Source of the DNA: Halieaceae bacterium
GTDB taxonomy: Bacteria; Pseudomonadota; Gammaproteobacteria; Pseudomonadales; Halieaceae
Reading direction: 5' to 3'
DNA length: 64,000 nucleotides
NCBI GenBank assembly: GCA_028282105.1
Contig: JANQIO010000038.1
Coordinates: 1 to 64,000, forward strand
The notes under the pieces are model-generated. The model saw only the letters and a list, made by a program, of their open reading frames with translations. It was not told the DNA's origin and searched no databases. The translations under genes and the position numbers were made by a program. Each line of letters begins with the position of its first letter. The stretch's first letter is position 1. Shown one piece after another: positions 1 through 64,000 of the stretch.

Positions 1-60
1 TTCATCGCCGATGTTGAAAAGGCGCTGGAAGAGAAGGAAAGCGACCTGCTAGAGATCTGA
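1..60 (+). CDS. frr: Ribosome recycling factor, C-terminal fragment (truncated by window start)
   Basis: Frame 1 reads FIADVEKALEEKESDLLEI*, typical Frr C-terminus, directly upstream of uppS. Confidence 0.85.
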   Translation, partial: FIADVEKALEEKESDLLEI

Positions 61-62
61 CC

Positions 63-776
63 GTGATTCCGCAACATATTGCGATCATCATGGACGGCAA
101 CAACCGCTGGGCCAGGCGCAGGAACCTGCCGGGCTCGGCGGGGCATCGCGCGGGCATGGAGGCGATCCGCAAAGTGCTGGAGGCCTGTAATGACCAGGGC
201 GTGAAGGTGCTCACCCTGTTCGCCTTCAGCAGCGAAAACTGGGGCCGTCCGCGCAGCGAGGTGCGATACCTGCTGTCCCTGTTCATTCGCTACCTGCGCA
301 ATGAAACCCGCGCCCTGCACAAGGACGGTATACGCATTCGCTTTATCGGCGAACGTCATCGTTTCAGCCAGCGCCTGCAGGCGCTGATGGACGAAGCCGA
401 GGCCCTCACCGCCGGCAATACGGAAACCACCCTGGTGATTGCCGCTGACTATGGCGGTCGCTGGGATATCGCCCGCGCCGCGCGCCGGGTTGCCGAACGG
501 CTGGCGGCGGGTGACATCAGTGCTGAGGCTATCACCCCGGAACTGCTGCACGCCGAGACCTGCCTTACCGACCTGCCGGCCCCGGACCTGTGTATTCGCA
601 CCGGCGGTGACCATCGGGTCAGCAACTTCATGCTGTGGCAGTTTGCCTACAGCGAGCTGTACTTCACCGAGACCCTGTGGCCCGATTTTGGCGCCCAGGA
701 CCTGGCGCTGGCCCTGGAAGATTTCAGCGGTCGCGAGCGCCGCTTTGGCCTGCGGGAGGGCGCCGATGCGCCATAA
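63..776 (+). CDS. uppS: Undecaprenyl diphosphate synthase
   Basis: IPQHIAIIMDGNNRWARRRNLPGSAGHRAG motif; conserved frr-uppS-cdsA order. Confidence 0.97.
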   Translation: MIPQHIAIIMDGNNRWARRRNLPGSAGHRAGMEAIRKVLEACNDQGVKVLTLFAFSSENWGRPRSEVRYLLSLFIRYLRNETRALHKDGIRIRFIGERHRFSQRLQALMDEAEALTAGNTETTLVIAADYGGRWDIARAARRVAERLAAGDISAEAITPELLHAETCLTDLPAPDLCIRTGGDHRVSNFMLWQFAYSELYFTETLWPDFGAQDLALALEDFSGRERRFGLREGADAP

Positions 777-1611
777 GCTGAAGCAGCGCATCGTCACCGG
801 CCTGGCCCTGGCCGGCAGTCTGCTGGCCGCAGTGGTGCTACTACCGCTGCCGGGTCTGGCGGCGGTGTTCGGCCTGGTGGTGGCGATTGCTTCCTGGGAG
901 TGGACGCGGCTGGCAGGCTACCAGCCGCTGTGGCTGCGGGCCGGCTACCTGGGCCTGGCGATTCTCAGCATGGGCTTCCTGTATGTTTATGCGGACCTGG
1001 CCGGCACGCCACAGCTCGAGCGCCTGCAACCGGTGCTCGGTCTCGCCTGCCTGTGGTGGGCGATCGCCCTGCTGTGGATCAAGACCTACCCCATGAGCGG
1101 CGCCCTGTGGGCCACCGGCCCCATGCTCGGACTGATGGGCCTGCTGGTGTTGGTGCCCGCCTGGCTGTCGGCGGTGTTCCTGTTGAGTTACGACAACGGC
1201 AAGCTGATGCTGCTGGCCATGGTGATCCTGGTGGCAGGGGCAGATATCGGCGCCTATTTTTCTGGCCGGCAATTCGGCAGGACTCGCCTGGCGCCCACGG
1301 TCAGCCCGGGCAAGTCCTGGGAGGGTGTGATAGGCGGCCAGCTGACCTGTGTCGGCCTGGCCCTGTTGGCTCACGCCCTGCTGGGGCTGGATCGCATCGG
1401 CCTGGCGGGTATGGTTGCCATTGCCGTGGTTGGTGCGGCAGCATCCGTGGTGGGCGATCTGCTGGAGAGCATGGTGAAGCGGCATCGCGGTGTGAAAGAC
1501 AGCGGCACCCTGCTGCCGGGCCACGGCGGTTTTCTGGATCGCATTGACGGCATCACGGCGGCCGCACCGGTCGTGTCCCTGGGCCTCATACTGGCGGGCT
1601 GGTTGCCTTAG
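766..1611 (+). CDS. cdsA: Phosphatidate cytidylyltransferase
   Basis: Multi-TM; C-terminal [36 protein letters not shown] signature; start within ORF 439..1611. Confidence 0.96.
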
Positions 1612-2804
1612 TGAACGCTATGAGACGAGTAACGGTACTGGGCAGCAGCGGCTCGATCGGGGTCAGCACCCTCGATGTGCTGGCTCGCCACCCGGCGCAG
1701 TTCGAGCTGTTTGCCATCTCCGGCAACCGGTCCGTGGATACCCTGTTCGAGCAGTGCCAACAGCACCGCCCGCGCTACGCGGTGATGGCCGATCCAAGCT
1801 GCGCCGAGACCCTGGCCGCGCGGCTGGTTGCGGCGGGCTCGGAGACCGCAGTGCTGGCCGGCGCCGAGGGCCTGGTGGAAATCGCCGAGCACCCGGAGGT
1901 GGACGTGGTGATGGCGGCCATTGTTGGCGCCACTGGCCTCGAGCCCACCCTGGCGGCGGCGCGCAGCGGCAAGACCGTGCTGCTGGCCAACAAGGAAGCA
2001 CTGGTGATGGCGGGCCACCTGTTTATGGCCGCGGTAGCGGAAAACGGCGCCCGGCTGTTGCCCATCGACAGTGAACACAACGCCATATTTCAGTGCCTGC
2101 CTACCGGCGACGACGGCCGGGTGGGTACGGCAGGTGTGTCCAGGATACTGCTGACGGCCTCCGGCGGCCCGTTTCGCGAATGGAGCGCCGAGCAGATGGC
2201 GGCAGCTACCCCTGACCAGGCCTGCGCCCACCCCAACTGGTCGATGGGGCGCAAGATTTCGGTGGATTCCGCCACCCTGATGAACAAGGGCCTGGAACTG
2301 GTAGAGGCCTGCTGGCTGTTTGAGTTGCCTGCCGACCGCATAGAAGTGGTCGTGCATCCCCAGAGCATCATTCACAGCATGGTGCAGTATGTGGACGGCT
2401 CGGTGCTGGCACAGCTGGGTAACCCGGATATGCGCACACCCATCGCCCACGCCCTGGGATGGCCGGAGCGCATTGGCTCCGGGGTCGCCGAGCTTGATAT
2501 CATTGACGTTGCTCGGCTGGATTTTGAACGCCCGGATGTGGGGCGCTTTCCCTGCCTCGAGCTGGCACGGCAAGCCGTGCGGCAGGGCGGGACCGCCATG
2601 GCCCAGTTGAATGCGGCCAACGAGGTCGCCGTCGACGCATTTCTCGACCTGCGCCTGGGCTTCACCCAGATTCCCGAGTTGATTGAAGACGTGTTAAGTC
2701 GCGCGGATGTGGCTGAACCGACGTCGTTGGATGTGGTCAAACAGGCGGACGCGCAGGCGCGCGAACTGGCGAGGGAGCTGCTGGCCGGGCGCCGGGCGGG
2801 TTGA
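1611..2804 (+). CDS. dxr: 1-deoxy-D-xylulose 5-phosphate reductoisomerase
   Basis: [19 protein letters not shown]-terminus, [15 protein letters not shown] motif, synteny. Confidence 0.97.
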
Positions 2805-2865
2805 GCCGGACTACATGGGATTTACGGGTAGCACGATTAGCACCAACAGTACGGATAGATAGAAC

Positions 2866-4221
2866 GTGGACCTCATATACACACTGGCCGTCACCGCATT
2901 CACGCTGGCCATCCTGATCGCCATCCACGAGTACGGGCACTTCTGGGTGGCCCGTCGCTGTGGGGTGAAAGTACTGCGTTTCTCCATCGGTTTCGGCACG
3001 CCCCTGCTGCGCTGGCGCGACAAGCTGGATACCGAATATGTGATCGCCGCCATCCCCCTGGGTGGCTATGTGAAAATGCTCGACGAGCGCGAAGGTGAAG
3101 TGACCCCGGGCCAGGAGCAGTACGCCTTCAACCGCAAGCCGGTGTTGCAGCGTATGGCGGTTGTGTCCGCCGGGCCGATCGCCAACCTGCTGCTGGCCGT
3201 GGTGGCCTACTGGTTCGTTTTCCTGTCCGGTGAAAGCGGCGTGGCGCCGATTATCGGTAGCGTGGAACAGGGTTCGGTGGCAGAGGTAGCGGGCCTGGAG
3301 CCCGGCCAGGAGATCGTCGCCATCGATGGCCGCGAGACACCCACCTGGCAAGCGGTGAACTACCGCTTGCTGGACCGCATTGGCGACAGCGGGCCCATCA
3401 GCTTTACCGTGCGCTATCCCAACTCGGATATGAACTATCGGTCCGAGGGCACCCTGGACGACTGGCTGCGTGGCGCCGCAGAGCCCAATTTGCTGCGCGG
3501 TCTGGGGATTCGCGCCTACCAGCCGCCCATCGAACCGGTGCTGGAAACGGTGGTAGCCGACAGCCCGGCGGCCGGCGCCGGCCTGCAGCCCGGAGACCGG
3601 GTGATCAGCGCCGATGGCAATGCCATGCCCGAGTGGGCTGATTTTGTCGAGTACGTGCAGACTCGCCCGGCGCAAGCTATCAGCCTGCGTATTGAACGCG
3701 ACGGCGCCCGCCAGGACATCACCCTAACGCCGGAGCGCAAGGTGGCGGAGAACGGCGAGGCCTACGGGCAGGTGGGGGTGACTGTGCATATCCCGGACTG
3801 GCCGGATGACATGATCCGCCAGTTCAGCTACGGGCCGGTGCAGGCACTGGGCAAGGCCGCTCAGCGCACCGGGGAGTTGGTGATGTTCACGCTCAACTCC
3901 ATCAAGAAAATGCTGACCGGGCTGATTTCCCACAAAAACTTGAGCGGCCCCATCACCATTGCTAAAGTGGCGACCGCTTCGGCGGAGTCGGGCCTGGAAG
4001 CTTTTGTTGCCTTCCTGGCCTTGCTGAGCGTGAGCCTCGGGGTACTCAATCTGCTACCCGTCCCGGTGCTGGATGGGGGCCATCTGATGTATTACACGAT
4101 AGAACTGCTGGTAGGTAGGCCGGTGCCTGAAAAGGTGCAGATACTGGGCTACCAGGTGGGCCTGTTCATCATTGTCGGGGTGATGATGCTGGCTTTGTAC
4201 AACGACTTTGCGCGCCTGTGA
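2866..4221 (+). CDS. rseP: RIP metalloprotease RseP (site-2 protease)
   Basis: HEYGHFWVARRCGVKVLRFSIGFG (HExxH), PDZ regions, NLLPVPVLDGGH. Confidence 0.97.
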   Translation: MDLIYTLAVTAFTLAILIAIHEYGHFWVARRCGVKVLRFSIGFGTPLLRWRDKLDTEYVIAAIPLGGYVKMLDEREGEVTPGQEQYAFNRKPVLQRMAVVSAGPIANLLLAVVAYWFVFLSGESGVAPIIGSVEQGSVAEVAGLEPGQEIVAIDGRETPTWQAVNYRLLDRIGDSGPISFTVRYPNSDMNYRSEGTLDDWLRGAAEPNLLRGLGIRAYQPPIEPVLETVVADSPAAGAGLQPGDRVISADGNAMPEWADFVEYVQTRPAQAISLRIERDGARQDITLTPERKVAENGEAYGQVGVTVHIPDWPDDMIRQFSYGPVQALGKAAQRTGELVMFTLNSIKKMLTGLISHKNLSGPITIAKVATASAESGLEAFVAFLALLSVSLGVLNLLPVPVLDGGHLMYYTIELLVGRPVPEKVQILGYQVGLFIIVGVMMLALYNDFARL

Positions 4222-4382
4222 GGGCGTGCTGCAGGTATTGGTGGTGGGCCCGGTGGTCGGGCGGCGGGACTGACACCCGCAACAACGATAAGACAGGAAA
4301 GAGCGAACGGGCGGTGACGGGCGGCGAAGGCAAAAGCCGCTGCCTGCACAGGTGCCCGCGGGGTTGAAACCAGACAAGCATA

Positions 4383-7010
4383 ATGCAAGGCATCGGTAGA
4401 ACAATCGCGCTGTGGTTGCTGACGGGGTTTGTCCTGTCGGCGCTGCTGCCCCGGGCGCTGGCCCAGGGCGGCCCGCCCGCCAACGCGCCCGTGGTGGCCG
4501 CGCCCTTCGTGATTGCCGACATCCGCGTGGAAGGCCTGCAGCGTATCTCGGCGGGCTCCGTTTTCTCTGCCATGCCCATTGGGGTCGGTGATACCGCCTC
4601 CGAGGGCTCCATCCGCGCCTCGGCCCGGGCCTTGTTTCGCACTGGCAACTTCGACGATATCCAGATTGGCCGGGACGGCAATGTCATGGTCATTATCGTC
4701 GCCGAACGCCCAAGTATCTCTGAGATCATTATTTCCGGTAACAAGGCGATCGAGACGGAGGACCTGCTCAACGGCCTGAAAGGCGCCGGCCTGGCGGAGG
4801 GCGGGGTATTCCGCCGTTCCACCCTGGAGGGCATGCAGATGGAACTGCAGCGCCAGTACGTGCAGCAGGGTCGCTACGATGCCGGTATCGAAACCGAGGT
4901 GATACCGGAGCCGCGCAACCGCGTGTCGATCAACATCGACGTGGACGAGGGTACGGTCTCCAAGATCAAGCACATCAACTTCGTCGGCAATACGGTGTTC
5001 GAAGACGATGATCTGGCGGACCTGTTCGAGCTCAAGGCCACCAATCTGCTGTCCTTTATCACCAGCGACGACAAGTATTCCCGCGAGCGCCTCAGCGGTG
5101 ACCTGGAGACTCTGACCTCCTATTACATGGACCGCGGCTACCTGCAGTTCCGTATCGACTCGACCCAGGTGGCGGTGAGCCCGGAGAAGGATGCGGTATA
5201 CATCACCGCCAACGTCTCAGAGGGTGATGTCTATACGGTCACCAGCGTCGACCTGTCCGGAGACCTGGTGCTGCCGGAGGAAGACCTGCGCCGTTTCCTG
5301 CTGGTGCGCGAGGGCCAGACCTATTCCCAGCAGCTGGTGACCAGCACCGAGGAATACCTCACCCAGCGGCTTGGCAACGAAGGCTATAACTTTGCCAAGG
5401 TTACCGGCATCCCGGAGATTATCGAGGAAGACAAGACCGTGGCCATGAAGTTCTTCGTGGACCCGGGCAAGCGCACCTATGTGCGCCGCATCAGCTTCCG
5501 CGGCAATACCAAGACTGTGGACGAGGTGCTGCGCCGCGAGATGCGCCAGATGGAAGGTGCGCCGGCCTCGGCCTCGGCGATCGAGGCCTCGCGTATTCGC
5601 CTGCAGCGCCTGGGGTACTTTGCCTCGGCAGAGGTTGAAACGCCGGAGGTGCCGGGCCACGACGACCTGATCGATGTGGAGTTTACGGTGGAAGAGCAGT
5701 CTTCCGGCTCCATTGGCGCCAGCTTCGGCTACGCCCAGGACGCCGGTGTGATCCTCGGCCTGAACCTGCAGCAGGACAACTTCCTGGGCACCGGTAAGCG
5801 TATCGGTATTTCTGCCAACTCCAGCCGCTTCCAGGATTTCTACAACTTCAGCTACACCAACCCCTACTTCACCGAGGACGGTGTCAGCCGCGGTTTCAAT
5901 ATTTTCTATCGGGCGACCGACCTCGATGAGATCAACGTGGCCCGCTACAACACCAACTCTGTTGGCGGCGCGGTCAACTTCGGCTACCCGATCCGCGAGA
6001 CCGAGCGCCTAGGTTTCAGCATCGGCGCTTCAAATACCGAGATCACCGTGGGCCGCTTTGCGGTGCAGGAGATTCAGGCCAGCCCGCGGCTGATCAGCGG
6101 CATCGACTTCTACTACGACAGTACGTTCGACCAGCTCACCCAGAGCTACACGGCCCCCGAGGAGCTGGTGCCCATTGAGCAGATTCCGCCGGACTACCTG
6201 GTGCAGGATCTGGAGCCGGGCTTTATCGATATCAACGGCGATGAGTACCTGAACTGGACGCTGACCACCAGTTGGAGCCAGTCGACGCTGAACCGGGGGC
6301 GCTTTGCTACCCGCGGTATGGCCAACTCGGTGGCCCTGGAAGTCTCCATGCCGGGCAGTGACCTGGAGTTCTACAAGCTCACCTACCGGGGCGAAATGTA
6401 CTTCCCGATCGCCAATGCCTGGACGCTGCACTTCCGCACCGAGCTGGGCTACGGCGACGGCTATGGCCAGACCAGTGAGCTGCCCTTCTACCAGCACTTC
6501 TTCGCCGGCGGCTTTGGCTCGGTGCGCGGCTACCAGCCCAACACCCTGGGCCCGCAGAGCACGCCGGCCCTGGAGTACATCACCGGCGCGGCGGCCATCG
6601 AGATCGACGAAGACGGCGACCCTGTCGAGTTTAGTAATTTCGCCGCCTACGAAGCTGTCAATGAGCGGCTGCCATTCCAGCAGAACTTTCGGCGCCGGGA
6701 TCCCTTCGGCGGCAATGTTCTGGTGGAGGGCAGTCTTGAGTTAATATTCCCGCTCCCGTTCATCAAGGACCAGCGGCAGATTCGCTCGGCAATCTTTGTC
6801 GATGGGGGCAATGTGTTCAGCACCAACTGTCGCTCAACCCAGCGCCAGTGTTTCGATGTAGACTTTGGCGAATTACGTTATTCGGTGGGCATTGGCGCCA
6901 CCTGGATCACCGGCTTTGGACCGATCACCTTCAGTGTGGCCCAGCCCCTGAATGCCGGTGAATTTGACCAGGAAGAGGTGTTCCAGTTTACGCTCGGCCG
7001 AGGCTTTTGA
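4383..7010 (+). CDS. bamA: Outer membrane protein assembly factor BamA
   Basis: POTRA repeats, FFAGGFGSVRGYQPNTLGP barrel motif, C-terminal aromatic residue. Confidence 0.97.
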   Translation: MQGIGRTIALWLLTGFVLSALLPRALAQGGPPANAPVVAAPFVIADIRVEGLQRISAGSVFSAMPIGVGDTASEGSIRASARALFRTGNFDDIQIGRDGNVMVIIVAERPSISEIIISGNKAIETEDLLNGLKGAGLAEGGVFRRSTLEGMQMELQRQYVQQGRYDAGIETEVIPEPRNRVSINIDVDEGTVSKIKHINFVGNTVFEDDDLADLFELKATNLLSFITSDDKYSRERLSGDLETLTSYYMDRGYLQFRIDSTQVAVSPEKDAVYITANVSEGDVYTVTSVDLSGDLVLPEEDLRRFLLVREGQTYSQQLVTSTEEYLTQRLGNEGYNFAKVTGIPEIIEEDKTVAMKFFVDPGKRTYVRRISFRGNTKTVDEVLRREMRQMEGAPASASAIEASRIRLQRLGYFASAEVETPEVPGHDDLIDVEFTVEEQSSGSIGASFGYAQDAGVILGLNLQQDNFLGTGKRIGISANSSRFQDFYNFSYTNPYFTEDGVSRGFNIFYRATDLDEINVARYNTNSVGGAVNFGYPIRETERLGFSIGASNTEITVGRFAVQEIQASPRLISGIDFYYDSTFDQLTQSYTAPEELVPIEQIPPDYLVQDLEPGFIDINGDEYLNWTLTTSWSQSTLNRGRFATRGMANSVALEVSMPGSDLEFYKLTYRGEMYFPIANAWTLHFRTELGYGDGYGQTSELPFYQHFFAGGFGSVRGYQPNTLGPQSTPALEYITGAAAIEIDEDGDPVEFSNFAAYEAVNERLPFQQNFRRRDPFGGNVLVEGSLELIFPLPFIKDQRQIRSAIFVDGGNVFSTNCRSTQRQCFDVDFGELRYSVGIGATWITGFGPITFSVAQPLNAGEFDQEEVFQFTLGRGF

Positions 7011-7022
7011 TTTTGTTTGATA

Positions 7023-7559
7023 ATGGAGAAAACTGTGTCCAAGACGCTTAAGATTCTATGTGCCGGCCTCTGCCTGGCGATGCTACCGTCCCTGGCAGCG
7101 GCCCAGGGCCGGATCGCCGTGGTTGATCTCGAGCAGGCCATCCTGCAGACCGATGAGGCCCAGCAGCGCCTGAACGGACTGCGGGAGACCGAGGACTACA
7201 AGGCCGACAAGGCCGAGCTGGATCGCCTGCAGCAGGAGCGTGAAGACTTGATCAAGGAAGTCCAGAACGACCTGGCGGTGATGAGTGCGGAACAGCAGCA
7301 GGCGGTGCGCAAGCGCCTGGCCAACAAGAATGCCGACCTTGAGCACGTGCTGCGCAAGCTGCAGCAGGCAGAGCAACAACTCGGCCAGGAACTGCTGCAG
7401 GAGATGACGCCCAAGGTACAGGCCGTGCTGCGCGACCTGATCACCAGCGAGGGTATCGGCCTGCTGATCCAGCGCACTGCCGTAATCCACGCCGACAATG
7501 GCTTCAGCATTACCGCCAAGGTGACCGACAAGCTCAACCAGCAGGCGGCATCGGAGTAA
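7023..7559 (+). CDS. skp: OmpH/Skp family periplasmic chaperone
   Basis: Signal peptide, RIAVVDLEQAILQTDEAQQRL, coiled coil, position after bamA. Confidence 0.92.
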   Translation: MEKTVSKTLKILCAGLCLAMLPSLAAAQGRIAVVDLEQAILQTDEAQQRLNGLRETEDYKADKAELDRLQQEREDLIKEVQNDLAVMSAEQQQAVRKRLANKNADLEHVLRKLQQAEQQLGQELLQEMTPKVQAVLRDLITSEGIGLLIQRTAVIHADNGFSITAKVTDKLNQQAASE

Positions 7560-7641
7560 GTTGGCTTCGCGTGCCGGGCCAGAGCGGCCGGCACGGACGC
7601 CAGGCCAATGATGGCGGCTTGACCGGAAAGGAGACTGCGCT

Positions 7642-8079
7642 GTGGCGGAGATGATGATTGAGGAAATCCGGGAGTACCTCCCGCACCGCTACCCGTTCCT
7701 GCTGGTGGACCGCGTGGTCGAAATCGAGCTGGGCGAGTCTATCGTCGCCTACAAGAACATCACCGTGAACGAAGAACTGTTCCAGGGCCACTTCCCGGAC
7801 AAGCCCCTGTTCCCGGGCATGCTCACCCTTGAGGCCATGGCCCAGACCGCCGGTATCCTCGGCTTCAGGACCATGGACAAAAAACCTGAAGACGGCTCCA
7901 TGTATATGTTCGTCGGCGCCGACAACGTGCGCTTCAAGCGCCAGGTAGTCCCCGGCGATCAGCTCATGCTGCGCGCCAAGGTGGTCTCCGTGCGCCGCGG
8001 CATCTGGAAATTCGAAGTCAGCGCCGACGTCGACGGCGAACTCTGCGCCTCGGCGACGATTTTGTGCGCAGATCGCTGA
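7642..8079 (+). CDS. fabZ: 3-hydroxyacyl-[acyl-carrier-protein] dehydratase FabZ
   Basis: [21 protein letters not shown] and [23 protein letters not shown]. Confidence 0.97.
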
Positions 8080-8112
8080 TTCCGGCGTCTTATTATTCAC
8101 TACAGTAGTTAG

Positions 8113-8435
8113 CGGGTTGGCCGGACGACATGGTTTCCCACGGAAACCACATCGCCCGTCCCGGTACCCCGTGACTCCGCTGCATTTGATCTTCTCGAGG
8201 TAGAGGGCGGGTTGGCCGGTCGACATGGTTTCCTACGGAAACCACATCGACCGTCCCGGTACCCCAAGATTCCGCAGCGCTTGATCTGGCCGACCAAAGC
8301 AGCGTTGCTCCGAGCAAGTGGCACTGCGTCCATGGCAATCCAGGTCGCCGATTCCCGGGGCAAGTGGCACATGCCCCGCCGGCTTGAGGACAGGTGATGT
8401 GGTTTCCGTGGGAAACCATGTCACCCGGCCAACCA
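8113..8435. repeat. Intergenic palindromic repeat cluster: two direct ~80-bp copies (8113-8192, 8208-8287) plus an inverted partial copy (8394-8435)
   Basis: GCGGGTTGGCCGG(A/T)CGACATGGTTTCC(C/T)ACGGAAACCACATCG(C/A)CCGTCCCGGTACCCC in both direct copies; reverse complement GGTGATGTGGTTTCCGTGGGAAACCATGTCACCCGGCCAACC in the third. Confidence 0.9.
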
Positions 8436-8525
8436 GGCTGATGGTGCACAACATGCTGGGCAACATCATCGGCAGGGTCGATCAAACACTAGTAAGCAGA
8501 CAGTTTTTCCGCTAAACGACAGGAT

Positions 8526-9230
8526 GTGCTTTTCCTGGATTTTGGCCCACGGTATGCTGCAGGAAAAAGCAAACCGGCACCGCCAGGTGCACGCAGCAGG
8601 GGTCGAGAGCCGCCATTGGAAGCGGATTTATTCAGTAGCCAACATCCCGAGGAAGGGCTCGCCGGGGTTGACGAGGTCGGCCGTGGTCCGCTGATCGGCG
8701 ATGTGGTGGCAGCGGCGGTGATACTCGATCCGGCCCGGCCGATTGACGGCCTCAACGACTCCAAGAAACTCACGGCAAAGCGTCGCGAATCTCTCGCGGT
8801 GGAGATTCGTGAATGCGCGCTGGCCTGGTCGGTGGGGCGCGCCAGTGTGGCGGAAATCGACGACATCAACATCCTGCAGGCCAGCCTGCTGGCGATGCAC
8901 CGGGCAGTGCAGGGGCTGGGCGTGGAGCCCGCCTACGTGCTGGTGGATGGTAACCGCTTGCCGCGCTGGCCCTATGCCTCCGAACCGGTCGTCGGCGGCG
9001 ACGCGCGGGTGCCGGCTATCGCAGCCGCCTCCATCCTCGCCAAAGTGCAGCGCGATGCGGAAATGGTGGCGCTGGATGCTCGCTATCCCGGCTATGGCCT
9101 GGCACGCAACAACGGCTACCCCACGGCGGAGCACCTGCGGGCCCTCAAGCAACTCGGCGTCACGCCGGAACACCGCCGCAGCTTTGGCCCGGTGCGCGAG
9201 CTGTTGCCGGGGCAGGAGGTCAGCGCCTAG
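8526..9230 (+). CDS. rnhB: Ribonuclease HII (start uncertain; a TTG at 8616 is a likely alternative)
   Basis: [24 protein letters not shown] and [14 protein letters not shown]; upstream of dnaE. Confidence 0.95.
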
Positions 9231-12200
9231 ATGTCAACCTTTGTGCACCTGCGCGTTCACACCGAGTATTCGCTGATCGACAGCCTGGTGCGGGTCAAGC
9301 CACTGGTGGAGCGGGTTGCCGAGCAGGGCATGCCGGCGGTAGCGGTGACCGACCAGTGCAACTTCTACGGGCTGGTGAAGTTCTACAAGGCGGCCACGGG
9401 CAGCGGTGTGAAGCCGCTGTTCGGCGCCGACCTGCTGGTGCGCGAAGGGGAGGAGGCCCCCACCCTGATCAGCCTGTTGGCGGCCAGCAACACCGGCTAT
9501 CGCAACCTGACCCGACTGATTTCGCGCGCCTATCTGGAAGGCCAGCATCTCGGCATTCCCCAGGTAGAACGCAGCTGGCTGGCGCAGGCCGCCGAGGGCA
9601 TTATCGCCCTGTCCGGCGGCCGGCACGGGGATGTCGGCCACGCGCTGGTGGCAGGCCGGCATGAGCAGGCGGCGGAGCAACTGGCCAGTTGGATGGCCAT
9701 CTACCCGGACCGCTTCTACCTGGAGCTACAGCGCAGCGGCCGCGACAACGAGGATGCCTACCTGCACGCGGCTGTCGAGCTGGCGGCCAGAGCCGGCTGC
9801 CCGGTGGTGGCCACCAACGATGTGCGTTTCCTGTCGCCCGATGAGTTTGAGGCCCACGAAGTCCGGGTCTGCATCCACGAGGGCCGTACCCTCGATGACC
9901 CGCGCCGCTCGCGCAACTATTCGGAAGAGCAGTATCTGAAGAGCCCGCAGGAAATGTGCGAGCTGTTCAGCGATGTTCCCGAAGCCCTTGAGAACACGGT
10001 GGAGATTGCCCGTCGCTGCAATGTCAGCCTGGAGCTGGGCAAGGCCTACCTGCCGGACTACCCGGTGCCGGAAGGCCTGAGCATGGACGAGTTCTTCCGC
10101 AAGATTTCCCACGAGGGTCTGGACGCCCGGCTGCGGGCTCTGTTCGACAGCGCCGCCGCAGATTTCCCCGACAAGCAGGCCAGCTATCGGGAGCGGCTGG
10201 ATTTCGAACTGGATGTGATTATCCAGATGGGCTTCCCCGGCTACTTCCTGATTGTCATGGACTTCATCCGCTGGTCCAAGCAGCAGGGCATCCCGGTGGG
10301 CCCGGGCCGCGGCTCCGGGGCCGGCTCGCTGGTGGCCTATGCCCTGGAAATCACCGACCTCGATCCCATCGAATACGACCTGCTGTTCGAGCGCTTCCTC
10401 AATCCCGAGCGGGTATCGATGCCCGACTTCGACGTCGACTTCTGCATGGAGCGCCGCGACCAGGTTATCAAGTACGTGTCGGACACCTATGGTGGCGACG
10501 CGGTCTCCCAGATCATCACCTTCGGCACCATGGCCGCGAAGGCGGTGGTGCGCGATGTGGCCCGGGTGCAGGGCAAGAGCTACGGTCTGGCGGACAAACT
10601 CTCCAAGCTCATCCCCTTTGAGGTGGGCATGACCCTCGAGAAAGCCTTCGAGCAGGAAGAGGTGCTGCGCGATTTTCTCAAGGAAGACGCAGATGCCCAG
10701 GAAATCTGGGACATGGCCCTGCAGCTCGAGGGCCTGACCCGCAATGTGGGCAAGCACGCCGGTGGCGTGGTGATCGCCCCCTCCGAACTGACGGAATTCT
10801 CGCCGCTGTTCTGCGACGACACCGGTGGCAGCCTGGTCACCCAGTACGACAAGAACGACGTGGAAGACGTGGGCCTGGTGAAGTTCGACTTCCTGGGCTT
10901 GCGTACCCTGACGATCATCGACTGGGCGGTGGATATTATCGATCGCCAGCGCCAGGCCGCCGGTGAAACACCGCTGGATATCTCGCAGATTCCCCTCGAT
11001 GACGGCGAGACATTCAGCCTGCTGCAGAGTGCGAAAACCACCGCGGTGTTCCAGCTCGAATCCCGCGGTATGAAGGACCTGATCGACCGCCTCAAGCCGG
11101 ACTGCTTCGAGGACATCGTCGCCCTGGTAGCCCTGTTCCGCCCCGGCCCGCTGCAATCGGGCATGGTCGACAACTTCATCAACCGCAAGCACGGCCGGGA
11201 GGCGATTTCCTACCCGGACGCCCAGTACCAGCACGAGTGGCTGCAGCCCATCCTGGAGCCCACCTACGGCATCATCCTCTACCAGGAGCAGGTGATGCAG
11301 ATTGCCCAGGAGCTGGCCGGCTATACCCTGGGTGGCGCCGACCTGCTGCGCCGCGCCATGGGCAAAAAGAAACCCGAGGAGATGGCCAAGCAGCGCGCCG
11401 TGTTCGAGGAGGGCGCCGCCGGCAAGGGCGTGGAGCCCAACCTGGCCATGAAGATCTTCGACCTGGTGGAGAAGTTCGCCGGCTACGGCTTCAACAAGTC
11501 GCACTCGGCCGCCTACGCCCTGGTGTCTTACCAGACCGCCTGGCTCAAGACCCACTACCCGGCGCCGTTCATGGCCGCGGTAATGAGCTCGGAACTGCAG
11601 AACACCGACAAGATCGTCATCTTCGTGGACGAATGCCACGCCATGGGCCTGCCGCTGAAGCACCCGGACGTGAACGTCGGTGACTACATGTTCACCGTGA
11701 ACACCGAGGGCGAGATCATCTACGGGCTCGGTGCCATCAAGGGGCTGGGCGAGGGGCCCATTGGCAGCATCATGGAGGCGCGCCAGGAGGCGGGGCCCTT
11801 CACCGACCTGTTCGACTTCTGCGCCCGCACCGATCCCAAGCGCGTTAACCGCCGGGCGGTAGAGGCGCTGATTCGCTCCGGCGCTTTCGACTCGCTCGGT
11901 GAAGACCGAACCGTGCTGTGGGCCGCCCTGGAAGATGCCCTGCAGGCCGCCCAGCAGAACGCCGCCAACGCCAGCGCCGGTATGGAAGACATGTTCGGCG
12001 GCCCGGTGGCGGACGTTGCCGATGGCGATGTCTATGCCAACTACCGCTCGGCTCGGCCCTGGTCGCCCAAGGTCACCCTGGCCGGCGAGAAGGAGACCCT
12101 GGGTCTGTGGATTACCGGCCACCCCTTCGACGAGTACGAGGCCGAGCTGCGCAAGATAGCGCCTACCCGTATCCAGGAACTGCGCCCCGACGGCTCCCGC

Positions 12201-12710
12201 AACCAGGTGGTCACCGGGCTGGTGGTGGCCATGCGCACCATGAAAACCAAGCGTGGCGACACCATGGCAGTGCTCAGCATCGACGACCGCAGCGCCCGTA
12301 TGGAAGTCACCCTGTTTGGCGACGTCTACAACGAGTACCGGGAACTGCTGCAGAAAGACGCCATCCTCATTCTCGAGGGCGCGGTCGCCAACGACGACTA
12401 CTCGGGTGCCCTGGGCATGCGCGCCAACAGCGTGCGCAGCCTCGAGCAGGCACGCCAGTCTGCGCGGGCCGAACTCACCATCGAGGTGGCCGCCGACCTG
12501 GTCGACGAGGCCTTCGCGGATCGCATCCACCACCTGCTGGAACGGGCCGGCGAAGGCCAGTGCCCGGTGGCCTTCTGGTACTGCCAGCCCGACAACCGCG
12601 CCCGCCTGCCCCTCGGCGACCGCTGGCGCGTCAGCCCCACCGACGACCTCATCCAGCAACTCCAGGAATTCTGCGGCCCCGGCAAGGTGACCCTCAGCTA
12701 CCCCGTTTGA
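9231..12710 (+). CDS. dnaE: DNA polymerase III subunit alpha
   Basis: PHP domain [53 protein letters not shown]. Confidence 0.98.
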
Positions 12711-12731
12711 GTCTTGGTGCTCTGTAGCACG

Positions 12732-12864
12732 GGTGCGAACTGGGTATAGGCCCTCCACGGACACGCTAAAAGCATGACGTCCATGTCTCGCTCGGGAACG
12801 CGGGCGCCGCGCGGGCCGTCCTGGCCGTTCACGGTCCGTGAAGGGCCTATACCCAGCTCACACC
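12732..12864. repeat. Long inverted-repeat element E1
   Basis: GGTGCGAACTGGGTATAGGCCCT pairs with AGGGCCTATACCCAGCTCACACC; inside it AAGCATGACGTCCATGTCTCGCTCGG. Confidence 0.85.
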
Positions 12865-12923
12865 CTCCAGCGAGACAGATTCAAGACTTTTAGATACGAA
12901 GCTTAGAGCGAGTAATGCCGCCT

Positions 12924-13061
12924 GCAGAGCACGTGTGGTGCCTGGGGGCCTTCCGGGACCGTATGCGGCCATGGATGGCCGCATCCGAGCGAGACAGGGA
13001 TGTCATGCTTGTAGCGTGTCCCGGAAGGCCCCCAGGTACCGCACGTGCGTGTTCGGAGCTC
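12924..13061. repeat. Long inverted-repeat element E2, sharing an internal core with E1 in the opposite orientation
   Basis: GGTGCCTGGGGGCCTTCCGGGAC / GTCCCGGAAGGCCCCCAGGTACC arms; core CCGAGCGAGACAGGGATGTCATGCTT. Confidence 0.85.
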
Positions 13062-13153
13062 TAACTGTCCTACTAAGAGCATGATTGAGGCGCATCAAGA
13101 AAGCGGCAGAGGGGGCTAGTTGAGGTCATGGGCAACTCCTATGCTGGGGGCTT

Positions 13154-13909
13154 ATGAATTCGAGCTACAAGGCAATCCCCACCACCGGTAAACCCGCGGC
13201 GCTTGGGCCGGGGCGGGCCAATGCCTGGCTGGACCTGCTGCAGGGGGTGTCCGGTGCGGTGCTGGTGGCGTTCATGTGGGTGCACATGTTCCTGGTGTCC
13301 AGCATTCTGCTGGGCAAGGACGCCATGTACACCGTGACCCGCATGCTGGAAGGCGAGTTCCTGTTCGGGCGCCCCTACCCGGCGCTGGTGAGCGCGGTGG
13401 CGGTGGGGGTGTTGGCGATCTTCCTGGTGCACGCCCTGGTGGCGATCTGGAAGCTGCCGGGCAGTTACCGTCAGTACCGGGTGTTCTGGCATCACAGCCG
13501 GGGACTGCGGCATACCGACACCACGCTGTGGCTGGTGCAGGTAGTGACCGGGCTGGTGTTGATGTTCACCGCCACCATCCATCTCTACGACATGATCATG
13601 CATCCCGACATGATCGGCCCCCATGCGTCGTCGGCGCGGGTCTACGGCGGCACCTGGCTGCTGGACCTGGTGCTGATGTTTGCGGTGGAAGTGCATGCCG
13701 GGGTGGGTATTTATCGGCTGATTCTCAAATGGGACCTGTTCGGCCTGACGCGCCGGCGCCAGCTACTGCGCCGGGTGGTGGCCGCTATCGTGCTGTTCTA
13801 CCTGGTGCTCGGCAGCTTCACCTTTGCAGCGTATCTCAGGATTGGCGCCGAACCCGCGGTGCAGGCCGGTGAACGCTATGTGCCCAGTTGGCAGCAGGGC
13901 ACCCACTGA
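13154..13909 (+). CDS. frdC: Fumarate reductase/succinate dehydrogenase cytochrome b subunit (Wolinella-type diheme FrdC)
   Basis: Five-TM protein with conserved His in TM helices; overlaps flavoprotein start; followed by frdA and frdB. Confidence 0.85.
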
Positions 13910-15894
13910 TGGAAATCATTCACACCGATGTGCTGGTGGTCGGCGGTGGCCTGGCCGGTCTGCGGGTCGCCATTGGCGCACGCCGCCGCGGGCACGAGGC
14001 GATCGTCCTCAGCCTGGTGCCACCCAAGCGCTCCCACTCGGCGGCGGCCCAGGGCGGCATGCAGGCCAGTCTCGCCAACAGTCTCAAGGCGCGCGGTGAC
14101 AACGAAGATGTGCACTTCGCCGACACCGTGCGCGGCAGCGACTGGGGGGCGGACCAGGACGTGGTGCGGATGTTCGTTCACACCGCGCCGAAAGCCGTGC
14201 GCGAGCTGGCGGCCTGGGGAGTGCCCTGGAACCGGGTCAAACGCGGACCCCATCGCGCCATTATCAACGGCCAGGCGGAAACCCTGGTGGAGTCTGACGC
14301 CGCCCACGGCCTGATTGATGCGCGCGACTTCGGCGGCACCCACAAATGGCGCACCTGCTACGTGGCCGACGGCACCGGCCACTCCATGCTCTACGCCATG
14401 AGCGACCAGGCGATCGCCCAGGACATCCCGGTCCATGAGCGCACGGAAGCCCTGGCCCTGTTGCACGCCGACGGTCGCTGCTACGGCGCGATTGTTCGGG
14501 ATCTGGTAACTGGCAAACTGCGCACCTACCTGGCTCGCGCCACCTGCATCGCCAGTGGTGGCTTCGGTCGCATCTACCGGGTGTCCACCAATGCGGTGAT
14601 CAACGAGGGTATTGGCGCCGCCATCGCCCTGGAAACCTGCGCCACGCCGCTGGGGAATATGGAGGCGGTGCAGTTTCACCCGACCGGCATTTTCCCGGCG
14701 GGCATCCTGGTCACCGAGGGCTGCCGCGGTGACGGCGGCCTGTTGCTGGACGCTGATGAACACCGCTTTATGCCGGACTACGAGCCGGAGAAACGCGAGC
14801 TGGCTTCCCGCGACGTGGTGTCGCGGCGCATGGAGCAACACATCGCCGACGGCAAGGGTGCGCGCACCCGTTTCGGCGAGCATCTTTGGCTGGATATCCG
14901 CCTGCTGGGCGAAGCCCACATCGATTCGCGCCTGCGCGAGGTCAAGGAGATCTGTCGCTACTTCCTCGGTGTCGACCCGGCCCGGGAGCTGATCCCGGTG
15001 CGCCCGGCCCAGCATTACTCCATGGGCGGCATTCGCACCGACTACCGGGGCGAGAGTACCGGCCTCAAAGGGCTGTTCGCCGCCGGCGAGGCGGCCTGCT
15101 GGGACATGCACGGCTTCAACCGGCTGGGGGGTAACTCGGTGGCCGAGACCGTGGTGGCCGGCATGCTGGTGGGCGAATACATCGCCGACTGGTGTGATTC
15201 CCCGGACAGTGATTTCCAGGCTTCAACGGCTCTGGTGCGCGAGCAGGGCGGCGCGGTCGCTGAACGCCTGGCAGCCTTCGCCAACAGCGGAGGCCGCGAA
15301 AATCCCTTCGAGATCCTGCGCCTGATGCAGGAAACCATGACCGACAAGGTCGGCATCTTCCGCAGCGGTGAGCGCCTGCAGGAGGCGGTGACCACGCTGC
15401 AGTCGCTGCTGGCGCGCTGCCGGGATATCGGCCTGCGCACTCAGGTGCGGGGCGCCAACCCGGAACTGGCGGCAGCCTACCGGGTCGAGAAAATGCTTAA
15501 GCTGGCGCTGTGTGTCAGCGCCGGGGCGCTGGCCCGTACCGAGAGCCGCGGCGCGCACTTCCGCGAGGATTTCCCGCGCCGGGACGATGCCCAGTGGCTG
15601 TCCCGTACCCTGGCTAGCTGGTCGGGCCCCGAGGCCGATGCCCCGACGCTCGACTACCAGGCCCTGGATGTGATGGCCATGGAGCTGCCGCCGGGCTGGC
15701 GCGGCTACGGCGCCAGGGATCACATCGACCACCCGGACACCGAACGGCGCCAGCAACAGGTGGAGGCCGTGCAACAGCAGCAGGATGATCGCATTGCGCG
15801 CCAGCGTGCGCTGCTGCCCTTCGAGTCCCTGCTGCCGGAGCGCTTCCAGGGCCGCAATGAGCGGCTCCAGGAGCCGGAGGAGGGGGCCGCATGA
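13909..15894 (+). CDS. frdA: Fumarate reductase/succinate dehydrogenase flavoprotein subunit
   Basis: [20 protein letters not shown] motif; [38 protein letters not shown]. Confidence 0.95.
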
Positions 15895-16637
15895 GCGAGC
15901 TGATTGCCCGCGAGCGACGCCAGTTGGAATTGCGCGTGCTGCGTTACAACCCCCAGGACCCTGACGCCACCCCCGCCTTCCAGAGTTACTTCCTGGAGGA
16001 GGCGGACGCCATGACCCTGTTCATCGCGCTCAACGAAATCCGCGAACAACAGGACCCCAGCCTGCAGTTTGATTTCGTCTGTCGGGCCGGTATCTGCGGT
16101 AGCTGCGGCATGCTGATCAATGGCAAGCCCGGGCTCGCCTGCCGCACCCTGACAGCAGATTTGCCCGCGCGCATCAATCTCGCCCCGTTGCCGGGCTTCG
16201 AGCTGATCGCCGATCTGTCGGTAAACACCGGCAAGTGGATGCGGGCGATGAGCGAGCGGCTGGAGACCTGGCTGCACGCCGCCAGTGACGATCCCGATAT
16301 CGACAGCCTGGAGCCGGTGATGGAACCCGAGCTGGCCCAGGAGATTTATGAGCTGGAGCGCTGTATCGAATGCGGTTGCTGCATTGCCGCCTGCGGCACC
16401 CTGCAGATGCGCGAGGACTTTGCCGGCGCCGTGGGCCTCAACAAGCTGGCCCGGCTGCGGCTGGATCCTCGCGATACCCGCAGCGACGCGGACTTCTATG
16501 AGTTGGTCGGCGATGAAAACGGCGTGTTCGGCTGTATGAGCCTGCTCGGCTGCGAAGACAGCTGCCCCAAGGACCTGCCGCTGGGCACCCAGATCGCGTG
16601 GCTACGGCGCCGCATGGTGGCCAGCACCCTCGACTGA
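15891..16637 (+). CDS. frdB: Fumarate reductase/succinate dehydrogenase iron-sulfur subunit
   Basis: [21 protein letters not shown] and [13 protein letters not shown] cysteine motifs. Confidence 0.95.
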
Positions 16638-16655
16638 CACCCCCCTCGGTCCCTC

Positions 16656-16783
16656 AAAAAGGGGTCAGAGCCCTTTTTGCGCCCTACTTTTAAAACCAGG
16701 GTCGCCTGGTTGCTTGCGAGTCGGATGCTGGCCGACGCGGGCTCTCGCCGTGTTACCCGGAAAAGGGCTCTGACCCCTTTTTT
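16656..16783. mobile_element. MITE-/REP-like inverted-repeat element (~128 bp)
   Basis: Outer inverted repeats AAAAAGGGGTCAGAGCCCTTTT ... AAAAGGGCTCTGACCCCTTTTTT in the frdB-accA gap. Confidence 0.65.
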
Positions 16784-16838
16784 GTCGTTCTCGTGTACAC
16801 TTGGCCGCCTTACACCCCTATAGGCTCGCACACCCGCA

Positions 16839-17786
16839 ATGAACCCGAATTTCCTGGACTTTGAACAGCCTATTGCTGAACTCGAGGTGAAAATCGAGGA
16901 GCTGCAGCTGGTCGGTTCGGACAACGACATCAACATCGGCGACGAGATCGCCAAGCTCCGCGAGAAAAGTACCCGGCTGACCGAGAAGATTTATGCCGGC
17001 CTCAGCGCCTGGGACATCGTCAAGGTCGCCCGCCATCCCCAGCGCCCCTACACCATGGACTATCTGCCGCGGGTGTTCACCGAGTTTGACGAACTGCACG
17101 GCGACCGTCACTTCGCCGACGACAAGGCGATTGTCGGCGGTGTCGCCAGGCTGGCAGGCAAGCCGGTGATGGTGATTGGCCAGGAGAAAGGCCGCAATGT
17201 ACAGGACAAGGTGTCCCGTAACTTTGGCATGCCCAAGCCCGAGGGTTACCGCAAGGCCCTGCGGTTGATGGAACTGGCGGAGCGCTACAGCATGCCGGTA
17301 GTCACCCTGATCGACACACCCGGGGCCTACCCCGGCATTGATTCCGAGGAGCGCGGCATCTCCGAGGCCATTGCCCAGAACCTCGCGGTCATGTCACGGC
17401 TGCGCACGCCGATTGTTTCGGTGGTCATCGGCGAGGGCAGCTCCGGCGGCGCCCTGGGTATTGGCGTCGGCGACCATCTCGCCATGCTGCAGTACTCCAC
17501 CTACTTCGTTATCTCTCCCGAGGGCTGCGCCAACATTATCTGGAAGACCTCGGAAAAGGCCCCGGATGCCGCCCAGGCTATGGGCGTAACCTCCAGTGTG
17601 CTGGAAGAACTGGGCATTGTAGATGCCACCATCGAGGAACCCCTGGGTGGCGCTCATCGCGACGTTGAGCTGATGGCCAGCCGCATTCAGGAGCACCTGG
17701 TAGAGCAGCTTGAGCGCCTGCAGGCCGTGCCGCTGGATGAGATGCTGGAGGCGCGCTACCAGCGCCTGTTGTCCTACGGCAACTGA
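16839..17786 (+). CDS. accA: Acetyl-CoA carboxylase carboxyltransferase subunit alpha
   Basis: [51 protein letters not shown]. Confidence 0.98.
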
Positions 17787-17800
17787 GCAAGTCGGGTCCT

Positions 17801-19138
17801 GTGGCCCTTACCGCTGACACCCTCTGGCCCACACTGGAACCCTGGTGCGGAGCCGGTCGCTGGTGGGTGGGCCTGAGCGGCGGGCTGGATTCCTGCCTGT
17901 TGCTCAGCCTGCTGGCGGAAATGCGCGCTGACGCCGGTCGCCCGCTGCCCGGGCTCGCGGCCATTCACGTCGATCACCAACTGCATCCTGACTCCGCTCA
18001 ATGGGCGCAGCACTGCGCGGTGCTTTGCGAAACGCTGTCGGTGCCGCTGGAGATCCGCCGCGTAGACGTCGAGCCCGCCGGCGAGGGACTGGAAGCCGGG
18101 GCCCGCCGCGCCCGCTACCAGGTGTTTGAGAGCCTGCTGGGCGCGGATGATGTGCTGCTGCTGGCGCACCACCTTGACGACCAGGTGGAGACCTTCTTTC
18201 TGCGGCTGATGCGCGGTGCCGGCACTCGCGGACTGGCCGGTATGCCGGCGCACCGGGCGCTGCAGTCAGCCCGGTTGCTGCGGCCGCTGTTGCCTTACTC
18301 GCGGGCGGAACTGGAGAACTGCGCGGCACAACGCCCGCTGCAGTGGATCGAGGATCCGTCCAACGCCAATGTCGACCTCGATCGCAACTTTTTGCGCCAG
18401 CGCCTGCTGCCCGTGCTGGGCGAGCGCTGGCCTGGCTATCGGGACGCGATAGCCGCCAGCATGGCGTCACTGGCGGACGCGGAGCTGGCACTGGCAGCAC
18501 TGGATGACGCCCAGTTGGCGCCGGCCCGCGATCGCGCTTTCGGCGCAGCCAGGCTGGCACTGGACTCGCTGCCGCTGGAGTCTCGGCTAACGCTGGGACG
18601 CCTGTTGCGGCGCTGGCTGGAACAGGAAAACGCCGCTTTGCCCCCACGAAACCGCCTGCTGGAGTTCTGTCGCCAATTGCAAAGCGCCGCAGAAGACAGC
18701 CTGCCTGAGCTCGATCTCGGTGACCGCGTGTTGCGCCGCTACCGGCAGCACCTGTACCTGGTGCCAACCCCGTCGGAGCTGCCCGCTGAGCAGTCGCTGT
18801 CTCCAGACGGGGTGCTGGCGCAGCCCGGTTGGGGTCGGCTGATGCTGGTACCCGCCGAGTCCGGCCTGGCGCTGCCCGCGGGCGGCGCCTGGCAATTGCG
18901 CTGGCGCAGCGGCGGCGAGCGCTGTCGCCCGCTGGGGCGAGACCACAGCCAGGCCCTGAAGCAACTGCTACAGGAGCGCGCTGTACCACCCTGGGTGCGC
19001 GAGCGGCTGCCCCTGCTCTACGACGGGGAGGAGTTGGCGGCGGTCGCGAATCTCTGGGTCTGTGAGGGGCACCAGGCGCAGGCGCCGGCACCGGCCTACC
19101 AGGTGGTTTGGGAGCCCTTCCCGGCCCCGTTTGATTGA
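17801..19138 (+). CDS. tilS: tRNA(Ile)-lysidine synthetase
   Basis: GLSGGLDSCLLL PP-loop; HHLDDQVETFFLRLMRGAGTRGLAGM. Confidence 0.95.
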   Translation: MALTADTLWPTLEPWCGAGRWWVGLSGGLDSCLLLSLLAEMRADAGRPLPGLAAIHVDHQLHPDSAQWAQHCAVLCETLSVPLEIRRVDVEPAGEGLEAGARRARYQVFESLLGADDVLLLAHHLDDQVETFFLRLMRGAGTRGLAGMPAHRALQSARLLRPLLPYSRAELENCAAQRPLQWIEDPSNANVDLDRNFLRQRLLPVLGERWPGYRDAIAASMASLADAELALAALDDAQLAPARDRAFGAARLALDSLPLESRLTLGRLLRRWLEQENAALPPRNRLLEFCRQLQSAAEDSLPELDLGDRVLRRYRQHLYLVPTPSELPAEQSLSPDGVLAQPGWGRLMLVPAESGLALPAGGAWQLRWRSGGERCRPLGRDHSQALKQLLQERAVPPWVRERLPLLYDGEELAAVANLWVCEGHQAQAPAPAYQVVWEPFPAPFD

Positions 19139-19320
19139 GCGGCTATAGCCTTTCTGTTATCCTGACGTCCCATCTTTTGCAGGGCCGTGCAAAGCCGGTC
19201 ACCGCGCAACTCAGACCCCTCCAGACCCCCGGCATTCGCCGTCTTGGGGCGTTTTTTTTGGGGCGGGCCTGAGCAGCGGTCACCAGGGTGAGTCCACAGT
19301 ACCGGCATCGAAACACGTAA

Positions 19321-23223
<3,903 letters not shown>

Positions 23224-23259
23224 CGTGAGGCACACCAGCCGCGGGGCCGGACTGGCGCT

Positions 23260-23565
23260 ATGAAGTGGCTGGCCCTGGGGCTTGCGATGCTGCTGCTGGC
23301 CGCACAGTACCGGCTCTGGTTTGCCGACGAGGGCAGTCTGGCTGAGCTACACCGCCTGCAGCAGGAAATCGACCAACAGCAGGCGCGCAATGCCGAGCTG
23401 GAGGCGCGCAATCTGCGCCTGGAGCAGGAGGTGATCGAACTGCAGCAGGGGCTGGAGACCGTCGAGGAACGCGCACGGCGCGACCTGGGCATGATCCGCG
23501 ACGGGGAGACCTACTACCAGGTGATCGAGGCGGAACAGGACGATCAGCGCGATGACAATCGCTGA
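23260..23565 (+). CDS. ftsB: Cell division protein FtsB
   Basis: Single TM plus coiled coil, QYRLWFADEGSLAELHRLQQEID, eno-ftsB-ispD synteny. Confidence 0.92.
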   Translation: MKWLALGLAMLLLAAQYRLWFADEGSLAELHRLQQEIDQQQARNAELEARNLRLEQEVIELQQGLETVEERARRDLGMIRDGETYYQVIEAEQDDQRDDNR

Positions 23566-24280
23566 ACCACGCTACTGGGGTGTCGTGCCCGCCGCCGGCA
23601 GCGGTGCCCGCATGGGCGCCGACTGCCCCAAGCAGTATCTCGAGTTAAAGGGCAGCGCCATACTCCAGCACACCCTGGACGCCCTGCTGGGCTTGCCACT
23701 GCTACAGGCCGTGATGGTGGCGTTGGCGCAAGATGACACACGCTGGGCCGGGCTCGCTGCGGCTCGGGACGAGCGGGTAAAGACTACCCGCGGCGGTGCG
23801 GAACGCGCCGACTCGGTGCTGGCCTGTCTGCGGGCCCTGGAAAGCCAGGCTGACCCCGAAGACTGGGTATTGGTACACGACGCCGCCCGGCCCTGTGTCA
23901 GCCAGGCCGAACTGGAAAAGCTGGTCGACAGCCTGAAGAATGACCCGGTCGGTGGCCTGTTGGCGCTGCCGGTGTCGGAAACCGTCAAGCGTGCTGACGC
24001 GGGTCAGCGGGTGGCCGATACGGTGGACCGCAGGAGCCTTTGGCTGGCCCAGACGCCGCAGATGTTCCGCTACGGGATGTTGCGCGCCGCCCTGGAGTCC
24101 GCCGCCGAACGGGGGCTGGCGGTGACGGATGAGGCGTCGGCCCTGGAGCAGGCGGGCCACGCCCCGCGACTGGTGGCGGGTAGCGCCAGCAATATCAAGG
24201 TCACCCGGCCGGCAGACCTGCCGATGGCGGAGCGTTACCTGGCGTTTCGGGATCAGCTACCTGAAGTGGAGAAGCAATAA
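23552..24280 (+). CDS. ispD: 2-C-methyl-D-erythritol 4-phosphate cytidylyltransferase
   Basis: [35 protein letters not shown]. Confidence 0.96.
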
Positions 24281-24753
24281 TGCGAATCGGACACGGCTTT
24301 GACGTACATCGCTTCTGCGCCGGCGACCACGTGATGCTTGGCGGTGTGCGCATCCCCCACGACCACGCACTGGAGGCGCATTCTGACGGCGATGTGGCCA
24401 TTCACGCGCTCTGTGACGCCATGCTGGGGGCCCTTGGCCTGGGGGATATCGGCCGCCATTTCCCGGACGACGATCCCCAGAATGCCGATATCGACAGCCG
24501 CATCCTGCTCAAGTGCGTGTTTGCGTTGGCCCAGCAGCAGGGCTATCGCCTGGGCAATGCCGACCTCACTATCATCGCCCAGGCGCCCAAACTGGCGCCC
24601 CACATCGATACCATGCGGGCGGTGCTGGCCGCCGACCTCGACGCCGATGTGCAGGCGGTCAACGTGAAGGCCACCACCACCGAGGAGCTGGGATATATCG
24701 GTCGCCGCGAGGGCATCGCCGCCCATGCAGTGGTGGTGCTGCTGCCCGGATGA
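24280..24753 (+). CDS. ispF: 2-C-methyl-D-erythritol 2,4-cyclodiphosphate synthase
   Basis: [40 protein letters not shown]. Confidence 0.97.
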
Positions 24754-24825
24754 CAAGACGTGGACATTTTGTGATGATGCGGTCTGCCGCAGGGGCCGCA
24801 GATTGATAGCAGGGACAGACCAGAC

Positions 24826-25488
24826 GTGAACGCAACCAACCTTCGCGGCATCGGCATGACGTCCCAGCGCACCCGCGAGCGGCTGGTACAGCGCCTGCGT
24901 GAGCAGGGCATTGCCAGCACCAAAGTGCTGGAGGTGATTCGCAGCACGCCGCGGCATATGTTCGTTGACGAGGCCCTGGCCCAGCGCGCCTACGAAGACA
25001 GTTCGCTGCCGATCGGCTACTCCCAGACCATCTCCCAGCCCTGGATTGTGGCGCGCATGACGGAATTGCTGCTGGACACCGGCCCGGTGGATCGGGTGCT
25101 GGAAATCGGCACCGGCTCGGGCTACCAGACCGCGGTGCTGGCGCAGCTGGTGGGACAGGTGTACAGCGTCGAGCGCATCAAACCCCTGCAGGAAAAAGCC
25201 CGCGCCAGGCTGCGCGAGCTGCGGCTCAAGAACGTGCAGCTCAAGCACTCCGATGGTGGTGTGGGCTGGGATTCCCAGGCGCCCTTCGACGGCATCATCG
25301 CCACCGCCGCCCCGGAAACCATTCCCCCGGACCTGCTGGCCCAGCTCGGCCCCGGCGGCCGCCTGATCATCCCCGTGGGTGTCGATACCCAGTACCTCAC
25401 CGTTGTGACCCGCACCGCGGCTGGCCTCGAAACCGAGACCTTCGACGAAGTGCGCTTCGTCCCCCTGCGGTCGGGTCTCGTGCGCTGA
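24826..25488 (+). CDS. pcm: Protein-L-isoaspartate O-methyltransferase
   Basis: [28 protein letters not shown]. Confidence 0.96.
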
Positions 25489-25499
25489 GAGCCGGCCCT

Positions 25500-26417
25500 G
25501 TGAAGCCGGCCGGTATTTTCTTGCGAGGCATGGCCATGGGGGCTGCCGACATTGTCCCCGGCGTGTCTGGCGGCACCGTGGCTTTTATCACTGGCATCTA
25601 CCCACGCCTGCTGCACTGCCTGCGCAGCTTTGACCTCGAGGCCCTGCGGCTGTTGCTGCGCGCCGACATCCCGGGCGCCTGGCGCCATGTGGACGGCGCC
25701 TTCCTGGCCTGGCTGCTGGCCGGTATTGCCACCAGCATCCTTACCCTGGCGCGGGTGTTCGGCTGGCTGCTGGAGCACTATCCGGAGCCGCTGTGGAGCT
25801 TCTTTTTCGGCCTGATCCTGGCCTCGGCGCTGATGCTGATACGCCAGGTGCCGGGCTGGACCGCGGCCCGGGTGGCAGCCCTGGTGGCGGGTACCGCGCT
25901 TGCGCTGGCCATCGCCCTGGCGCCGCGGGCCGGCTTTGTGCCCGGCTATGGTGGGGTGTTCCTGGCGGGTTTTATCGCCATTTGCGCCATGATACTGCCG
26001 GGCATATCTGGCAGTTTTATCCTGCTGTTGCTCGGCATGTACGTGGTTACCCTGGATGCTATTCGCGGCTTTGACCTGGTTTATATCGCGGTATTTGGCA
26101 TCGGCGCAGCCGCCGGCCTGATGTGCTTCAGCCGCCTGCTGGACTGGCTGCTGCAGCATTTCCGCGGCGCCACCATCGCCACCCTGACCGGTTTTTTGCT
26201 GGGCTCGCTGGCGGTGGTGTGGCCCTGGAAGCGCACCCTGTCCTGGGTCACTGGCCGCAACGGTGACCCGCGGCCGGCCCAGCAGTGGCCGGTGTGGCCC
26301 GGTGATTACGGCGCCGACCCCTGGTTGTTGGCCTGCGTGGTGCTCGCACTGGCGGGCCTGGCGCTGGTGCTGCTGGTGGATTTGCGTTGGGGACGCCTCA
26401 CGGTAGAGGCGGACTAG
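25500..26417 (+). CDS. DUF368 family membrane protein (polyprenyl-phosphate translocase family)
   Basis: FLRGMAMGAADIVPGVSGGTVAFITGIYPRLL signature, multiple TM helices. Confidence 0.9.
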   Translation: MKPAGIFLRGMAMGAADIVPGVSGGTVAFITGIYPRLLHCLRSFDLEALRLLLRADIPGAWRHVDGAFLAWLLAGIATSILTLARVFGWLLEHYPEPLWSFFFGLILASALMLIRQVPGWTAARVAALVAGTALALAIALAPRAGFVPGYGGVFLAGFIAICAMILPGISGSFILLLLGMYVVTLDAIRGFDLVYIAVFGIGAAAGLMCFSRLLDWLLQHFRGATIATLTGFLLGSLAVVWPWKRTLSWVTGRNGDPRPAQQWPVWPGDYGADPWLLACVVLALAGLALVLLVDLRWGRLTVEAD

Positions 26418-26421
26418 GCCC

Positions 26422-27183
26422 ATGGGCGGGTGGGGCAGGCGGGGAACATGGTTGCTGTGCCTGCTGCTCGCCGCCTGCGCCGGAGAGCCCACCCAGGCAC
26501 CGGTGGAAAACCGCCACGGTGAAATCAAGCGCGCTCCCGATCGCTATGCCGTGCGCCGCGGCGATACCCTGTATTCCATCGCTTTCCGCTACGGCGTGGA
26601 TTACCGGGACCTGGCGCGCCTGAACGGTATTCCCAGCCCCTACACTATCTATCCCGGCCAGGAGCTCAGGCTGAGCGGAAAGCCCGTTGCTGTGAGCAAA
26701 GCCGCGCCGGTGAAGGCCCCATCCACCGCCCCGACGGCAGTGGCCGCTACACCTGTCACGAAACCTTCATCGCCCCGTGTTACCACTAGCAGCCCGGTCG
26801 CGAGCAATCGCGCTGTCGAGGCCTGGCGTTGGCCCACGCGCGGCACAGTGGTGCGCAAGTTCACGGGCACCACCCACAAGGGCGTAGACATCGATGGCAA
26901 GGCCGGGGACCCGGTGCTCGCGACAGCGGCAGGCACGGTGGTGTATGCCGGCAGCGGTATCGTCGGTTACGGCAACCTGCTCATCGTCAAGCACAACCAG
27001 AATTACCTGAGTGCCTATGGCCATAATCGACGCCTGCTGGTGGGAGAGGGCGACAGGGTCAAGGCGGGTCAGAAGATCGCCGAGAAGGGCAGCAGCGCCA
27101 CCAATGCGGTGAAGCTGCACTTTGAGATTCGCCGGGACGGCAAGCCGGTGGACCCACTCAAGCTGCTGCCCAGGCAGGGTTAG
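26422..27183 (+). CDS. nlpD: LysM/M23 peptidoglycan-associated lipoprotein NlpD
   Basis: Lipobox LLAACAG, LysM RYAVRRGDTLYSIAFRYGVDYRDLARLN, C-terminal M23 domain, upstream of rpoS. Confidence 0.94.
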   Translation: MGGWGRRGTWLLCLLLAACAGEPTQAPVENRHGEIKRAPDRYAVRRGDTLYSIAFRYGVDYRDLARLNGIPSPYTIYPGQELRLSGKPVAVSKAAPVKAPSTAPTAVAATPVTKPSSPRVTTSSPVASNRAVEAWRWPTRGTVVRKFTGTTHKGVDIDGKAGDPVLATAAGTVVYAGSGIVGYGNLLIVKHNQNYLSAYGHNRRLLVGEGDRVKAGQKIAEKGSSATNAVKLHFEIRRDGKPVDPLKLLPRQG

Positions 27184-27480
27184 GGCGGTGATCAGGGCCC
27201 TGGCCGGGGCTATGAAAATGGGTTTCGATTTTCGCCGTTGTAGTCGCTGGGCATTGGGAGTAACCTAATTGGCCCTTTGAAGTAAACGCTTAGTTACATC
27301 TGTGGCTCAATGCGTTGCTGAAATTACTGGAAGAGTGATCAGGGACGCCTGAATCCCGCACTCTTAAGGGGAATGGCATCGCCGCAGGGCGGCGCCCGGG
27401 GGAAGCCAGCCGCTGGACTGATCGTGTACCGATCACGCACTGACGGCCTATTGATGGCGCAACAGAATAAGAGGTGAGGC

Positions 27481-28761
27481 ATGGAAGTCCGATCCCGATC
27501 AACCGGTGGCAAGAAGAACAGCGAGGCAGCCGGGACCGCTGCTTCGAAAAGGGCAAATAAAACCGAGAGCAAGGAGAAGACGGCAGCGCGCAGGGGCTCA
27601 AATGGCGCGACTGCTGCTAAGGAGACCAGGGTGGCGGTCGAGAAGACTAAGACAGGGGCTCAAACGTCAGGGGGCCGGGGCAAAGCCGCGCGAGGCGGTA
27701 CCGGTAAAGCAGCCGGCAAGACGGCGGCAAAGAAACCAGACTCGAAATCAGCGGCTAAAACGTCCGCAAAAATGTCGGCTGAAGCATCGACAAGCGCATC
27801 TACAACAGCATCGACAAAAGCATCAACAAAAGCATCGACAAAAGCGCCGGCCAAAGCCGCGCCCCAGCCAGCCGCTAAACCACGCACCAGCCGTGGTTAC
27901 GATGACGGCGACGACAAGACCTTCAACAAATCGCTGGACGCTACCCAGCTCTATCTCAACGAAATCGGCTACTCCCCGCTGCTGACACCGGAGGAGGAAG
28001 TGCATTTTGCGCGCCTGGCGCGCAAGGGTGACGAGGCCGGCCGCAAGCGCATGATCGAGAGCAACCTGCGACTGGTGGTGAAGATTGCCCGGCGCTACAT
28101 CAATCGCGGGCTGACGCTGCTCGACCTGATCGAGGAAGGGAATCTCGGTTTGATCCGCGCCGTGGAGAAATTCGATCCGGAGCGCGGTTTCCGCTTTTCC
28201 ACCTATGCGACCTGGTGGATTCGCCAGACTATCGAGCGGGCCATTATGAACCAGACCCGCACTATTCGCCTGCCCATCCACGTGGTGAAGGAGCTCAATG
28301 TCTACCTGCGCGCGGCGCGGGAGCTGACCCAGCAACTCGACCACGAGCCCTCGGCGGACGAGATCGCCACCATGCTCGACAAGCCGGTGGATGAGGTGAA
28401 GCGCATGCTGGGCCTCAACGAGCGCGTGGCCTCGGTGGACACGCCGCTGGGCCCTGACTCAGACAAGTCCCTGCTGGACACGATTGCCGATACCCATGTC
28501 AGCGACCCCTCGCAGCTACTGCAGGAGAGCGACATCAAGGACAGCATTGGCATCTGGCTGGGCGAGCTCACCGACAAGCAGTGCGAGGTGGTATCGCGCC
28601 GCTTCGGTCTGCGCGGCTATGAGACCAGCACTCTGGAAGAAGTGGGCCGCGAGATCGGCCTCACCCGCGAGCGGGTGCGCCAGATCCAGGTCGAAGCCCT
28701 CAAGCGGCTGCGCGTGATCATGGAAACCCAGGGCCTCTCCTCGGAATCCATCTTCGGCTGA
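27481..28761 (+). CDS. rpoS: RNA polymerase sigma factor RpoS with long K/A/S/T-rich N-terminal extension
   Basis: [31 protein letters not shown]...; [22 protein letters not shown]; 152 residues precede DATQLYL; nlpD-rpoS-fdxA-mutS synteny. Confidence 0.95.
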
Positions 28762-28839
28762 TAGCCGCTTCAGAACAGTTGCGCAGGCTGGAAACAACAG
28801 TCCTGCACTATTTGCCGCTTGCTTGGCAGATGGAATGGC

Positions 28840-28876
28840 CTGATGACCTGGATTCCGTGGGAAACCAGGTCATCAG
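28840..28876. terminator. Perfect 12-bp-stem palindrome between convergent rpoS and fdxA (bidirectional terminator or repeat element)
   Basis: CTGATGACCTGG-ATTCCGTGGGAAA-CCAGGTCATCAG. Confidence 0.6.
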
Positions 28877-28926
28877 TCTGATTTAGACGGGCCTTCGCAC
28901 TCGGGAGGAGCCCCGGGCGCAGCGGG

Positions 28927-29250
28927 TCAGCGCTCGAGAAGAGCCAGTTTGTTGGGTTTGCCTTCCCACTCTTCGGCGTCAGGCAGGGATTCCTTCATCT
29001 CGGTGATGTTGGGCCAGACCTCTGCGAGTTCGGCGTTCAGTTCCAGGAACACCTGCTGGTCCTCCGGTAGCTCGTCCTCGGAGAAAATGGCGTCCACGGG
29101 GCACTCCGGCTCACACAGTGCGCAGTCGATGCACTCATCCGGATGGATTACCAGGAAATTCGGGCCCTCGTAGAAACAGTCCACCGGGCACACCTCCACG
29201 CAATCCGTGTGCTTGCACTTGATGCACTGTTCGCCAACTACAAATGTCAT
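28927..29250 (-). CDS. fdxA: Ferredoxin FdxA (7Fe type)
   Basis: [50 protein letters not shown]. Confidence 0.97.
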
Positions 29251-29322
29251 CGCAGAAGTTCCTTCTGGTGGTTCTCAACAATGCGGCAGTGTACCCGTTC
29301 ACCGGGCCAAAATGAACTGCGC

Positions 29323-31890
29323 TCAGTCAAGCTTGGCGCGCAGTTCATAAAGCAGGTCCAGGGCCTGCCGCGGCGTCAGGTTATCTACGTCAATGCCCTG
29401 CAACTGGTCTACCACCGGGTGCGGCGCGGCGCCAAAAAGATCGTCCTGGGCCGGTGAACGTGGCGTCGCTGAGGGGGCGCCGCCGGCTTCCAGTTCCGCC
29501 AGCTTGTCGCCCGCCTGCGCCAGCACTGCCGGCGGGATGCCCGCCAGTTTGGCGACCTGAAGTCCATAGCTGCGGTTGGCAGGGCCCTCTTGGATATTGT
29601 GCAGGAACACCACGTGATCCTGGTACTCGGTGGCATCCAGGTGCACGTTGGCCATGGTCGGGCACTGTTCGGGCAGGGTGGTCAGCTCGAAGTAGTGGGT
29701 GGAAAACAGGGTGAAGGCACGCACCTGCTGCGCCAGTTGCACGGCGGCGGCCCAGGCCAGGGACAGACCGTCGAAGGTGCTGGTGCCGCGCCCCACCTCG
29801 TCCATCAGTACCAGCGAGCGAGGCGTGGCGTTGTGGAGGATGTTGGCAGTCTCGGTCATTTCCACCATGAAGGTGGAGCGTCCGCCGGCCAGGTCATCGG
29901 AGGAGCCAATGCGGGTGAAAATCCGGTCCAGCGGCGACAGCCGGGCGCGCTCGGCGGGCACAAAGCTGCCCACGTGGGCCAGCAGGGCAATCACCGCCGC
30001 CTGGCGCATATAGGTGGATTTACCACCCATGTTAGGGCCGGTGATCAGCAGCATGCGACGCTGGTCGTTGAGCAGGCAGTCGTTGGCAATGAAAGGTTCT
30101 TCCAGCACCTGCTCCACCACCAGATGGCGCCCGGCGCTAATGTCGATCGTCTGTTCCTCCACGAACTCGGGTTCGCACAGGCTGAGGTTCTCGGCGCGCT
30201 CGGCCAGGGTCGCAAGAACGTCCAGTTCGGAGACGGCGGCGGCGGTCTGCTGCAGCGGCAGCAAGCTGTCGTTGAGCGCGTCGAGCAGGCCCTCGTACAG
30301 GTGTTTCTCGCGCGCCAGGGCCCGGCTTTTACTGGACAGGGCCTTGTCCTCAAACTCCTTGAGCTCGGGTGTGATATAGCGCTCGGCATTCTTCAGGGTC
30401 TGGCGCCGGATGTACTCATCGGGAGCCTGGGCCGCCTGCGCCTTGCTGATCTCTATGTAGTAGCCATGCACCCGGTTGTAGCCCACCTTGAGAGTGCTCA
30501 GTCCAGTGCGCTCCCGTTCGCGCTCCTCGATCTCCAGCAAGTAGTCGCCGGCGCCACTGGCAATGCTGCGCAGTTCGTCCAGTTCCTCGTCGTAGCCGTC
30601 AGCGATCACGCCGCCATCGCGCAGCACCACCGGCGGGTTCTCGATCACCGCGCGATTCAGCAGTTCCACCGTGTCGGGGTATTCGTTGCACTGCTGCTGC
30701 AGCTGGCCCAGCAGTGGGGTCTGGCAGCGATTCAGTTCGTTGCGGATGGCCGGCAGGGCGGCCAGTGACTGGCACAGCCGGGACAGGTCCCGGGGCCGGG
30801 CCGAGCGCAGCGCCACCCGCGACAGGATCCGCTCCATGTCGCCAATCGGCTTGAGCAGTTCGCGCAGGGTCTCGAAATGGTAGTTGGCTCCCAGGCCGCG
30901 TACCGCTTCGTGACGGCTGCCGAGAATCCCGGTGTCGGTGAGTGGCCGGTGCAGCCAGCGCCGCAGCATGCGAGCGCCCATGGCAGTCACAGCGGTGTTC
31001 ATGACAGCAAACAGGGTATTGCTGTCGCCGCCCATCAGGTTGATGTCGATTTCCAGATTGCGGCGGGTGGCCGCATCCAGCACCACGCTGTCCTCGCGCC
31101 GCTCCCGGGCCAGGCTGGTCAGGTGTGGCAGGCTGGAACGCTGGGTGTCTTTGACATACTGCAGCAGGCAGCCGGCAGCGCCGATGGCCAGTGACATGCC
31201 CTCGATGCCAAAGCCGCTGAGGTCGTGGGTCTGGAACTGGCTGTTGAGCGCCCGCTGCGCCGCTTCCTGGTCAAACTCCCAGGCGGCCTGCAGACGCGCT
31301 CCGGGCCGCCGCTCAAGGTCCGGCAGCGGCAGATTGTCCTGAATCAGCAGTTCCGCCGGGTCCAGGCGCTGCAACTCGCCGCGCAGGGCCTCTTCACCTC
31401 GCACTTCCAACACCTGGAAACGCCCGGCAGACAGTTCCAGCCAGGCCAGCCCGAACTCGCCGCCCTGGTCGCTTATCCGGCCGCAGACCGCCAGCAGCAG
31501 GTTGTCGCGGGTTTCCTCCAGCAGCGCCTCGTCGCTCAGGGTGCCGGGGGTGACTACCCGCACCACCTGGCGCTCTACCGGCCCTTTGCTGGTGGCCGGG
31601 TCGCCGATCTGCTCGCAGATGGCCACCGACACGCCGGCGCGCACCAACCGCGCCAGGTAGCCCTCGGCGGCGTGGTAGGGCACGCCGGCCATGGGGATCG
31701 GCTCGCCGCCGGACTTGCCGCGGGCGGTGAGGGTGATGTCCAGCAGCTCCGCCGCCCGCTTGGCATCGTCGAAGAACAGTTCGTAGAAATCCCCCATGCG
31801 GTAGAACACCAGGTCCTGCGGATGCTGGGCCTTGATGGCCAGGTACTGGACCATCATCGGCGTGTGTTCTGACTGGGTTTTCGTGCTCAA
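29323..31890 (-). CDS. mutS: DNA mismatch repair protein MutS
   Basis: [44 protein letters not shown]. Confidence 0.98.
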
Positions 31891-32029
31891 GGGCGGGCGC
31901 TATTGGGGCGAAAACGCGCAGGTTAGCAGGGCTCATCTGCACCGGCAAACCGGGGCCTGTCGCCAGCCATATTCGGTCAATTCGGGCCACGGCTGCTGCC
32001 ATATCGACCGGGAAAAGTGGTGTCCGGCG

Positions 32030-32054
32030 GGAATAGTTGGCGATTACCGGCGTT
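32030..32054 (+). promoter_or_regulatory. Candidate ECF-type promoter, copy 1, upstream of the HlyD operon
   Basis: GGAAT(32030-32034)-N16-CGTT(32051-32054); shares GGGAATAG-N10-CCGGCGTTGT with the copy at 39532. Confidence 0.6.
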
Positions 32055-32059
32055 GTCAT

Positions 32060-32097
32060 GGGTAGCGGGACAGGCGGATGGCCTGTTTCTGCTACCC
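32060..32097 (+). promoter_or_regulatory. Stem-loop at the predicted 5' end of the HlyD-operon mRNA
   Basis: GGGTAGC...ACAGGC GGATG GCCTGT...GCTACCC directly downstream of the candidate -10. Confidence 0.5.
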
Positions 32098-32127
32098 GAC
32101 AACGCACTGAATACAAAGGTATCGACC

Positions 32128-33324
32128 ATGTCGCCAAGTCGAGCACGACTGATAAGCACCGAGACTCCTGACGCCGCCGTCCCCGCCGGCGTGGATGCCG
32201 CACCTGGCCCCGAAGCTCCGGCCCCAGCGCCGCAGCGAGCGGCTCGCAGGCGGCTTTTCCTGGCGATTGCCGGCGCCCTCTGCCTGGCTGCTGCGCTGGC
32301 GACGGTGGCTGTCTGGTGGCATTACCAAAGTACACATGTGGTGACGCGCAATGCCCTGGTGCGCTCGCATCTTTCCGAGCTTGGCGTTCGCGGCGAGGGC
32401 GTCATTGCCCAGGTGTTTGTCAGTGCCGGCGACCATGTCCGCCAGGGCCAGCTGCTAGCCGTACTGGAGAATGCCCACCTCATCGCACAGCGGGCGCAGA
32501 TTGAGGCCCAGCTGAAAACCCTGGAGCAGCGAATCGCCGTTGACGAGGCGGCGTTTGGCATCGCCATGGAGAATGCCCGGGTCAGCCTGCTGCGCGCGGA
32601 ATCCGAGTATCGCCAGATGCAGGCAGAGGCCGAGGCCGCGCGGATTCAGGCGGAAGACTCCCGGGCGTTTCACGCTGCGCGTCAGGCCCTGCAGTCCGAT
32701 GGCGCGGTGTCGGCCGAGATCATTCGCGATGCCGCGGCCAAGGCCGCTATGAGCGCTTCACTGGCCACGGCCGCCAACGCGGCGATGGCCGGCAGCTTTT
32801 CCGATCTCGAGACCGCCAGGCTGGCGCAGGAAGAAGCCGCACTGCGGGAGGGCGAGCTGCTGGTCCTGAAGGCCCAGCGTGAGGAGCTGCTGGCGGAACT
32901 GCAGCGCATCGCCGCGGATGTCGAGAGCACCCGGGTTACCGCTCCCGCCGACGGCGCGGTGGTGCGCCGACTGGCGCAACCGGGTATGGCCGTAAAAACC
33001 GGCATGCCACTGCTCAGTCTCTGGCTGACGGAAGATACCTGGATCGAAGCCTGGATTCCGGAGGAGCAACTCGGCGACCTTCAGCCCGGTAGCACCGTGA
33101 GCGTGAGTTTCCCCGCGCTCCCCCATGCGGATTTCCCCGGGCGACTGGAACGTGTGGGGCTGGCGACCGACTTCGAGATGCCGGTGGACTACCTGCCGCA
33201 GACGCGCGAAACGCGCATGCGCCCGACGCCTCAGATCGGCGTGCAGATTCGCCTGGAAGCTGCCCCGGAATTGATGCGCCCGGGCATGTCAGCGGTGGTT
33301 GATATTCGCCGCGGGGGTGCCTGA
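32128..33324 (+). CDS. HlyD-family periplasmic adaptor / membrane fusion protein
   Basis: One N-terminal TM; GVIAQVFVSAGDHVRQGQLLAVLENAHL biotinyl/lipoyl-like half; long coiled coil; TRVTAPADGAVVRRLAQPGMAV second half. Confidence 0.85.
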   Translation: MSPSRARLISTETPDAAVPAGVDAAPGPEAPAPAPQRAARRRLFLAIAGALCLAAALATVAVWWHYQSTHVVTRNALVRSHLSELGVRGEGVIAQVFVSAGDHVRQGQLLAVLENAHLIAQRAQIEAQLKTLEQRIAVDEAAFGIAMENARVSLLRAESEYRQMQAEAEAARIQAEDSRAFHAARQALQSDGAVSAEIIRDAAAKAAMSASLATAANAAMAGSFSDLETARLAQEEAALREGELLVLKAQREELLAELQRIAADVESTRVTAPADGAVVRRLAQPGMAVKTGMPLLSLWLTEDTWIEAWIPEEQLGDLQPGSTVSVSFPALPHADFPGRLERVGLATDFEMPVDYLPQTRETRMRPTPQIGVQIRLEAAPELMRPGMSAVVDIRRGGA

Positions 33325-33327
33325 GCG

Positions 33328-35205
33328 ATGGGTATCGAAGCCAACGGTGCAGTCCGCGGCGCCCTGTCCAACTGGGATCGCCAACGCATCCCGACAGCCT
33401 GGCTGTATGCGCTGCTTGCGGTGGGCCTGTTGCCGCTGTCGTTGATCCTGGTGCGGCTGCTGGCGCTGCACAGCCCCGGCCTGTCAATGGCGACCGCGGT
33501 GGGTGACTGGCTGAACCAGTACCTGACGCTGCAGTGGGTCGGCTTTGAGGATCGCGATGTGATCCTCTATATCCTGCTGCTTCCGGTGGCGGCCTTGCTG
33601 ATTGCCCTGACGCGCCTGACGCTGGGTATTCGCGTGCTCGGGTTTCGCTCCATCCTGATCGCTATCGGGATGCAGGAAAACGGTGTCGTACCCTGCCTGC
33701 TGCTGATCCTGCTGATTGCCGGCACCGTGGTGCTGGTCAGGCCCAGCATGCGCCGGTCAGGCATGCCTCTCTACGCGCGGGTGGCGGTGGTGCTCTGTGT
33801 GGTGTCATTCGTGATGCTCGGCGCGCTGTTTACCGGTGCCTGGCTGGATTCGGTCACGCTCTGGAGCATGGCCTTCTTCCCCCTGGTCATCCTGGCCATG
33901 CTCGCGGAGAGCATCGCCGATACCGTGGCCCGTGACGGCCTGGCAATGGCCGCCTGGCGCACCACCACCACGATTGTGCTGGCCGGTGTCATCGCGGGGC
34001 TGAACCAGCTCACGCCGCTGCGCGAGCTGTTGCTGTCCTGCCCGGAACTGCTGCTGGCACCACTGGTGGCGATTGTCTTCGTGTCCGAGTTCCTGGATAT
34101 GCGGCTGCTGGAAGGCTTCCGCCCGGGTGCGAACCCGGGGCGCGTGCAGTCCGCCAGGCCGCAGCTTGCGGTGGTGCGCAATCGATTTCCCGAGGCCTCG
34201 CCCCGTCGCCTTGCAGAGCAGGTGCCGAAGCGCTACCGCCAGGCTTCGCTGCAGGCGCTGATCGATGAACTGCGGGACCGCGACTATGACGTGCAGGTGC
34301 TGGAGTGCGATAGCTCCTTGCCTTCCAAGCTGCGCAGCCTGGCGAATGCGGCGTTTCGCCCTCACGCCGCCGGCCTCTGCGTGCTGAATTACGCCGGTGG
34401 CGTCCAGGGCGCTTCACGGCTGTCACAGGTGCCGATGATCTGCGAAATACTCGGGATTCCACACACGGGCCCCGGGGCCGAGGCCGGCGTACTGAGGGCC
34501 AGCCGCCCGCAGCAGCTCGATGAACTGCGAGCCGCCGGCCTGCGGGTGCCTGTTGCCATAAGCTATCAGCAGGCCCGGCGCTTCCTGCAGGCGGGCAGCG
34601 GATTCCTGTCTGTCCGCTCATCTGGCCATGTAGATCGAGGCGCGACCCGAGTGGGAAATGCACGGCGTCTCAAAACGGTGTGCGATCGCATGGCAGGGGC
34701 TGGCGAGGGCTACCTGATTGAGCGGATTCCGGCCGGCCAGGCGGTGACTGCGATTGTCCTCAACCCGGAAGCGGCTGATGCCGCCCGGGTGCTGCCACTG
34801 CTGGAACGCGGTTCCGGCCGACAGCCCTTCCGCCGCGAGGCCGATCTCACCAGCGAATGCCGCGCTGCAGCCGTCAGCGCCGCCCTCTGCGCCGCCAGGG
34901 CGCTGCAGTGCTGTGACGTGGCCAGGGTTGACCTGTATTGCAACGAGTCCCGTGAGGTAACGGTCGTTCGCGTACTCGCCGTTGACCCGCTGGCAGAGCG
35001 CAGCGCCAGCGGCGTTGCAGCCGCCCTCGGCGGTCTGTCACTGGCAGACGTCGCTGAGCAGGCAATGCAGTCCGCGCTCGCCAGGGCGTCGCTGGCCACA
35101 GCTTCTCACCCGGTCGGGCAACCGGCCATCAATACCCCATCTACCGACAACGACAACAGGAGTTCTGAACCATGCTTAACTTCAGCCTCATCCGCGATGC
35201 TATAG
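33328..35205 (+). CDS. Multi-TM (7TM_transglut-like) membrane protein fused to a degenerate D-Ala-D-Ala-ligase-like ATP-grasp domain
   Basis: N-half with several TM helices incl. LGIRVLGFRSILIAIGMQENGVVPCLLLILLI; C-half NYAGGVQGASRLSQVPMICEILGIPHTGPGAEAGVLRASRPQQ resembles Ddl but lacks the usual DK and ExN residues. Confidence 0.55.
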   Translation: MGIEANGAVRGALSNWDRQRIPTAWLYALLAVGLLPLSLILVRLLALHSPGLSMATAVGDWLNQYLTLQWVGFEDRDVILYILLLPVAALLIALTRLTLGIRVLGFRSILIAIGMQENGVVPCLLLILLIAGTVVLVRPSMRRSGMPLYARVAVVLCVVSFVMLGALFTGAWLDSVTLWSMAFFPLVILAMLAESIADTVARDGLAMAAWRTTTTIVLAGVIAGLNQLTPLRELLLSCPELLLAPLVAIVFVSEFLDMRLLEGFRPGANPGRVQSARPQLAVVRNRFPEASPRRLAEQVPKRYRQASLQALIDELRDRDYDVQVLECDSSLPSKLRSLANAAFRPHAAGLCVLNYAGGVQGASRLSQVPMICEILGIPHTGPGAEAGVLRASRPQQLDELRAAGLRVPVAISYQQARRFLQAGSGFLSVRSSGHVDRGATRVGNARRLKTVCDRMAGAGEGYLIERIPAGQAVTAIVLNPEAADAARVLPLLERGSGRQPFRREADLTSECRAAAVSAALCAARALQCCDVARVDLYCNESREVTVVRVLAVDPLAERSASGVAAALGGLSLADVAEQAMQSALARASLATASHPVGQPAINTPSTDNDNRSSEPCLTSASSAML

Positions 35206-35747
35206 ATACCGAACCGTTTCTCAATGAGATTGCCGCACTGGACGGTGCCTGGGAGCAGGCCACCGGGCGGCAGGACAAGATCCGCGTGCAGCGCGAGGCA
35301 CTGTCTATCCCCCTCCGTGGCCTGCGCAAGTCGGCCATCGCCGGGCGACCGCGCCGGGACGTGCTGGAGAGCCGTTGGACCAGCGGGTCGGTGGCCTTCC
35401 CCCACGCTCGCAGGTTCATTCAGTCTGCGGCGGATGAACTCGGCGGCCTGCCCGGGCGTGCCAAAATCGTAAACCTTGCGCCGGGAAAACGCGTATACCC
35501 GCATGTCGACCGTGGCGCATACTATCTTGTTCATGCTCGATTCCACCTGGTGTTGAGGTCGACCCACGGCTCGATGCTCCGCGTGGGTGAGGAAACGCAG
35601 TGCCTCCGGAATGGTGAACTCTGGTGGTTTGACAACAACAAGATCCACGAAGCCTGGAACGATGGCGATGAAAATCGGATTCATCTCATTTTTGACGTAC
35701 TTCCGGCAGCGCACAGCGAGTCTTTCGCCGTTAACCAGGCGCCTTAA
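35172..35747 (+). CDS. Aspartyl/asparaginyl beta-hydroxylase family Fe(II)/2OG dioxygenase
   Basis: VYPHVDRGAYYLVHARFHLVLRSTHGSMLRVGEE...GELWWFDNNKIHEAWNDGDENRIHLIFDV (HxD...H fold motif). Confidence 0.85.
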   Translation: MLNFSLIRDAIDTEPFLNEIAALDGAWEQATGRQDKIRVQREALSIPLRGLRKSAIAGRPRRDVLESRWTSGSVAFPHARRFIQSAADELGGLPGRAKIVNLAPGKRVYPHVDRGAYYLVHARFHLVLRSTHGSMLRVGEETQCLRNGELWWFDNNKIHEAWNDGDENRIHLIFDVLPAAHSESFAVNQAP

Positions 35748-37836
35748 CAAGCTGCCCGGGCGGCGCTTTCACGGCGTAGCCGCACTGTTTCTCCTGGCCA
35801 CCCTGGTTGTGGCCATCGACCCTGTGCGTGTGACAGCGCAAGAGGGTGCAGAGGAGGCTGCTGAAGAAGCCGCGGAGGAAGCCGCCGAGGAATCAGCCGA
35901 GGAAGCGGCGGAGGAAGCCGCGGAAGAAGCGGCCGAGGAAGCCGCGGAAGAAGCGGCCGAGGAAGCTGCGGAAGAAGCGGCCGAGGAGGCCGCCGAAGAA
36001 GCTGCCGAGGAGGCCGCGGAAGAAGCCGCCGAGGAAGCTGCGGAAGAAGCCGCCGAGGAAGCCGCCGAGGAAGCTGCGGAAGAAGCTGCGGAAGAAGCTG
36101 CCGAGGAGGCCGCGGAAGAAGCCGCCGAGGAAGCCGCGGAAGAAGCCGCCGAGGAAGCCGCGGAAGAAGCTGCCGAGGAAGCCGCGGAAGAAGCCGCCGA
36201 GGAAGCCGCCGAGGAAGCGGCTGAGGAGGCTGCTGAAGAAGCCGCGGAGGAAGCCGCGGAGGAAGCCGCGGAGGAAGCCGCGGAGGAAGCCGCCGAGGAA
36301 GCTGCTGAGGAAGCCGCCGAGGAAGCTGCCGAGGAGGCGGCCGAAGAAGCTGCGGAAGAAGCGGCTGAGGAAGCGGCTGAGGAAGCCGCCGAAGAAGCTG
36401 CTGAGGAAGCCGCGGAAGAAGACGCTGAAGAATACGCTGAGGAAGCTGCGGAAGAGGCAGCCGAGGAAGCGGCCGAGGCGGAGCTGGAGGCATCGGCTGA
36501 GGACTATCCGGAAGACTACCTCGACGACGCCCTCGATGACGACTTTGAAGAGGGCCTGGAGGATGACGTTGAGGATGACCTGGACGAGGTTCTCGACGAA
36601 GAGTTTGAGGACGACCGGGACGACCTGGATGACGAGTGGGACGACGACGAGTCAGATTCGGAGGGGCGCTACGATTCTGAGGCCGAGGACTACGACTATG
36701 AGGAGGGCCTCTCTGCCGATGCCCAGGTAGAGCGATCTGTAGATCGCCTGCTGAACATGATTGAGCTGGAACCAGAGCTCTTCGTGGCCCGCGATGAGTT
36801 ACTGGTGCTGGCGAACGCCCGGGACGTGCAGGCGATTGCCGCCAACCCACAGCTGAGCTCAGTCTCTATCGACGACCTGAGTAGCCTGGGCGACTCCCTG
36901 GGCCGTTTTGTGATCCAGGGCGATGTGCGCCTTGACCAGCTCAAGACGGACTTCAGCCGGCGCTACCCGGATGCTGCCATCGACTTCAATCACGGTTTCG
37001 CCCTCGCGCAGGCTCCCCGGCCCGGCGCTACCGCCCTGGGCCTGTATCGCACGGAGGCCATAGATCCACAGGCCGGTCTGCGCGTCGGTATCGTCGACAG
37101 CAGCGTGAACCTGCAACACCCGTTGCTGTCAGGCGCCGGGATACGGCAGCGCCAGTTTGTGCCGGTAGCGCAGCAATCGACCAGCGATCACGGCACGGCG
37201 GTGGCGTCACTGTTGGTAGGGCAGTCGGATTCCTTCGCGGGCATGGCGGTAGGCGCCCAGCTCTATTCCGCGTCGGTGTTCTTCAGGGATGCCCGCACAG
37301 ACCTGATCGCCTCGACAGACGGCCTGGTTACTGCGCTGGCCTGGCTGGCGGAGCAGGGCGTAGATGTTGTGAACATGAGCCTGGCGGGACCACCCAACGC
37401 GGTTGTCGAGCGTGCCCTCCAGCGACTGAGCGAGCAGGGCACGCTGGTTGTTGCCGCCGTCGGCAACGATGGCCCCTTCGCTAAACCGCGATACCCTTCG
37501 GCCTATGCCAGCGTGATTGGCGTGGGTGCGGTCGATGAGAGTGGCCGGGCCTACCGTCGATCCGGCCGGGGCAATCACGTGGAGTTTACTGCGCCGGGTG
37601 TCGACGTATGCGCCGCCGCCGGCAACGGCGAGATTCGACCCTTTACCGGAACCTCCTTTGCCGCGCCGGTGGTGTCCGGGCTGCTATTGCAAAGGCTGAG
37701 CACCTCACCTGATCCGCAGTCCGCGCTGGAGGCACTGCGCGCTGACACCCTGGATCTGGGCCGGCCCGGCACGGACCCGGTCTTCGGCCGGGGCCTGGCC
37801 GGTCGCAGTCTGCTGCTGCGTCCCTTACAGCCCTGA
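35668..37836 (+). CDS. Secreted subtilisin-like (S8) serine protease with poly(AEEA) and Asp-rich N-terminal region; overlaps hydroxylase gene (start uncertain)
   Basis: Hydrophobic leader VAALFLLATLVVAIDPVRVTAQ; catalytic motifs GIVDSSVN (Asp), DHGTAVASL (His), GTSFAAPVVSG (Ser). Confidence 0.85.
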   Translation: MKIGFISFLTYFRQRTASLSPLTRRLNKLPGRRFHGVAALFLLATLVVAIDPVRVTAQEGAEEAAEEAAEEAAEESAEEAAEEAAEEAAEEAAEEAAEEAAEEAAEEAAEEAAEEAAEEAAEEAAEEAAEEAAEEAAEEAAEEAAEEAAEEAAEEAAEEAAEEAAEEAAEEAAEEAAEEAAEEAAEEAAEEAAEEAAEEAAEEAAEEAAEEAAEEAAEEAAEEAAEEAAEEAAEEAAEEAAEEAAEEAAEEDAEEYAEEAAEEAAEEAAEAELEASAEDYPEDYLDDALDDDFEEGLEDDVEDDLDEVLDEEFEDDRDDLDDEWDDDESDSEGRYDSEAEDYDYEEGLSADAQVERSVDRLLNMIELEPELFVARDELLVLANARDVQAIAANPQLSSVSIDDLSSLGDSLGRFVIQGDVRLDQLKTDFSRRYPDAAIDFNHGFALAQAPRPGATALGLYRTEAIDPQAGLRVGIVDSSVNLQHPLLSGAGIRQRQFVPVAQQSTSDHGTAVASLLVGQSDSFAGMAVGAQLYSASVFFRDARTDLIASTDGLVTALAWLAEQGVDVVNMSLAGPPNAVVERALQRLSEQGTLVVAAVGNDGPFAKPRYPSAYASVIGVGAVDESGRAYRRSGRGNHVEFTAPGVDVCAAAGNGEIRPFTGTSFAAPVVSGLLLQRLSTSPDPQSALEALRADTLDLGRPGTDPVFGRGLAGRSLLLRPLQP
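35848..36477 (+). repeat. 12-bp-period coding repeat, about 52 AEEA tetrapeptide units
   Basis: GCC/GCG/GCT-GAG/GAA-GAA/GAG-GCN repeated almost uninterrupted over ~630 bp. Confidence 0.97.
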
Positions 37837-38580
37837 TCCGTCCCAGCCCGACTGGATGGCCTGTTGCTCCTCGGTGTAGCTGAGCTCAGTGGCCCGGGTC
37901 AGGGCCGGCGCCAGTTCGGCTCCGGCTTCCAGGCCTTCAGCGACCCGGTAGGCATCACTTTCCTGTGCGCTAACGCTGCCTTGCTGGCTTATCAGCTCCC
38001 AGCGGCCCGCCCGGTCGCGACAGGCCACACCGCTAGACTCTGCGCCCGCCTGTGAACTCATGAACTCGCGGCAGAAGGTGTCGGCCTCTGTCGTGAAGGA
38101 CAGCATTGGCGCAATACTGATCGAGCCGTCAGCGCTGCTGCGCACGTCGCCACTGGGCACAGATTCCATCACCTCCTGCAGCAGCGCCGCGTAGCCTGCC
38201 TCCCCGGCGTCAACCGTGGGGCCTGCCGGGGATTGGAAAAGCTGGGTGTTGGTGGCGATAACCGTGGCCAGCCCGGCGGCGATAGCCAGTCCCACCAGCC
38301 CGCGGCGACGGGGGAAGGGGAGTATCTCCGCTGATTGCGGCTCCGCTAGCTGCTCCGGTTCGGGCCGCGGCTGGCGGATGGCATCCACCAGTCTCGAAGG
38401 TACTGGCATCTCCAGCAATTCGTCTGCCGCGGCGGCGAACGCCTTGTCGGCTTTGGCCAGCTTATCCAGCAGTTCCCTGGACGCCGGGTCATCGAAGCGC
38501 TGTTCTCGCGCCTCGGATGTATCCCCGGCGGGTAACTCGCCATCGTGAAGCGCCATCAGTTCATCAATGTCATCACGCAT
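37825..38580 (-). CDS. Transmembrane anti-sigma factor
   Basis: MRDDIDELMALHDGELP N-terminus, single TM GLVGLAIAAGLATVIAT, periplasmic C-domain, overlaps ECF sigma gene. Confidence 0.8.
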   Translation of the reverse strand: MRDDIDELMALHDGELPAGDTSEAREQRFDDPASRELLDKLAKADKAFAAAADELLEMPVPSRLVDAIRQPRPEPEQLAEPQSAEILPFPRRRGLVGLAIAAGLATVIATNTQLFQSPAGPTVDAGEAGYAALLQEVMESVPSGDVRSSADGSISIAPMLSFTTEADTFCREFMSSQAGAESSGVACRDRAGRWELISQQGSVSAQESDAYRVAEGLEAGAELAPALTRATELSYTEEQQAIQSGWDGSGL

Positions 38581-39097
38581 TTTCTTGTCCTCTCTCCGGG
38601 CTCGCTTCGGCCTCTTCGAGTATGGCCGTGATCCTCGCCCTGGCTCTGGCCAGGCGGCTCATCACGGTGCCCACAGGTATATCCAGGGTGTCAGCGGCCT
38701 CACGGTAAGAATGCTCTTCAACGGCCACCAGCAGCATCACCACCCGCTGCTCTTCGGGCAGCTCGTCGATAATCCGCGACAGCACGCTGAGCATATTTTC
38801 CCGTTCCGGCAGACCTTTGCTGCCCGCATCGACCAACTCTTCAACAGAGTCCTCATGCAGGTGTTCGGAGCGCCTGCCCTGGCTCCGTAGCTGATCGATA
38901 TGCAGGTTTTGAATGATTCGATAGACCCAGGAATCCAATCGGGTGCCGACCTGCCACTGGTCCCGCTTGAGCAGCGCCTTCTCGCAGGCCTGCTGGACGA
39001 GATCGTCGGCCTGGTCCAGGTCGCCCGTCAGCGTCAGCGCAAAACGCCGAAGCCGCGGAAGTAGTGAAACCAGCTCTTCGGTAAAATCAGAGGTCAT
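38573..39097 (-). CDS. ECF-family RNA polymerase sigma factor
   Basis: LTGDLDQADDLVQQACEKALLKRDQWQVGTRLDSWVYRIIQNLHIDQLRSQGRR; region 4 LPEEQRVVMLLVAVEEHSYREAADTLDIPVGTVMSRLARARARI. Confidence 0.95.
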   Translation of the reverse strand: MTSDFTEELVSLLPRLRRFALTLTGDLDQADDLVQQACEKALLKRDQWQVGTRLDSWVYRIIQNLHIDQLRSQGRRSEHLHEDSVEELVDAGSKGLPERENMLSVLSRIIDELPEEQRVVMLLVAVEEHSYREAADTLDIPVGTVMSRLARARARITAILEEAEASPERGQENA

Positions 39098-39444
39098 TCC
39101 TTGCCCGCTATGGCGCTGCCGCACCGGCAGCCAGATGATTTTACAGTCGCTCCGCGCCGGCTTCAGCGCTGTGCCCGGCGTCTGCCGGCTGTATCCCTGA
39201 ATGCGCTGGCCGGCACCCCTTGGTAGCGGCGAGGTGACCGCAACCACCATGACGCGCTTGCCGGCTCCAGCCCCGGCACGGCGGTTCACCTGCCCCGGCA
39301 CACGGGTGTGCCCGAAGCCCCATTTAACCTCATGCAAGGGTCTCCAGCTAGCACCTGATTCTTTCAGAAGCATCATTCTCACGCCTTTTGTTCAACTGGG
39401 TGGATGTTCATTGCGGTGTGAATCTCCACCGCCAATACACCTAT

Positions 39445-39469
39445 AACGCTCGTGGTTTCACTTTATTCC
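39445..39469 (-). promoter_or_regulatory. Candidate ECF-type promoter, copy 3, reading toward the sigma gene
   Basis: Minus strand GGAAT-AAAGTGAAACCACGAG(16)-CGTT. Confidence 0.5.
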
Positions 39470-39531
39470 CATTAAATCTGCAGTCCTGGCAGCGACGCAG
39501 AGGCGGCGGCAAGATTTTTTTTACGATCCGG

Positions 39532-39556
39532 GGAATAGCTGTCGAAAGCCGGCGTT
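39532..39556 (+). promoter_or_regulatory. Candidate ECF-type promoter, copy 2, upstream of alpha/beta hydrolase operon
   Basis: GGAAT-AGCTGTCGAAAGCCGG(16)-CGTT, 25 bp before the ORF start. Confidence 0.6.
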
Positions 39557-39580
39557 GTAGCTAGTGTCCCAACCGCAGAT

Positions 39581-40414
39581 TTGAACACGGAGATCACCAT
39601 GCAATACGAGAACCTGAACCGGGAACGAGTTCGACAGGCAGCGGGCGACACCGTTTTGTCTATCTGTCCGGCCGGCGTGCTGGAATCGACGGTTATCCTT
39701 CCCAGCGCCCCCGGATCACAGGCTCCGCTGTTGGCGCTGCACGGCATATCCCGCAACGCCGGTGAGCTCTGCGGTGCGTTTGCCGCCGCCGCGGAAGCCA
39801 CCGGACGCATCGTAGTGGTACCACACTTCACGGCAGACAAATGGCCGGTTTATCAGCGCATCACCCGGCGCGCACGCCCCGACAAGACGATACTGGCCCT
39901 GCTCGCCACACTGCGAGCCATGGACGCCGCCTTTCGCGGACCGGTCGATATTTTCGGTTTCTCCGGCGGTGCCCAGTTGGCACATCGCTTCGCCATGCTG
40001 TACCCGGAAGCGGTGGGCGACTTGCACCTCGGCGCAGCCGGTTGGTACACGCTCCCCGACGAGTCGGCGGCCTATCCCTACGGCATTGGCGAGTCCGCCA
40101 CCCGTCAGGAACCGTGGAGCCGCTTGATGAGGTCCGGGCTGCGCAGCTATTTGCAACGTCGCATCAGCGTGTACGTGGGTTCGGACGACACGTCCCGGGA
40201 CGAGTCACTACGCCAGAATGAAGTGGTTGATGATCAGCAGGGCGCGCATCGGCTACAACGAGCCCGCCGCTATGTGGCCTCAGTCAATGGCCGCCAGGCG
40301 GCGCTCGGGCTGCCGCGCAGCGCTCGACTGACGTTCCTGCAGGGCTGTGATCACAGCTTTAGCACCTGCGTAGCGCGAGGAGAGCTCGCGCTCAAAGTTT
40401 GCCAAAACAACTGA
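39581..40414 (+). CDS. Alpha/beta hydrolase
   Basis: LLALHGISRNAGE oxyanion-hole region, nucleophile elbow GFSGGAQLAHRFA, C-terminal GCDHSF. Confidence 0.8.
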   Translation: MNTEITMQYENLNRERVRQAAGDTVLSICPAGVLESTVILPSAPGSQAPLLALHGISRNAGELCGAFAAAAEATGRIVVVPHFTADKWPVYQRITRRARPDKTILALLATLRAMDAAFRGPVDIFGFSGGAQLAHRFAMLYPEAVGDLHLGAAGWYTLPDESAAYPYGIGESATRQEPWSRLMRSGLRSYLQRRISVYVGSDDTSRDESLRQNEVVDDQQGAHRLQRARRYVASVNGRQAALGLPRSARLTFLQGCDHSFSTCVARGELALKVCQNN

Positions 40415-40447
40415 CCAATGATTGATTGCAAAAAAAGGAAGCCAGCC

Positions 40448-41527
40448 ATGACCCTCAAAGCCATTACTAATGACCCAGTCACCCTGTTGAGCAATGCCCA
40501 TTGGTGCTTCGCCGCCCGGCGCGTGGACCAGGCCGACGCGGTATCCCTGCACCAGAACTACAGCCGCGTGCGGCCCGGTGATCTTGTCCTGGCCCGGGTG
40601 CTGGAGATCGGCCAGCATCGCGGCATCCAGTTGCGCTCCGGCAGGCGGGCGGTGCTGTCCCCGGGAGATCTGGTGGTGATGCCCTGCGGTGCGCGCTATG
40701 CCCCCGACCAGTTCGAGGGCGTTGCGGAAATCGACCCCAGCGGTACCGATATGCTCGCCGGCGGCGGCTGTCTGGGTCGCGCCAGGTACAAGAATGAACG
40801 TGTCCGTTCTGCCACCCGCGTGCTACCCCTGGGTTGCGTCGCCGACCGCCACGGCAAGACGCTCAACCTGGAGTCCTACGTGATAGAGGCCACATCAGCG
40901 CCCACATCAGTGCCATTGATCGCCGTGGTGGGTACCTCCATGAACTCCGGCAAGACCCTCGCCACTGCAAAACTCAGCCATGGGCTGCGCCTTGCGGGGC
41001 TGCGTGTCGGGGCCATCAAGGCCACCGGCACCGGGTCGTTCGGTGACTACCACCAGTATCAGGACAGCGGCGCCCATTTTGTCGCAGATTTCAGCGACGT
41101 CGGCATGGCGACCACCTATCTTGAGCCGATCGATCGGATCAAAGCGGGTATCTGGCGCCTGTTGGGCGCGGCTGAGGCCGCCGGATGCGAGGTAGTGGTG
41201 ATGGAGATTGCCGATGGCCTGTTGCAGGCGGAGACCGGGGCGCTGCTGCGCGACCGTGAACTCAGGGAGCGTCTGTCCGGGCTGGTGTTCGCCTGTGGTG
41301 ATGCGGTCGCTGCCCAGGGCGGGGTTGGCATGCTGCGCTCCTTCGGCCACGAAGTCACGACCCTGACCGGCATGCTCAGCTGCTCGCCCATGTTGTCGAG
41401 CGAAGCCACTGCGGCCACCGGGGTGCAGGTGCTCACCAAGTCTGAGCTCGCGGAGCCCTCGGAGGCCCTGTCCGTGTTGCGCGCGGCGCATGGCTTCCAG
41501 CGCCCCGATGTAATCGGCGGCGACTGA
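40448..41527 (+). CDS. DUF1611-like P-loop protein
   Basis: VVGTSMNSGKTLATAKLSHGLRLAGLRVGAIKATGTGSFGDYHQYQDSGA (Walker A), VVVMEIADGLLQ. Confidence 0.6.
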   Translation: MTLKAITNDPVTLLSNAHWCFAARRVDQADAVSLHQNYSRVRPGDLVLARVLEIGQHRGIQLRSGRRAVLSPGDLVVMPCGARYAPDQFEGVAEIDPSGTDMLAGGGCLGRARYKNERVRSATRVLPLGCVADRHGKTLNLESYVIEATSAPTSVPLIAVVGTSMNSGKTLATAKLSHGLRLAGLRVGAIKATGTGSFGDYHQYQDSGAHFVADFSDVGMATTYLEPIDRIKAGIWRLLGAAEAAGCEVVVMEIADGLLQAETGALLRDRELRERLSGLVFACGDAVAAQGGVGMLRSFGHEVTTLTGMLSCSPMLSSEATAATGVQVLTKSELAEPSEALSVLRAAHGFQRPDVIGGD

Positions 41528-41603
41528 ACCTACGTAACAAAAGCAGCGCGGTTCCTGTGCGTCTGTGCAGTGATGAAGTTCCAGGACAAACGGTAAGGAA
41601 ATA

Positions 41604-42563
41604 GTGAGTATGATGGTTCGATCACCCCGTAACCGTGGCTGGATGGCGCGGTCTGGAAACACCGCTGCGTTTTGTCTGCTGACTTGCTTCACAGCGCAGG
41701 CCCAGTCGGAAGATGAGGACGAGCCACGCTTCTTTATTGAAGTGGAGGGTGGTGCCGAGTACGACAGCGTGGTCTCCCTGGACGAACTCGACCTGAGTAG
41801 TGAAGAGAGCGATACCGCAATCCGCGCCGAGGCCACCGTCGGTTATATGCAGCCTCTCGGAGAGACCGTTGAACTGGACCTCAGCTACAGTTACAACGTG
41901 CTGGACTATCAGGATTTCTCTGAAGTTGACCAGAATTCGCACATTGTCAGCGCGGACCTGAAGAAAGACCTGGGCGATGCAGACATCGGGCTGTCCGGCT
42001 TTTATGTCAATTCCGACCTGGACGACGAATCCTTCCTGGAACTGGCGCGCATATCGCCCTATGTGTCTGGGTTCTTTACCAGGGGGTGGTTCGCGCGCGC
42101 GGGCGTCGTCTACGCAGATAAGACCAATGACGTGAACTCCGGCCGAGATGCCACTACCGTGATCGGTGAAGTCGACCTGTACCACTTCCCACCCGGGAAG
42201 CCCTGGTTCGTCAATATCGGCTACAAGTACCGGGACGAAGATGCCGACGCCTCGCGCTTCGACTACACCGGCAATACGTTCAAGGCGCGCTACGTGCACC
42301 GCCTGACGCTGATGGGGAAGAAAGCGCGCTTCGAAGTGTCCTACCGCTACCTGGACCGCGACTACAGTTCGGTGACACCGTCTATCGGTGAAGATCGTTC
42401 CGATGAGCGTGACCGCGCGCACGTGCAACTGGAAGTATCGCTCGCGCCGCGTTTGGATGCCGAGTTGTACTACACCTATTCCGACTGGGAATCGAACCTG
42501 GAAAGCGTGGACTTCAACCAGTACGTCACCGGAATGGTGCTCCGCTACCGTTGGGAGCGGTGA
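41604..42563 (+). CDS. Outer-membrane beta-barrel protein
   Basis: Signal-like N-terminus ending AQAQS, alternating amphipathic strands, C-terminal YVTGMVLRYRWER. Confidence 0.75.
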   Translation: MSMMVRSPRNRGWMARSGNTAAFCLLTCFTAQAQSEDEDEPRFFIEVEGGAEYDSVVSLDELDLSSEESDTAIRAEATVGYMQPLGETVELDLSYSYNVLDYQDFSEVDQNSHIVSADLKKDLGDADIGLSGFYVNSDLDDESFLELARISPYVSGFFTRGWFARAGVVYADKTNDVNSGRDATTVIGEVDLYHFPPGKPWFVNIGYKYRDEDADASRFDYTGNTFKARYVHRLTLMGKKARFEVSYRYLDRDYSSVTPSIGEDRSDERDRAHVQLEVSLAPRLDAELYYTYSDWESNLESVDFNQYVTGMVLRYRWER

Positions 42564-42732
42564 CCCGGCCTGCATCCGGGCAGGGTCGAATAGCTGCCTG
42601 TAGCGCCTGACCAATCACCGGGCTCCGGATCCGGGGTGGCCGGCAGCAGCCGTACAGCGGTGCGCCGAAATGGGCAGCGGCTGCGCGGCTGGGGTATGAT
42701 CAGCAGCGTTTTTTGTACCCGGAATTCTCCCT

Positions 42733-43587
42733 ATGCAGGGCAGCAGGTTCAGCGCCCGCACTACCGTGTTGTGGCTCAGCGTCTTGTTGGTCGCTTTCTC
42801 GGCCCGGCCGGCGCCGGCTGCGGGTTACCCGCCCGCCGGGCCCGGAGTTGAGTTTGCGGCCGTGCTGGCGCTGCCTCCCGGACCGGCGCCCACCGTCCTG
42901 CCCTATGGCGAGCAGCCACAGCAATTTGTCGAACTGTCGAGGCCGGCGCAGGGTGATGGCCCGTTTCCGGTGGTGGTGTTTATCCATGGCGGCTGTTGGC
43001 TCAAGCAGTTCGATATCGGCTACAGCCGCGCCCTGGCGACTGCCCTCAACCAGGCGGGCTATGCCGTGTGGAACATCGAGTACCGGCGCCTGGGAAACGA
43101 GGGCGGCGGCTGGCCCGGCACGATGGATGACATTGCGGCGGCGCTGGCTTTGCTGGCGAATGAAGCCCCGGCGGGGCTTAACCTTGATCGCGTGGCCATT
43201 GCTGGCCATTCAGCCGGCGGCCACCTGGGCTTGCTGGCGCCTGCCCGAGCCCCGCGCGCACTGACGGTGCGCGGGGTGCTGGGGCTGGCCCCCATCACGG
43301 ACATTGCCCACTACGCCACCGGTGAAGGCAGCTGCAACCAGGCCGCGGCGGCGTTCCTGGACGGCCTGTCAGATGCGCAGCGGGCGGCTGCCAACCCCGC
43401 TCTGCAACCGGCACCGCGCGGTGCCGTGCTGCTCTATGGCAGCCGGGACCGCATTGTGCCGATGGAAGTGCCTTTTGTAGCCCCCGACCGGCTGGTGACC
43501 CTGGCCGTCGGCCACTTTGACTGGGTACATCCCGGTACCGCGGCTTTCCAGCGCTTCCTCGGGGAACTGGCGCAGGTGCTGCAGTGA
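42733..43587 (+). CDS. Alpha/beta hydrolase, probable kynurenine formamidase
   Basis: FIHGGCWLKQFD HGGxW, IAGHSAGGHLGLLA; GTGA overlap with kynU. Confidence 0.75.
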   Translation: MQGSRFSARTTVLWLSVLLVAFSARPAPAAGYPPAGPGVEFAAVLALPPGPAPTVLPYGEQPQQFVELSRPAQGDGPFPVVVFIHGGCWLKQFDIGYSRALATALNQAGYAVWNIEYRRLGNEGGGWPGTMDDIAAALALLANEAPAGLNLDRVAIAGHSAGGHLGLLAPARAPRALTVRGVLGLAPITDIAHYATGEGSCNQAAAAFLDGLSDAQRAAANPALQPAPRGAVLLYGSRDRIVPMEVPFVAPDRLVTLAVGHFDWVHPGTAAFQRFLGELAQVLQ

Positions 43588-44822
43588 TTACCCGGGAAGC
43601 TATCCTCGAACTGGATCGCCTGGACCCGCTGGCGCTGCAGCGGGATGCGTTCGCGCTGCCCCGCGACAAGGTCTACCTGGATGGCAACTCCCTCGGCGCG
43701 CTGCCACGAGCCGCGGCGGTGCGCGTGCAGGACACGGTACAGCAGCAGTGGGGCGTGGACCTGATCAGCAGTTGGAACCGGCACGGTTGGATCGACCTGC
43801 CCCAGGCGGTGGGCGAAAAAATTGCGCCTCTGGTCGGGGCAGCGCCGGGCCAGGTCATCTGCGCCGATTCAATCTCCGTCAATTTGTTCAAGCTGCTGTC
43901 GGTAGTCTCTATGCTGCGGCCGGAGCGCCCCGTGGTGCTGTCGGCGGCGGACAACTTCCCCACCGACCTGTACATGGTGCAGGGTCTGTCGCAGTTGCTG
44001 GGAGAGCAAAAGCTGCGGCTGGTGCAGGTGGCCGAGGCGGAAATCACCGACGCGCTTAACGAACGGGTGGCGGCGGTGCTGTTGAGCCATGTGAATTTCC
44101 GCACCGGGCGCATCCTGCCGATGGCGGAGATTACGGCGGCTACCCAGACGGCAGGTGCGTTGTCGATCTGGGATCTCGCCCACAGCGCCGGTGCGATGCC
44201 GGTGGAGCTGGATGCCTGCCAGGTCGATTTTGCGGTGGGCTGCGGCTACAAGTATTTCAATGGCGGTCCCGGTGCGCCAGCCTGGGTGTACGCCGCCGAA
44301 CGCCACCAGGACGCGGTGCAGCAGCCCCTGTGCGGCTGGATGGGCCACCGGGACCCCTTCGTGTTCGACCCGGACTACGAAGCTGCCGCAGGGATGCTGC
44401 AATATCTGTGCGGCACGCCCCCGGTACTGTCGATGGCGGCCCTGGACGCGGCGTTGGACCTGTTTGCCGATATTGACATGCAGGCGCTACGCGCCAAGTC
44501 CCTGGCCCTGGGCACCCTGTTCCTGGAGCTCCTGCACAAGACAGAACTGGCGGCAGAGCTGCGCCTTTTGTCGCCTCCCGAGTCGGAGCTGCGCGGCAGC
44601 CAGCTCGCCTTCAGCCATCCCCAGGCCTACGGATTGGTGCAGGCCTGGATTGAGCGCGGCGTGGTGGCGGATTTCCGCGAGCCCGACGTGCTGCGGGTGG
44701 GCTTCTCACCGCTGTACAACAGCTACGGCGACATCTGGCAGGCGCTGGAAGCGCTGCGTGAAGTGATGGCTCAGCGCGAACACCTCGACCCCCGCTGGCA
44801 GCAGCGCCAGAAAGTCACCTGA
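43584..44822 (+). CDS. kynU: Kynureninase
   Basis: VYLDGNSLGALPRAA; SIWDLAHSAGAMPVEL; GCGYKYFNGGPGAPAWVY. Confidence 0.95.
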   Translation: MITREAILELDRLDPLALQRDAFALPRDKVYLDGNSLGALPRAAAVRVQDTVQQQWGVDLISSWNRHGWIDLPQAVGEKIAPLVGAAPGQVICADSISVNLFKLLSVVSMLRPERPVVLSAADNFPTDLYMVQGLSQLLGEQKLRLVQVAEAEITDALNERVAAVLLSHVNFRTGRILPMAEITAATQTAGALSIWDLAHSAGAMPVELDACQVDFAVGCGYKYFNGGPGAPAWVYAAERHQDAVQQPLCGWMGHRDPFVFDPDYEAAAGMLQYLCGTPPVLSMAALDAALDLFADIDMQALRAKSLALGTLFLELLHKTELAAELRLLSPPESELRGSQLAFSHPQAYGLVQAWIERGVVADFREPDVLRVGFSPLYNSYGDIWQALEALREVMAQREHLDPRWQQRQKVT

Positions 44823-44874
44823 TCGGCCAGGATGAAAAAAATCAGCTCGAGGGGCTTGCACCTTTGGCATAACA

Positions 44875-44890
44875 CTGGTTACATATACAG
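44875..44890 (+). promoter_or_regulatory. LexA (SOS) box upstream of recA
   Basis: CTGGTTACATATACAG, matching CTG-N10-CAG. Confidence 0.75.
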
Positions 44891-45065
44891 TACTTCGTTC
44901 AGGTGAATACCTGTGGCTTTTCGGCCAACCACCCGAGCGATATGCCGCCGGCATCCGGGCCCACTGGGGAGCGGTGCCAACCAACACGATAAGCAGTGAC
45001 TGCAAGTCGGCAGCCATCGTGTTGGCAGGGTGCAGCGGCCATAACAAGACCAGAGGTGAACAACC

Positions 45066-46142
45066 ATGGATGCCAACAAGCAAAAAGCTCTTGATGCCGC
45101 CCTCAGCCAGATCGAACGTCAGTTCGGCAAAGGTACCGTCATGCGGATGGGGGATACCGAACAGGCGGCCATTCCCAGTATTTCAACCGGTTCCCTGGGC
45201 CTGGATGTTGCCCTCGGCATCGGCGGCCTGCCGCGGGGCCGGATCGTGGAAATCTACGGGCCGGAATCCTCGGGCAAGACCACGCTCACCCTGCAGGTGA
45301 TCGCCGAAGCCCAGAAAGCCGGCGGCACCGCGGCCTTCATCGACGCGGAGCACGCCCTTGACCCCAGCTACGCTGAGAAACTGGGCGTGCAGATTGACGA
45401 CCTGATCGTCTCGCAGCCGGATACCGGTGAACAGGCCCTGGAAGTCACCGAGATGCTGGTGCGGTCCGGTGCCGTTGACGTGCTGGTGGTGGATTCGGTG
45501 GCCGCACTCACCCCGAAGGCGGAGATCGAGGGCGAGATGGGGGATTCCCACGTCGGCCTGCAGGCGCGCTTGCTCAGCCAGGCCATGCGCAAACTGACCG
45601 GCACCATCAAGCAGACCAACTGCATGGTGATCTTCATCAACCAGATTCGTATGAAGATCGGCGTTATGTTTGGCAGCCCGGAGACCACCACGGGCGGTAA
45701 TGCACTCAAGTTCTACTCCTCTGTACGTCTGGATATCCGTCGCATTGGCGCGGTCAAGGAAGGCGACGAGGTGGTGGGTAACGAGACGCGTGTGAAGGTG
45801 GTGAAAAACAAGGTCTCGCCACCCTTCAAGCAGGCTGAATTCCAGATCATGTACGGCAAGGGAATCTATCGGATGGCGGAAGTCATCGATATTGGTGTGA
45901 AGCTCAATCTGGTCGACAAGTCCGGCGCCTGGTACGCCTACAAGGGCGATAAGATCGGCCAGGGCAAGGCCAATGCAGCCAAGTTCCTCGAAGACAACCC
46001 GGCGATCTCCGGTGAGATAGAGGGGCAGATTCGCGCCCAACTGTTGAACCTGCCGAATCCTGCCGGTGAGGAAGCTGAGGCGGCAGAGGACACGGTGGAA
46101 GAAATGGCGGCTGACAGCCTGGAAGCCGGCGTCGAAGAGTAA
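45066..46142 (+). CDS. recA: Recombinase RecA
   Basis: [41 protein letters not shown]. Confidence 0.99.
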
Positions 46143-46253
46143 ATCTTTGCGAACCACAGAGACGGACAACCCCACGGGGCACCGCTGGTAGCCGGCTTTG
46201 AGCGTGCCGGCTACCTTTCCCCACCTCGCCACGGGTGGGGGAAACCCCACTTC

Positions 46254-46291
46254 GCGTACCACGGTTCCCCTCCGGTGGTGCGCGTTTTTTG
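46254..46291 (+). terminator. Rho-independent terminator-like hairpin after recA
   Basis: GCGTACCAC-GGTTCCCCTCCG-GTGGTGCGC followed by GTTTTTT. Confidence 0.7.
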
Positions 46292-46391
46292 TGGTTCAGA
46301 GCGACTCATAGCTGGCTCATGGCTTACTCATGGCTGGCTCATGGTTAGAACAACGACTACCACCATCGCCACTGTGCCAGTCCCAGCCGTG

Positions 46392-46439
46392 AGAATAGCC
46401 GGGTGAATAGCCGGGAGAATAGCCGGGAGAATAGCCGAG
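46392..46439. repeat. Four 12-bp tandem repeats in the recA-recX gap
   Basis: (A/T)GAATAGCCGGG x4. Confidence 0.85.
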
Positions 46440-46524
46440 AGCACAGCAGGCGCGTGGCACGTGCTTTCGGCGGCAGTGAAAGTGCCGGATCATCCGCAAC
46501 CGCGCGATTGCAGAAGGCCTGGGT

Positions 46525-47010
46525 ATGCAAGATCGACTGACTGAATTTGGTGTAAACGACATCCGCTTACAGGCGATGAACCTGTTGGCGCGCAGGGAGC
46601 ATCTGCGCCATGAGCTGGCGACCAAGTTAAAAAGGCGTTTTGGCGGCGAGGCCGAACCCCTGATCGAGGCCGCGCTTGATGATCTCAGCACGGAGGGCCT
46701 GCTCAGCGATGAGCGCTTCGCGGAATCCTATATCCGCCAACGTATTGGCAAGGGCTACGGGCCAGACCGTATCCGCCAGGAGCTGAGGCAAAAAGGTCTC
46801 AACACGGTGCTGCTGGAGCTGGCCCTGGAAGCCGCAGACGTCGATTGGGCGGAGCGGGCGGCTGGGGTTCGGCTCAAGAAGTTTGGCGCCGCGCCGCCCC
46901 TGGACTTCAAAGAGAAAGCGCGCCAGATGCGCTTCCTCAACTACCGTGGTTTTAGCGGTGAGTTCGCTGCTGCAGCGTTGGATTTCGACGCGTCGGAGTT
47001 CGCTGACTAG
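46525..47010 (+). CDS. recX: Regulatory protein RecX
   Basis: AMNLLARREHLRHELATKLKRRF; LLSDERFAESYIRQRIGKGYGPDRIRQELRQKG. Confidence 0.93.
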   Translation: MQDRLTEFGVNDIRLQAMNLLARREHLRHELATKLKRRFGGEAEPLIEAALDDLSTEGLLSDERFAESYIRQRIGKGYGPDRIRQELRQKGLNTVLLELALEAADVDWAERAAGVRLKKFGAAPPLDFKEKARQMRFLNYRGFSGEFAAAALDFDASEFAD

Positions 47011-47013
47011 GCG

Positions 47014-47097
47014 GCCGGCCAGGTGCAGCCGGCCAGGTGCGGCCTGCCAGGTGCGGCCGGCAAGGTGCGACCGGCCAGGTGCTGCCGGCCAGGTGCG
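47014..47097. repeat. Six 14-bp tandem repeats between convergent recX and cpxA
   Basis: GCCGGCCAGGTGC(G/A) repeated with minor variation. Confidence 0.9.
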
Positions 47098-47111
47098 ACC
47101 TGCGCGGCTAG

Positions 47112-48713
47112 CTAGTCCGTGCCCGCTGGTAGCGTGATCACTACCCGCAGGCCTGTGGCTGCATCGCCCCCACCGCCAGGCCCCGCGCTCCGGCGGTTTT
47201 CTGCCTGTATCGACCCCTGGTGCTGCTCGATGGCCCGGCGCGCAATGGACAGGCCGAGGCCAAAGCCGCCGGTCTCGCGCTGGCGTGCCTGGTCCAGCCG
47301 GTAGAAGGGCTCAAAGATACGCTCCAATTCCTCTGCCGGTGCGCCGGGCCCCTGGTCTTCCACGGTAATCCTGTAGTGGGTTTCCTGACGGTTGGCTTGT
47401 TCACGACTGAGGCTGACCTCGACGCTGGTATCTGCCGGTGTGTAGCGAATGGCGTTGCGGATAACGTTTTCGAAGGCGCGCTTGAGTTGCTCACCGTGGC
47501 TGCGCTGCAGGGCCTCATCCAAGGCGGTCTCAAACGCGACGGACTTGCCCTCGGCTTTGGCTTCAAAGGCAGCGTCTTCGCATACCGCCTGCAGCAGGCT
47601 GACCAGGTCGAGGCTGTCCTCCATGCTGGCGGCATTGTCCGGGGTGGCCAGCAGCTGGCCGATCAGGTCGTCCAGCAGGCTTGTTTCCCGCTCTATGCGC
47701 GCCAGCTGTTCGGCGCCGCGCTGCGGATCTTTTTCAGCCAGCGCCAGCGCCACGCGCATGCGCGCCAGCGGCGAGCGCAGCTCGTGGGAGACATCGCTGA
47801 GCAGGCGTTTCTGGGCCGTGATCTTGTCCTGTAGCTGGGCGGCCATGCTATTGAAATCCCGGGCCAGGGCGTCGGTTTCGTCGCCGCCGCGCTCGGGCAC
47901 ATCGATACGCGCCGCCAGGTTGCCACCCGCCAGGTCGCGGGAGGCTAGCTGCAGATGCTTGAGCGGTCGGGTGAGGTAGCGGGACACCAGGTAGCTGATG
48001 GCCCCGCTGATGATCACGGCGATCAGCAGGCGCAGCCACAGGTGTTGGGTCAGGAAGGCAATCATGGGTGAAGCTGGTGGCCGCGGTACGATGATCAGCT
48101 TGAGCGGCCCCCACTCCGGCCGGAACATCTCCTGGCCAAACATCATGCGATCACCGGCGCGGTGCAGCACCCGGCGCCGGAAGCCTGCCAGTCGGCTGAT
48201 CACCGCTTCAGTGCCGGGAATCAGCTTGCGACCAAACACCTCCCGGCCATCGCTATCCACCAGCCGGATGTCGATGCCGTCTTCGTTCTCGCGCTCCCTG
48301 ATCCATGCCTCCAGCTCGTCCTTGGCCACAGTCTGCAGGCCATAGAAGATCCGGTAGATACTGTGTGAGGCGGGGCCGAGATCGCGAAAGCCGGGGCCTG
48401 GCAGCATGGGTCCGCCGGGCGGTGGTCGTGCGATGGCCTCGCGGTCAGCTCCGGGACGCCGGGCGTCCAGGCGTTGTGCTTCCGGGGGCCGGCCTTCCGG
48501 GGGCCGGCCATCCGGGGGCCGGCCATCTGCGCGACCGAGCGTGGCGCCAGGTGGTGCGGGCCCGCCAACCGGTGCGGATTGGGTGGAGACGTTTGGAAAG
48601 TCCGGGAAGCCACCGTCATACAACACAAAATAGCGCCCCGCCAACAGCCAGCTGACGATGATGGCAATCATCGACAGCCAGAAGCCCAGAAAAATTTTGG
48701 CAAACAGGTTCAC
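47112..48713 (-). CDS. cpxA: Two-component sensor histidine kinase, CpxA-like
   Basis: HAMP region, LLSDVSHELRSPLARMRVALALAE H-box, FGLGLSIARRAIEQHQG; next to cpxR-like gene. Confidence 0.82.
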   Translation of the reverse strand: MNLFAKIFLGFWLSMIAIIVSWLLAGRYFVLYDGGFPDFPNVSTQSAPVGGPAPPGATLGRADGRPPDGRPPEGRPPEAQRLDARRPGADREAIARPPPGGPMLPGPGFRDLGPASHSIYRIFYGLQTVAKDELEAWIRERENEDGIDIRLVDSDGREVFGRKLIPGTEAVISRLAGFRRRVLHRAGDRMMFGQEMFRPEWGPLKLIIVPRPPASPMIAFLTQHLWLRLLIAVIISGAISYLVSRYLTRPLKHLQLASRDLAGGNLAARIDVPERGGDETDALARDFNSMAAQLQDKITAQKRLLSDVSHELRSPLARMRVALALAEKDPQRGAEQLARIERETSLLDDLIGQLLATPDNAASMEDSLDLVSLLQAVCEDAAFEAKAEGKSVAFETALDEALQRSHGEQLKRAFENVIRNAIRYTPADTSVEVSLSREQANRQETHYRITVEDQGPGAPAEELERIFEPFYRLDQARQRETGGFGLGLSIARRAIEQHQGSIQAENRRSAGPGGGGDAATGLRVVITLPAGTD

Positions 48714-48751
48714 GGCTTGGTGTTCACGGCGGCAGCGTCAGCGCTTGCGCC

Positions 48752-49447
48752 TTACTGGGCGGCCACTTCCGCTTCGGCGCGCACCAGCTGGTAGCCGACG
48801 CCGCGGATATTCTTGATCAGCTCCGCTTCGCCCAGTTTCTTGCGCAGATTGCTCACATGCACGTCGACACTGCGGTCGTAGGCCGTGAGGGCGCGCCCCA
48901 GTGCCTGCTGGCAGATCAACTCCTTGTTGACCACGTCGCCGGCATGGCGCACCAGCACCAGCAGCACATTGAACTCAGCGGTAGTGAGCTTGACTTCCTT
49001 GCCGTCGAACTGGACCTTGCGCTCCGAGGTGCTGACATGCAGTTTGCCGACATCCAGCTGGTGGCTGTCATCTTCGCGGCTGCGCTCGGTACGGCGCAGG
49101 ATGGCACGCAGCCGCGCGGCCAGTTCGCGCGGGTTGCAGGGCTTGGGCAGGTAGTCGTCAGCCCCCATCTCCAGCCCGACGATGCGGTCGGTATCTTCAC
49201 CGCGGGCGGTGAGCATAATGACCGGGGTGTCGGAGAACTCGCGCAGTTTCCTGAGCACGTCGAAGCCCTGTACCCGGGGCAGCATGACGTCGAGCACGAT
49301 TGCGTCGAACTCCCGGCCCTTGCAGGCTTCAATGGCGTCGGCGCCGTCGTGGATGGCGCTGGGCTCAAAACCCTCCAGTGACAGGAAGTCCGTCAGCAGC
49401 TCACAGAGCTCCTTGTCGTCGTCAATGATCAGTACGTCATGGTTCAT
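48752..49447 (-). CDS. cpxR: Response regulator, CpxR-like (OmpR family)
   Basis: DVLIIDDDKELCELLTDFLSLEGF; winged-helix C-terminus SVDVHVSNLRKKLG. Confidence 0.85.
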   Translation of the reverse strand: MNHDVLIIDDDKELCELLTDFLSLEGFEPSAIHDGADAIEACKGREFDAIVLDVMLPRVQGFDVLRKLREFSDTPVIMLTARGEDTDRIVGLEMGADDYLPKPCNPRELAARLRAILRRTERSREDDSHQLDVGKLHVSTSERKVQFDGKEVKLTTAEFNVLLVLVRHAGDVVNKELICQQALGRALTAYDRSVDVHVSNLRKKLGEAELIKNIRGVGYQLVRAEAEVAAQ

Positions 49448-49669
49448 GGGGGCAGTCTCCCCGACGCGTGGCACTTTGTCACCGCCATTTACCGGCGCAT
49501 TGCCGTTCTTAACACAACTTTACACCCGGGCAACCCAAACTTACACGGGCCGCTCCTAGACTGGCTGCAACGCTCGGGCAGTGTCATCACAGCCCGCAAC
49601 AGCCTGCCCTATGCAGTCCTCAGCGACTGGATGGCATACGCGTTCAGCAACAGCAAAAAGGAGAAGGCG

Positions 49670-50140
49670 ATGAAGAACTGGATTCCCGCACTGGCACTGG
49701 GATTGCTGCTGACCTCGGCGGCAGTGATGGCGCGTAATCACATGTCCGGTTTTGGCCCGCCGCACGGCATGGGCCCGGGCATGCTGGATTTCATCGCCGA
49801 AGAGTTGGGCCTGACTATAGAGCAGGAACAGAACATCAACCTGCTGATCAACGAGGCGCGACTGGCCAGCGCGGTAGACCGTGAGCGGGTATCGCAGCTG
49901 CGCCACCAGATCGGCGACCTCGCTTCAGGTGATAGCAGCTTCGACGAAGCCAGTGCTGAGGTGATAGCCGAGGAAATGGCGGGGCTAATGGCCCGTATGG
50001 CCGTGGATCATGCGCAGCTTCGCTGGGACATTCGCCAGGTGCTGACCGAGGAACAGCGCCAGCAGATCGACACCATGCGCAGCGATATGAGACGCGCTGC
50101 CCACTTCCGGTTCGCCGACGGGCACACCTCCGAACTGTAG
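49670..50140 (+). CDS. CpxP/Spy-like periplasmic protein
   Basis: Signal peptide; ELGLTIEQEQNINLLINEARL and VLTEEQRQQIDTMR; divergent from cpxRA. Confidence 0.75.
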   Translation: MKNWIPALALGLLLTSAAVMARNHMSGFGPPHGMGPGMLDFIAEELGLTIEQEQNINLLINEARLASAVDRERVSQLRHQIGDLASGDSSFDEASAEVIAEEMAGLMARMAVDHAQLRWDIRQVLTEEQRQQIDTMRSDMRRAAHFRFADGHTSEL

Positions 50141-50192
50141 AGCACAGCCTCCAGACCAACCCCTGACCCGCAGAAATCTCTGTAGGCCCTTT

Positions 50193-50218
50193 GGGGCAGC
50201 ATAAGCTGCCCCCTTTTT
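50193..50218 (+). terminator. Rho-independent terminator
   Basis: GGGGCAGC-ATAA-GCTGCCCC-CTTTTT. Confidence 0.9.
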
Positions 50219-50264
50219 CATTTGTGGACTGCGCCGCCTGGTAGTCGCGTCGTGGTGCTGCCGT

Positions 50265-53198
50265 TCAAAGCTCCTCGACCGTAAGACCGAGCTCATCCAC
50301 CAGGCTGCCGGATTGCTCCAGGCCCGACTGGCTGGTGATTACCGCGATGCTGGCCTGTTCCGGGCGCAGGTAGGTCGCTGCGACACGCTGCAGGTCATCC
50401 AGTGTGACCTCCAGGATGCGACGGCGGAAAGCCTCGCGATGGTCGTGGTCGCGCCCGAACAGTCGATTGTGAAAATCCTGCTTGGCTTCGCCGGCCGGTG
50501 AACTGGGTCGATCCAGACTGCCGATGACGCCGAGAATAGCCTGCTCCAGGGCGTCTGCTTCGTGGCTGTTCTCTAGCAGCCAGCGCACTGAGGCTTCAAA
50601 ATCTGTGAGGGTGTCTGCCAGCCGCGGGTCGCGATAGGAGAAGAAGCGGAATGCGCCTACGCTGGAATCCTGCGAGGCGCCGCCGCCGTAGGCGCCCCCC
50701 TGTTCCCGAATGGCGGTATGCAAATAGCCATTGCGCAGGAAGCCACCCAGCACCGTGAGCGCTGCTGCGTCCTCGTGACCCACGGCCACCGTCGGGTAGG
50801 CGTGGGCACAGAAGTTCACCTGGGTATTTGCCACCCAGATCTCCCGGCGTTGTTCCTGCACAGCCTGCGGCTGCCAGCCGTGGCCCCGGGCACTACCCGC
50901 GAACCCCTGCCAGCCGTCGGCACAGCTGGCGGCCAGCGTATCGAGCTGGTCGCCCTCGGCCACCAGCAGGTACTGCCAGGGCATATCGTGGAGCTGGGCA
51001 TGGAGGCCTGCCAGGCGCTCACCCAATGTCTGCAGGGCCGCAGCCTCATTGAGGCTGTCATCCAGCGCCTTGCTGGCGCGAATACCCTCCAGCCCCGACA
51101 GCTGGTGGCTGAGATGGGCCACCGGGCTCATCCCGGCGCTGGCGGCCGCCATGGCCAGGCCATGGCCGTTGCCGGTCACCGCCTGCTCGCGGCGCGCGCG
51201 TTGCTGGGCGACCAGTTCGCGCATGCGGTCGAGTTCGTCGAAACGGACCTGTTCCAGTGTGTCGCGCATCAGCTGGGTCTGGGCTTCGTGGTTGCGCAGC
51301 AGCGCCTTGGAAGACAGCACCAGGTAGCCGGCCGCCTGCTGCACGTCGGTGACCGCCCCGCGCATGCTGGTAAAGGCGTTGATGCTGCCGCACACGGCCG
51401 CCTGGCGGTCCTGGACTGCCAGGTAGTCGCTCTCACCCAGCCCCAACTCGGTCATCATATTGGTATAGAAAGGCAGCAGCGGCAGGGTGTCCGCGGCGGG
51501 CTCCGGCAGCGGGCACAGTGCCTGCTGGTAGACCAGCCCGTTGGTGCCCTGGGCGTAGGTCTTGCAGGGGAAGCTCTCCAGTGTTGCGTAGCTGAGCCGC
51601 GGGATGACGGCCGGGACATCTTCCAGGGTGACCTTGGGTAGAATGGTCTCGTCGTCTTCCTGGGCCTGGCGCGCCGCCAGCGCGGCGGCCTGCTCGACAA
51701 TAGCCTGCTGTTGCTCCTCGTCCAGCGAGGCCTTCATCGCCGCCAGGCGCTCCGCCTCCTGGGCCCTGCGCTGTTCAGACAGGCGGGTATCCGGCGTCAT
51801 AACCAGGGTCACCCGATGCGGGTTTTCCAGCAGCAGTTTGCGCGCCAGCCCCTTGATGAAGCCCGGGTCCTGGATCTTCTGCTGCAGCCCGGCCAGCGCC
51901 CGGTCGAGATTCAGTGCGGCGATGGGATCTGCATAGTGGGTGGCGTTGCCCAGCGCGGTCAGAATCAACTGCAGGCCGAAGGGATAGCTATCGCCACTGA
52001 TCTCGCGCTGGTGCAGTTCCAGCTGGTGCAGGACGCTCTCCAGCTTCTCCCGCGGTACGCCCTGTTCAGCGACCGTCTCCAGTACCCCCAGCACCAGGGC
52101 TTCCAGGGCATCGGCGCTGTCCGCCTCGCTGCCTTCGATGCCGCAGGCAAACACCATCTCGCGCATGGACTCTTCCAGGCCGCAGAGCGGCGACGGCGCG
52201 TGGCCCAGCTCTGTGGTCTCCAGCGCCTGCTGCAGGGGTGAGGCGCTGTTGTCCAGCAGCACGTTGGCCAATAGCTGTGCTTCCAGCATCGCCTCCAGGT
52301 CGGTGCTTTCGCCCAGCAGCCAGGCCATGACAATGTGGGTCTTGTTGTCGGTGCTGCCGCTGTCGTCATAGGCATAGCTGTCCGCTACCCGGACGGGTGC
52401 AGAAAAACGTTGCTCCAGCGGCACCTCAATGCGCTTGTCGAGCCGCTCAAAGCGGGCCAGCGCGCGTTCCTGGAACGCCGCCTGGTGCTGGTGCGCGGGC
52501 ATGTCCCCAAACGTCATGAAGATGGCATTGCTGGGGTGGTAGTGGGACTTGTAGAACGCCAGCAGCTGCTCGTAGCTGAGGTCCGGAATATTCACCGGCT
52601 CCCCGCCGCTGTTGTAGTGGTAGGTGTTGCTGGGGAACAGGTGATGGCAGAGGGTTTGCCACAGGGTGCTTGGCACCGAGCTCATGGCGCCCTTCATCTC
52701 GTTGAATACCACACCCTTGAAGGTCAGGTCCGAGGCGGGGTTGTCGGGCTCGGTGAACTCCACCCGGTGGCCTTCCTGGGCGAAATCCAGGGGGTCCAGG
52801 CGTGAGAAGAACACCGCATCCAGGTAAACGTTGAGCAGGTTGTTGAAGTCCTTGGGGTTCTGGCTGGCAAACGGGTAGGCCGTCCAGTCGCTGCTGGTGA
52901 ACGCGTTCATGAAGGTGTTCAGCGACCGCCTCAGCATCAGGAAGAAAGGATCCCGCACCGGGTAGTTCTCGCTGCCGCACAGGGCGGTGTGCTCGAGTAT
53001 GTGGGCAACGCCGGTGGAATCCTGGGGTACTGTGCGCAGTGCGACGAGGAAAACGTTTTCGCTGTTGTTGGCGGCCAGGTGATAGTGCTGGGCGCCGGTC
53101 TCTCGGTGCTCGAACTGCTGGACATCAAGGTTCAGTGAGTCGATGTGCTCGGTGCGCACCAGGTCGAAAGCTTCGTGAGTTTGTACCGCCTCGGTCAT
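50265..53198 (-). CDS. M16 family (PreP-like, insulinase superfamily) metalloprotease
   Basis: GVAHILEHTALCGSENYPVRDPFFLMLRRSLNTFMNAFTSSDWTAYPF (HxxEH-type). Confidence 0.92.
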   Translation of the reverse strand: MTEAVQTHEAFDLVRTEHIDSLNLDVQQFEHRETGAQHYHLAANNSENVFLVALRTVPQDSTGVAHILEHTALCGSENYPVRDPFFLMLRRSLNTFMNAFTSSDWTAYPFASQNPKDFNNLLNVYLDAVFFSRLDPLDFAQEGHRVEFTEPDNPASDLTFKGVVFNEMKGAMSSVPSTLWQTLCHHLFPSNTYHYNSGGEPVNIPDLSYEQLLAFYKSHYHPSNAIFMTFGDMPAHQHQAAFQERALARFERLDKRIEVPLEQRFSAPVRVADSYAYDDSGSTDNKTHIVMAWLLGESTDLEAMLEAQLLANVLLDNSASPLQQALETTELGHAPSPLCGLEESMREMVFACGIEGSEADSADALEALVLGVLETVAEQGVPREKLESVLHQLELHQREISGDSYPFGLQLILTALGNATHYADPIAALNLDRALAGLQQKIQDPGFIKGLARKLLLENPHRVTLVMTPDTRLSEQRRAQEAERLAAMKASLDEEQQQAIVEQAAALAARQAQEDDETILPKVTLEDVPAVIPRLSYATLESFPCKTYAQGTNGLVYQQALCPLPEPAADTLPLLPFYTNMMTELGLGESDYLAVQDRQAAVCGSINAFTSMRGAVTDVQQAAGYLVLSSKALLRNHEAQTQLMRDTLEQVRFDELDRMRELVAQQRARREQAVTGNGHGLAMAAASAGMSPVAHLSHQLSGLEGIRASKALDDSLNEAAALQTLGERLAGLHAQLHDMPWQYLLVAEGDQLDTLAASCADGWQGFAGSARGHGWQPQAVQEQRREIWVANTQVNFCAHAYPTVAVGHEDAAALTVLGGFLRNGYLHTAIREQGGAYGGGASQDSSVGAFRFFSYRDPRLADTLTDFEASVRWLLENSHEADALEQAILGVIGSLDRPSSPAGEAKQDFHNRLFGRDHDHREAFRRRILEVTLDDLQRVAATYLRPEQASIAVITSQSGLEQSGSLVDELGLTVEEL

Positions 53199-53294
53199 TC
53201 GCTTGTTCCGCTCTAAGTGGGCCGGGAAAAACGCCAGTGTACTGGATTTTTTGCGACCGCTCCCAGCCCCAGCCAGGCCGCAAAAGCCCTGGAA

Positions 53295-54062
53295 CTACTG
53301 TGTGATTAGTTTCAGCTGGTAGAGCCAGGGCCAGTTCTTGCCGGTGACCCACAGCGTGCCGTCGGCAGCGTCATAGGCGATACCGTTGAGCACATTGGTG
53401 CCCGGCCGGTACTCAGAGCGCGGCAGCAGGCCCTTGAGATTGAGTTCGGCGTTTACCTGTCCCGAGGCCGGGTCAATACGCACCAGCAGGTCGCGCTCCC
53501 AGACGTTGGCCCAGATGCCCTGCGGCGTCCACTCCAGCTCATTGAGTCTTTGCACCGGGGTGTCGCCGCGGCGCACGTGGATTTCCCGCTCTACCTTGAT
53601 TTCACCCTCGGTCGGCAGCACGCGCAGCACGTCGCTGCCGTCGCTGTAAATCAGCCGCGCGCCGTCGTTGGTCAGCCCCCAGCCCTCCGTGCTGATGGCA
53701 AACGCGCCCAGCGGCGTGAAGTCCTCACGCCGGTAGACGAAGACCCGGCGCGACTGCCAGGTGAGCTGGATGACGAGGTCGCCGAACACGGTTATGCCTT
53801 CGCCAAAAAACGGCCGCGGCAACACCCGCTCGCGCAGCAGTTCGCCGCTGGCCAGGTCAAAGGCCTGCAGGCGCGAGCGGCCGACAATGCCGGTACCCTG
53901 GTACAGCACGCCGTCGCGGATTTCCAGGCCCTGGGTGAAGTCACTGCGGCTGTGGGCCAGTTGGCCGATCACCTCGAAGTCGAGCTGCTGCACAGCCTCG
54001 CTCACGGCCGGCCCGACGTGCAGGCTCCACGCCAGGACAGTGAATAGGGCCAGCACTCTCAT
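53295..54062 (-). CDS. Glutaminyl-peptide cyclotransferase
   Basis: RSDFTQGLEIRDGVLYQGTGIVGRS; LNELEWTPQGIWANVWERDLLVRIDPASG; NVLNGIAYDAADGTLWVTGKNWPWLYQL. Confidence 0.88.
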   Translation of the reverse strand: MRVLALFTVLAWSLHVGPAVSEAVQQLDFEVIGQLAHSRSDFTQGLEIRDGVLYQGTGIVGRSRLQAFDLASGELLRERVLPRPFFGEGITVFGDLVIQLTWQSRRVFVYRREDFTPLGAFAISTEGWGLTNDGARLIYSDGSDVLRVLPTEGEIKVEREIHVRRGDTPVQRLNELEWTPQGIWANVWERDLLVRIDPASGQVNAELNLKGLLPRSEYRPGTNVLNGIAYDAADGTLWVTGKNWPWLYQLKLITQ

Positions 54063-56230
54063 AGCCTGTTTCTCTTCAATCCCCTGATAAAAAAGCGCGC
54101 CGGGGCCAGGGCGCGTGCCAGTGGCGCCGGCAGTGGCCAGGGTTCTGCGCAGATTTGTGCGGCCAGCAGTTCGCCACACAGTGGTGTCGAAGTCAGTCCG
54201 CGCGAGCCGTGGCCGGCGCTGAAGTATAGTCCGGGTCGATAGCTGCCGGGGTGGGGCAGGAGTTGGCGGGCGTTGCGACGCAGCGCGGCGTAGTCCTCGC
54301 CAAAGCCGTCGGTGTCGGGCACCGGCCCTGCCACGGGCAGGTAGTCCGGTGTTGCACAGCGATATCCCACCCGGCCGGACAGTTCATCCACCTGCTGCGG
54401 CAGTTCCGCGGCCAGCGCGGGCAGGGCACTGGCCAGTTGGGTCAGGTTGGCCTGGTGATCCGCCGGGCGCAGGGCGGAGTCAGTATCACCGATGTCGAAA
54501 GTGGCCCCCAGGCAGTGCTCACCGTCGCGCGCCGGTGGCAGGTACCCCTCGTGGCAGATCACTGTTTTCAGGGCCTTCAGCGCGCCAGCGCTGCATAGCT
54601 GGCTGGTCTGGCCGCGGATGGCCTGCAGTTGCAGCCAGGCCGCATCGACGAGTTCGGCGCTGGCCGTGCCGCAGGCCACCACCAGCACCGGGGCTTCGGC
54701 CAGCGGCTGCCGGCTGTCGTCCAGGAGCTGCCAGCCGGCGTCGGCCGGGCTGATCGACAGCGGCCCACAGTGCTCGCGCACCTTTATACCCGCGTGCGCC
54801 AGCTGTGCCCGGCACACGGCCGCCGGGTCCAGCCAGCCTGAGCCCGGGTAGTACAGACCTTCGCCGCAGCCTGCTATGCCGGTCAGCTCCGCCGCCTGTG
54901 CCGCGTCGACGCCCTGGACCAGCCCGGGCAGCGAGCGCACCGTATCGAAGAGCACGTCATCGCTGCCCCAGCCCGGGCGTAGCTGCAGCGCGCCGCAGAG
55001 TGCCCCGTCGAGCCCCTCCTGCAGTTCGCCACGCTCCAACATGCCCCGGTAGTGACGTGAGGCAAACAGGAAGCTGTGCAGTGCAAAGCGCGTTAGCGCT
55101 GAGTCCCGATGGGAGAGCCGGGTGTAGAGCGCGCCCTGGGGGTTGCCGGAAGCGCCGCCGGCAATGCCACCGGCATCCAGCACTTCCACCGCGACACCGC
55201 GTTCGGCCAGTGCCCTCGCCGCACAGGCGCCGGCCAGGCCTGCGCCCAGCACCAGGGCCTTCTCCGGCGCCGGGCCGCAGGACAGCGGTCGCTCCGGATC
55301 AGGATAGCGCGTGCGCGGCAGGTGCCAGGGCGTCACCTGTACAGGCTTGGCGGCGGCGGGGCTTTGCAGGCGGCCGCGCAGCATCTCCCGCTTGCGGCCA
55401 AAGCCCGGGGATTTCTCCACCTTGAATCCCGCCTCGGCCAGGCCCCGGCGGACCTCGCCAGCGGCGGTAAAGGTGGCAAAGCTCGAATCGGCAGACCCCA
55501 GGGTGGCCATGGCGCGATACAGCGCGGGGGTCCACATGTCCGGGTTGCGCGCCGGCGCGAAGCCATCGAGGTACCAGGCGTCCACGGCGAGCTCCGGATG
55601 CGACAGCAGCATGTCCAGCGCTTCGCCCAGTTCTGCATACACCAGGTCCAGGCAGACGTTTCCGAACTGGATGCGGTGCATGCCCGGCAGGGCTGGCGGG
55701 TAGGCCGCTGCCAGCTGCGCCGACTCCGCGCCCAGTTCAGGCCAGGCGCTGGCGGCCGTTTGCAGGTCGGTCGGGGTGAGTGGGTAGGCTTCGATAGAGA
55801 GGTAGTGCAAACGGTTCCGGCCATCCGCCTGCCCTCCGGTTTGCCGCCAGGCCTGCCAGGTGGTGAGAAAGTTCAGGCCGGTGCCGAAGCCGGTCTCCAC
55901 GATGGTGAATCTGGTCGACTGCCGCCAGCGCTGCGGCAGCTTATTGCCCGCCAGGAAGACGTGGCGGCTTTCGGCGACACCGCCGGCGCTGGAGAAGTAG
56001 CTGTCTTCAAAGCGGGTGGAGCGTGGTACGCCATCGTCCCAGCTGAGCTCGGCGCTGTGGGCTCCTTGCCAGTGTGAGCTGTCGGCACCCTTTACCTTGG
56101 AGCTGTTGGCACCCTTTACCTTGGAGCTGTCGGCACCCTTTACATTGGAGCTGTTGGCACCTTTTAAATCGGGGCTGCCGGCAGCATGCCCGTTGGCGCT
56201 CGGGCCCGGGGGGTCGTCGGCCCCGGTCAT
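54059..56230 (-). CDS. mnmC: Bifunctional tRNA (mnm5s2U34) methyltransferase/FAD-dependent oxidoreductase MnmC
   Basis: FTIVETGFGTGLNFLTTWQAW; FAPARNPDMWTPALYRAMA; C-terminal FAD oxidoreductase LVLGAGLAGACAARALAERG. Confidence 0.93.
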   Translation of the reverse strand: MTGADDPPGPSANGHAAGSPDLKGANSSNVKGADSSKVKGANSSKVKGADSSHWQGAHSAELSWDDGVPRSTRFEDSYFSSAGGVAESRHVFLAGNKLPQRWRQSTRFTIVETGFGTGLNFLTTWQAWRQTGGQADGRNRLHYLSIEAYPLTPTDLQTAASAWPELGAESAQLAAAYPPALPGMHRIQFGNVCLDLVYAELGEALDMLLSHPELAVDAWYLDGFAPARNPDMWTPALYRAMATLGSADSSFATFTAAGEVRRGLAEAGFKVEKSPGFGRKREMLRGRLQSPAAAKPVQVTPWHLPRTRYPDPERPLSCGPAPEKALVLGAGLAGACAARALAERGVAVEVLDAGGIAGGASGNPQGALYTRLSHRDSALTRFALHSFLFASRHYRGMLERGELQEGLDGALCGALQLRPGWGSDDVLFDTVRSLPGLVQGVDAAQAAELTGIAGCGEGLYYPGSGWLDPAAVCRAQLAHAGIKVREHCGPLSISPADAGWQLLDDSRQPLAEAPVLVVACGTASAELVDAAWLQLQAIRGQTSQLCSAGALKALKTVICHEGYLPPARDGEHCLGATFDIGDTDSALRPADHQANLTQLASALPALAAELPQQVDELSGRVGYRCATPDYLPVAGPVPDTDGFGEDYAALRRNARQLLPHPGSYRPGLYFSAGHGSRGLTSTPLCGELLAAQICAEPWPLPAPLARALAPARFFIRGLKRNRL
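56076..56171. repeat. Four 24-bp tandem repeats within the mnmC N-terminal coding region
   Basis: GAGCTGT(C/T)GGCACCCTTTACCTTG x4, encoding KGA(N/D)SSKV-type octapeptides. Confidence 0.95.
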
Positions 56231-57111
56231 GACCGGGAGGCGGTGTTTCCGAGGGGTGGCAGCCAGTTCGGCGTATCATTCCAGCGCGTGGCCCGCAGGG
56301 CATCGACCGGAATGACGTAGAGCTGGGTTTCACCGGGTGTGGGGGAGTACAGGGTCAGCAGGTATTCGCCGGCATTTTCCAGCTGCACCCGCCACTGCTC
56401 GCTGCGGACACTGATGCGCGCATCGCCACCGCCCAGGGACACCTTGGTCACGTACTGGGATTCGCCCACCGGGCGCAGGCTGTGGTTGGTCTTGCTCACC
56501 AGCTCCCCGGCGCGCCGAATCTCCACGTTGAAGACGATATTGCGTTGCCGGGAGGCGGCGCCGGTGCCGGTGGCCGCCAGTCTCTCTGATATCAGGTTAA
56601 TCGCTGCGATCCCCTCGGTGCCGCTCAGCAGTACCTTGCCGCTGTCCAGGTCGGTCTGCGCGAGTAGCTGCTCAGCGGCGATGCCGCCGGTAGCGTCCGC
56701 CGGCGACTCTCGCTCCACATCGGCGTAGTAGCCCTGCAGCAAGCTGGTCAGGCGGCTGACTTCAGTGTTGCCCGGCGCCGCCGACGCGGAGCCGCTGCTG
56801 AGTTCCATAGCCAGTGCCTGTTCACGTTCGCCGAGTTCGCGTAGCTGCCCCCGGGTGCGACCCAATTCCTCCGCCAGCGCCTGCAGCGCAGGGCTGTCGA
56901 CGCCGCCGGCACCGTTGGCGCGCAGCAGGTCGATGGACGCACGGTATTGAGCGACTTCACGCTCCAACTGGCTTTTTTCCGCGCGCAGCGCCGCCAGCTC
57001 CTGTCCTATGGAGTCCGCGGAGCCCTGCGCCTGCACCCCGTGGGATACCAGGCACACTGCGCACAACAGCCAGGCCGCAGCGCTTGCCGTGAATCGTGAT
57101 GTAGCCAACAT
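56227..57111 (-). CDS. Exported coiled-coil hypothetical protein
   Basis: Signal peptide AAAWLLCAVCLVSHGVQAQ, coiled coil ELAALRAEKSQLEREVAQYRAS. Confidence 0.6.
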   Translation of the reverse strand: MLATSRFTASAAAWLLCAVCLVSHGVQAQGSADSIGQELAALRAEKSQLEREVAQYRASIDLLRANGAGGVDSPALQALAEELGRTRGQLRELGEREQALAMELSSGSASAAPGNTEVSRLTSLLQGYYADVERESPADATGGIAAEQLLAQTDLDSGKVLLSGTEGIAAINLISERLAATGTGAASRQRNIVFNVEIRRAGELVSKTNHSLRPVGESQYVTKVSLGGGDARISVRSEQWRVQLENAGEYLLTLYSPTPGETQLYVIPVDALRATRWNDTPNWLPPLGNTASRS

Positions 57112-57196
57112 CGGTTTTTTCTGTGTTTTTGTGTTATCGGCCTCTTGTACGTCACGCTGCTGGCCATTGCAAGGGTCGCCGTTTAGACTTGCGGAC

Positions 57197-57676
57197 ATGA
57201 GCACATACCAGAACTTCAGCATGGCGCCGGACCGCTTTATGACTATGGCGGGCAACGTGTTGTTCAAGGCGCTGCTGGAGGCCACACGGGCCGACGCCAA
57301 GCGCGTTTACAAGGAAATCAGCGACGGCAAGCGCGTTCAGCTGATGTCAGTGCGCATGGATGACCAGACCGAGCTGCGCTTTGACCTGCACCTGGATCAC
57401 AGCGAGTACCGCGGTGACCGGCTCAACTTCCGCAGTTTTCGCGACGGCCTGGCCAGTCTGATCAGCGCCATGAGCGAGGCGCTGAAGGGTGAGGCGAATA
57501 TCCCGGTGTTCAATGAACAGGGCGGGCGCAGCATGCTGTTTGGCGTACCGGGCCTTACCCAGGTCGGCGATCAGGTCAACGTACTGATGCTGGCGGCGGA
57601 TATGCGCGAGCCCGGCTGCGTGCAGCTCAAGTTGCAGTATATGGAGCCGGGGCAGTTTCAGGCCCAGACTGCCTGA
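57197..57676 (+). CDS. Conserved hypothetical protein
   Basis: Intact 160-aa ORF with plausible codon usage between divergent/convergent genes. Confidence 0.6.
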   Translation: MSTYQNFSMAPDRFMTMAGNVLFKALLEATRADAKRVYKEISDGKRVQLMSVRMDDQTELRFDLHLDHSEYRGDRLNFRSFRDGLASLISAMSEALKGEANIPVFNEQGGRSMLFGVPGLTQVGDQVNVLMLAADMREPGCVQLKLQYMEPGQFQAQTA

Positions 57677-57701
57677 GGCCCTGTCACGGAGCCCGGCTGG
57701 T

Positions 57702-58178
57702 CTAGCCGGCGACCGTGACCGCCGGCAGCGTCGGCCTTGGCAGCGATAGCTTCTCCCGCGGCGCCATGACCTCCGCGGTGCCGGTTACCACCGCCTTGCC
57801 ATCCTGGTTGCGGGCGCTGCACTCGAGGGTCACGAAGCCCTTGTCTTCGCGTTTGTCCACTACCTCCAGTTGCACGGTAATGTCGTCGCCAATTTTCACC
57901 GGGCGGCGAAAGCGCAGGCTCTGCCCCAGATAGACGGTACCCGGCCCAGGCAGGGTCAGCGCCAGGGCGGCGGAGATCAGGGCGCCGGTGAGCATGCCGT
58001 GGGCGATGCGCTCCCCGAACTCGGTGCCGGCGGCAAATTCGGCGTCGATGTGCAGCGGGTTGACGTCACCGGACACTTCCGCGAACAGGACGATGTCACG
58101 CTCGGTAATCTGCTTGCGATACTCAGCGGTCTGGCCCACGGTGATTTCATCGAACGTATAATTGCTCAGGTTTTCCAT
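57702..58178 (-). CDS. MaoC-like (R)-specific enoyl-CoA hydratase family protein
   Basis: FAEVSGDVNPLHIDAEFAAGTEFGERIAHGMLTGALISA hotdog hydratase motif. Confidence 0.88.
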   Translation of the reverse strand: MENLSNYTFDEITVGQTAEYRKQITERDIVLFAEVSGDVNPLHIDAEFAAGTEFGERIAHGMLTGALISAALALTLPGPGTVYLGQSLRFRRPVKIGDDITVQLEVVDKREDKGFVTLECSARNQDGKAVVTGTAEVMAPREKLSLPRPTLPAVTVAG

Positions 58179-58226
58179 TGCAGTGTTTTTCCAGGGTTTG
58201 CTAGCGAGCCGCTAGTGTAGACAAAT

Positions 58227-61200
58227 GTGACCGCCATCTCCGCCACAATTCACTATCCACCAGAACTGCCGATTAGCGAACGGGTGGAGGAGATTGCCCG
58301 CGCCCTCGAGACTCACCAGGTGGTGATCGTGGCCGGCGAGACCGGCTCCGGCAAGACCACCCAGCTGCCTAAACTGTGCCTGGCGCTGGGTCGCGGCGAG
58401 CGGCGCATCGGGCACACCCAGCCGCGACGCCTGGCCGCACGCACGGTGGCCCAGCGTATTGCCGAGGAGCTGGGCGAAACCCTGGGTGAGACGGTGGGCT
58501 ACCAGGTGCGTTTCACCGATACCATCGGTGAGCGCACCCGGGTAAAGCTGATGACCGACGGTATCCTGCTGGCGGAAATCCAGCGTGATCGCCAGTTGCG
58601 ACAGTACGATACGCTGATCATCGATGAGGCCCACGAGCGCAGCCTCAATATCGATTTCCTGCTGGGCTACCTCAAGCAGCTGCTGCCCCGGCGGCCGGAT
58701 CTAAAGCTGATCATCACCTCTGCCACTATCGACGTAGAGGGTTTCTCCGCGCACTTCGATGGGGCGCCTGTCATCGAGGTTTCCGGCCGCAGTTATCCCA
58801 TTCAGACTCACTACCTGGACGCGGAGGAGGGAGATGCCCTGCACCGCGCGGCCGAAGCCGTGGAAGCCATTCATGCCCGCGACTACGGGCCCAGTGGCGA
58901 CACCCTGGTATTCCTCAGTGGCGAGCGGGAAATTCGCGAGCTGGCCCTGGCGCTGCGGCGCCGCCAGCTAGCGGGCCTTGAGGTGCTGCCCCTCTATGCC
59001 CGCCTGTCCCAGGCCGAGCAGTCCCGGGTATTCGATACCCGCAGGCGTGCCGGGATGCGGGTGGTGCTGGCCACCAATGTGGCGGAAACGTCCCTGACTG
59101 TGCCCGGCATCCGTTTCGTGGTGGATACCGGCGTTGCCCGAGTCAGTCGCTACAGCGTGCGCAGTAAACTGCAGCGCCTGCCGGTGGAACCGGTGTCCCA
59201 GGCCAGCGCCAACCAGCGACAGGGTCGCTGCGGCAGGGTGGCGGCAGGGGTCTGCCTGCGACTCTACAGTGAGCAGGACTTCCTCGGGCGTCCGGAGTTC
59301 ACCGAACCGGAGATTCAGCGCACCAACCTGGCCGCCGTGATCCTGCGCATGCTCAAGCTCAAGCTGGGCGCGGTTGAGGACTTTCCGTTCATCAATCCAC
59401 CGGATGGCCGCTTGATCCGCGACGGCTATCGCCTGTTGCAGGAACTGACCGCGGTGGACGATAGCGGCCGCCTGACACCCCTAGGCCACCAGATGGCGGA
59501 TTTGCCGGTGGATCCGCGCTTTGCGCGCATGTTGCTGGCCGCGGCTGAGGGTGGGACATTGGCGGAAATGCTGGTCATCGCCAGCGCACTCAGCGTGCAG
59601 GACCCGCGCGAGCGGCCCGCCGACAAGCAGCAGGCGGCGGATGAGAAGCACCGGCGCTTCTGGGATGAACGGTCGGATTTCCTGGCCTGGCTGAAGCTCT
59701 GGGACTATTACGAGGAACAGCGCCAGGCACTGAGCCAGAGCCAGTTGCGCAAGCTTTGCCAGCGCGAGTTCCTCGCCTTTATGCGCATGCGCGAATGGCG
59801 AGACGTACATTTCCAGCTCACGGTCGCCTGCCGTCAGGGTGGACTGCGGCCCCAGAGCACGGCCGCCAGCTACGAGGCGGTGCACCGGGCCCTGCTGACC
59901 GGGTTGCTTGGCAACATCGCCCAATGGCAGGAGGGCCGGGAGTACCTGGGCAGTCGCAACCGCAAGCTGCAGATATTCCCGGGTTCCAGCCAGTCAAAGA
60001 AACGCCCGGCCTGGCTGCTGGCGGCGGAGATCGTCGAGACCTCCCAGGTGTTTGCCCGTTGCGTGGCGCGCATTGACCCGGCCTGGGCAATGGAGGTCAA
60101 CCCGGCGCTGCTCAAGCACCACGACTATGAACCCCACTGGCATACCCGCAGCGGCCGGGTCATGGCATTCCGGCGCACCAGCCTGTACGGCCTGGTGCTG
60201 GCCGACAAGCAGAAGATTCACTACGGCCCGGTCAACCCGGCCGAATCGCGGGCCATGCTGATTCGCGCGGCCCTGGTGGAGGGTCGCATCAAACCGCGCC
60301 CCGATTTCCTGCAGCATAACCTCGCCCTGGTAGCGGAGTTGGAGGCGCTGGAGTCCAAGGCCCGCCGCCGTGACCTGGTGGCGGACGAGCAGGGTATCGT
60401 GCAGTTCTACGACGAGCGCCTGCCCGACAACATCACCACCGCCAGTCGTTTGCGCGGTTGGCTAAAAAAGCACCCGGAAGCAGACGCCGCGCTGCGCCTC
60501 AGCCGTGAGCGTTTGCTGGTGCGCAGTCTCGACGAAGAACTCGGCAACCAGTTCCCCGATCACCTGGACTGGGAAGAATTCAGTCTCGCCCTCAGCTATC
60601 ACTTTGAGCCCGGTCATCCGCAGGACGGTGTCAGCGTCACTATTCCGGTGGGCCTGCTCAACCGGGTGCCGCGCTACCGCTTCCAATGGCTGGTGCCGGG
60701 CCTGCTGCGGGAGAAGTGTATTGCCCTGGTCAAGGCGCTGCCCAAGGCCCTGCGCAAGCAGTTGGTGCCGGTACCGGACTTTGTCGATCGCGTCCTTGCC
60801 GACCTGGTAGTGGCCGACCAGCCCCTGGTTGATGCCCTCGGTGACGGCTTGCGGGCGGTGGCGGGGGTGCGCGTGGCCACCTCTGACTGGGACAGCGCCG
60901 GCCTCGATGACTACTACCGCATGAATTACCGGATTGTCGATGCCGACGGCAAGCTGTTGCGACAGGGCAGGGAGCTCGACCACCTGATCGACGCCAGCCG
61001 CGACGAAACCCGCGAGAGCCTGGGCGCCGGAGACAACAGCGCTGGCTGGGCCAGCGGCCTGACCCGCTGGGACCTGGGGGACTTGCCGGAGCGCTGGCGG
61101 TCGACCCAGGCTGGTATCGAGATCGAGTCCTACCCGGCCCTGCAGGACGACGGCGACAGCGTCTCGGTGGCCCTGCACGACTACCCGGCCCAGGCGGAGC

Positions 61201-61937
61201 TCGCCCACCGGCGCGGCCTGCTGCGGCTCTATCAGTTGCAGTGCTCGCAGCCGCTGCGCTACCTGCGCAAGAACCTGCTGCGGGGTAACGCCGCCAACCT
61301 GCTGCTGGCCGGGGCGGGCTTGGCCCGCGATGCACTGTTGGACGACCTGCTGGATGCGGTGTTCGCCCGCGCCTTCCTGGAGGTCAGCGTACCGCCCCGC
61401 AGCGAGGCGGACTTCCAGTTGGGCCTGCAGACGGGCCGCGGCGAGCTGGTCACCATCGGTAACGACTACGAGCGCATCCTGCTGGCGGCGTTTGAGCCGC
61501 TGGTGGCGGCGCGCACCCGACTGGCTGCACTGGAAGACAAGGCCCTGGCCTACGCCCGGGAGGATATGGACGGGCAGTTGCAGGGGCTGTTGGGTGAGGG
61601 GTTCTGCTACCGGACGCCCTGGGACCGCATGGGCCACTATCCCCGCTATATAAAAGCCCTGCTCACACGCCTGGAGCGCCTTACGGCGCAGCCTGGCAAG
61701 GACCGCGGCCACAGCGAAACCCTGGCGGAGCTGCAGGCGCCGCTGGCGGCCTACCTGGAACAGGAGCCGCAGGCCCTGCAGCTTAACCCCGAGCTGCTGG
61801 AGTATCGCTGGATGCTGGAAGAGTTGAGGGTGTCCTTCTTTGCCCAGTCGCTGGGCACCTCGCAGCCGGTATCCGCCAAGCGCCTGGGCGAGCAGTGGGC
61901 GCGGGTCGAAGACTGGCGGCGGGCGCACCCCGGCTGA
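58227..61937 (+). CDS. hrpA: ATP-dependent RNA helicase HrpA
   Basis: VIVAGETGSGKTTQLPKLCLALG; DEAH box; LATNVAETSLTVPGIRFVVDTG. Confidence 0.96.
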   Translation: MTAISATIHYPPELPISERVEEIARALETHQVVIVAGETGSGKTTQLPKLCLALGRGERRIGHTQPRRLAARTVAQRIAEELGETLGETVGYQVRFTDTIGERTRVKLMTDGILLAEIQRDRQLRQYDTLIIDEAHERSLNIDFLLGYLKQLLPRRPDLKLIITSATIDVEGFSAHFDGAPVIEVSGRSYPIQTHYLDAEEGDALHRAAEAVEAIHARDYGPSGDTLVFLSGEREIRELALALRRRQLAGLEVLPLYARLSQAEQSRVFDTRRRAGMRVVLATNVAETSLTVPGIRFVVDTGVARVSRYSVRSKLQRLPVEPVSQASANQRQGRCGRVAAGVCLRLYSEQDFLGRPEFTEPEIQRTNLAAVILRMLKLKLGAVEDFPFINPPDGRLIRDGYRLLQELTAVDDSGRLTPLGHQMADLPVDPRFARMLLAAAEGGTLAEMLVIASALSVQDPRERPADKQQAADEKHRRFWDERSDFLAWLKLWDYYEEQRQALSQSQLRKLCQREFLAFMRMREWRDVHFQLTVACRQGGLRPQSTAASYEAVHRALLTGLLGNIAQWQEGREYLGSRNRKLQIFPGSSQSKKRPAWLLAAEIVETSQVFARCVARIDPAWAMEVNPALLKHHDYEPHWHTRSGRVMAFRRTSLYGLVLADKQKIHYGPVNPAESRAMLIRAALVEGRIKPRPDFLQHNLALVAELEALESKARRRDLVADEQGIVQFYDERLPDNITTASRLRGWLKKHPEADAALRLSRERLLVRSLDEELGNQFPDHLDWEEFSLALSYHFEPGHPQDGVSVTIPVGLLNRVPRYRFQWLVPGLLREKCIALVKALPKALRKQLVPVPDFVDRVLADLVVADQPLVDALGDGLRAVAGVRVATSDWDSAGLDDYYRMNYRIVDADGKLLRQGRELDHLIDASRDETRESLGAGDNSAGWASGLTRWDLGDLPERWRSTQAGIEIESYPALQDDGDSVSVALHDYPAQAELAHRRGLLRLYQLQCSQPLRYLRKNLLRGNAANLLLAGAGLARDALLDDLLDAVFARAFLEVSVPPRSEADFQLGLQTGRGELVTIGNDYERILLAAFEPLVAARTRLAALEDKALAYAREDMDGQLQGLLGEGFCYRTPWDRMGHYPRYIKALLTRLERLTAQPGKDRGHSETLAELQAPLAAYLEQEPQALQLNPELLEYRWMLEELRVSFFAQSLGTSQPVSAKRLGEQWARVEDWRRAHPG

Positions 61938-62235
61938 CTACGGCGGCTGCGGGCCTGGCTCTCTTGCCGGTGCCCTCATCGATTCTGTAACAGTTGTGAC
62001 ACAGGTCGGTAATTTATCCAGGCTGTCCAGGGTTTGTGGAATATTACCGATGCCAGCGGGGATACGGTGAAACTTGTTGGTCAATACTGTGTCTCAGTTA
62101 GCACGTTGAGCGATGTGAATCATTTCTCCACGGCAACTCTTCTCACGCTTCTACAAATGCGTGGAAGCGAACTACAGTGATTAAGCGTTACCAGAAACCA
62201 ACCAGACAGAAGAACTGATTTACAGGAGTCTACAA

Positions 62236-62601
62236 ATGGCCTACTCAAAGAAACCCCTCGCAGCTGCCCTGGGCGCAGCGTTCCTGGCATCGGCAGTCAG
62301 CCCCGTTGTCTCTGCTGATACCAACCCGTTTGCGGCCAACCAGCTCAGCGGCGGCTACGACCTCGTCAACTTCGGAGAGCACGAAGGCAAATGCGGTGAA
62401 GGCAAGTGCGGCGAAGGCAAAGGCGACGCCGAAGGCAAGTGCGGCGAAGGCAAGTGCGGTGGCGAGAAGTCTGCCGAAGGCAAATGCGGTGAAGGCAAGT
62501 GCGGCGGCGAGAAATCAGCCGAAGGCAAGTGCGGTGAAGGCAAGTGCGGCGGCGAAAAGTCCTCCGAAGGCAAGTGTGGCGAAGGTAAGTGCGGCGGCTA
62601 A
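62236..62601 (+). CDS. hvfA: HvfA-type MNIO RiPP precursor with ten EGKCG motifs
   Basis: Signal peptide KKPLAAALGAAFLASAVSPVVSA, then repeated EGKCGEGKCGGEKSA; immediately followed by DUF692 gene. Confidence 0.92.
   Translation: MAYSKKPLAAALGAAFLASAVSPVVSADTNPFAANQLSGGYDLVNFGEHEGKCGEGKCGEGKGDAEGKCGEGKCGGEKSAEGKCGEGKCGGEKSAEGKCGEGKCGGEKSSEGKCGEGKCGG
62430..62598 (+). repeat. 45-bp coding tandem repeat in hvfA (AEGKCGEGKCGGEKS units)
   Basis: Four near-identical units of GAAGGCAAGTGCGG(C/T)GAAGGCAAGTGCGG(C/T)GGCGA(A/G)AA(A/G)TC. Confidence 0.95.
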
Positions 62602-62634
62602 GCGTCGGACTGATCTCGCAACTTGACTGACAAC

Positions 62635-63495
62635 ATGTCTACACCACTGTCAGAAGCAACGCCGGGTTTCCAGGGAGCTGGACTCGGCCTGCGGCGGGCC
62701 CTGCTGGGCCCGCTGTCAGAGATGGCGCAGGGAAGCGTCGATTTTATGGAAGTGGCGCCGGAGAACTGGATCAATGTCGGCGGCCGCTTCGGGCGGCAGT
62801 TCAGGGAGCTGGCCGAGCGCTACACCACCAGCCTGCACGGTCTGTCGCTGAATATCGGTGGCTTTGAACCGATCGACCGCGAACTGGTGTCTGCCATCGG
62901 CCAGTTTATGGATGAGTATCACTGCCCGATTTACACCGAGCATCTCACCTACTGTGCAGATGACGGTCACCTCTACGACCTGATGCCGATTCCCTTTACC
63001 GAAGAGGCTGTGCACCACGTGGCAGGTCGGGTCAGGGAGGTGCAGGATATTCTCGGCCGCCGTATCGGCCTGGAGAACGCCTCCTACTATGCCGTATCGA
63101 AAGCCGATATGAGCGAGAGCGAGTTTATTCGCGCGGTGCTGGAAGAGGCAGACTGCGACCTGTTGCTGGACGTGAACAACATCTACGTCAACAGCATCAA
63201 CCACCGCTATGACCCCAACGAGTTCCTGCACTCGCTGCCGCTGGAGCGGGCCCGCTACATCCACGTGGCCGGGCACTACGACGAGGCCGAGGATCTCAAG
63301 GTGGATACCCACGGCGCCGATGTCATCGACCCGGTGTGGGAATTGTTGGCCGAGGCCTACCGCCTGTGCGGTACGCTGCCGACCCTGCTGGAACGGGATT
63401 TCAACCTGCCGCCGTTGGCCGATTTGCTCGGAGAGGTAGAGCAGATTCGCGACATCCAGCGCAGCGTGGCAGCCGAGGCGGTGAACTATGCCTGA
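62635..63495 (+). CDS. hvfB: DUF692/MNIO enzyme HvfB (MbnB-like multinuclear iron oxidase); an in-frame TTG at 62623 is an alternative start
   Basis: [76 protein letters not shown]. Confidence 0.93.
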
Positions 63496-64000
63496 GCCCG
63501 CAGCCACCAGCAGTCCGACCGACCTGAAAGCATTGCAGGAGCGCTTCACCGGCCACGTCCGCAACCCGGGTGAGGTGGACGCGCCGGAGGGTATCGAAGG
63601 CCGGCGCATGAAGATCTACAACGATCTTATCTACAACAATGTTGAGGGTTTTCTCAGCGGCGGCTTCCCGATACTGCGAAGCCTGTACCGGGAGGAGGAC
63701 TGGCACCGGCTGGTGCGCGACTTTATTGTCAGCTACCGCTGCAACTCCCCGTACTTCCTGGAGATCAGCCAGGAGTTCCTCAACTATCTGATGAATACCC
63801 GCGAGTCGACACCGGTCGATCCGCCCTTCGCGCTGGAGCTTGCGCACTACGAGTGGGTAGAGCTGGCGCTGGACGTCTCTACCGAGTCATTTCCGGAGCA
63901 GGGCGTTGATCCCGACGGTGATCCGGTCGAAGGCATCCCGGTAATCTCTCCCCTGGCCATGAACCTGCAGTATCGCTACCCGGTGCACGAGATAGGCCCC
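63488..64000 (+). CDS. hvfC: DUF2063 RiPP partner protein HvfC (truncated by window end)
   Basis: [63 protein letters not shown]; overlaps hvfB. Confidence 0.9.

Follow-up and report, generated by a model that had tools for sequence, protein, structure and literature searches.

The interval between mutS (29323–31890, minus strand) and recA (45066–46142, plus strand) of a Halieaceae genome holds an island of genes for envelope and stress-related functions (Table 1), all within the 64,000-nucleotide stretch of DNA analysed here, which we call the window. The nine genes described in the original prediction are all present in the open reading frame translations, and these genes and their junctions are real, with support from Pfam/NCBIfam; the predicted contents of the interval were incomplete, as it also contains genes for a kynureninase and a lipase-like hydrolase (42733–44822). 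The gene arrangement is preserved in two further species of the genus, both of whose assemblies break inside the repeat, and this conservation argues that the arrangement is not due to chance.

Table 1. Features of the mutS–recA island, with positions in the window.
Feature	Module	Position	Strand	Evidence or remark
ECF-type promoter-like site GGGAATAGTTGGCGATTACCGGCGTT upstream of HlyD gene		32029..32054	+	conserved in three species
HlyD open reading frame, longest form		32017–33324	+	GTG start 32017; likely true ATG 32128
HlyD-family periplasmic adaptor	A	32128..33324	+	PF16576, E 1.8e-19, 70.3 bits
7TM_transglut (PF14402) fused to degenerate D-Ala-D-Ala-ligase-like ATP-grasp	A	33328..35205	+	PF14402, E 1.5e-15
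Aspartyl/asparaginyl beta-hydroxylase family 2OG-Fe(II) dioxygenase	A	35172..35747	+	PF05118, E 5.8e-20
S8 subtilase	B	35668..37836	+	PF00082, E 1.6e-32
24-bp tandem repeat encoding EEAA repeats, 25 copies		35866..36470	+	within subtilase
Probable single-TM anti-sigma factor	B	37825..38580	-	homologous to ECF-adjacent gene at other module B loci
ECF sigma factor	B	38573..39382	-	Sigma70_r2 and r4_2; likely ATG 39097
ECF-type promoter-like site upstream of ECF gene		39445..39470	-	shared motif
ECF-type promoter-like site upstream of alpha/beta hydrolase gene		39531..39556	+	shared motif, PWM
Alpha/beta hydrolase (PHA-depolymerase-like)	A	39599..40414	+	NF050058, E 9.4e-8, below cut-off; open reading frame from 39581
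P-loop enzyme	A	40418..41527	+	weakly MobB/DUF1611-like; Walker A GTSMNSGKT
Outer-membrane beta-barrel protein	B	41604..42563	+	PF13505, E 2.8e-7

Because the first promoter-like site falls inside the longest form of the HlyD reading frame, the ATG is likely to be its true start. The hydroxylase gene begins inside the upstream 7TM/ATP-grasp gene, and the subtilase gene begins inside that of the hydroxylase, its start being uncertain (the reading frame opens at 35587, with a likely ATG at 35668). Genes for the ECF sigma factor and the anti-sigma factor are convergent to the subtilase; the anti-sigma protein has one transmembrane segment (residues 94–112), and one of its homologues has a weak NCBIfam anti-sigma match.

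Five of the genes, for the P-loop enzyme, alpha/beta hydrolase, HlyD adaptor, 7TM_transglut (PF14402)-pseudo-ATP-grasp fusion and PF05118 hydroxylase, make up what we call module A. At three other Halieaceae loci (L041, L045 and L108), including that of Chromatocurvus halotolerans, they form a compact cluster on one strand, in the order P-loop, hydrolase, HlyD, 7TM, hydroxylase, with overlapping or near-zero junctions; this supports the functional link originally drawn between the divergent hydrolase/P-loop pair and the genes for HlyD, the 7TM protein and the hydroxylase, since all five form one cassette there. Of 140 Halieaceae genomes, the same six have the P-loop gene and the hydroxylase gene, and all six also carry the fusion as well as HlyD orthologues. 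These sequence comparisons show module A to be a set of linked genes that moves as one cassette. The hydroxylase clade was not found in a sample of 398 other genomes of the phylum, nor was the fusion outside Halieaceae in 392 genomes of the order and 274 of the class, and a scan of the collection with strict peptide patterns gave four Halieaceae contigs and no others. Targeted literature searches found no description of this gene combination, in keeping with the claim that it was undescribed.

A second group of genes splits module A in the window genus. This group, module B, comprises the subtilase with its acidic N-terminus, the ECF sigma factor, the anti-sigma factor and the outer-membrane barrel. 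Apart from losses at contig ends, module B is a separate unit at loci L195–L204; the barrel gene adjoins the subtilase at other module B loci, and at most loci the ECF gene has back-to-back promoters of one type. The subtilase family is present in 71 of the 140 Halieaceae genomes, all six cassette carriers among them, and in other Halieaceae the subtilase and the ECF pair stand together as a unit. By this distribution, module B is a widespread Halieaceae unit. It sits apart from the cassette in the three cassette carriers outside the window genus, and the subtilase and hydroxylase genes are apart in Chromatocurvus and in genomes G422 and G513; this distribution excludes the subtilase from the core cassette. 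The protein itself is an S8 subtilase (113.4 bits) in which the Asp/His/Ser catalytic motifs GIVDSS, DHGTAVA and GTSFAAP can be read, preceded by a hydrophobic segment, a poly(EEAA) tract and an Asp-rich segment, and such acidic N-terminal tracts are also found on subtilases of genomes without the hydroxylase. Anti-phage defence was considered and set aside, since PADLOC gave nothing beyond a trivial subtilase match.

The fusion protein matches PF14402 with 57.8 bits against a cut-off of 25, so that what was first described simply as 7TM is the domain found in membrane proteins of the RloB ("inactive transglutaminase") type. Pfam found no inactive transglutaminase domain in the fusion, where the stretch before the 7TM match is only about 68 residues long. 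The C-terminal domain shares its predicted fold with D-alanine-D-alanine ligases (AlphaFold model against Ddl 3r5x, Foldseek E 2.7e-13, TM 0.78 by target length), but, unlike in those enzymes, the two ATP-binding lysines and the ExN magnesium ligands are gone, as is a loop of about 23 residues. Since the catalytic residues are gone in all six ATP-grasp homologues, the domain is probably not a ligase; G617 and G635, which are close relatives, keep them. This residue loss contradicts the amino-acid ligation that had been suggested.

The hydroxylase scores 72.2 bits against a PF05118 cut-off of 22.6, and its H111, D113, H159 and R169 are invariant in the six homologues. It shares PF05118, the HxD...H metal site and the 2OG arginine with the aspartyl/asparaginyl beta-hydroxylase family (AspH, LpxO, OlsC), but forms its own clade, below the curated cut-offs of the LpxO and OlsC models. 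In the alpha/beta hydrolase the Ser/Asp/His triad residues are conserved. For the P-loop enzyme, Pfam gave weak MobB/DUF1611/CbiA matches and nothing stronger, and its model is poor (mean pLDDT 54.5), with fold matches uninterpretable beyond P-loop folds; DgcN-like or LpxK-like roles may be considered. HlyD adaptors normally require an energised partner. Set against the components of tripartite or type I export, the locus has an HlyD-type adaptor and no inner-membrane pump, neither ABC, MFS nor RND proteins being found among the locus proteins with Pfam/NCBIfam, and export of the protease by HlyD, as originally proposed, is not supported at a locus without an ABC or other energised exporter.

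An ECF-type promoter motif, GGGAATA-N15-CGTT, lies upstream of the ECF gene and of both halves of module A (the HlyD and alpha/beta hydrolase genes) in three species of the genus. Nine of the eleven exact genome-wide matches in the three genomes are these sites, a count made with a motif derived beforehand from the same loci. With a PWM built from other genera only, the three sites rank 1, 4 and 5 in the window, the ECF-gene site being the best match, whereas those of HlyD and the hydrolase score 13–14, within the range of top shuffled-sequence matches, so that it is their position, orientation and conservation that lend them weight. In genomes outside the window genus, no ECF-type motif was found before module A. 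The sigma factor has ECF regions 2 and 4, the probable anti-sigma factor is a membrane protein, and a promoter type suggestive of autoregulation, represented by the site before the ECF gene, is common to the predicted targets. Given the motif at three sites in three species and its share of the exact matches, we infer with good support that modules A and B are under common ECF control, as the original prediction had proposed for the island; its single operon system resolves into two ancestral modules interleaved in one Halieaceae genus.

We tentatively favour a reading, which we hold at a little under an even chance, in which two ancestral modules have been interleaved and one ECF sigma factor governs both in this genus. 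On an envelope signal the membrane anti-sigma factor would let go of the module B ECF factor, which would then transcribe its own module B genes and both halves of module A. The P-loop nucleotide-dependent enzyme, the esterase/hydrolase and the 2-oxoglutarate hydroxylase, all presumably cytosolic, would produce or alter a small molecule, lipid or peptide destined for the envelope, and HlyD with the 7TM protein would move this product or couple it to the envelope, replacing an ABC exporter. The dead ATP-grasp domain may serve as a cytosol-facing, non-catalytic domain for substrate binding or regulation, and the subtilase would be co-expressed as the proteolytic part of the stress module, without being an obligatory substrate. 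That the RloB-type 7TM/dead-ligase fusion and HlyD form an ABC-independent export or transfer device, with dedicated hydroxylase, P-loop and hydrolase enzymes and a genus-level capture by the sigma factor, is a possibility that we regard as doubtful. The window genus would also be a clear example of an entire cassette being captured by a stress sigma factor, which expression profiling can test.

In Gammaproteobacteria, 7TM proteins of the RloB type influence vesicle formation, antibiotic sensitivity and osmotic tolerance. Module A could be an Rlo-like regulator of osmotic or envelope stress, with the 7TM protein sensing or controlling the state of the envelope, as RloB does, and the remaining genes adjusting vesicle or cell-wall homeostasis instead of exporting a product; we consider this unlikely. 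The fusion shares its PF14402 domain with RloB, mutations in rloB or rloC suppress the hypo-osmotic sensitivity of rloA triple mutants (PMC12239564), and in Shewanella vesicle production changes when an inactive-transglutaminase 7TM gene is disrupted (PMC12096838). No second PF14402 gene is seen in the window genome or its two congeners, so the fusion might have assumed that role; however, Chromatocurvus and G514 retain a canonical RloB-type gene together with the cassette, which is thus not a simple replacement, and the locus lacks a retropepsin, a transglutaminase domain and an active ATP-grasp.

Somewhat less probable is an incidental co-location, module A having landed beside module B and hitch-hiking on its promoters, as might be read from the absence of linkage between the modules, and of the motif before module A, outside the genus; yet the arrangement and its three promoter sites are preserved across three species whose fusion proteins are 75–80% identical, and the motif is almost exclusive to these sites in their genomes. 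Least probable, and by a clear step, is the original stress-induced pathway in which the acidic repeat of a subtilase, itself exported by HlyD, is the target of the hydroxylase and the ATP-grasp domain: the subtilase directly follows the hydroxylase in three species, with its start inside the hydroxylase gene and presumably sharing its promoter, is found in every cassette carrier, and belongs to a theme of acidic tracts made plausible by the polyglutamate cleavage of RloA proteases (PMC12239564), but the modification and export of an acidic protease as core function is not supported, as its family is far more widespread than the hydroxylase, the two lie apart in three cassette carriers, the subtilase-ECF-anti-sigma-barrel unit is separate in most Halieaceae, the tracts occur without the hydroxylase, the ATP-grasp domain is degenerate, and the subtilase's own N-terminal hydrophobic segment makes HlyD unnecessary for reaching the periplasm.

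The preferred reading, two interleaved modules under one sigma factor, can be set against two known arrangements. With the RloABC system of Pseudomonas aeruginosa (PMC12239564) the locus shares a PF14402 seven-helix membrane domain, an ATP-grasp domain and an envelope-related context, whereas it lacks the inactive transglutaminase domain and the retropepsin-like RloA (PF05618), the latter found neither at the locus nor in the window genome (95% complete), and adds HlyD, hydroxylase, hydrolase and P-loop genes. Nor is there at the locus a separate RimK-like RloC, the ATP-grasp here being fused, of Ddl type and degenerate. The missing PF05618 and the domain make-up rule out a canonical RloABC; the PF14402 domain here comes without its transglutaminase, is joined to a dead ligase and is linked to HlyD and a hydroxylase.

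In other Gammaproteobacteria, P-loop and hydrolase genes adjoin an ABC exporter, frequently together with a Porin_O_P gene (L144–L146, L149), a cluster for which we found no described name. The P-loop enzymes are orthologous (about 45–52% identical), the hydrolases are homologous, although that of several such loci carries a hydrophobic N-terminal segment absent from the Halieaceae protein, and in both a membrane transporter is the neighbour; an MsbA-like ABC exporter, however, stands where Halieaceae have HlyD, the 7TM/pseudo-ATP-grasp fusion and the hydroxylase. That the same P-loop/hydrolase pair flanks an exporter elsewhere suggests that these three proteins replace it. A literature search found no demonstrated transport role for PF14402, and the position of the cassette in the ABC exporter's place makes a role of this domain in transport or transfer directly testable.

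The genes that the original prediction described between mutS and recA were all found in place as open reading frames and translations (see table), on contig 144 of a draft assembly of 4.1 Mb; among named relatives that share the locus, the Halieaceae MAGs PL25a_bin.6 and PL23b_bin.40 are the closest. Two extra genes precede recA, encoding a lipase-like hydrolase (hormone-sensitive-lipase-like) and a kynureninase; this pair is unchanged in position in the two congeners (L193, L194).

Features of the locus and of a related congener locus, with Pfam/NCBIfam matches
Feature	Position	Match
HlyD adaptor		HlyD_D23
Fusion protein		7TM_transglut (PF14402), then Ddl-like ATP-grasp
Hydroxylase		Asp_Arg_Hydrox
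Subtilase		Peptidase_S8
Sigma factor		ECF regions 2 and 4
Barrel		OMP_b-brl
Hydrolase and P-loop proteins		weak matches
Long conserved stretch between ECF promoter-like site and likely ECF start	window 39097-39470	
Lipase-like hydrolase and kynureninase, between OM barrel and recA	window 42733-44822	
Second subtilase copy, congener G001 (L203)	3284-4783	

Five of these genes form a cassette, here module A. They are clustered and co-directional, in the order P-loop, alpha/beta hydrolase, HlyD, 7TM/ATP-grasp, hydroxylase and with overlapping or near-zero junctions, in three genomes: Chromatocurvus halotolerans (L041), a MAG from an uncultured marine Halieaceae (L045) and G422 (L108). The P-loop gene and the hydroxylase clade have an identical distribution, the same six of 140 Halieaceae genomes (hydroxylase matches at E about 1e-97 or better), all six with the fusion gene; three of the carriers are one genus, for an independent count of about four. 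Given this clustering and common distribution, linkage of the module A genes is well supported, and the hydrolase and P-loop genes, described in the original prediction as part of a divergent unit, belong to the HlyD/7TM/hydroxylase cassette, which in the window genus is split into two separated blocks.

The subtilase family is present in 71 of 140 Halieaceae genomes. Ten further loci (L195-L204) point to a Halieaceae-wide unit, module B, of acidic-N-terminus subtilase, ECF sigma, anti-sigma and OM barrel, at most of which the interval separating ECF and subtilase holds ECF-type promoters arranged back to back. The subtilase has the ECF gene as its neighbour on one flank and the barrel on the other, except at L203, whose contig runs out within the subtilase; at L200 the break is in the anti-sigma gene. 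Since module B has its own cluster in other Halieaceae, including genomes with module A at another place (three of the ten loci), its independence from module A is well supported. At L203 the second subtilase copy has EEEI repeats in place of EEAA and its own adjoining barrel. In the window genus the modules are interleaved, with HlyD-7TM-hydroxylase-subtilase reading forward, anti-sigma-ECF reading against it, and hydrolase-P-loop-barrel forward again; both congeners retain this arrangement, each as two contigs broken inside the EEAA repeat.

Alignment of intergenic regions from three species revealed GGGAATA-N15-CGTT upstream of the HlyD, hydrolase and ECF genes. The window contains three exact matches against 0.01 expected, a post hoc figure, the pattern having been picked from those very sites. 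The three whole genomes hold 4, 4 and 3 copies, nine of the 11 being the three promoters, and this scarcity, together with conservation, is stronger evidence than the local expectation. A more independent matrix was built from 16 module B sites of other genera (GGAAT[A/T]...CGT[C/T]), usually arranged back to back in the ECF-subtilase interval; over all 64-kb positions the ECF promoter came out first, with HlyD in fourth and hydrolase in fifth place, the latter two scores, taken alone, lying inside the range of shuffled maxima. No ECF-type site was found upstream of module A outside the window genus. Promoters shared by the three genes are well supported, and in the window genus the module B sigma factor may have captured module A. 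Where the ECF gene starts is uncertain; a candidate ATG at 39097 would give a leader of about 350 nt, and the conserved stretch there may be a long leader or else encode an N-terminal extension.

The C-terminal domain of the fusion protein has a Ddl fold in the predicted model, with good local confidence. Compared with the closest intact relatives, Ddl-like proteins of G617 and G635 encoded beside gamma-glutamyltransferase, none of the six fusion proteins has either ATP lysine or the ExN magnesium ligands, and a loop of about 23 residues is missing from all of them; the fold and scattered residues remain. Conservation is far higher in the 7TM half than in the C-terminal half. The domain's assignment as a pseudo-ligase is well supported by these alignments, and its role is probably one of binding or regulation, without catalysis. 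At L206 and L207, loci of the closest intact relatives, Ddl-like ATP-grasp genes adjoin gamma-glutamyltransferase-like genes, that of L206 being fused to an apparent peptidase domain.

In the hydroxylase, HxD...H and the 2OG arginine are preserved; its closest solved relatives are AspH proteins, and LpxO and OlsC are the nearest curated models, scoring below cut-off. The hydrolase retains a GxSGG nucleophile with candidate Asp and His, and Walker A is retained in all copies of the P-loop protein. In most of 16 close loci from other Gammaproteobacteria the P-loop gene adjoins an ABC exporter, often with the hydrolase and Porin_O_P, which suggests that HlyD, 7TM/pseudo-ATP-grasp and hydroxylase may replace the exporter in Halieaceae. 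Four such loci (L144, L145, L146, L149) cluster the P-loop enzyme, an MsbA-like exporter, the hydrolase and Porin_O_P, and some also have a DUF5666 gene close by. At L160, L161 and L162, P-loop genes of a more distant subfamily adjoin an argininosuccinate-synthase-like gene, and the surroundings at L162 also include a semialdehyde dehydrogenase and a class-III aminotransferase, a hint of an amino-acid pathway.

The original prediction of a single ECF-controlled system modifying and exporting the acidic subtilase is partly supported: the shared promoters and module A linkage agree with it, but module B is a separate unit elsewhere and the ATP-grasp domain is degenerate; the function of module A is one we infer. 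The Rlo system of P. aeruginosa is ruled out, since retropepsin, a transglutaminase domain and a separate RimK-like ATP-grasp are all missing at the locus. No second PF14402 gene was seen in the window genome or the two congeners; Chromatocurvus and G514 have both PF14402 gene types. The fusion protein has PF14402 in common with P. aeruginosa RloB (PMC12239564) and with a Shewanella inactive transglutaminase that affects vesicles (PMC12096838).
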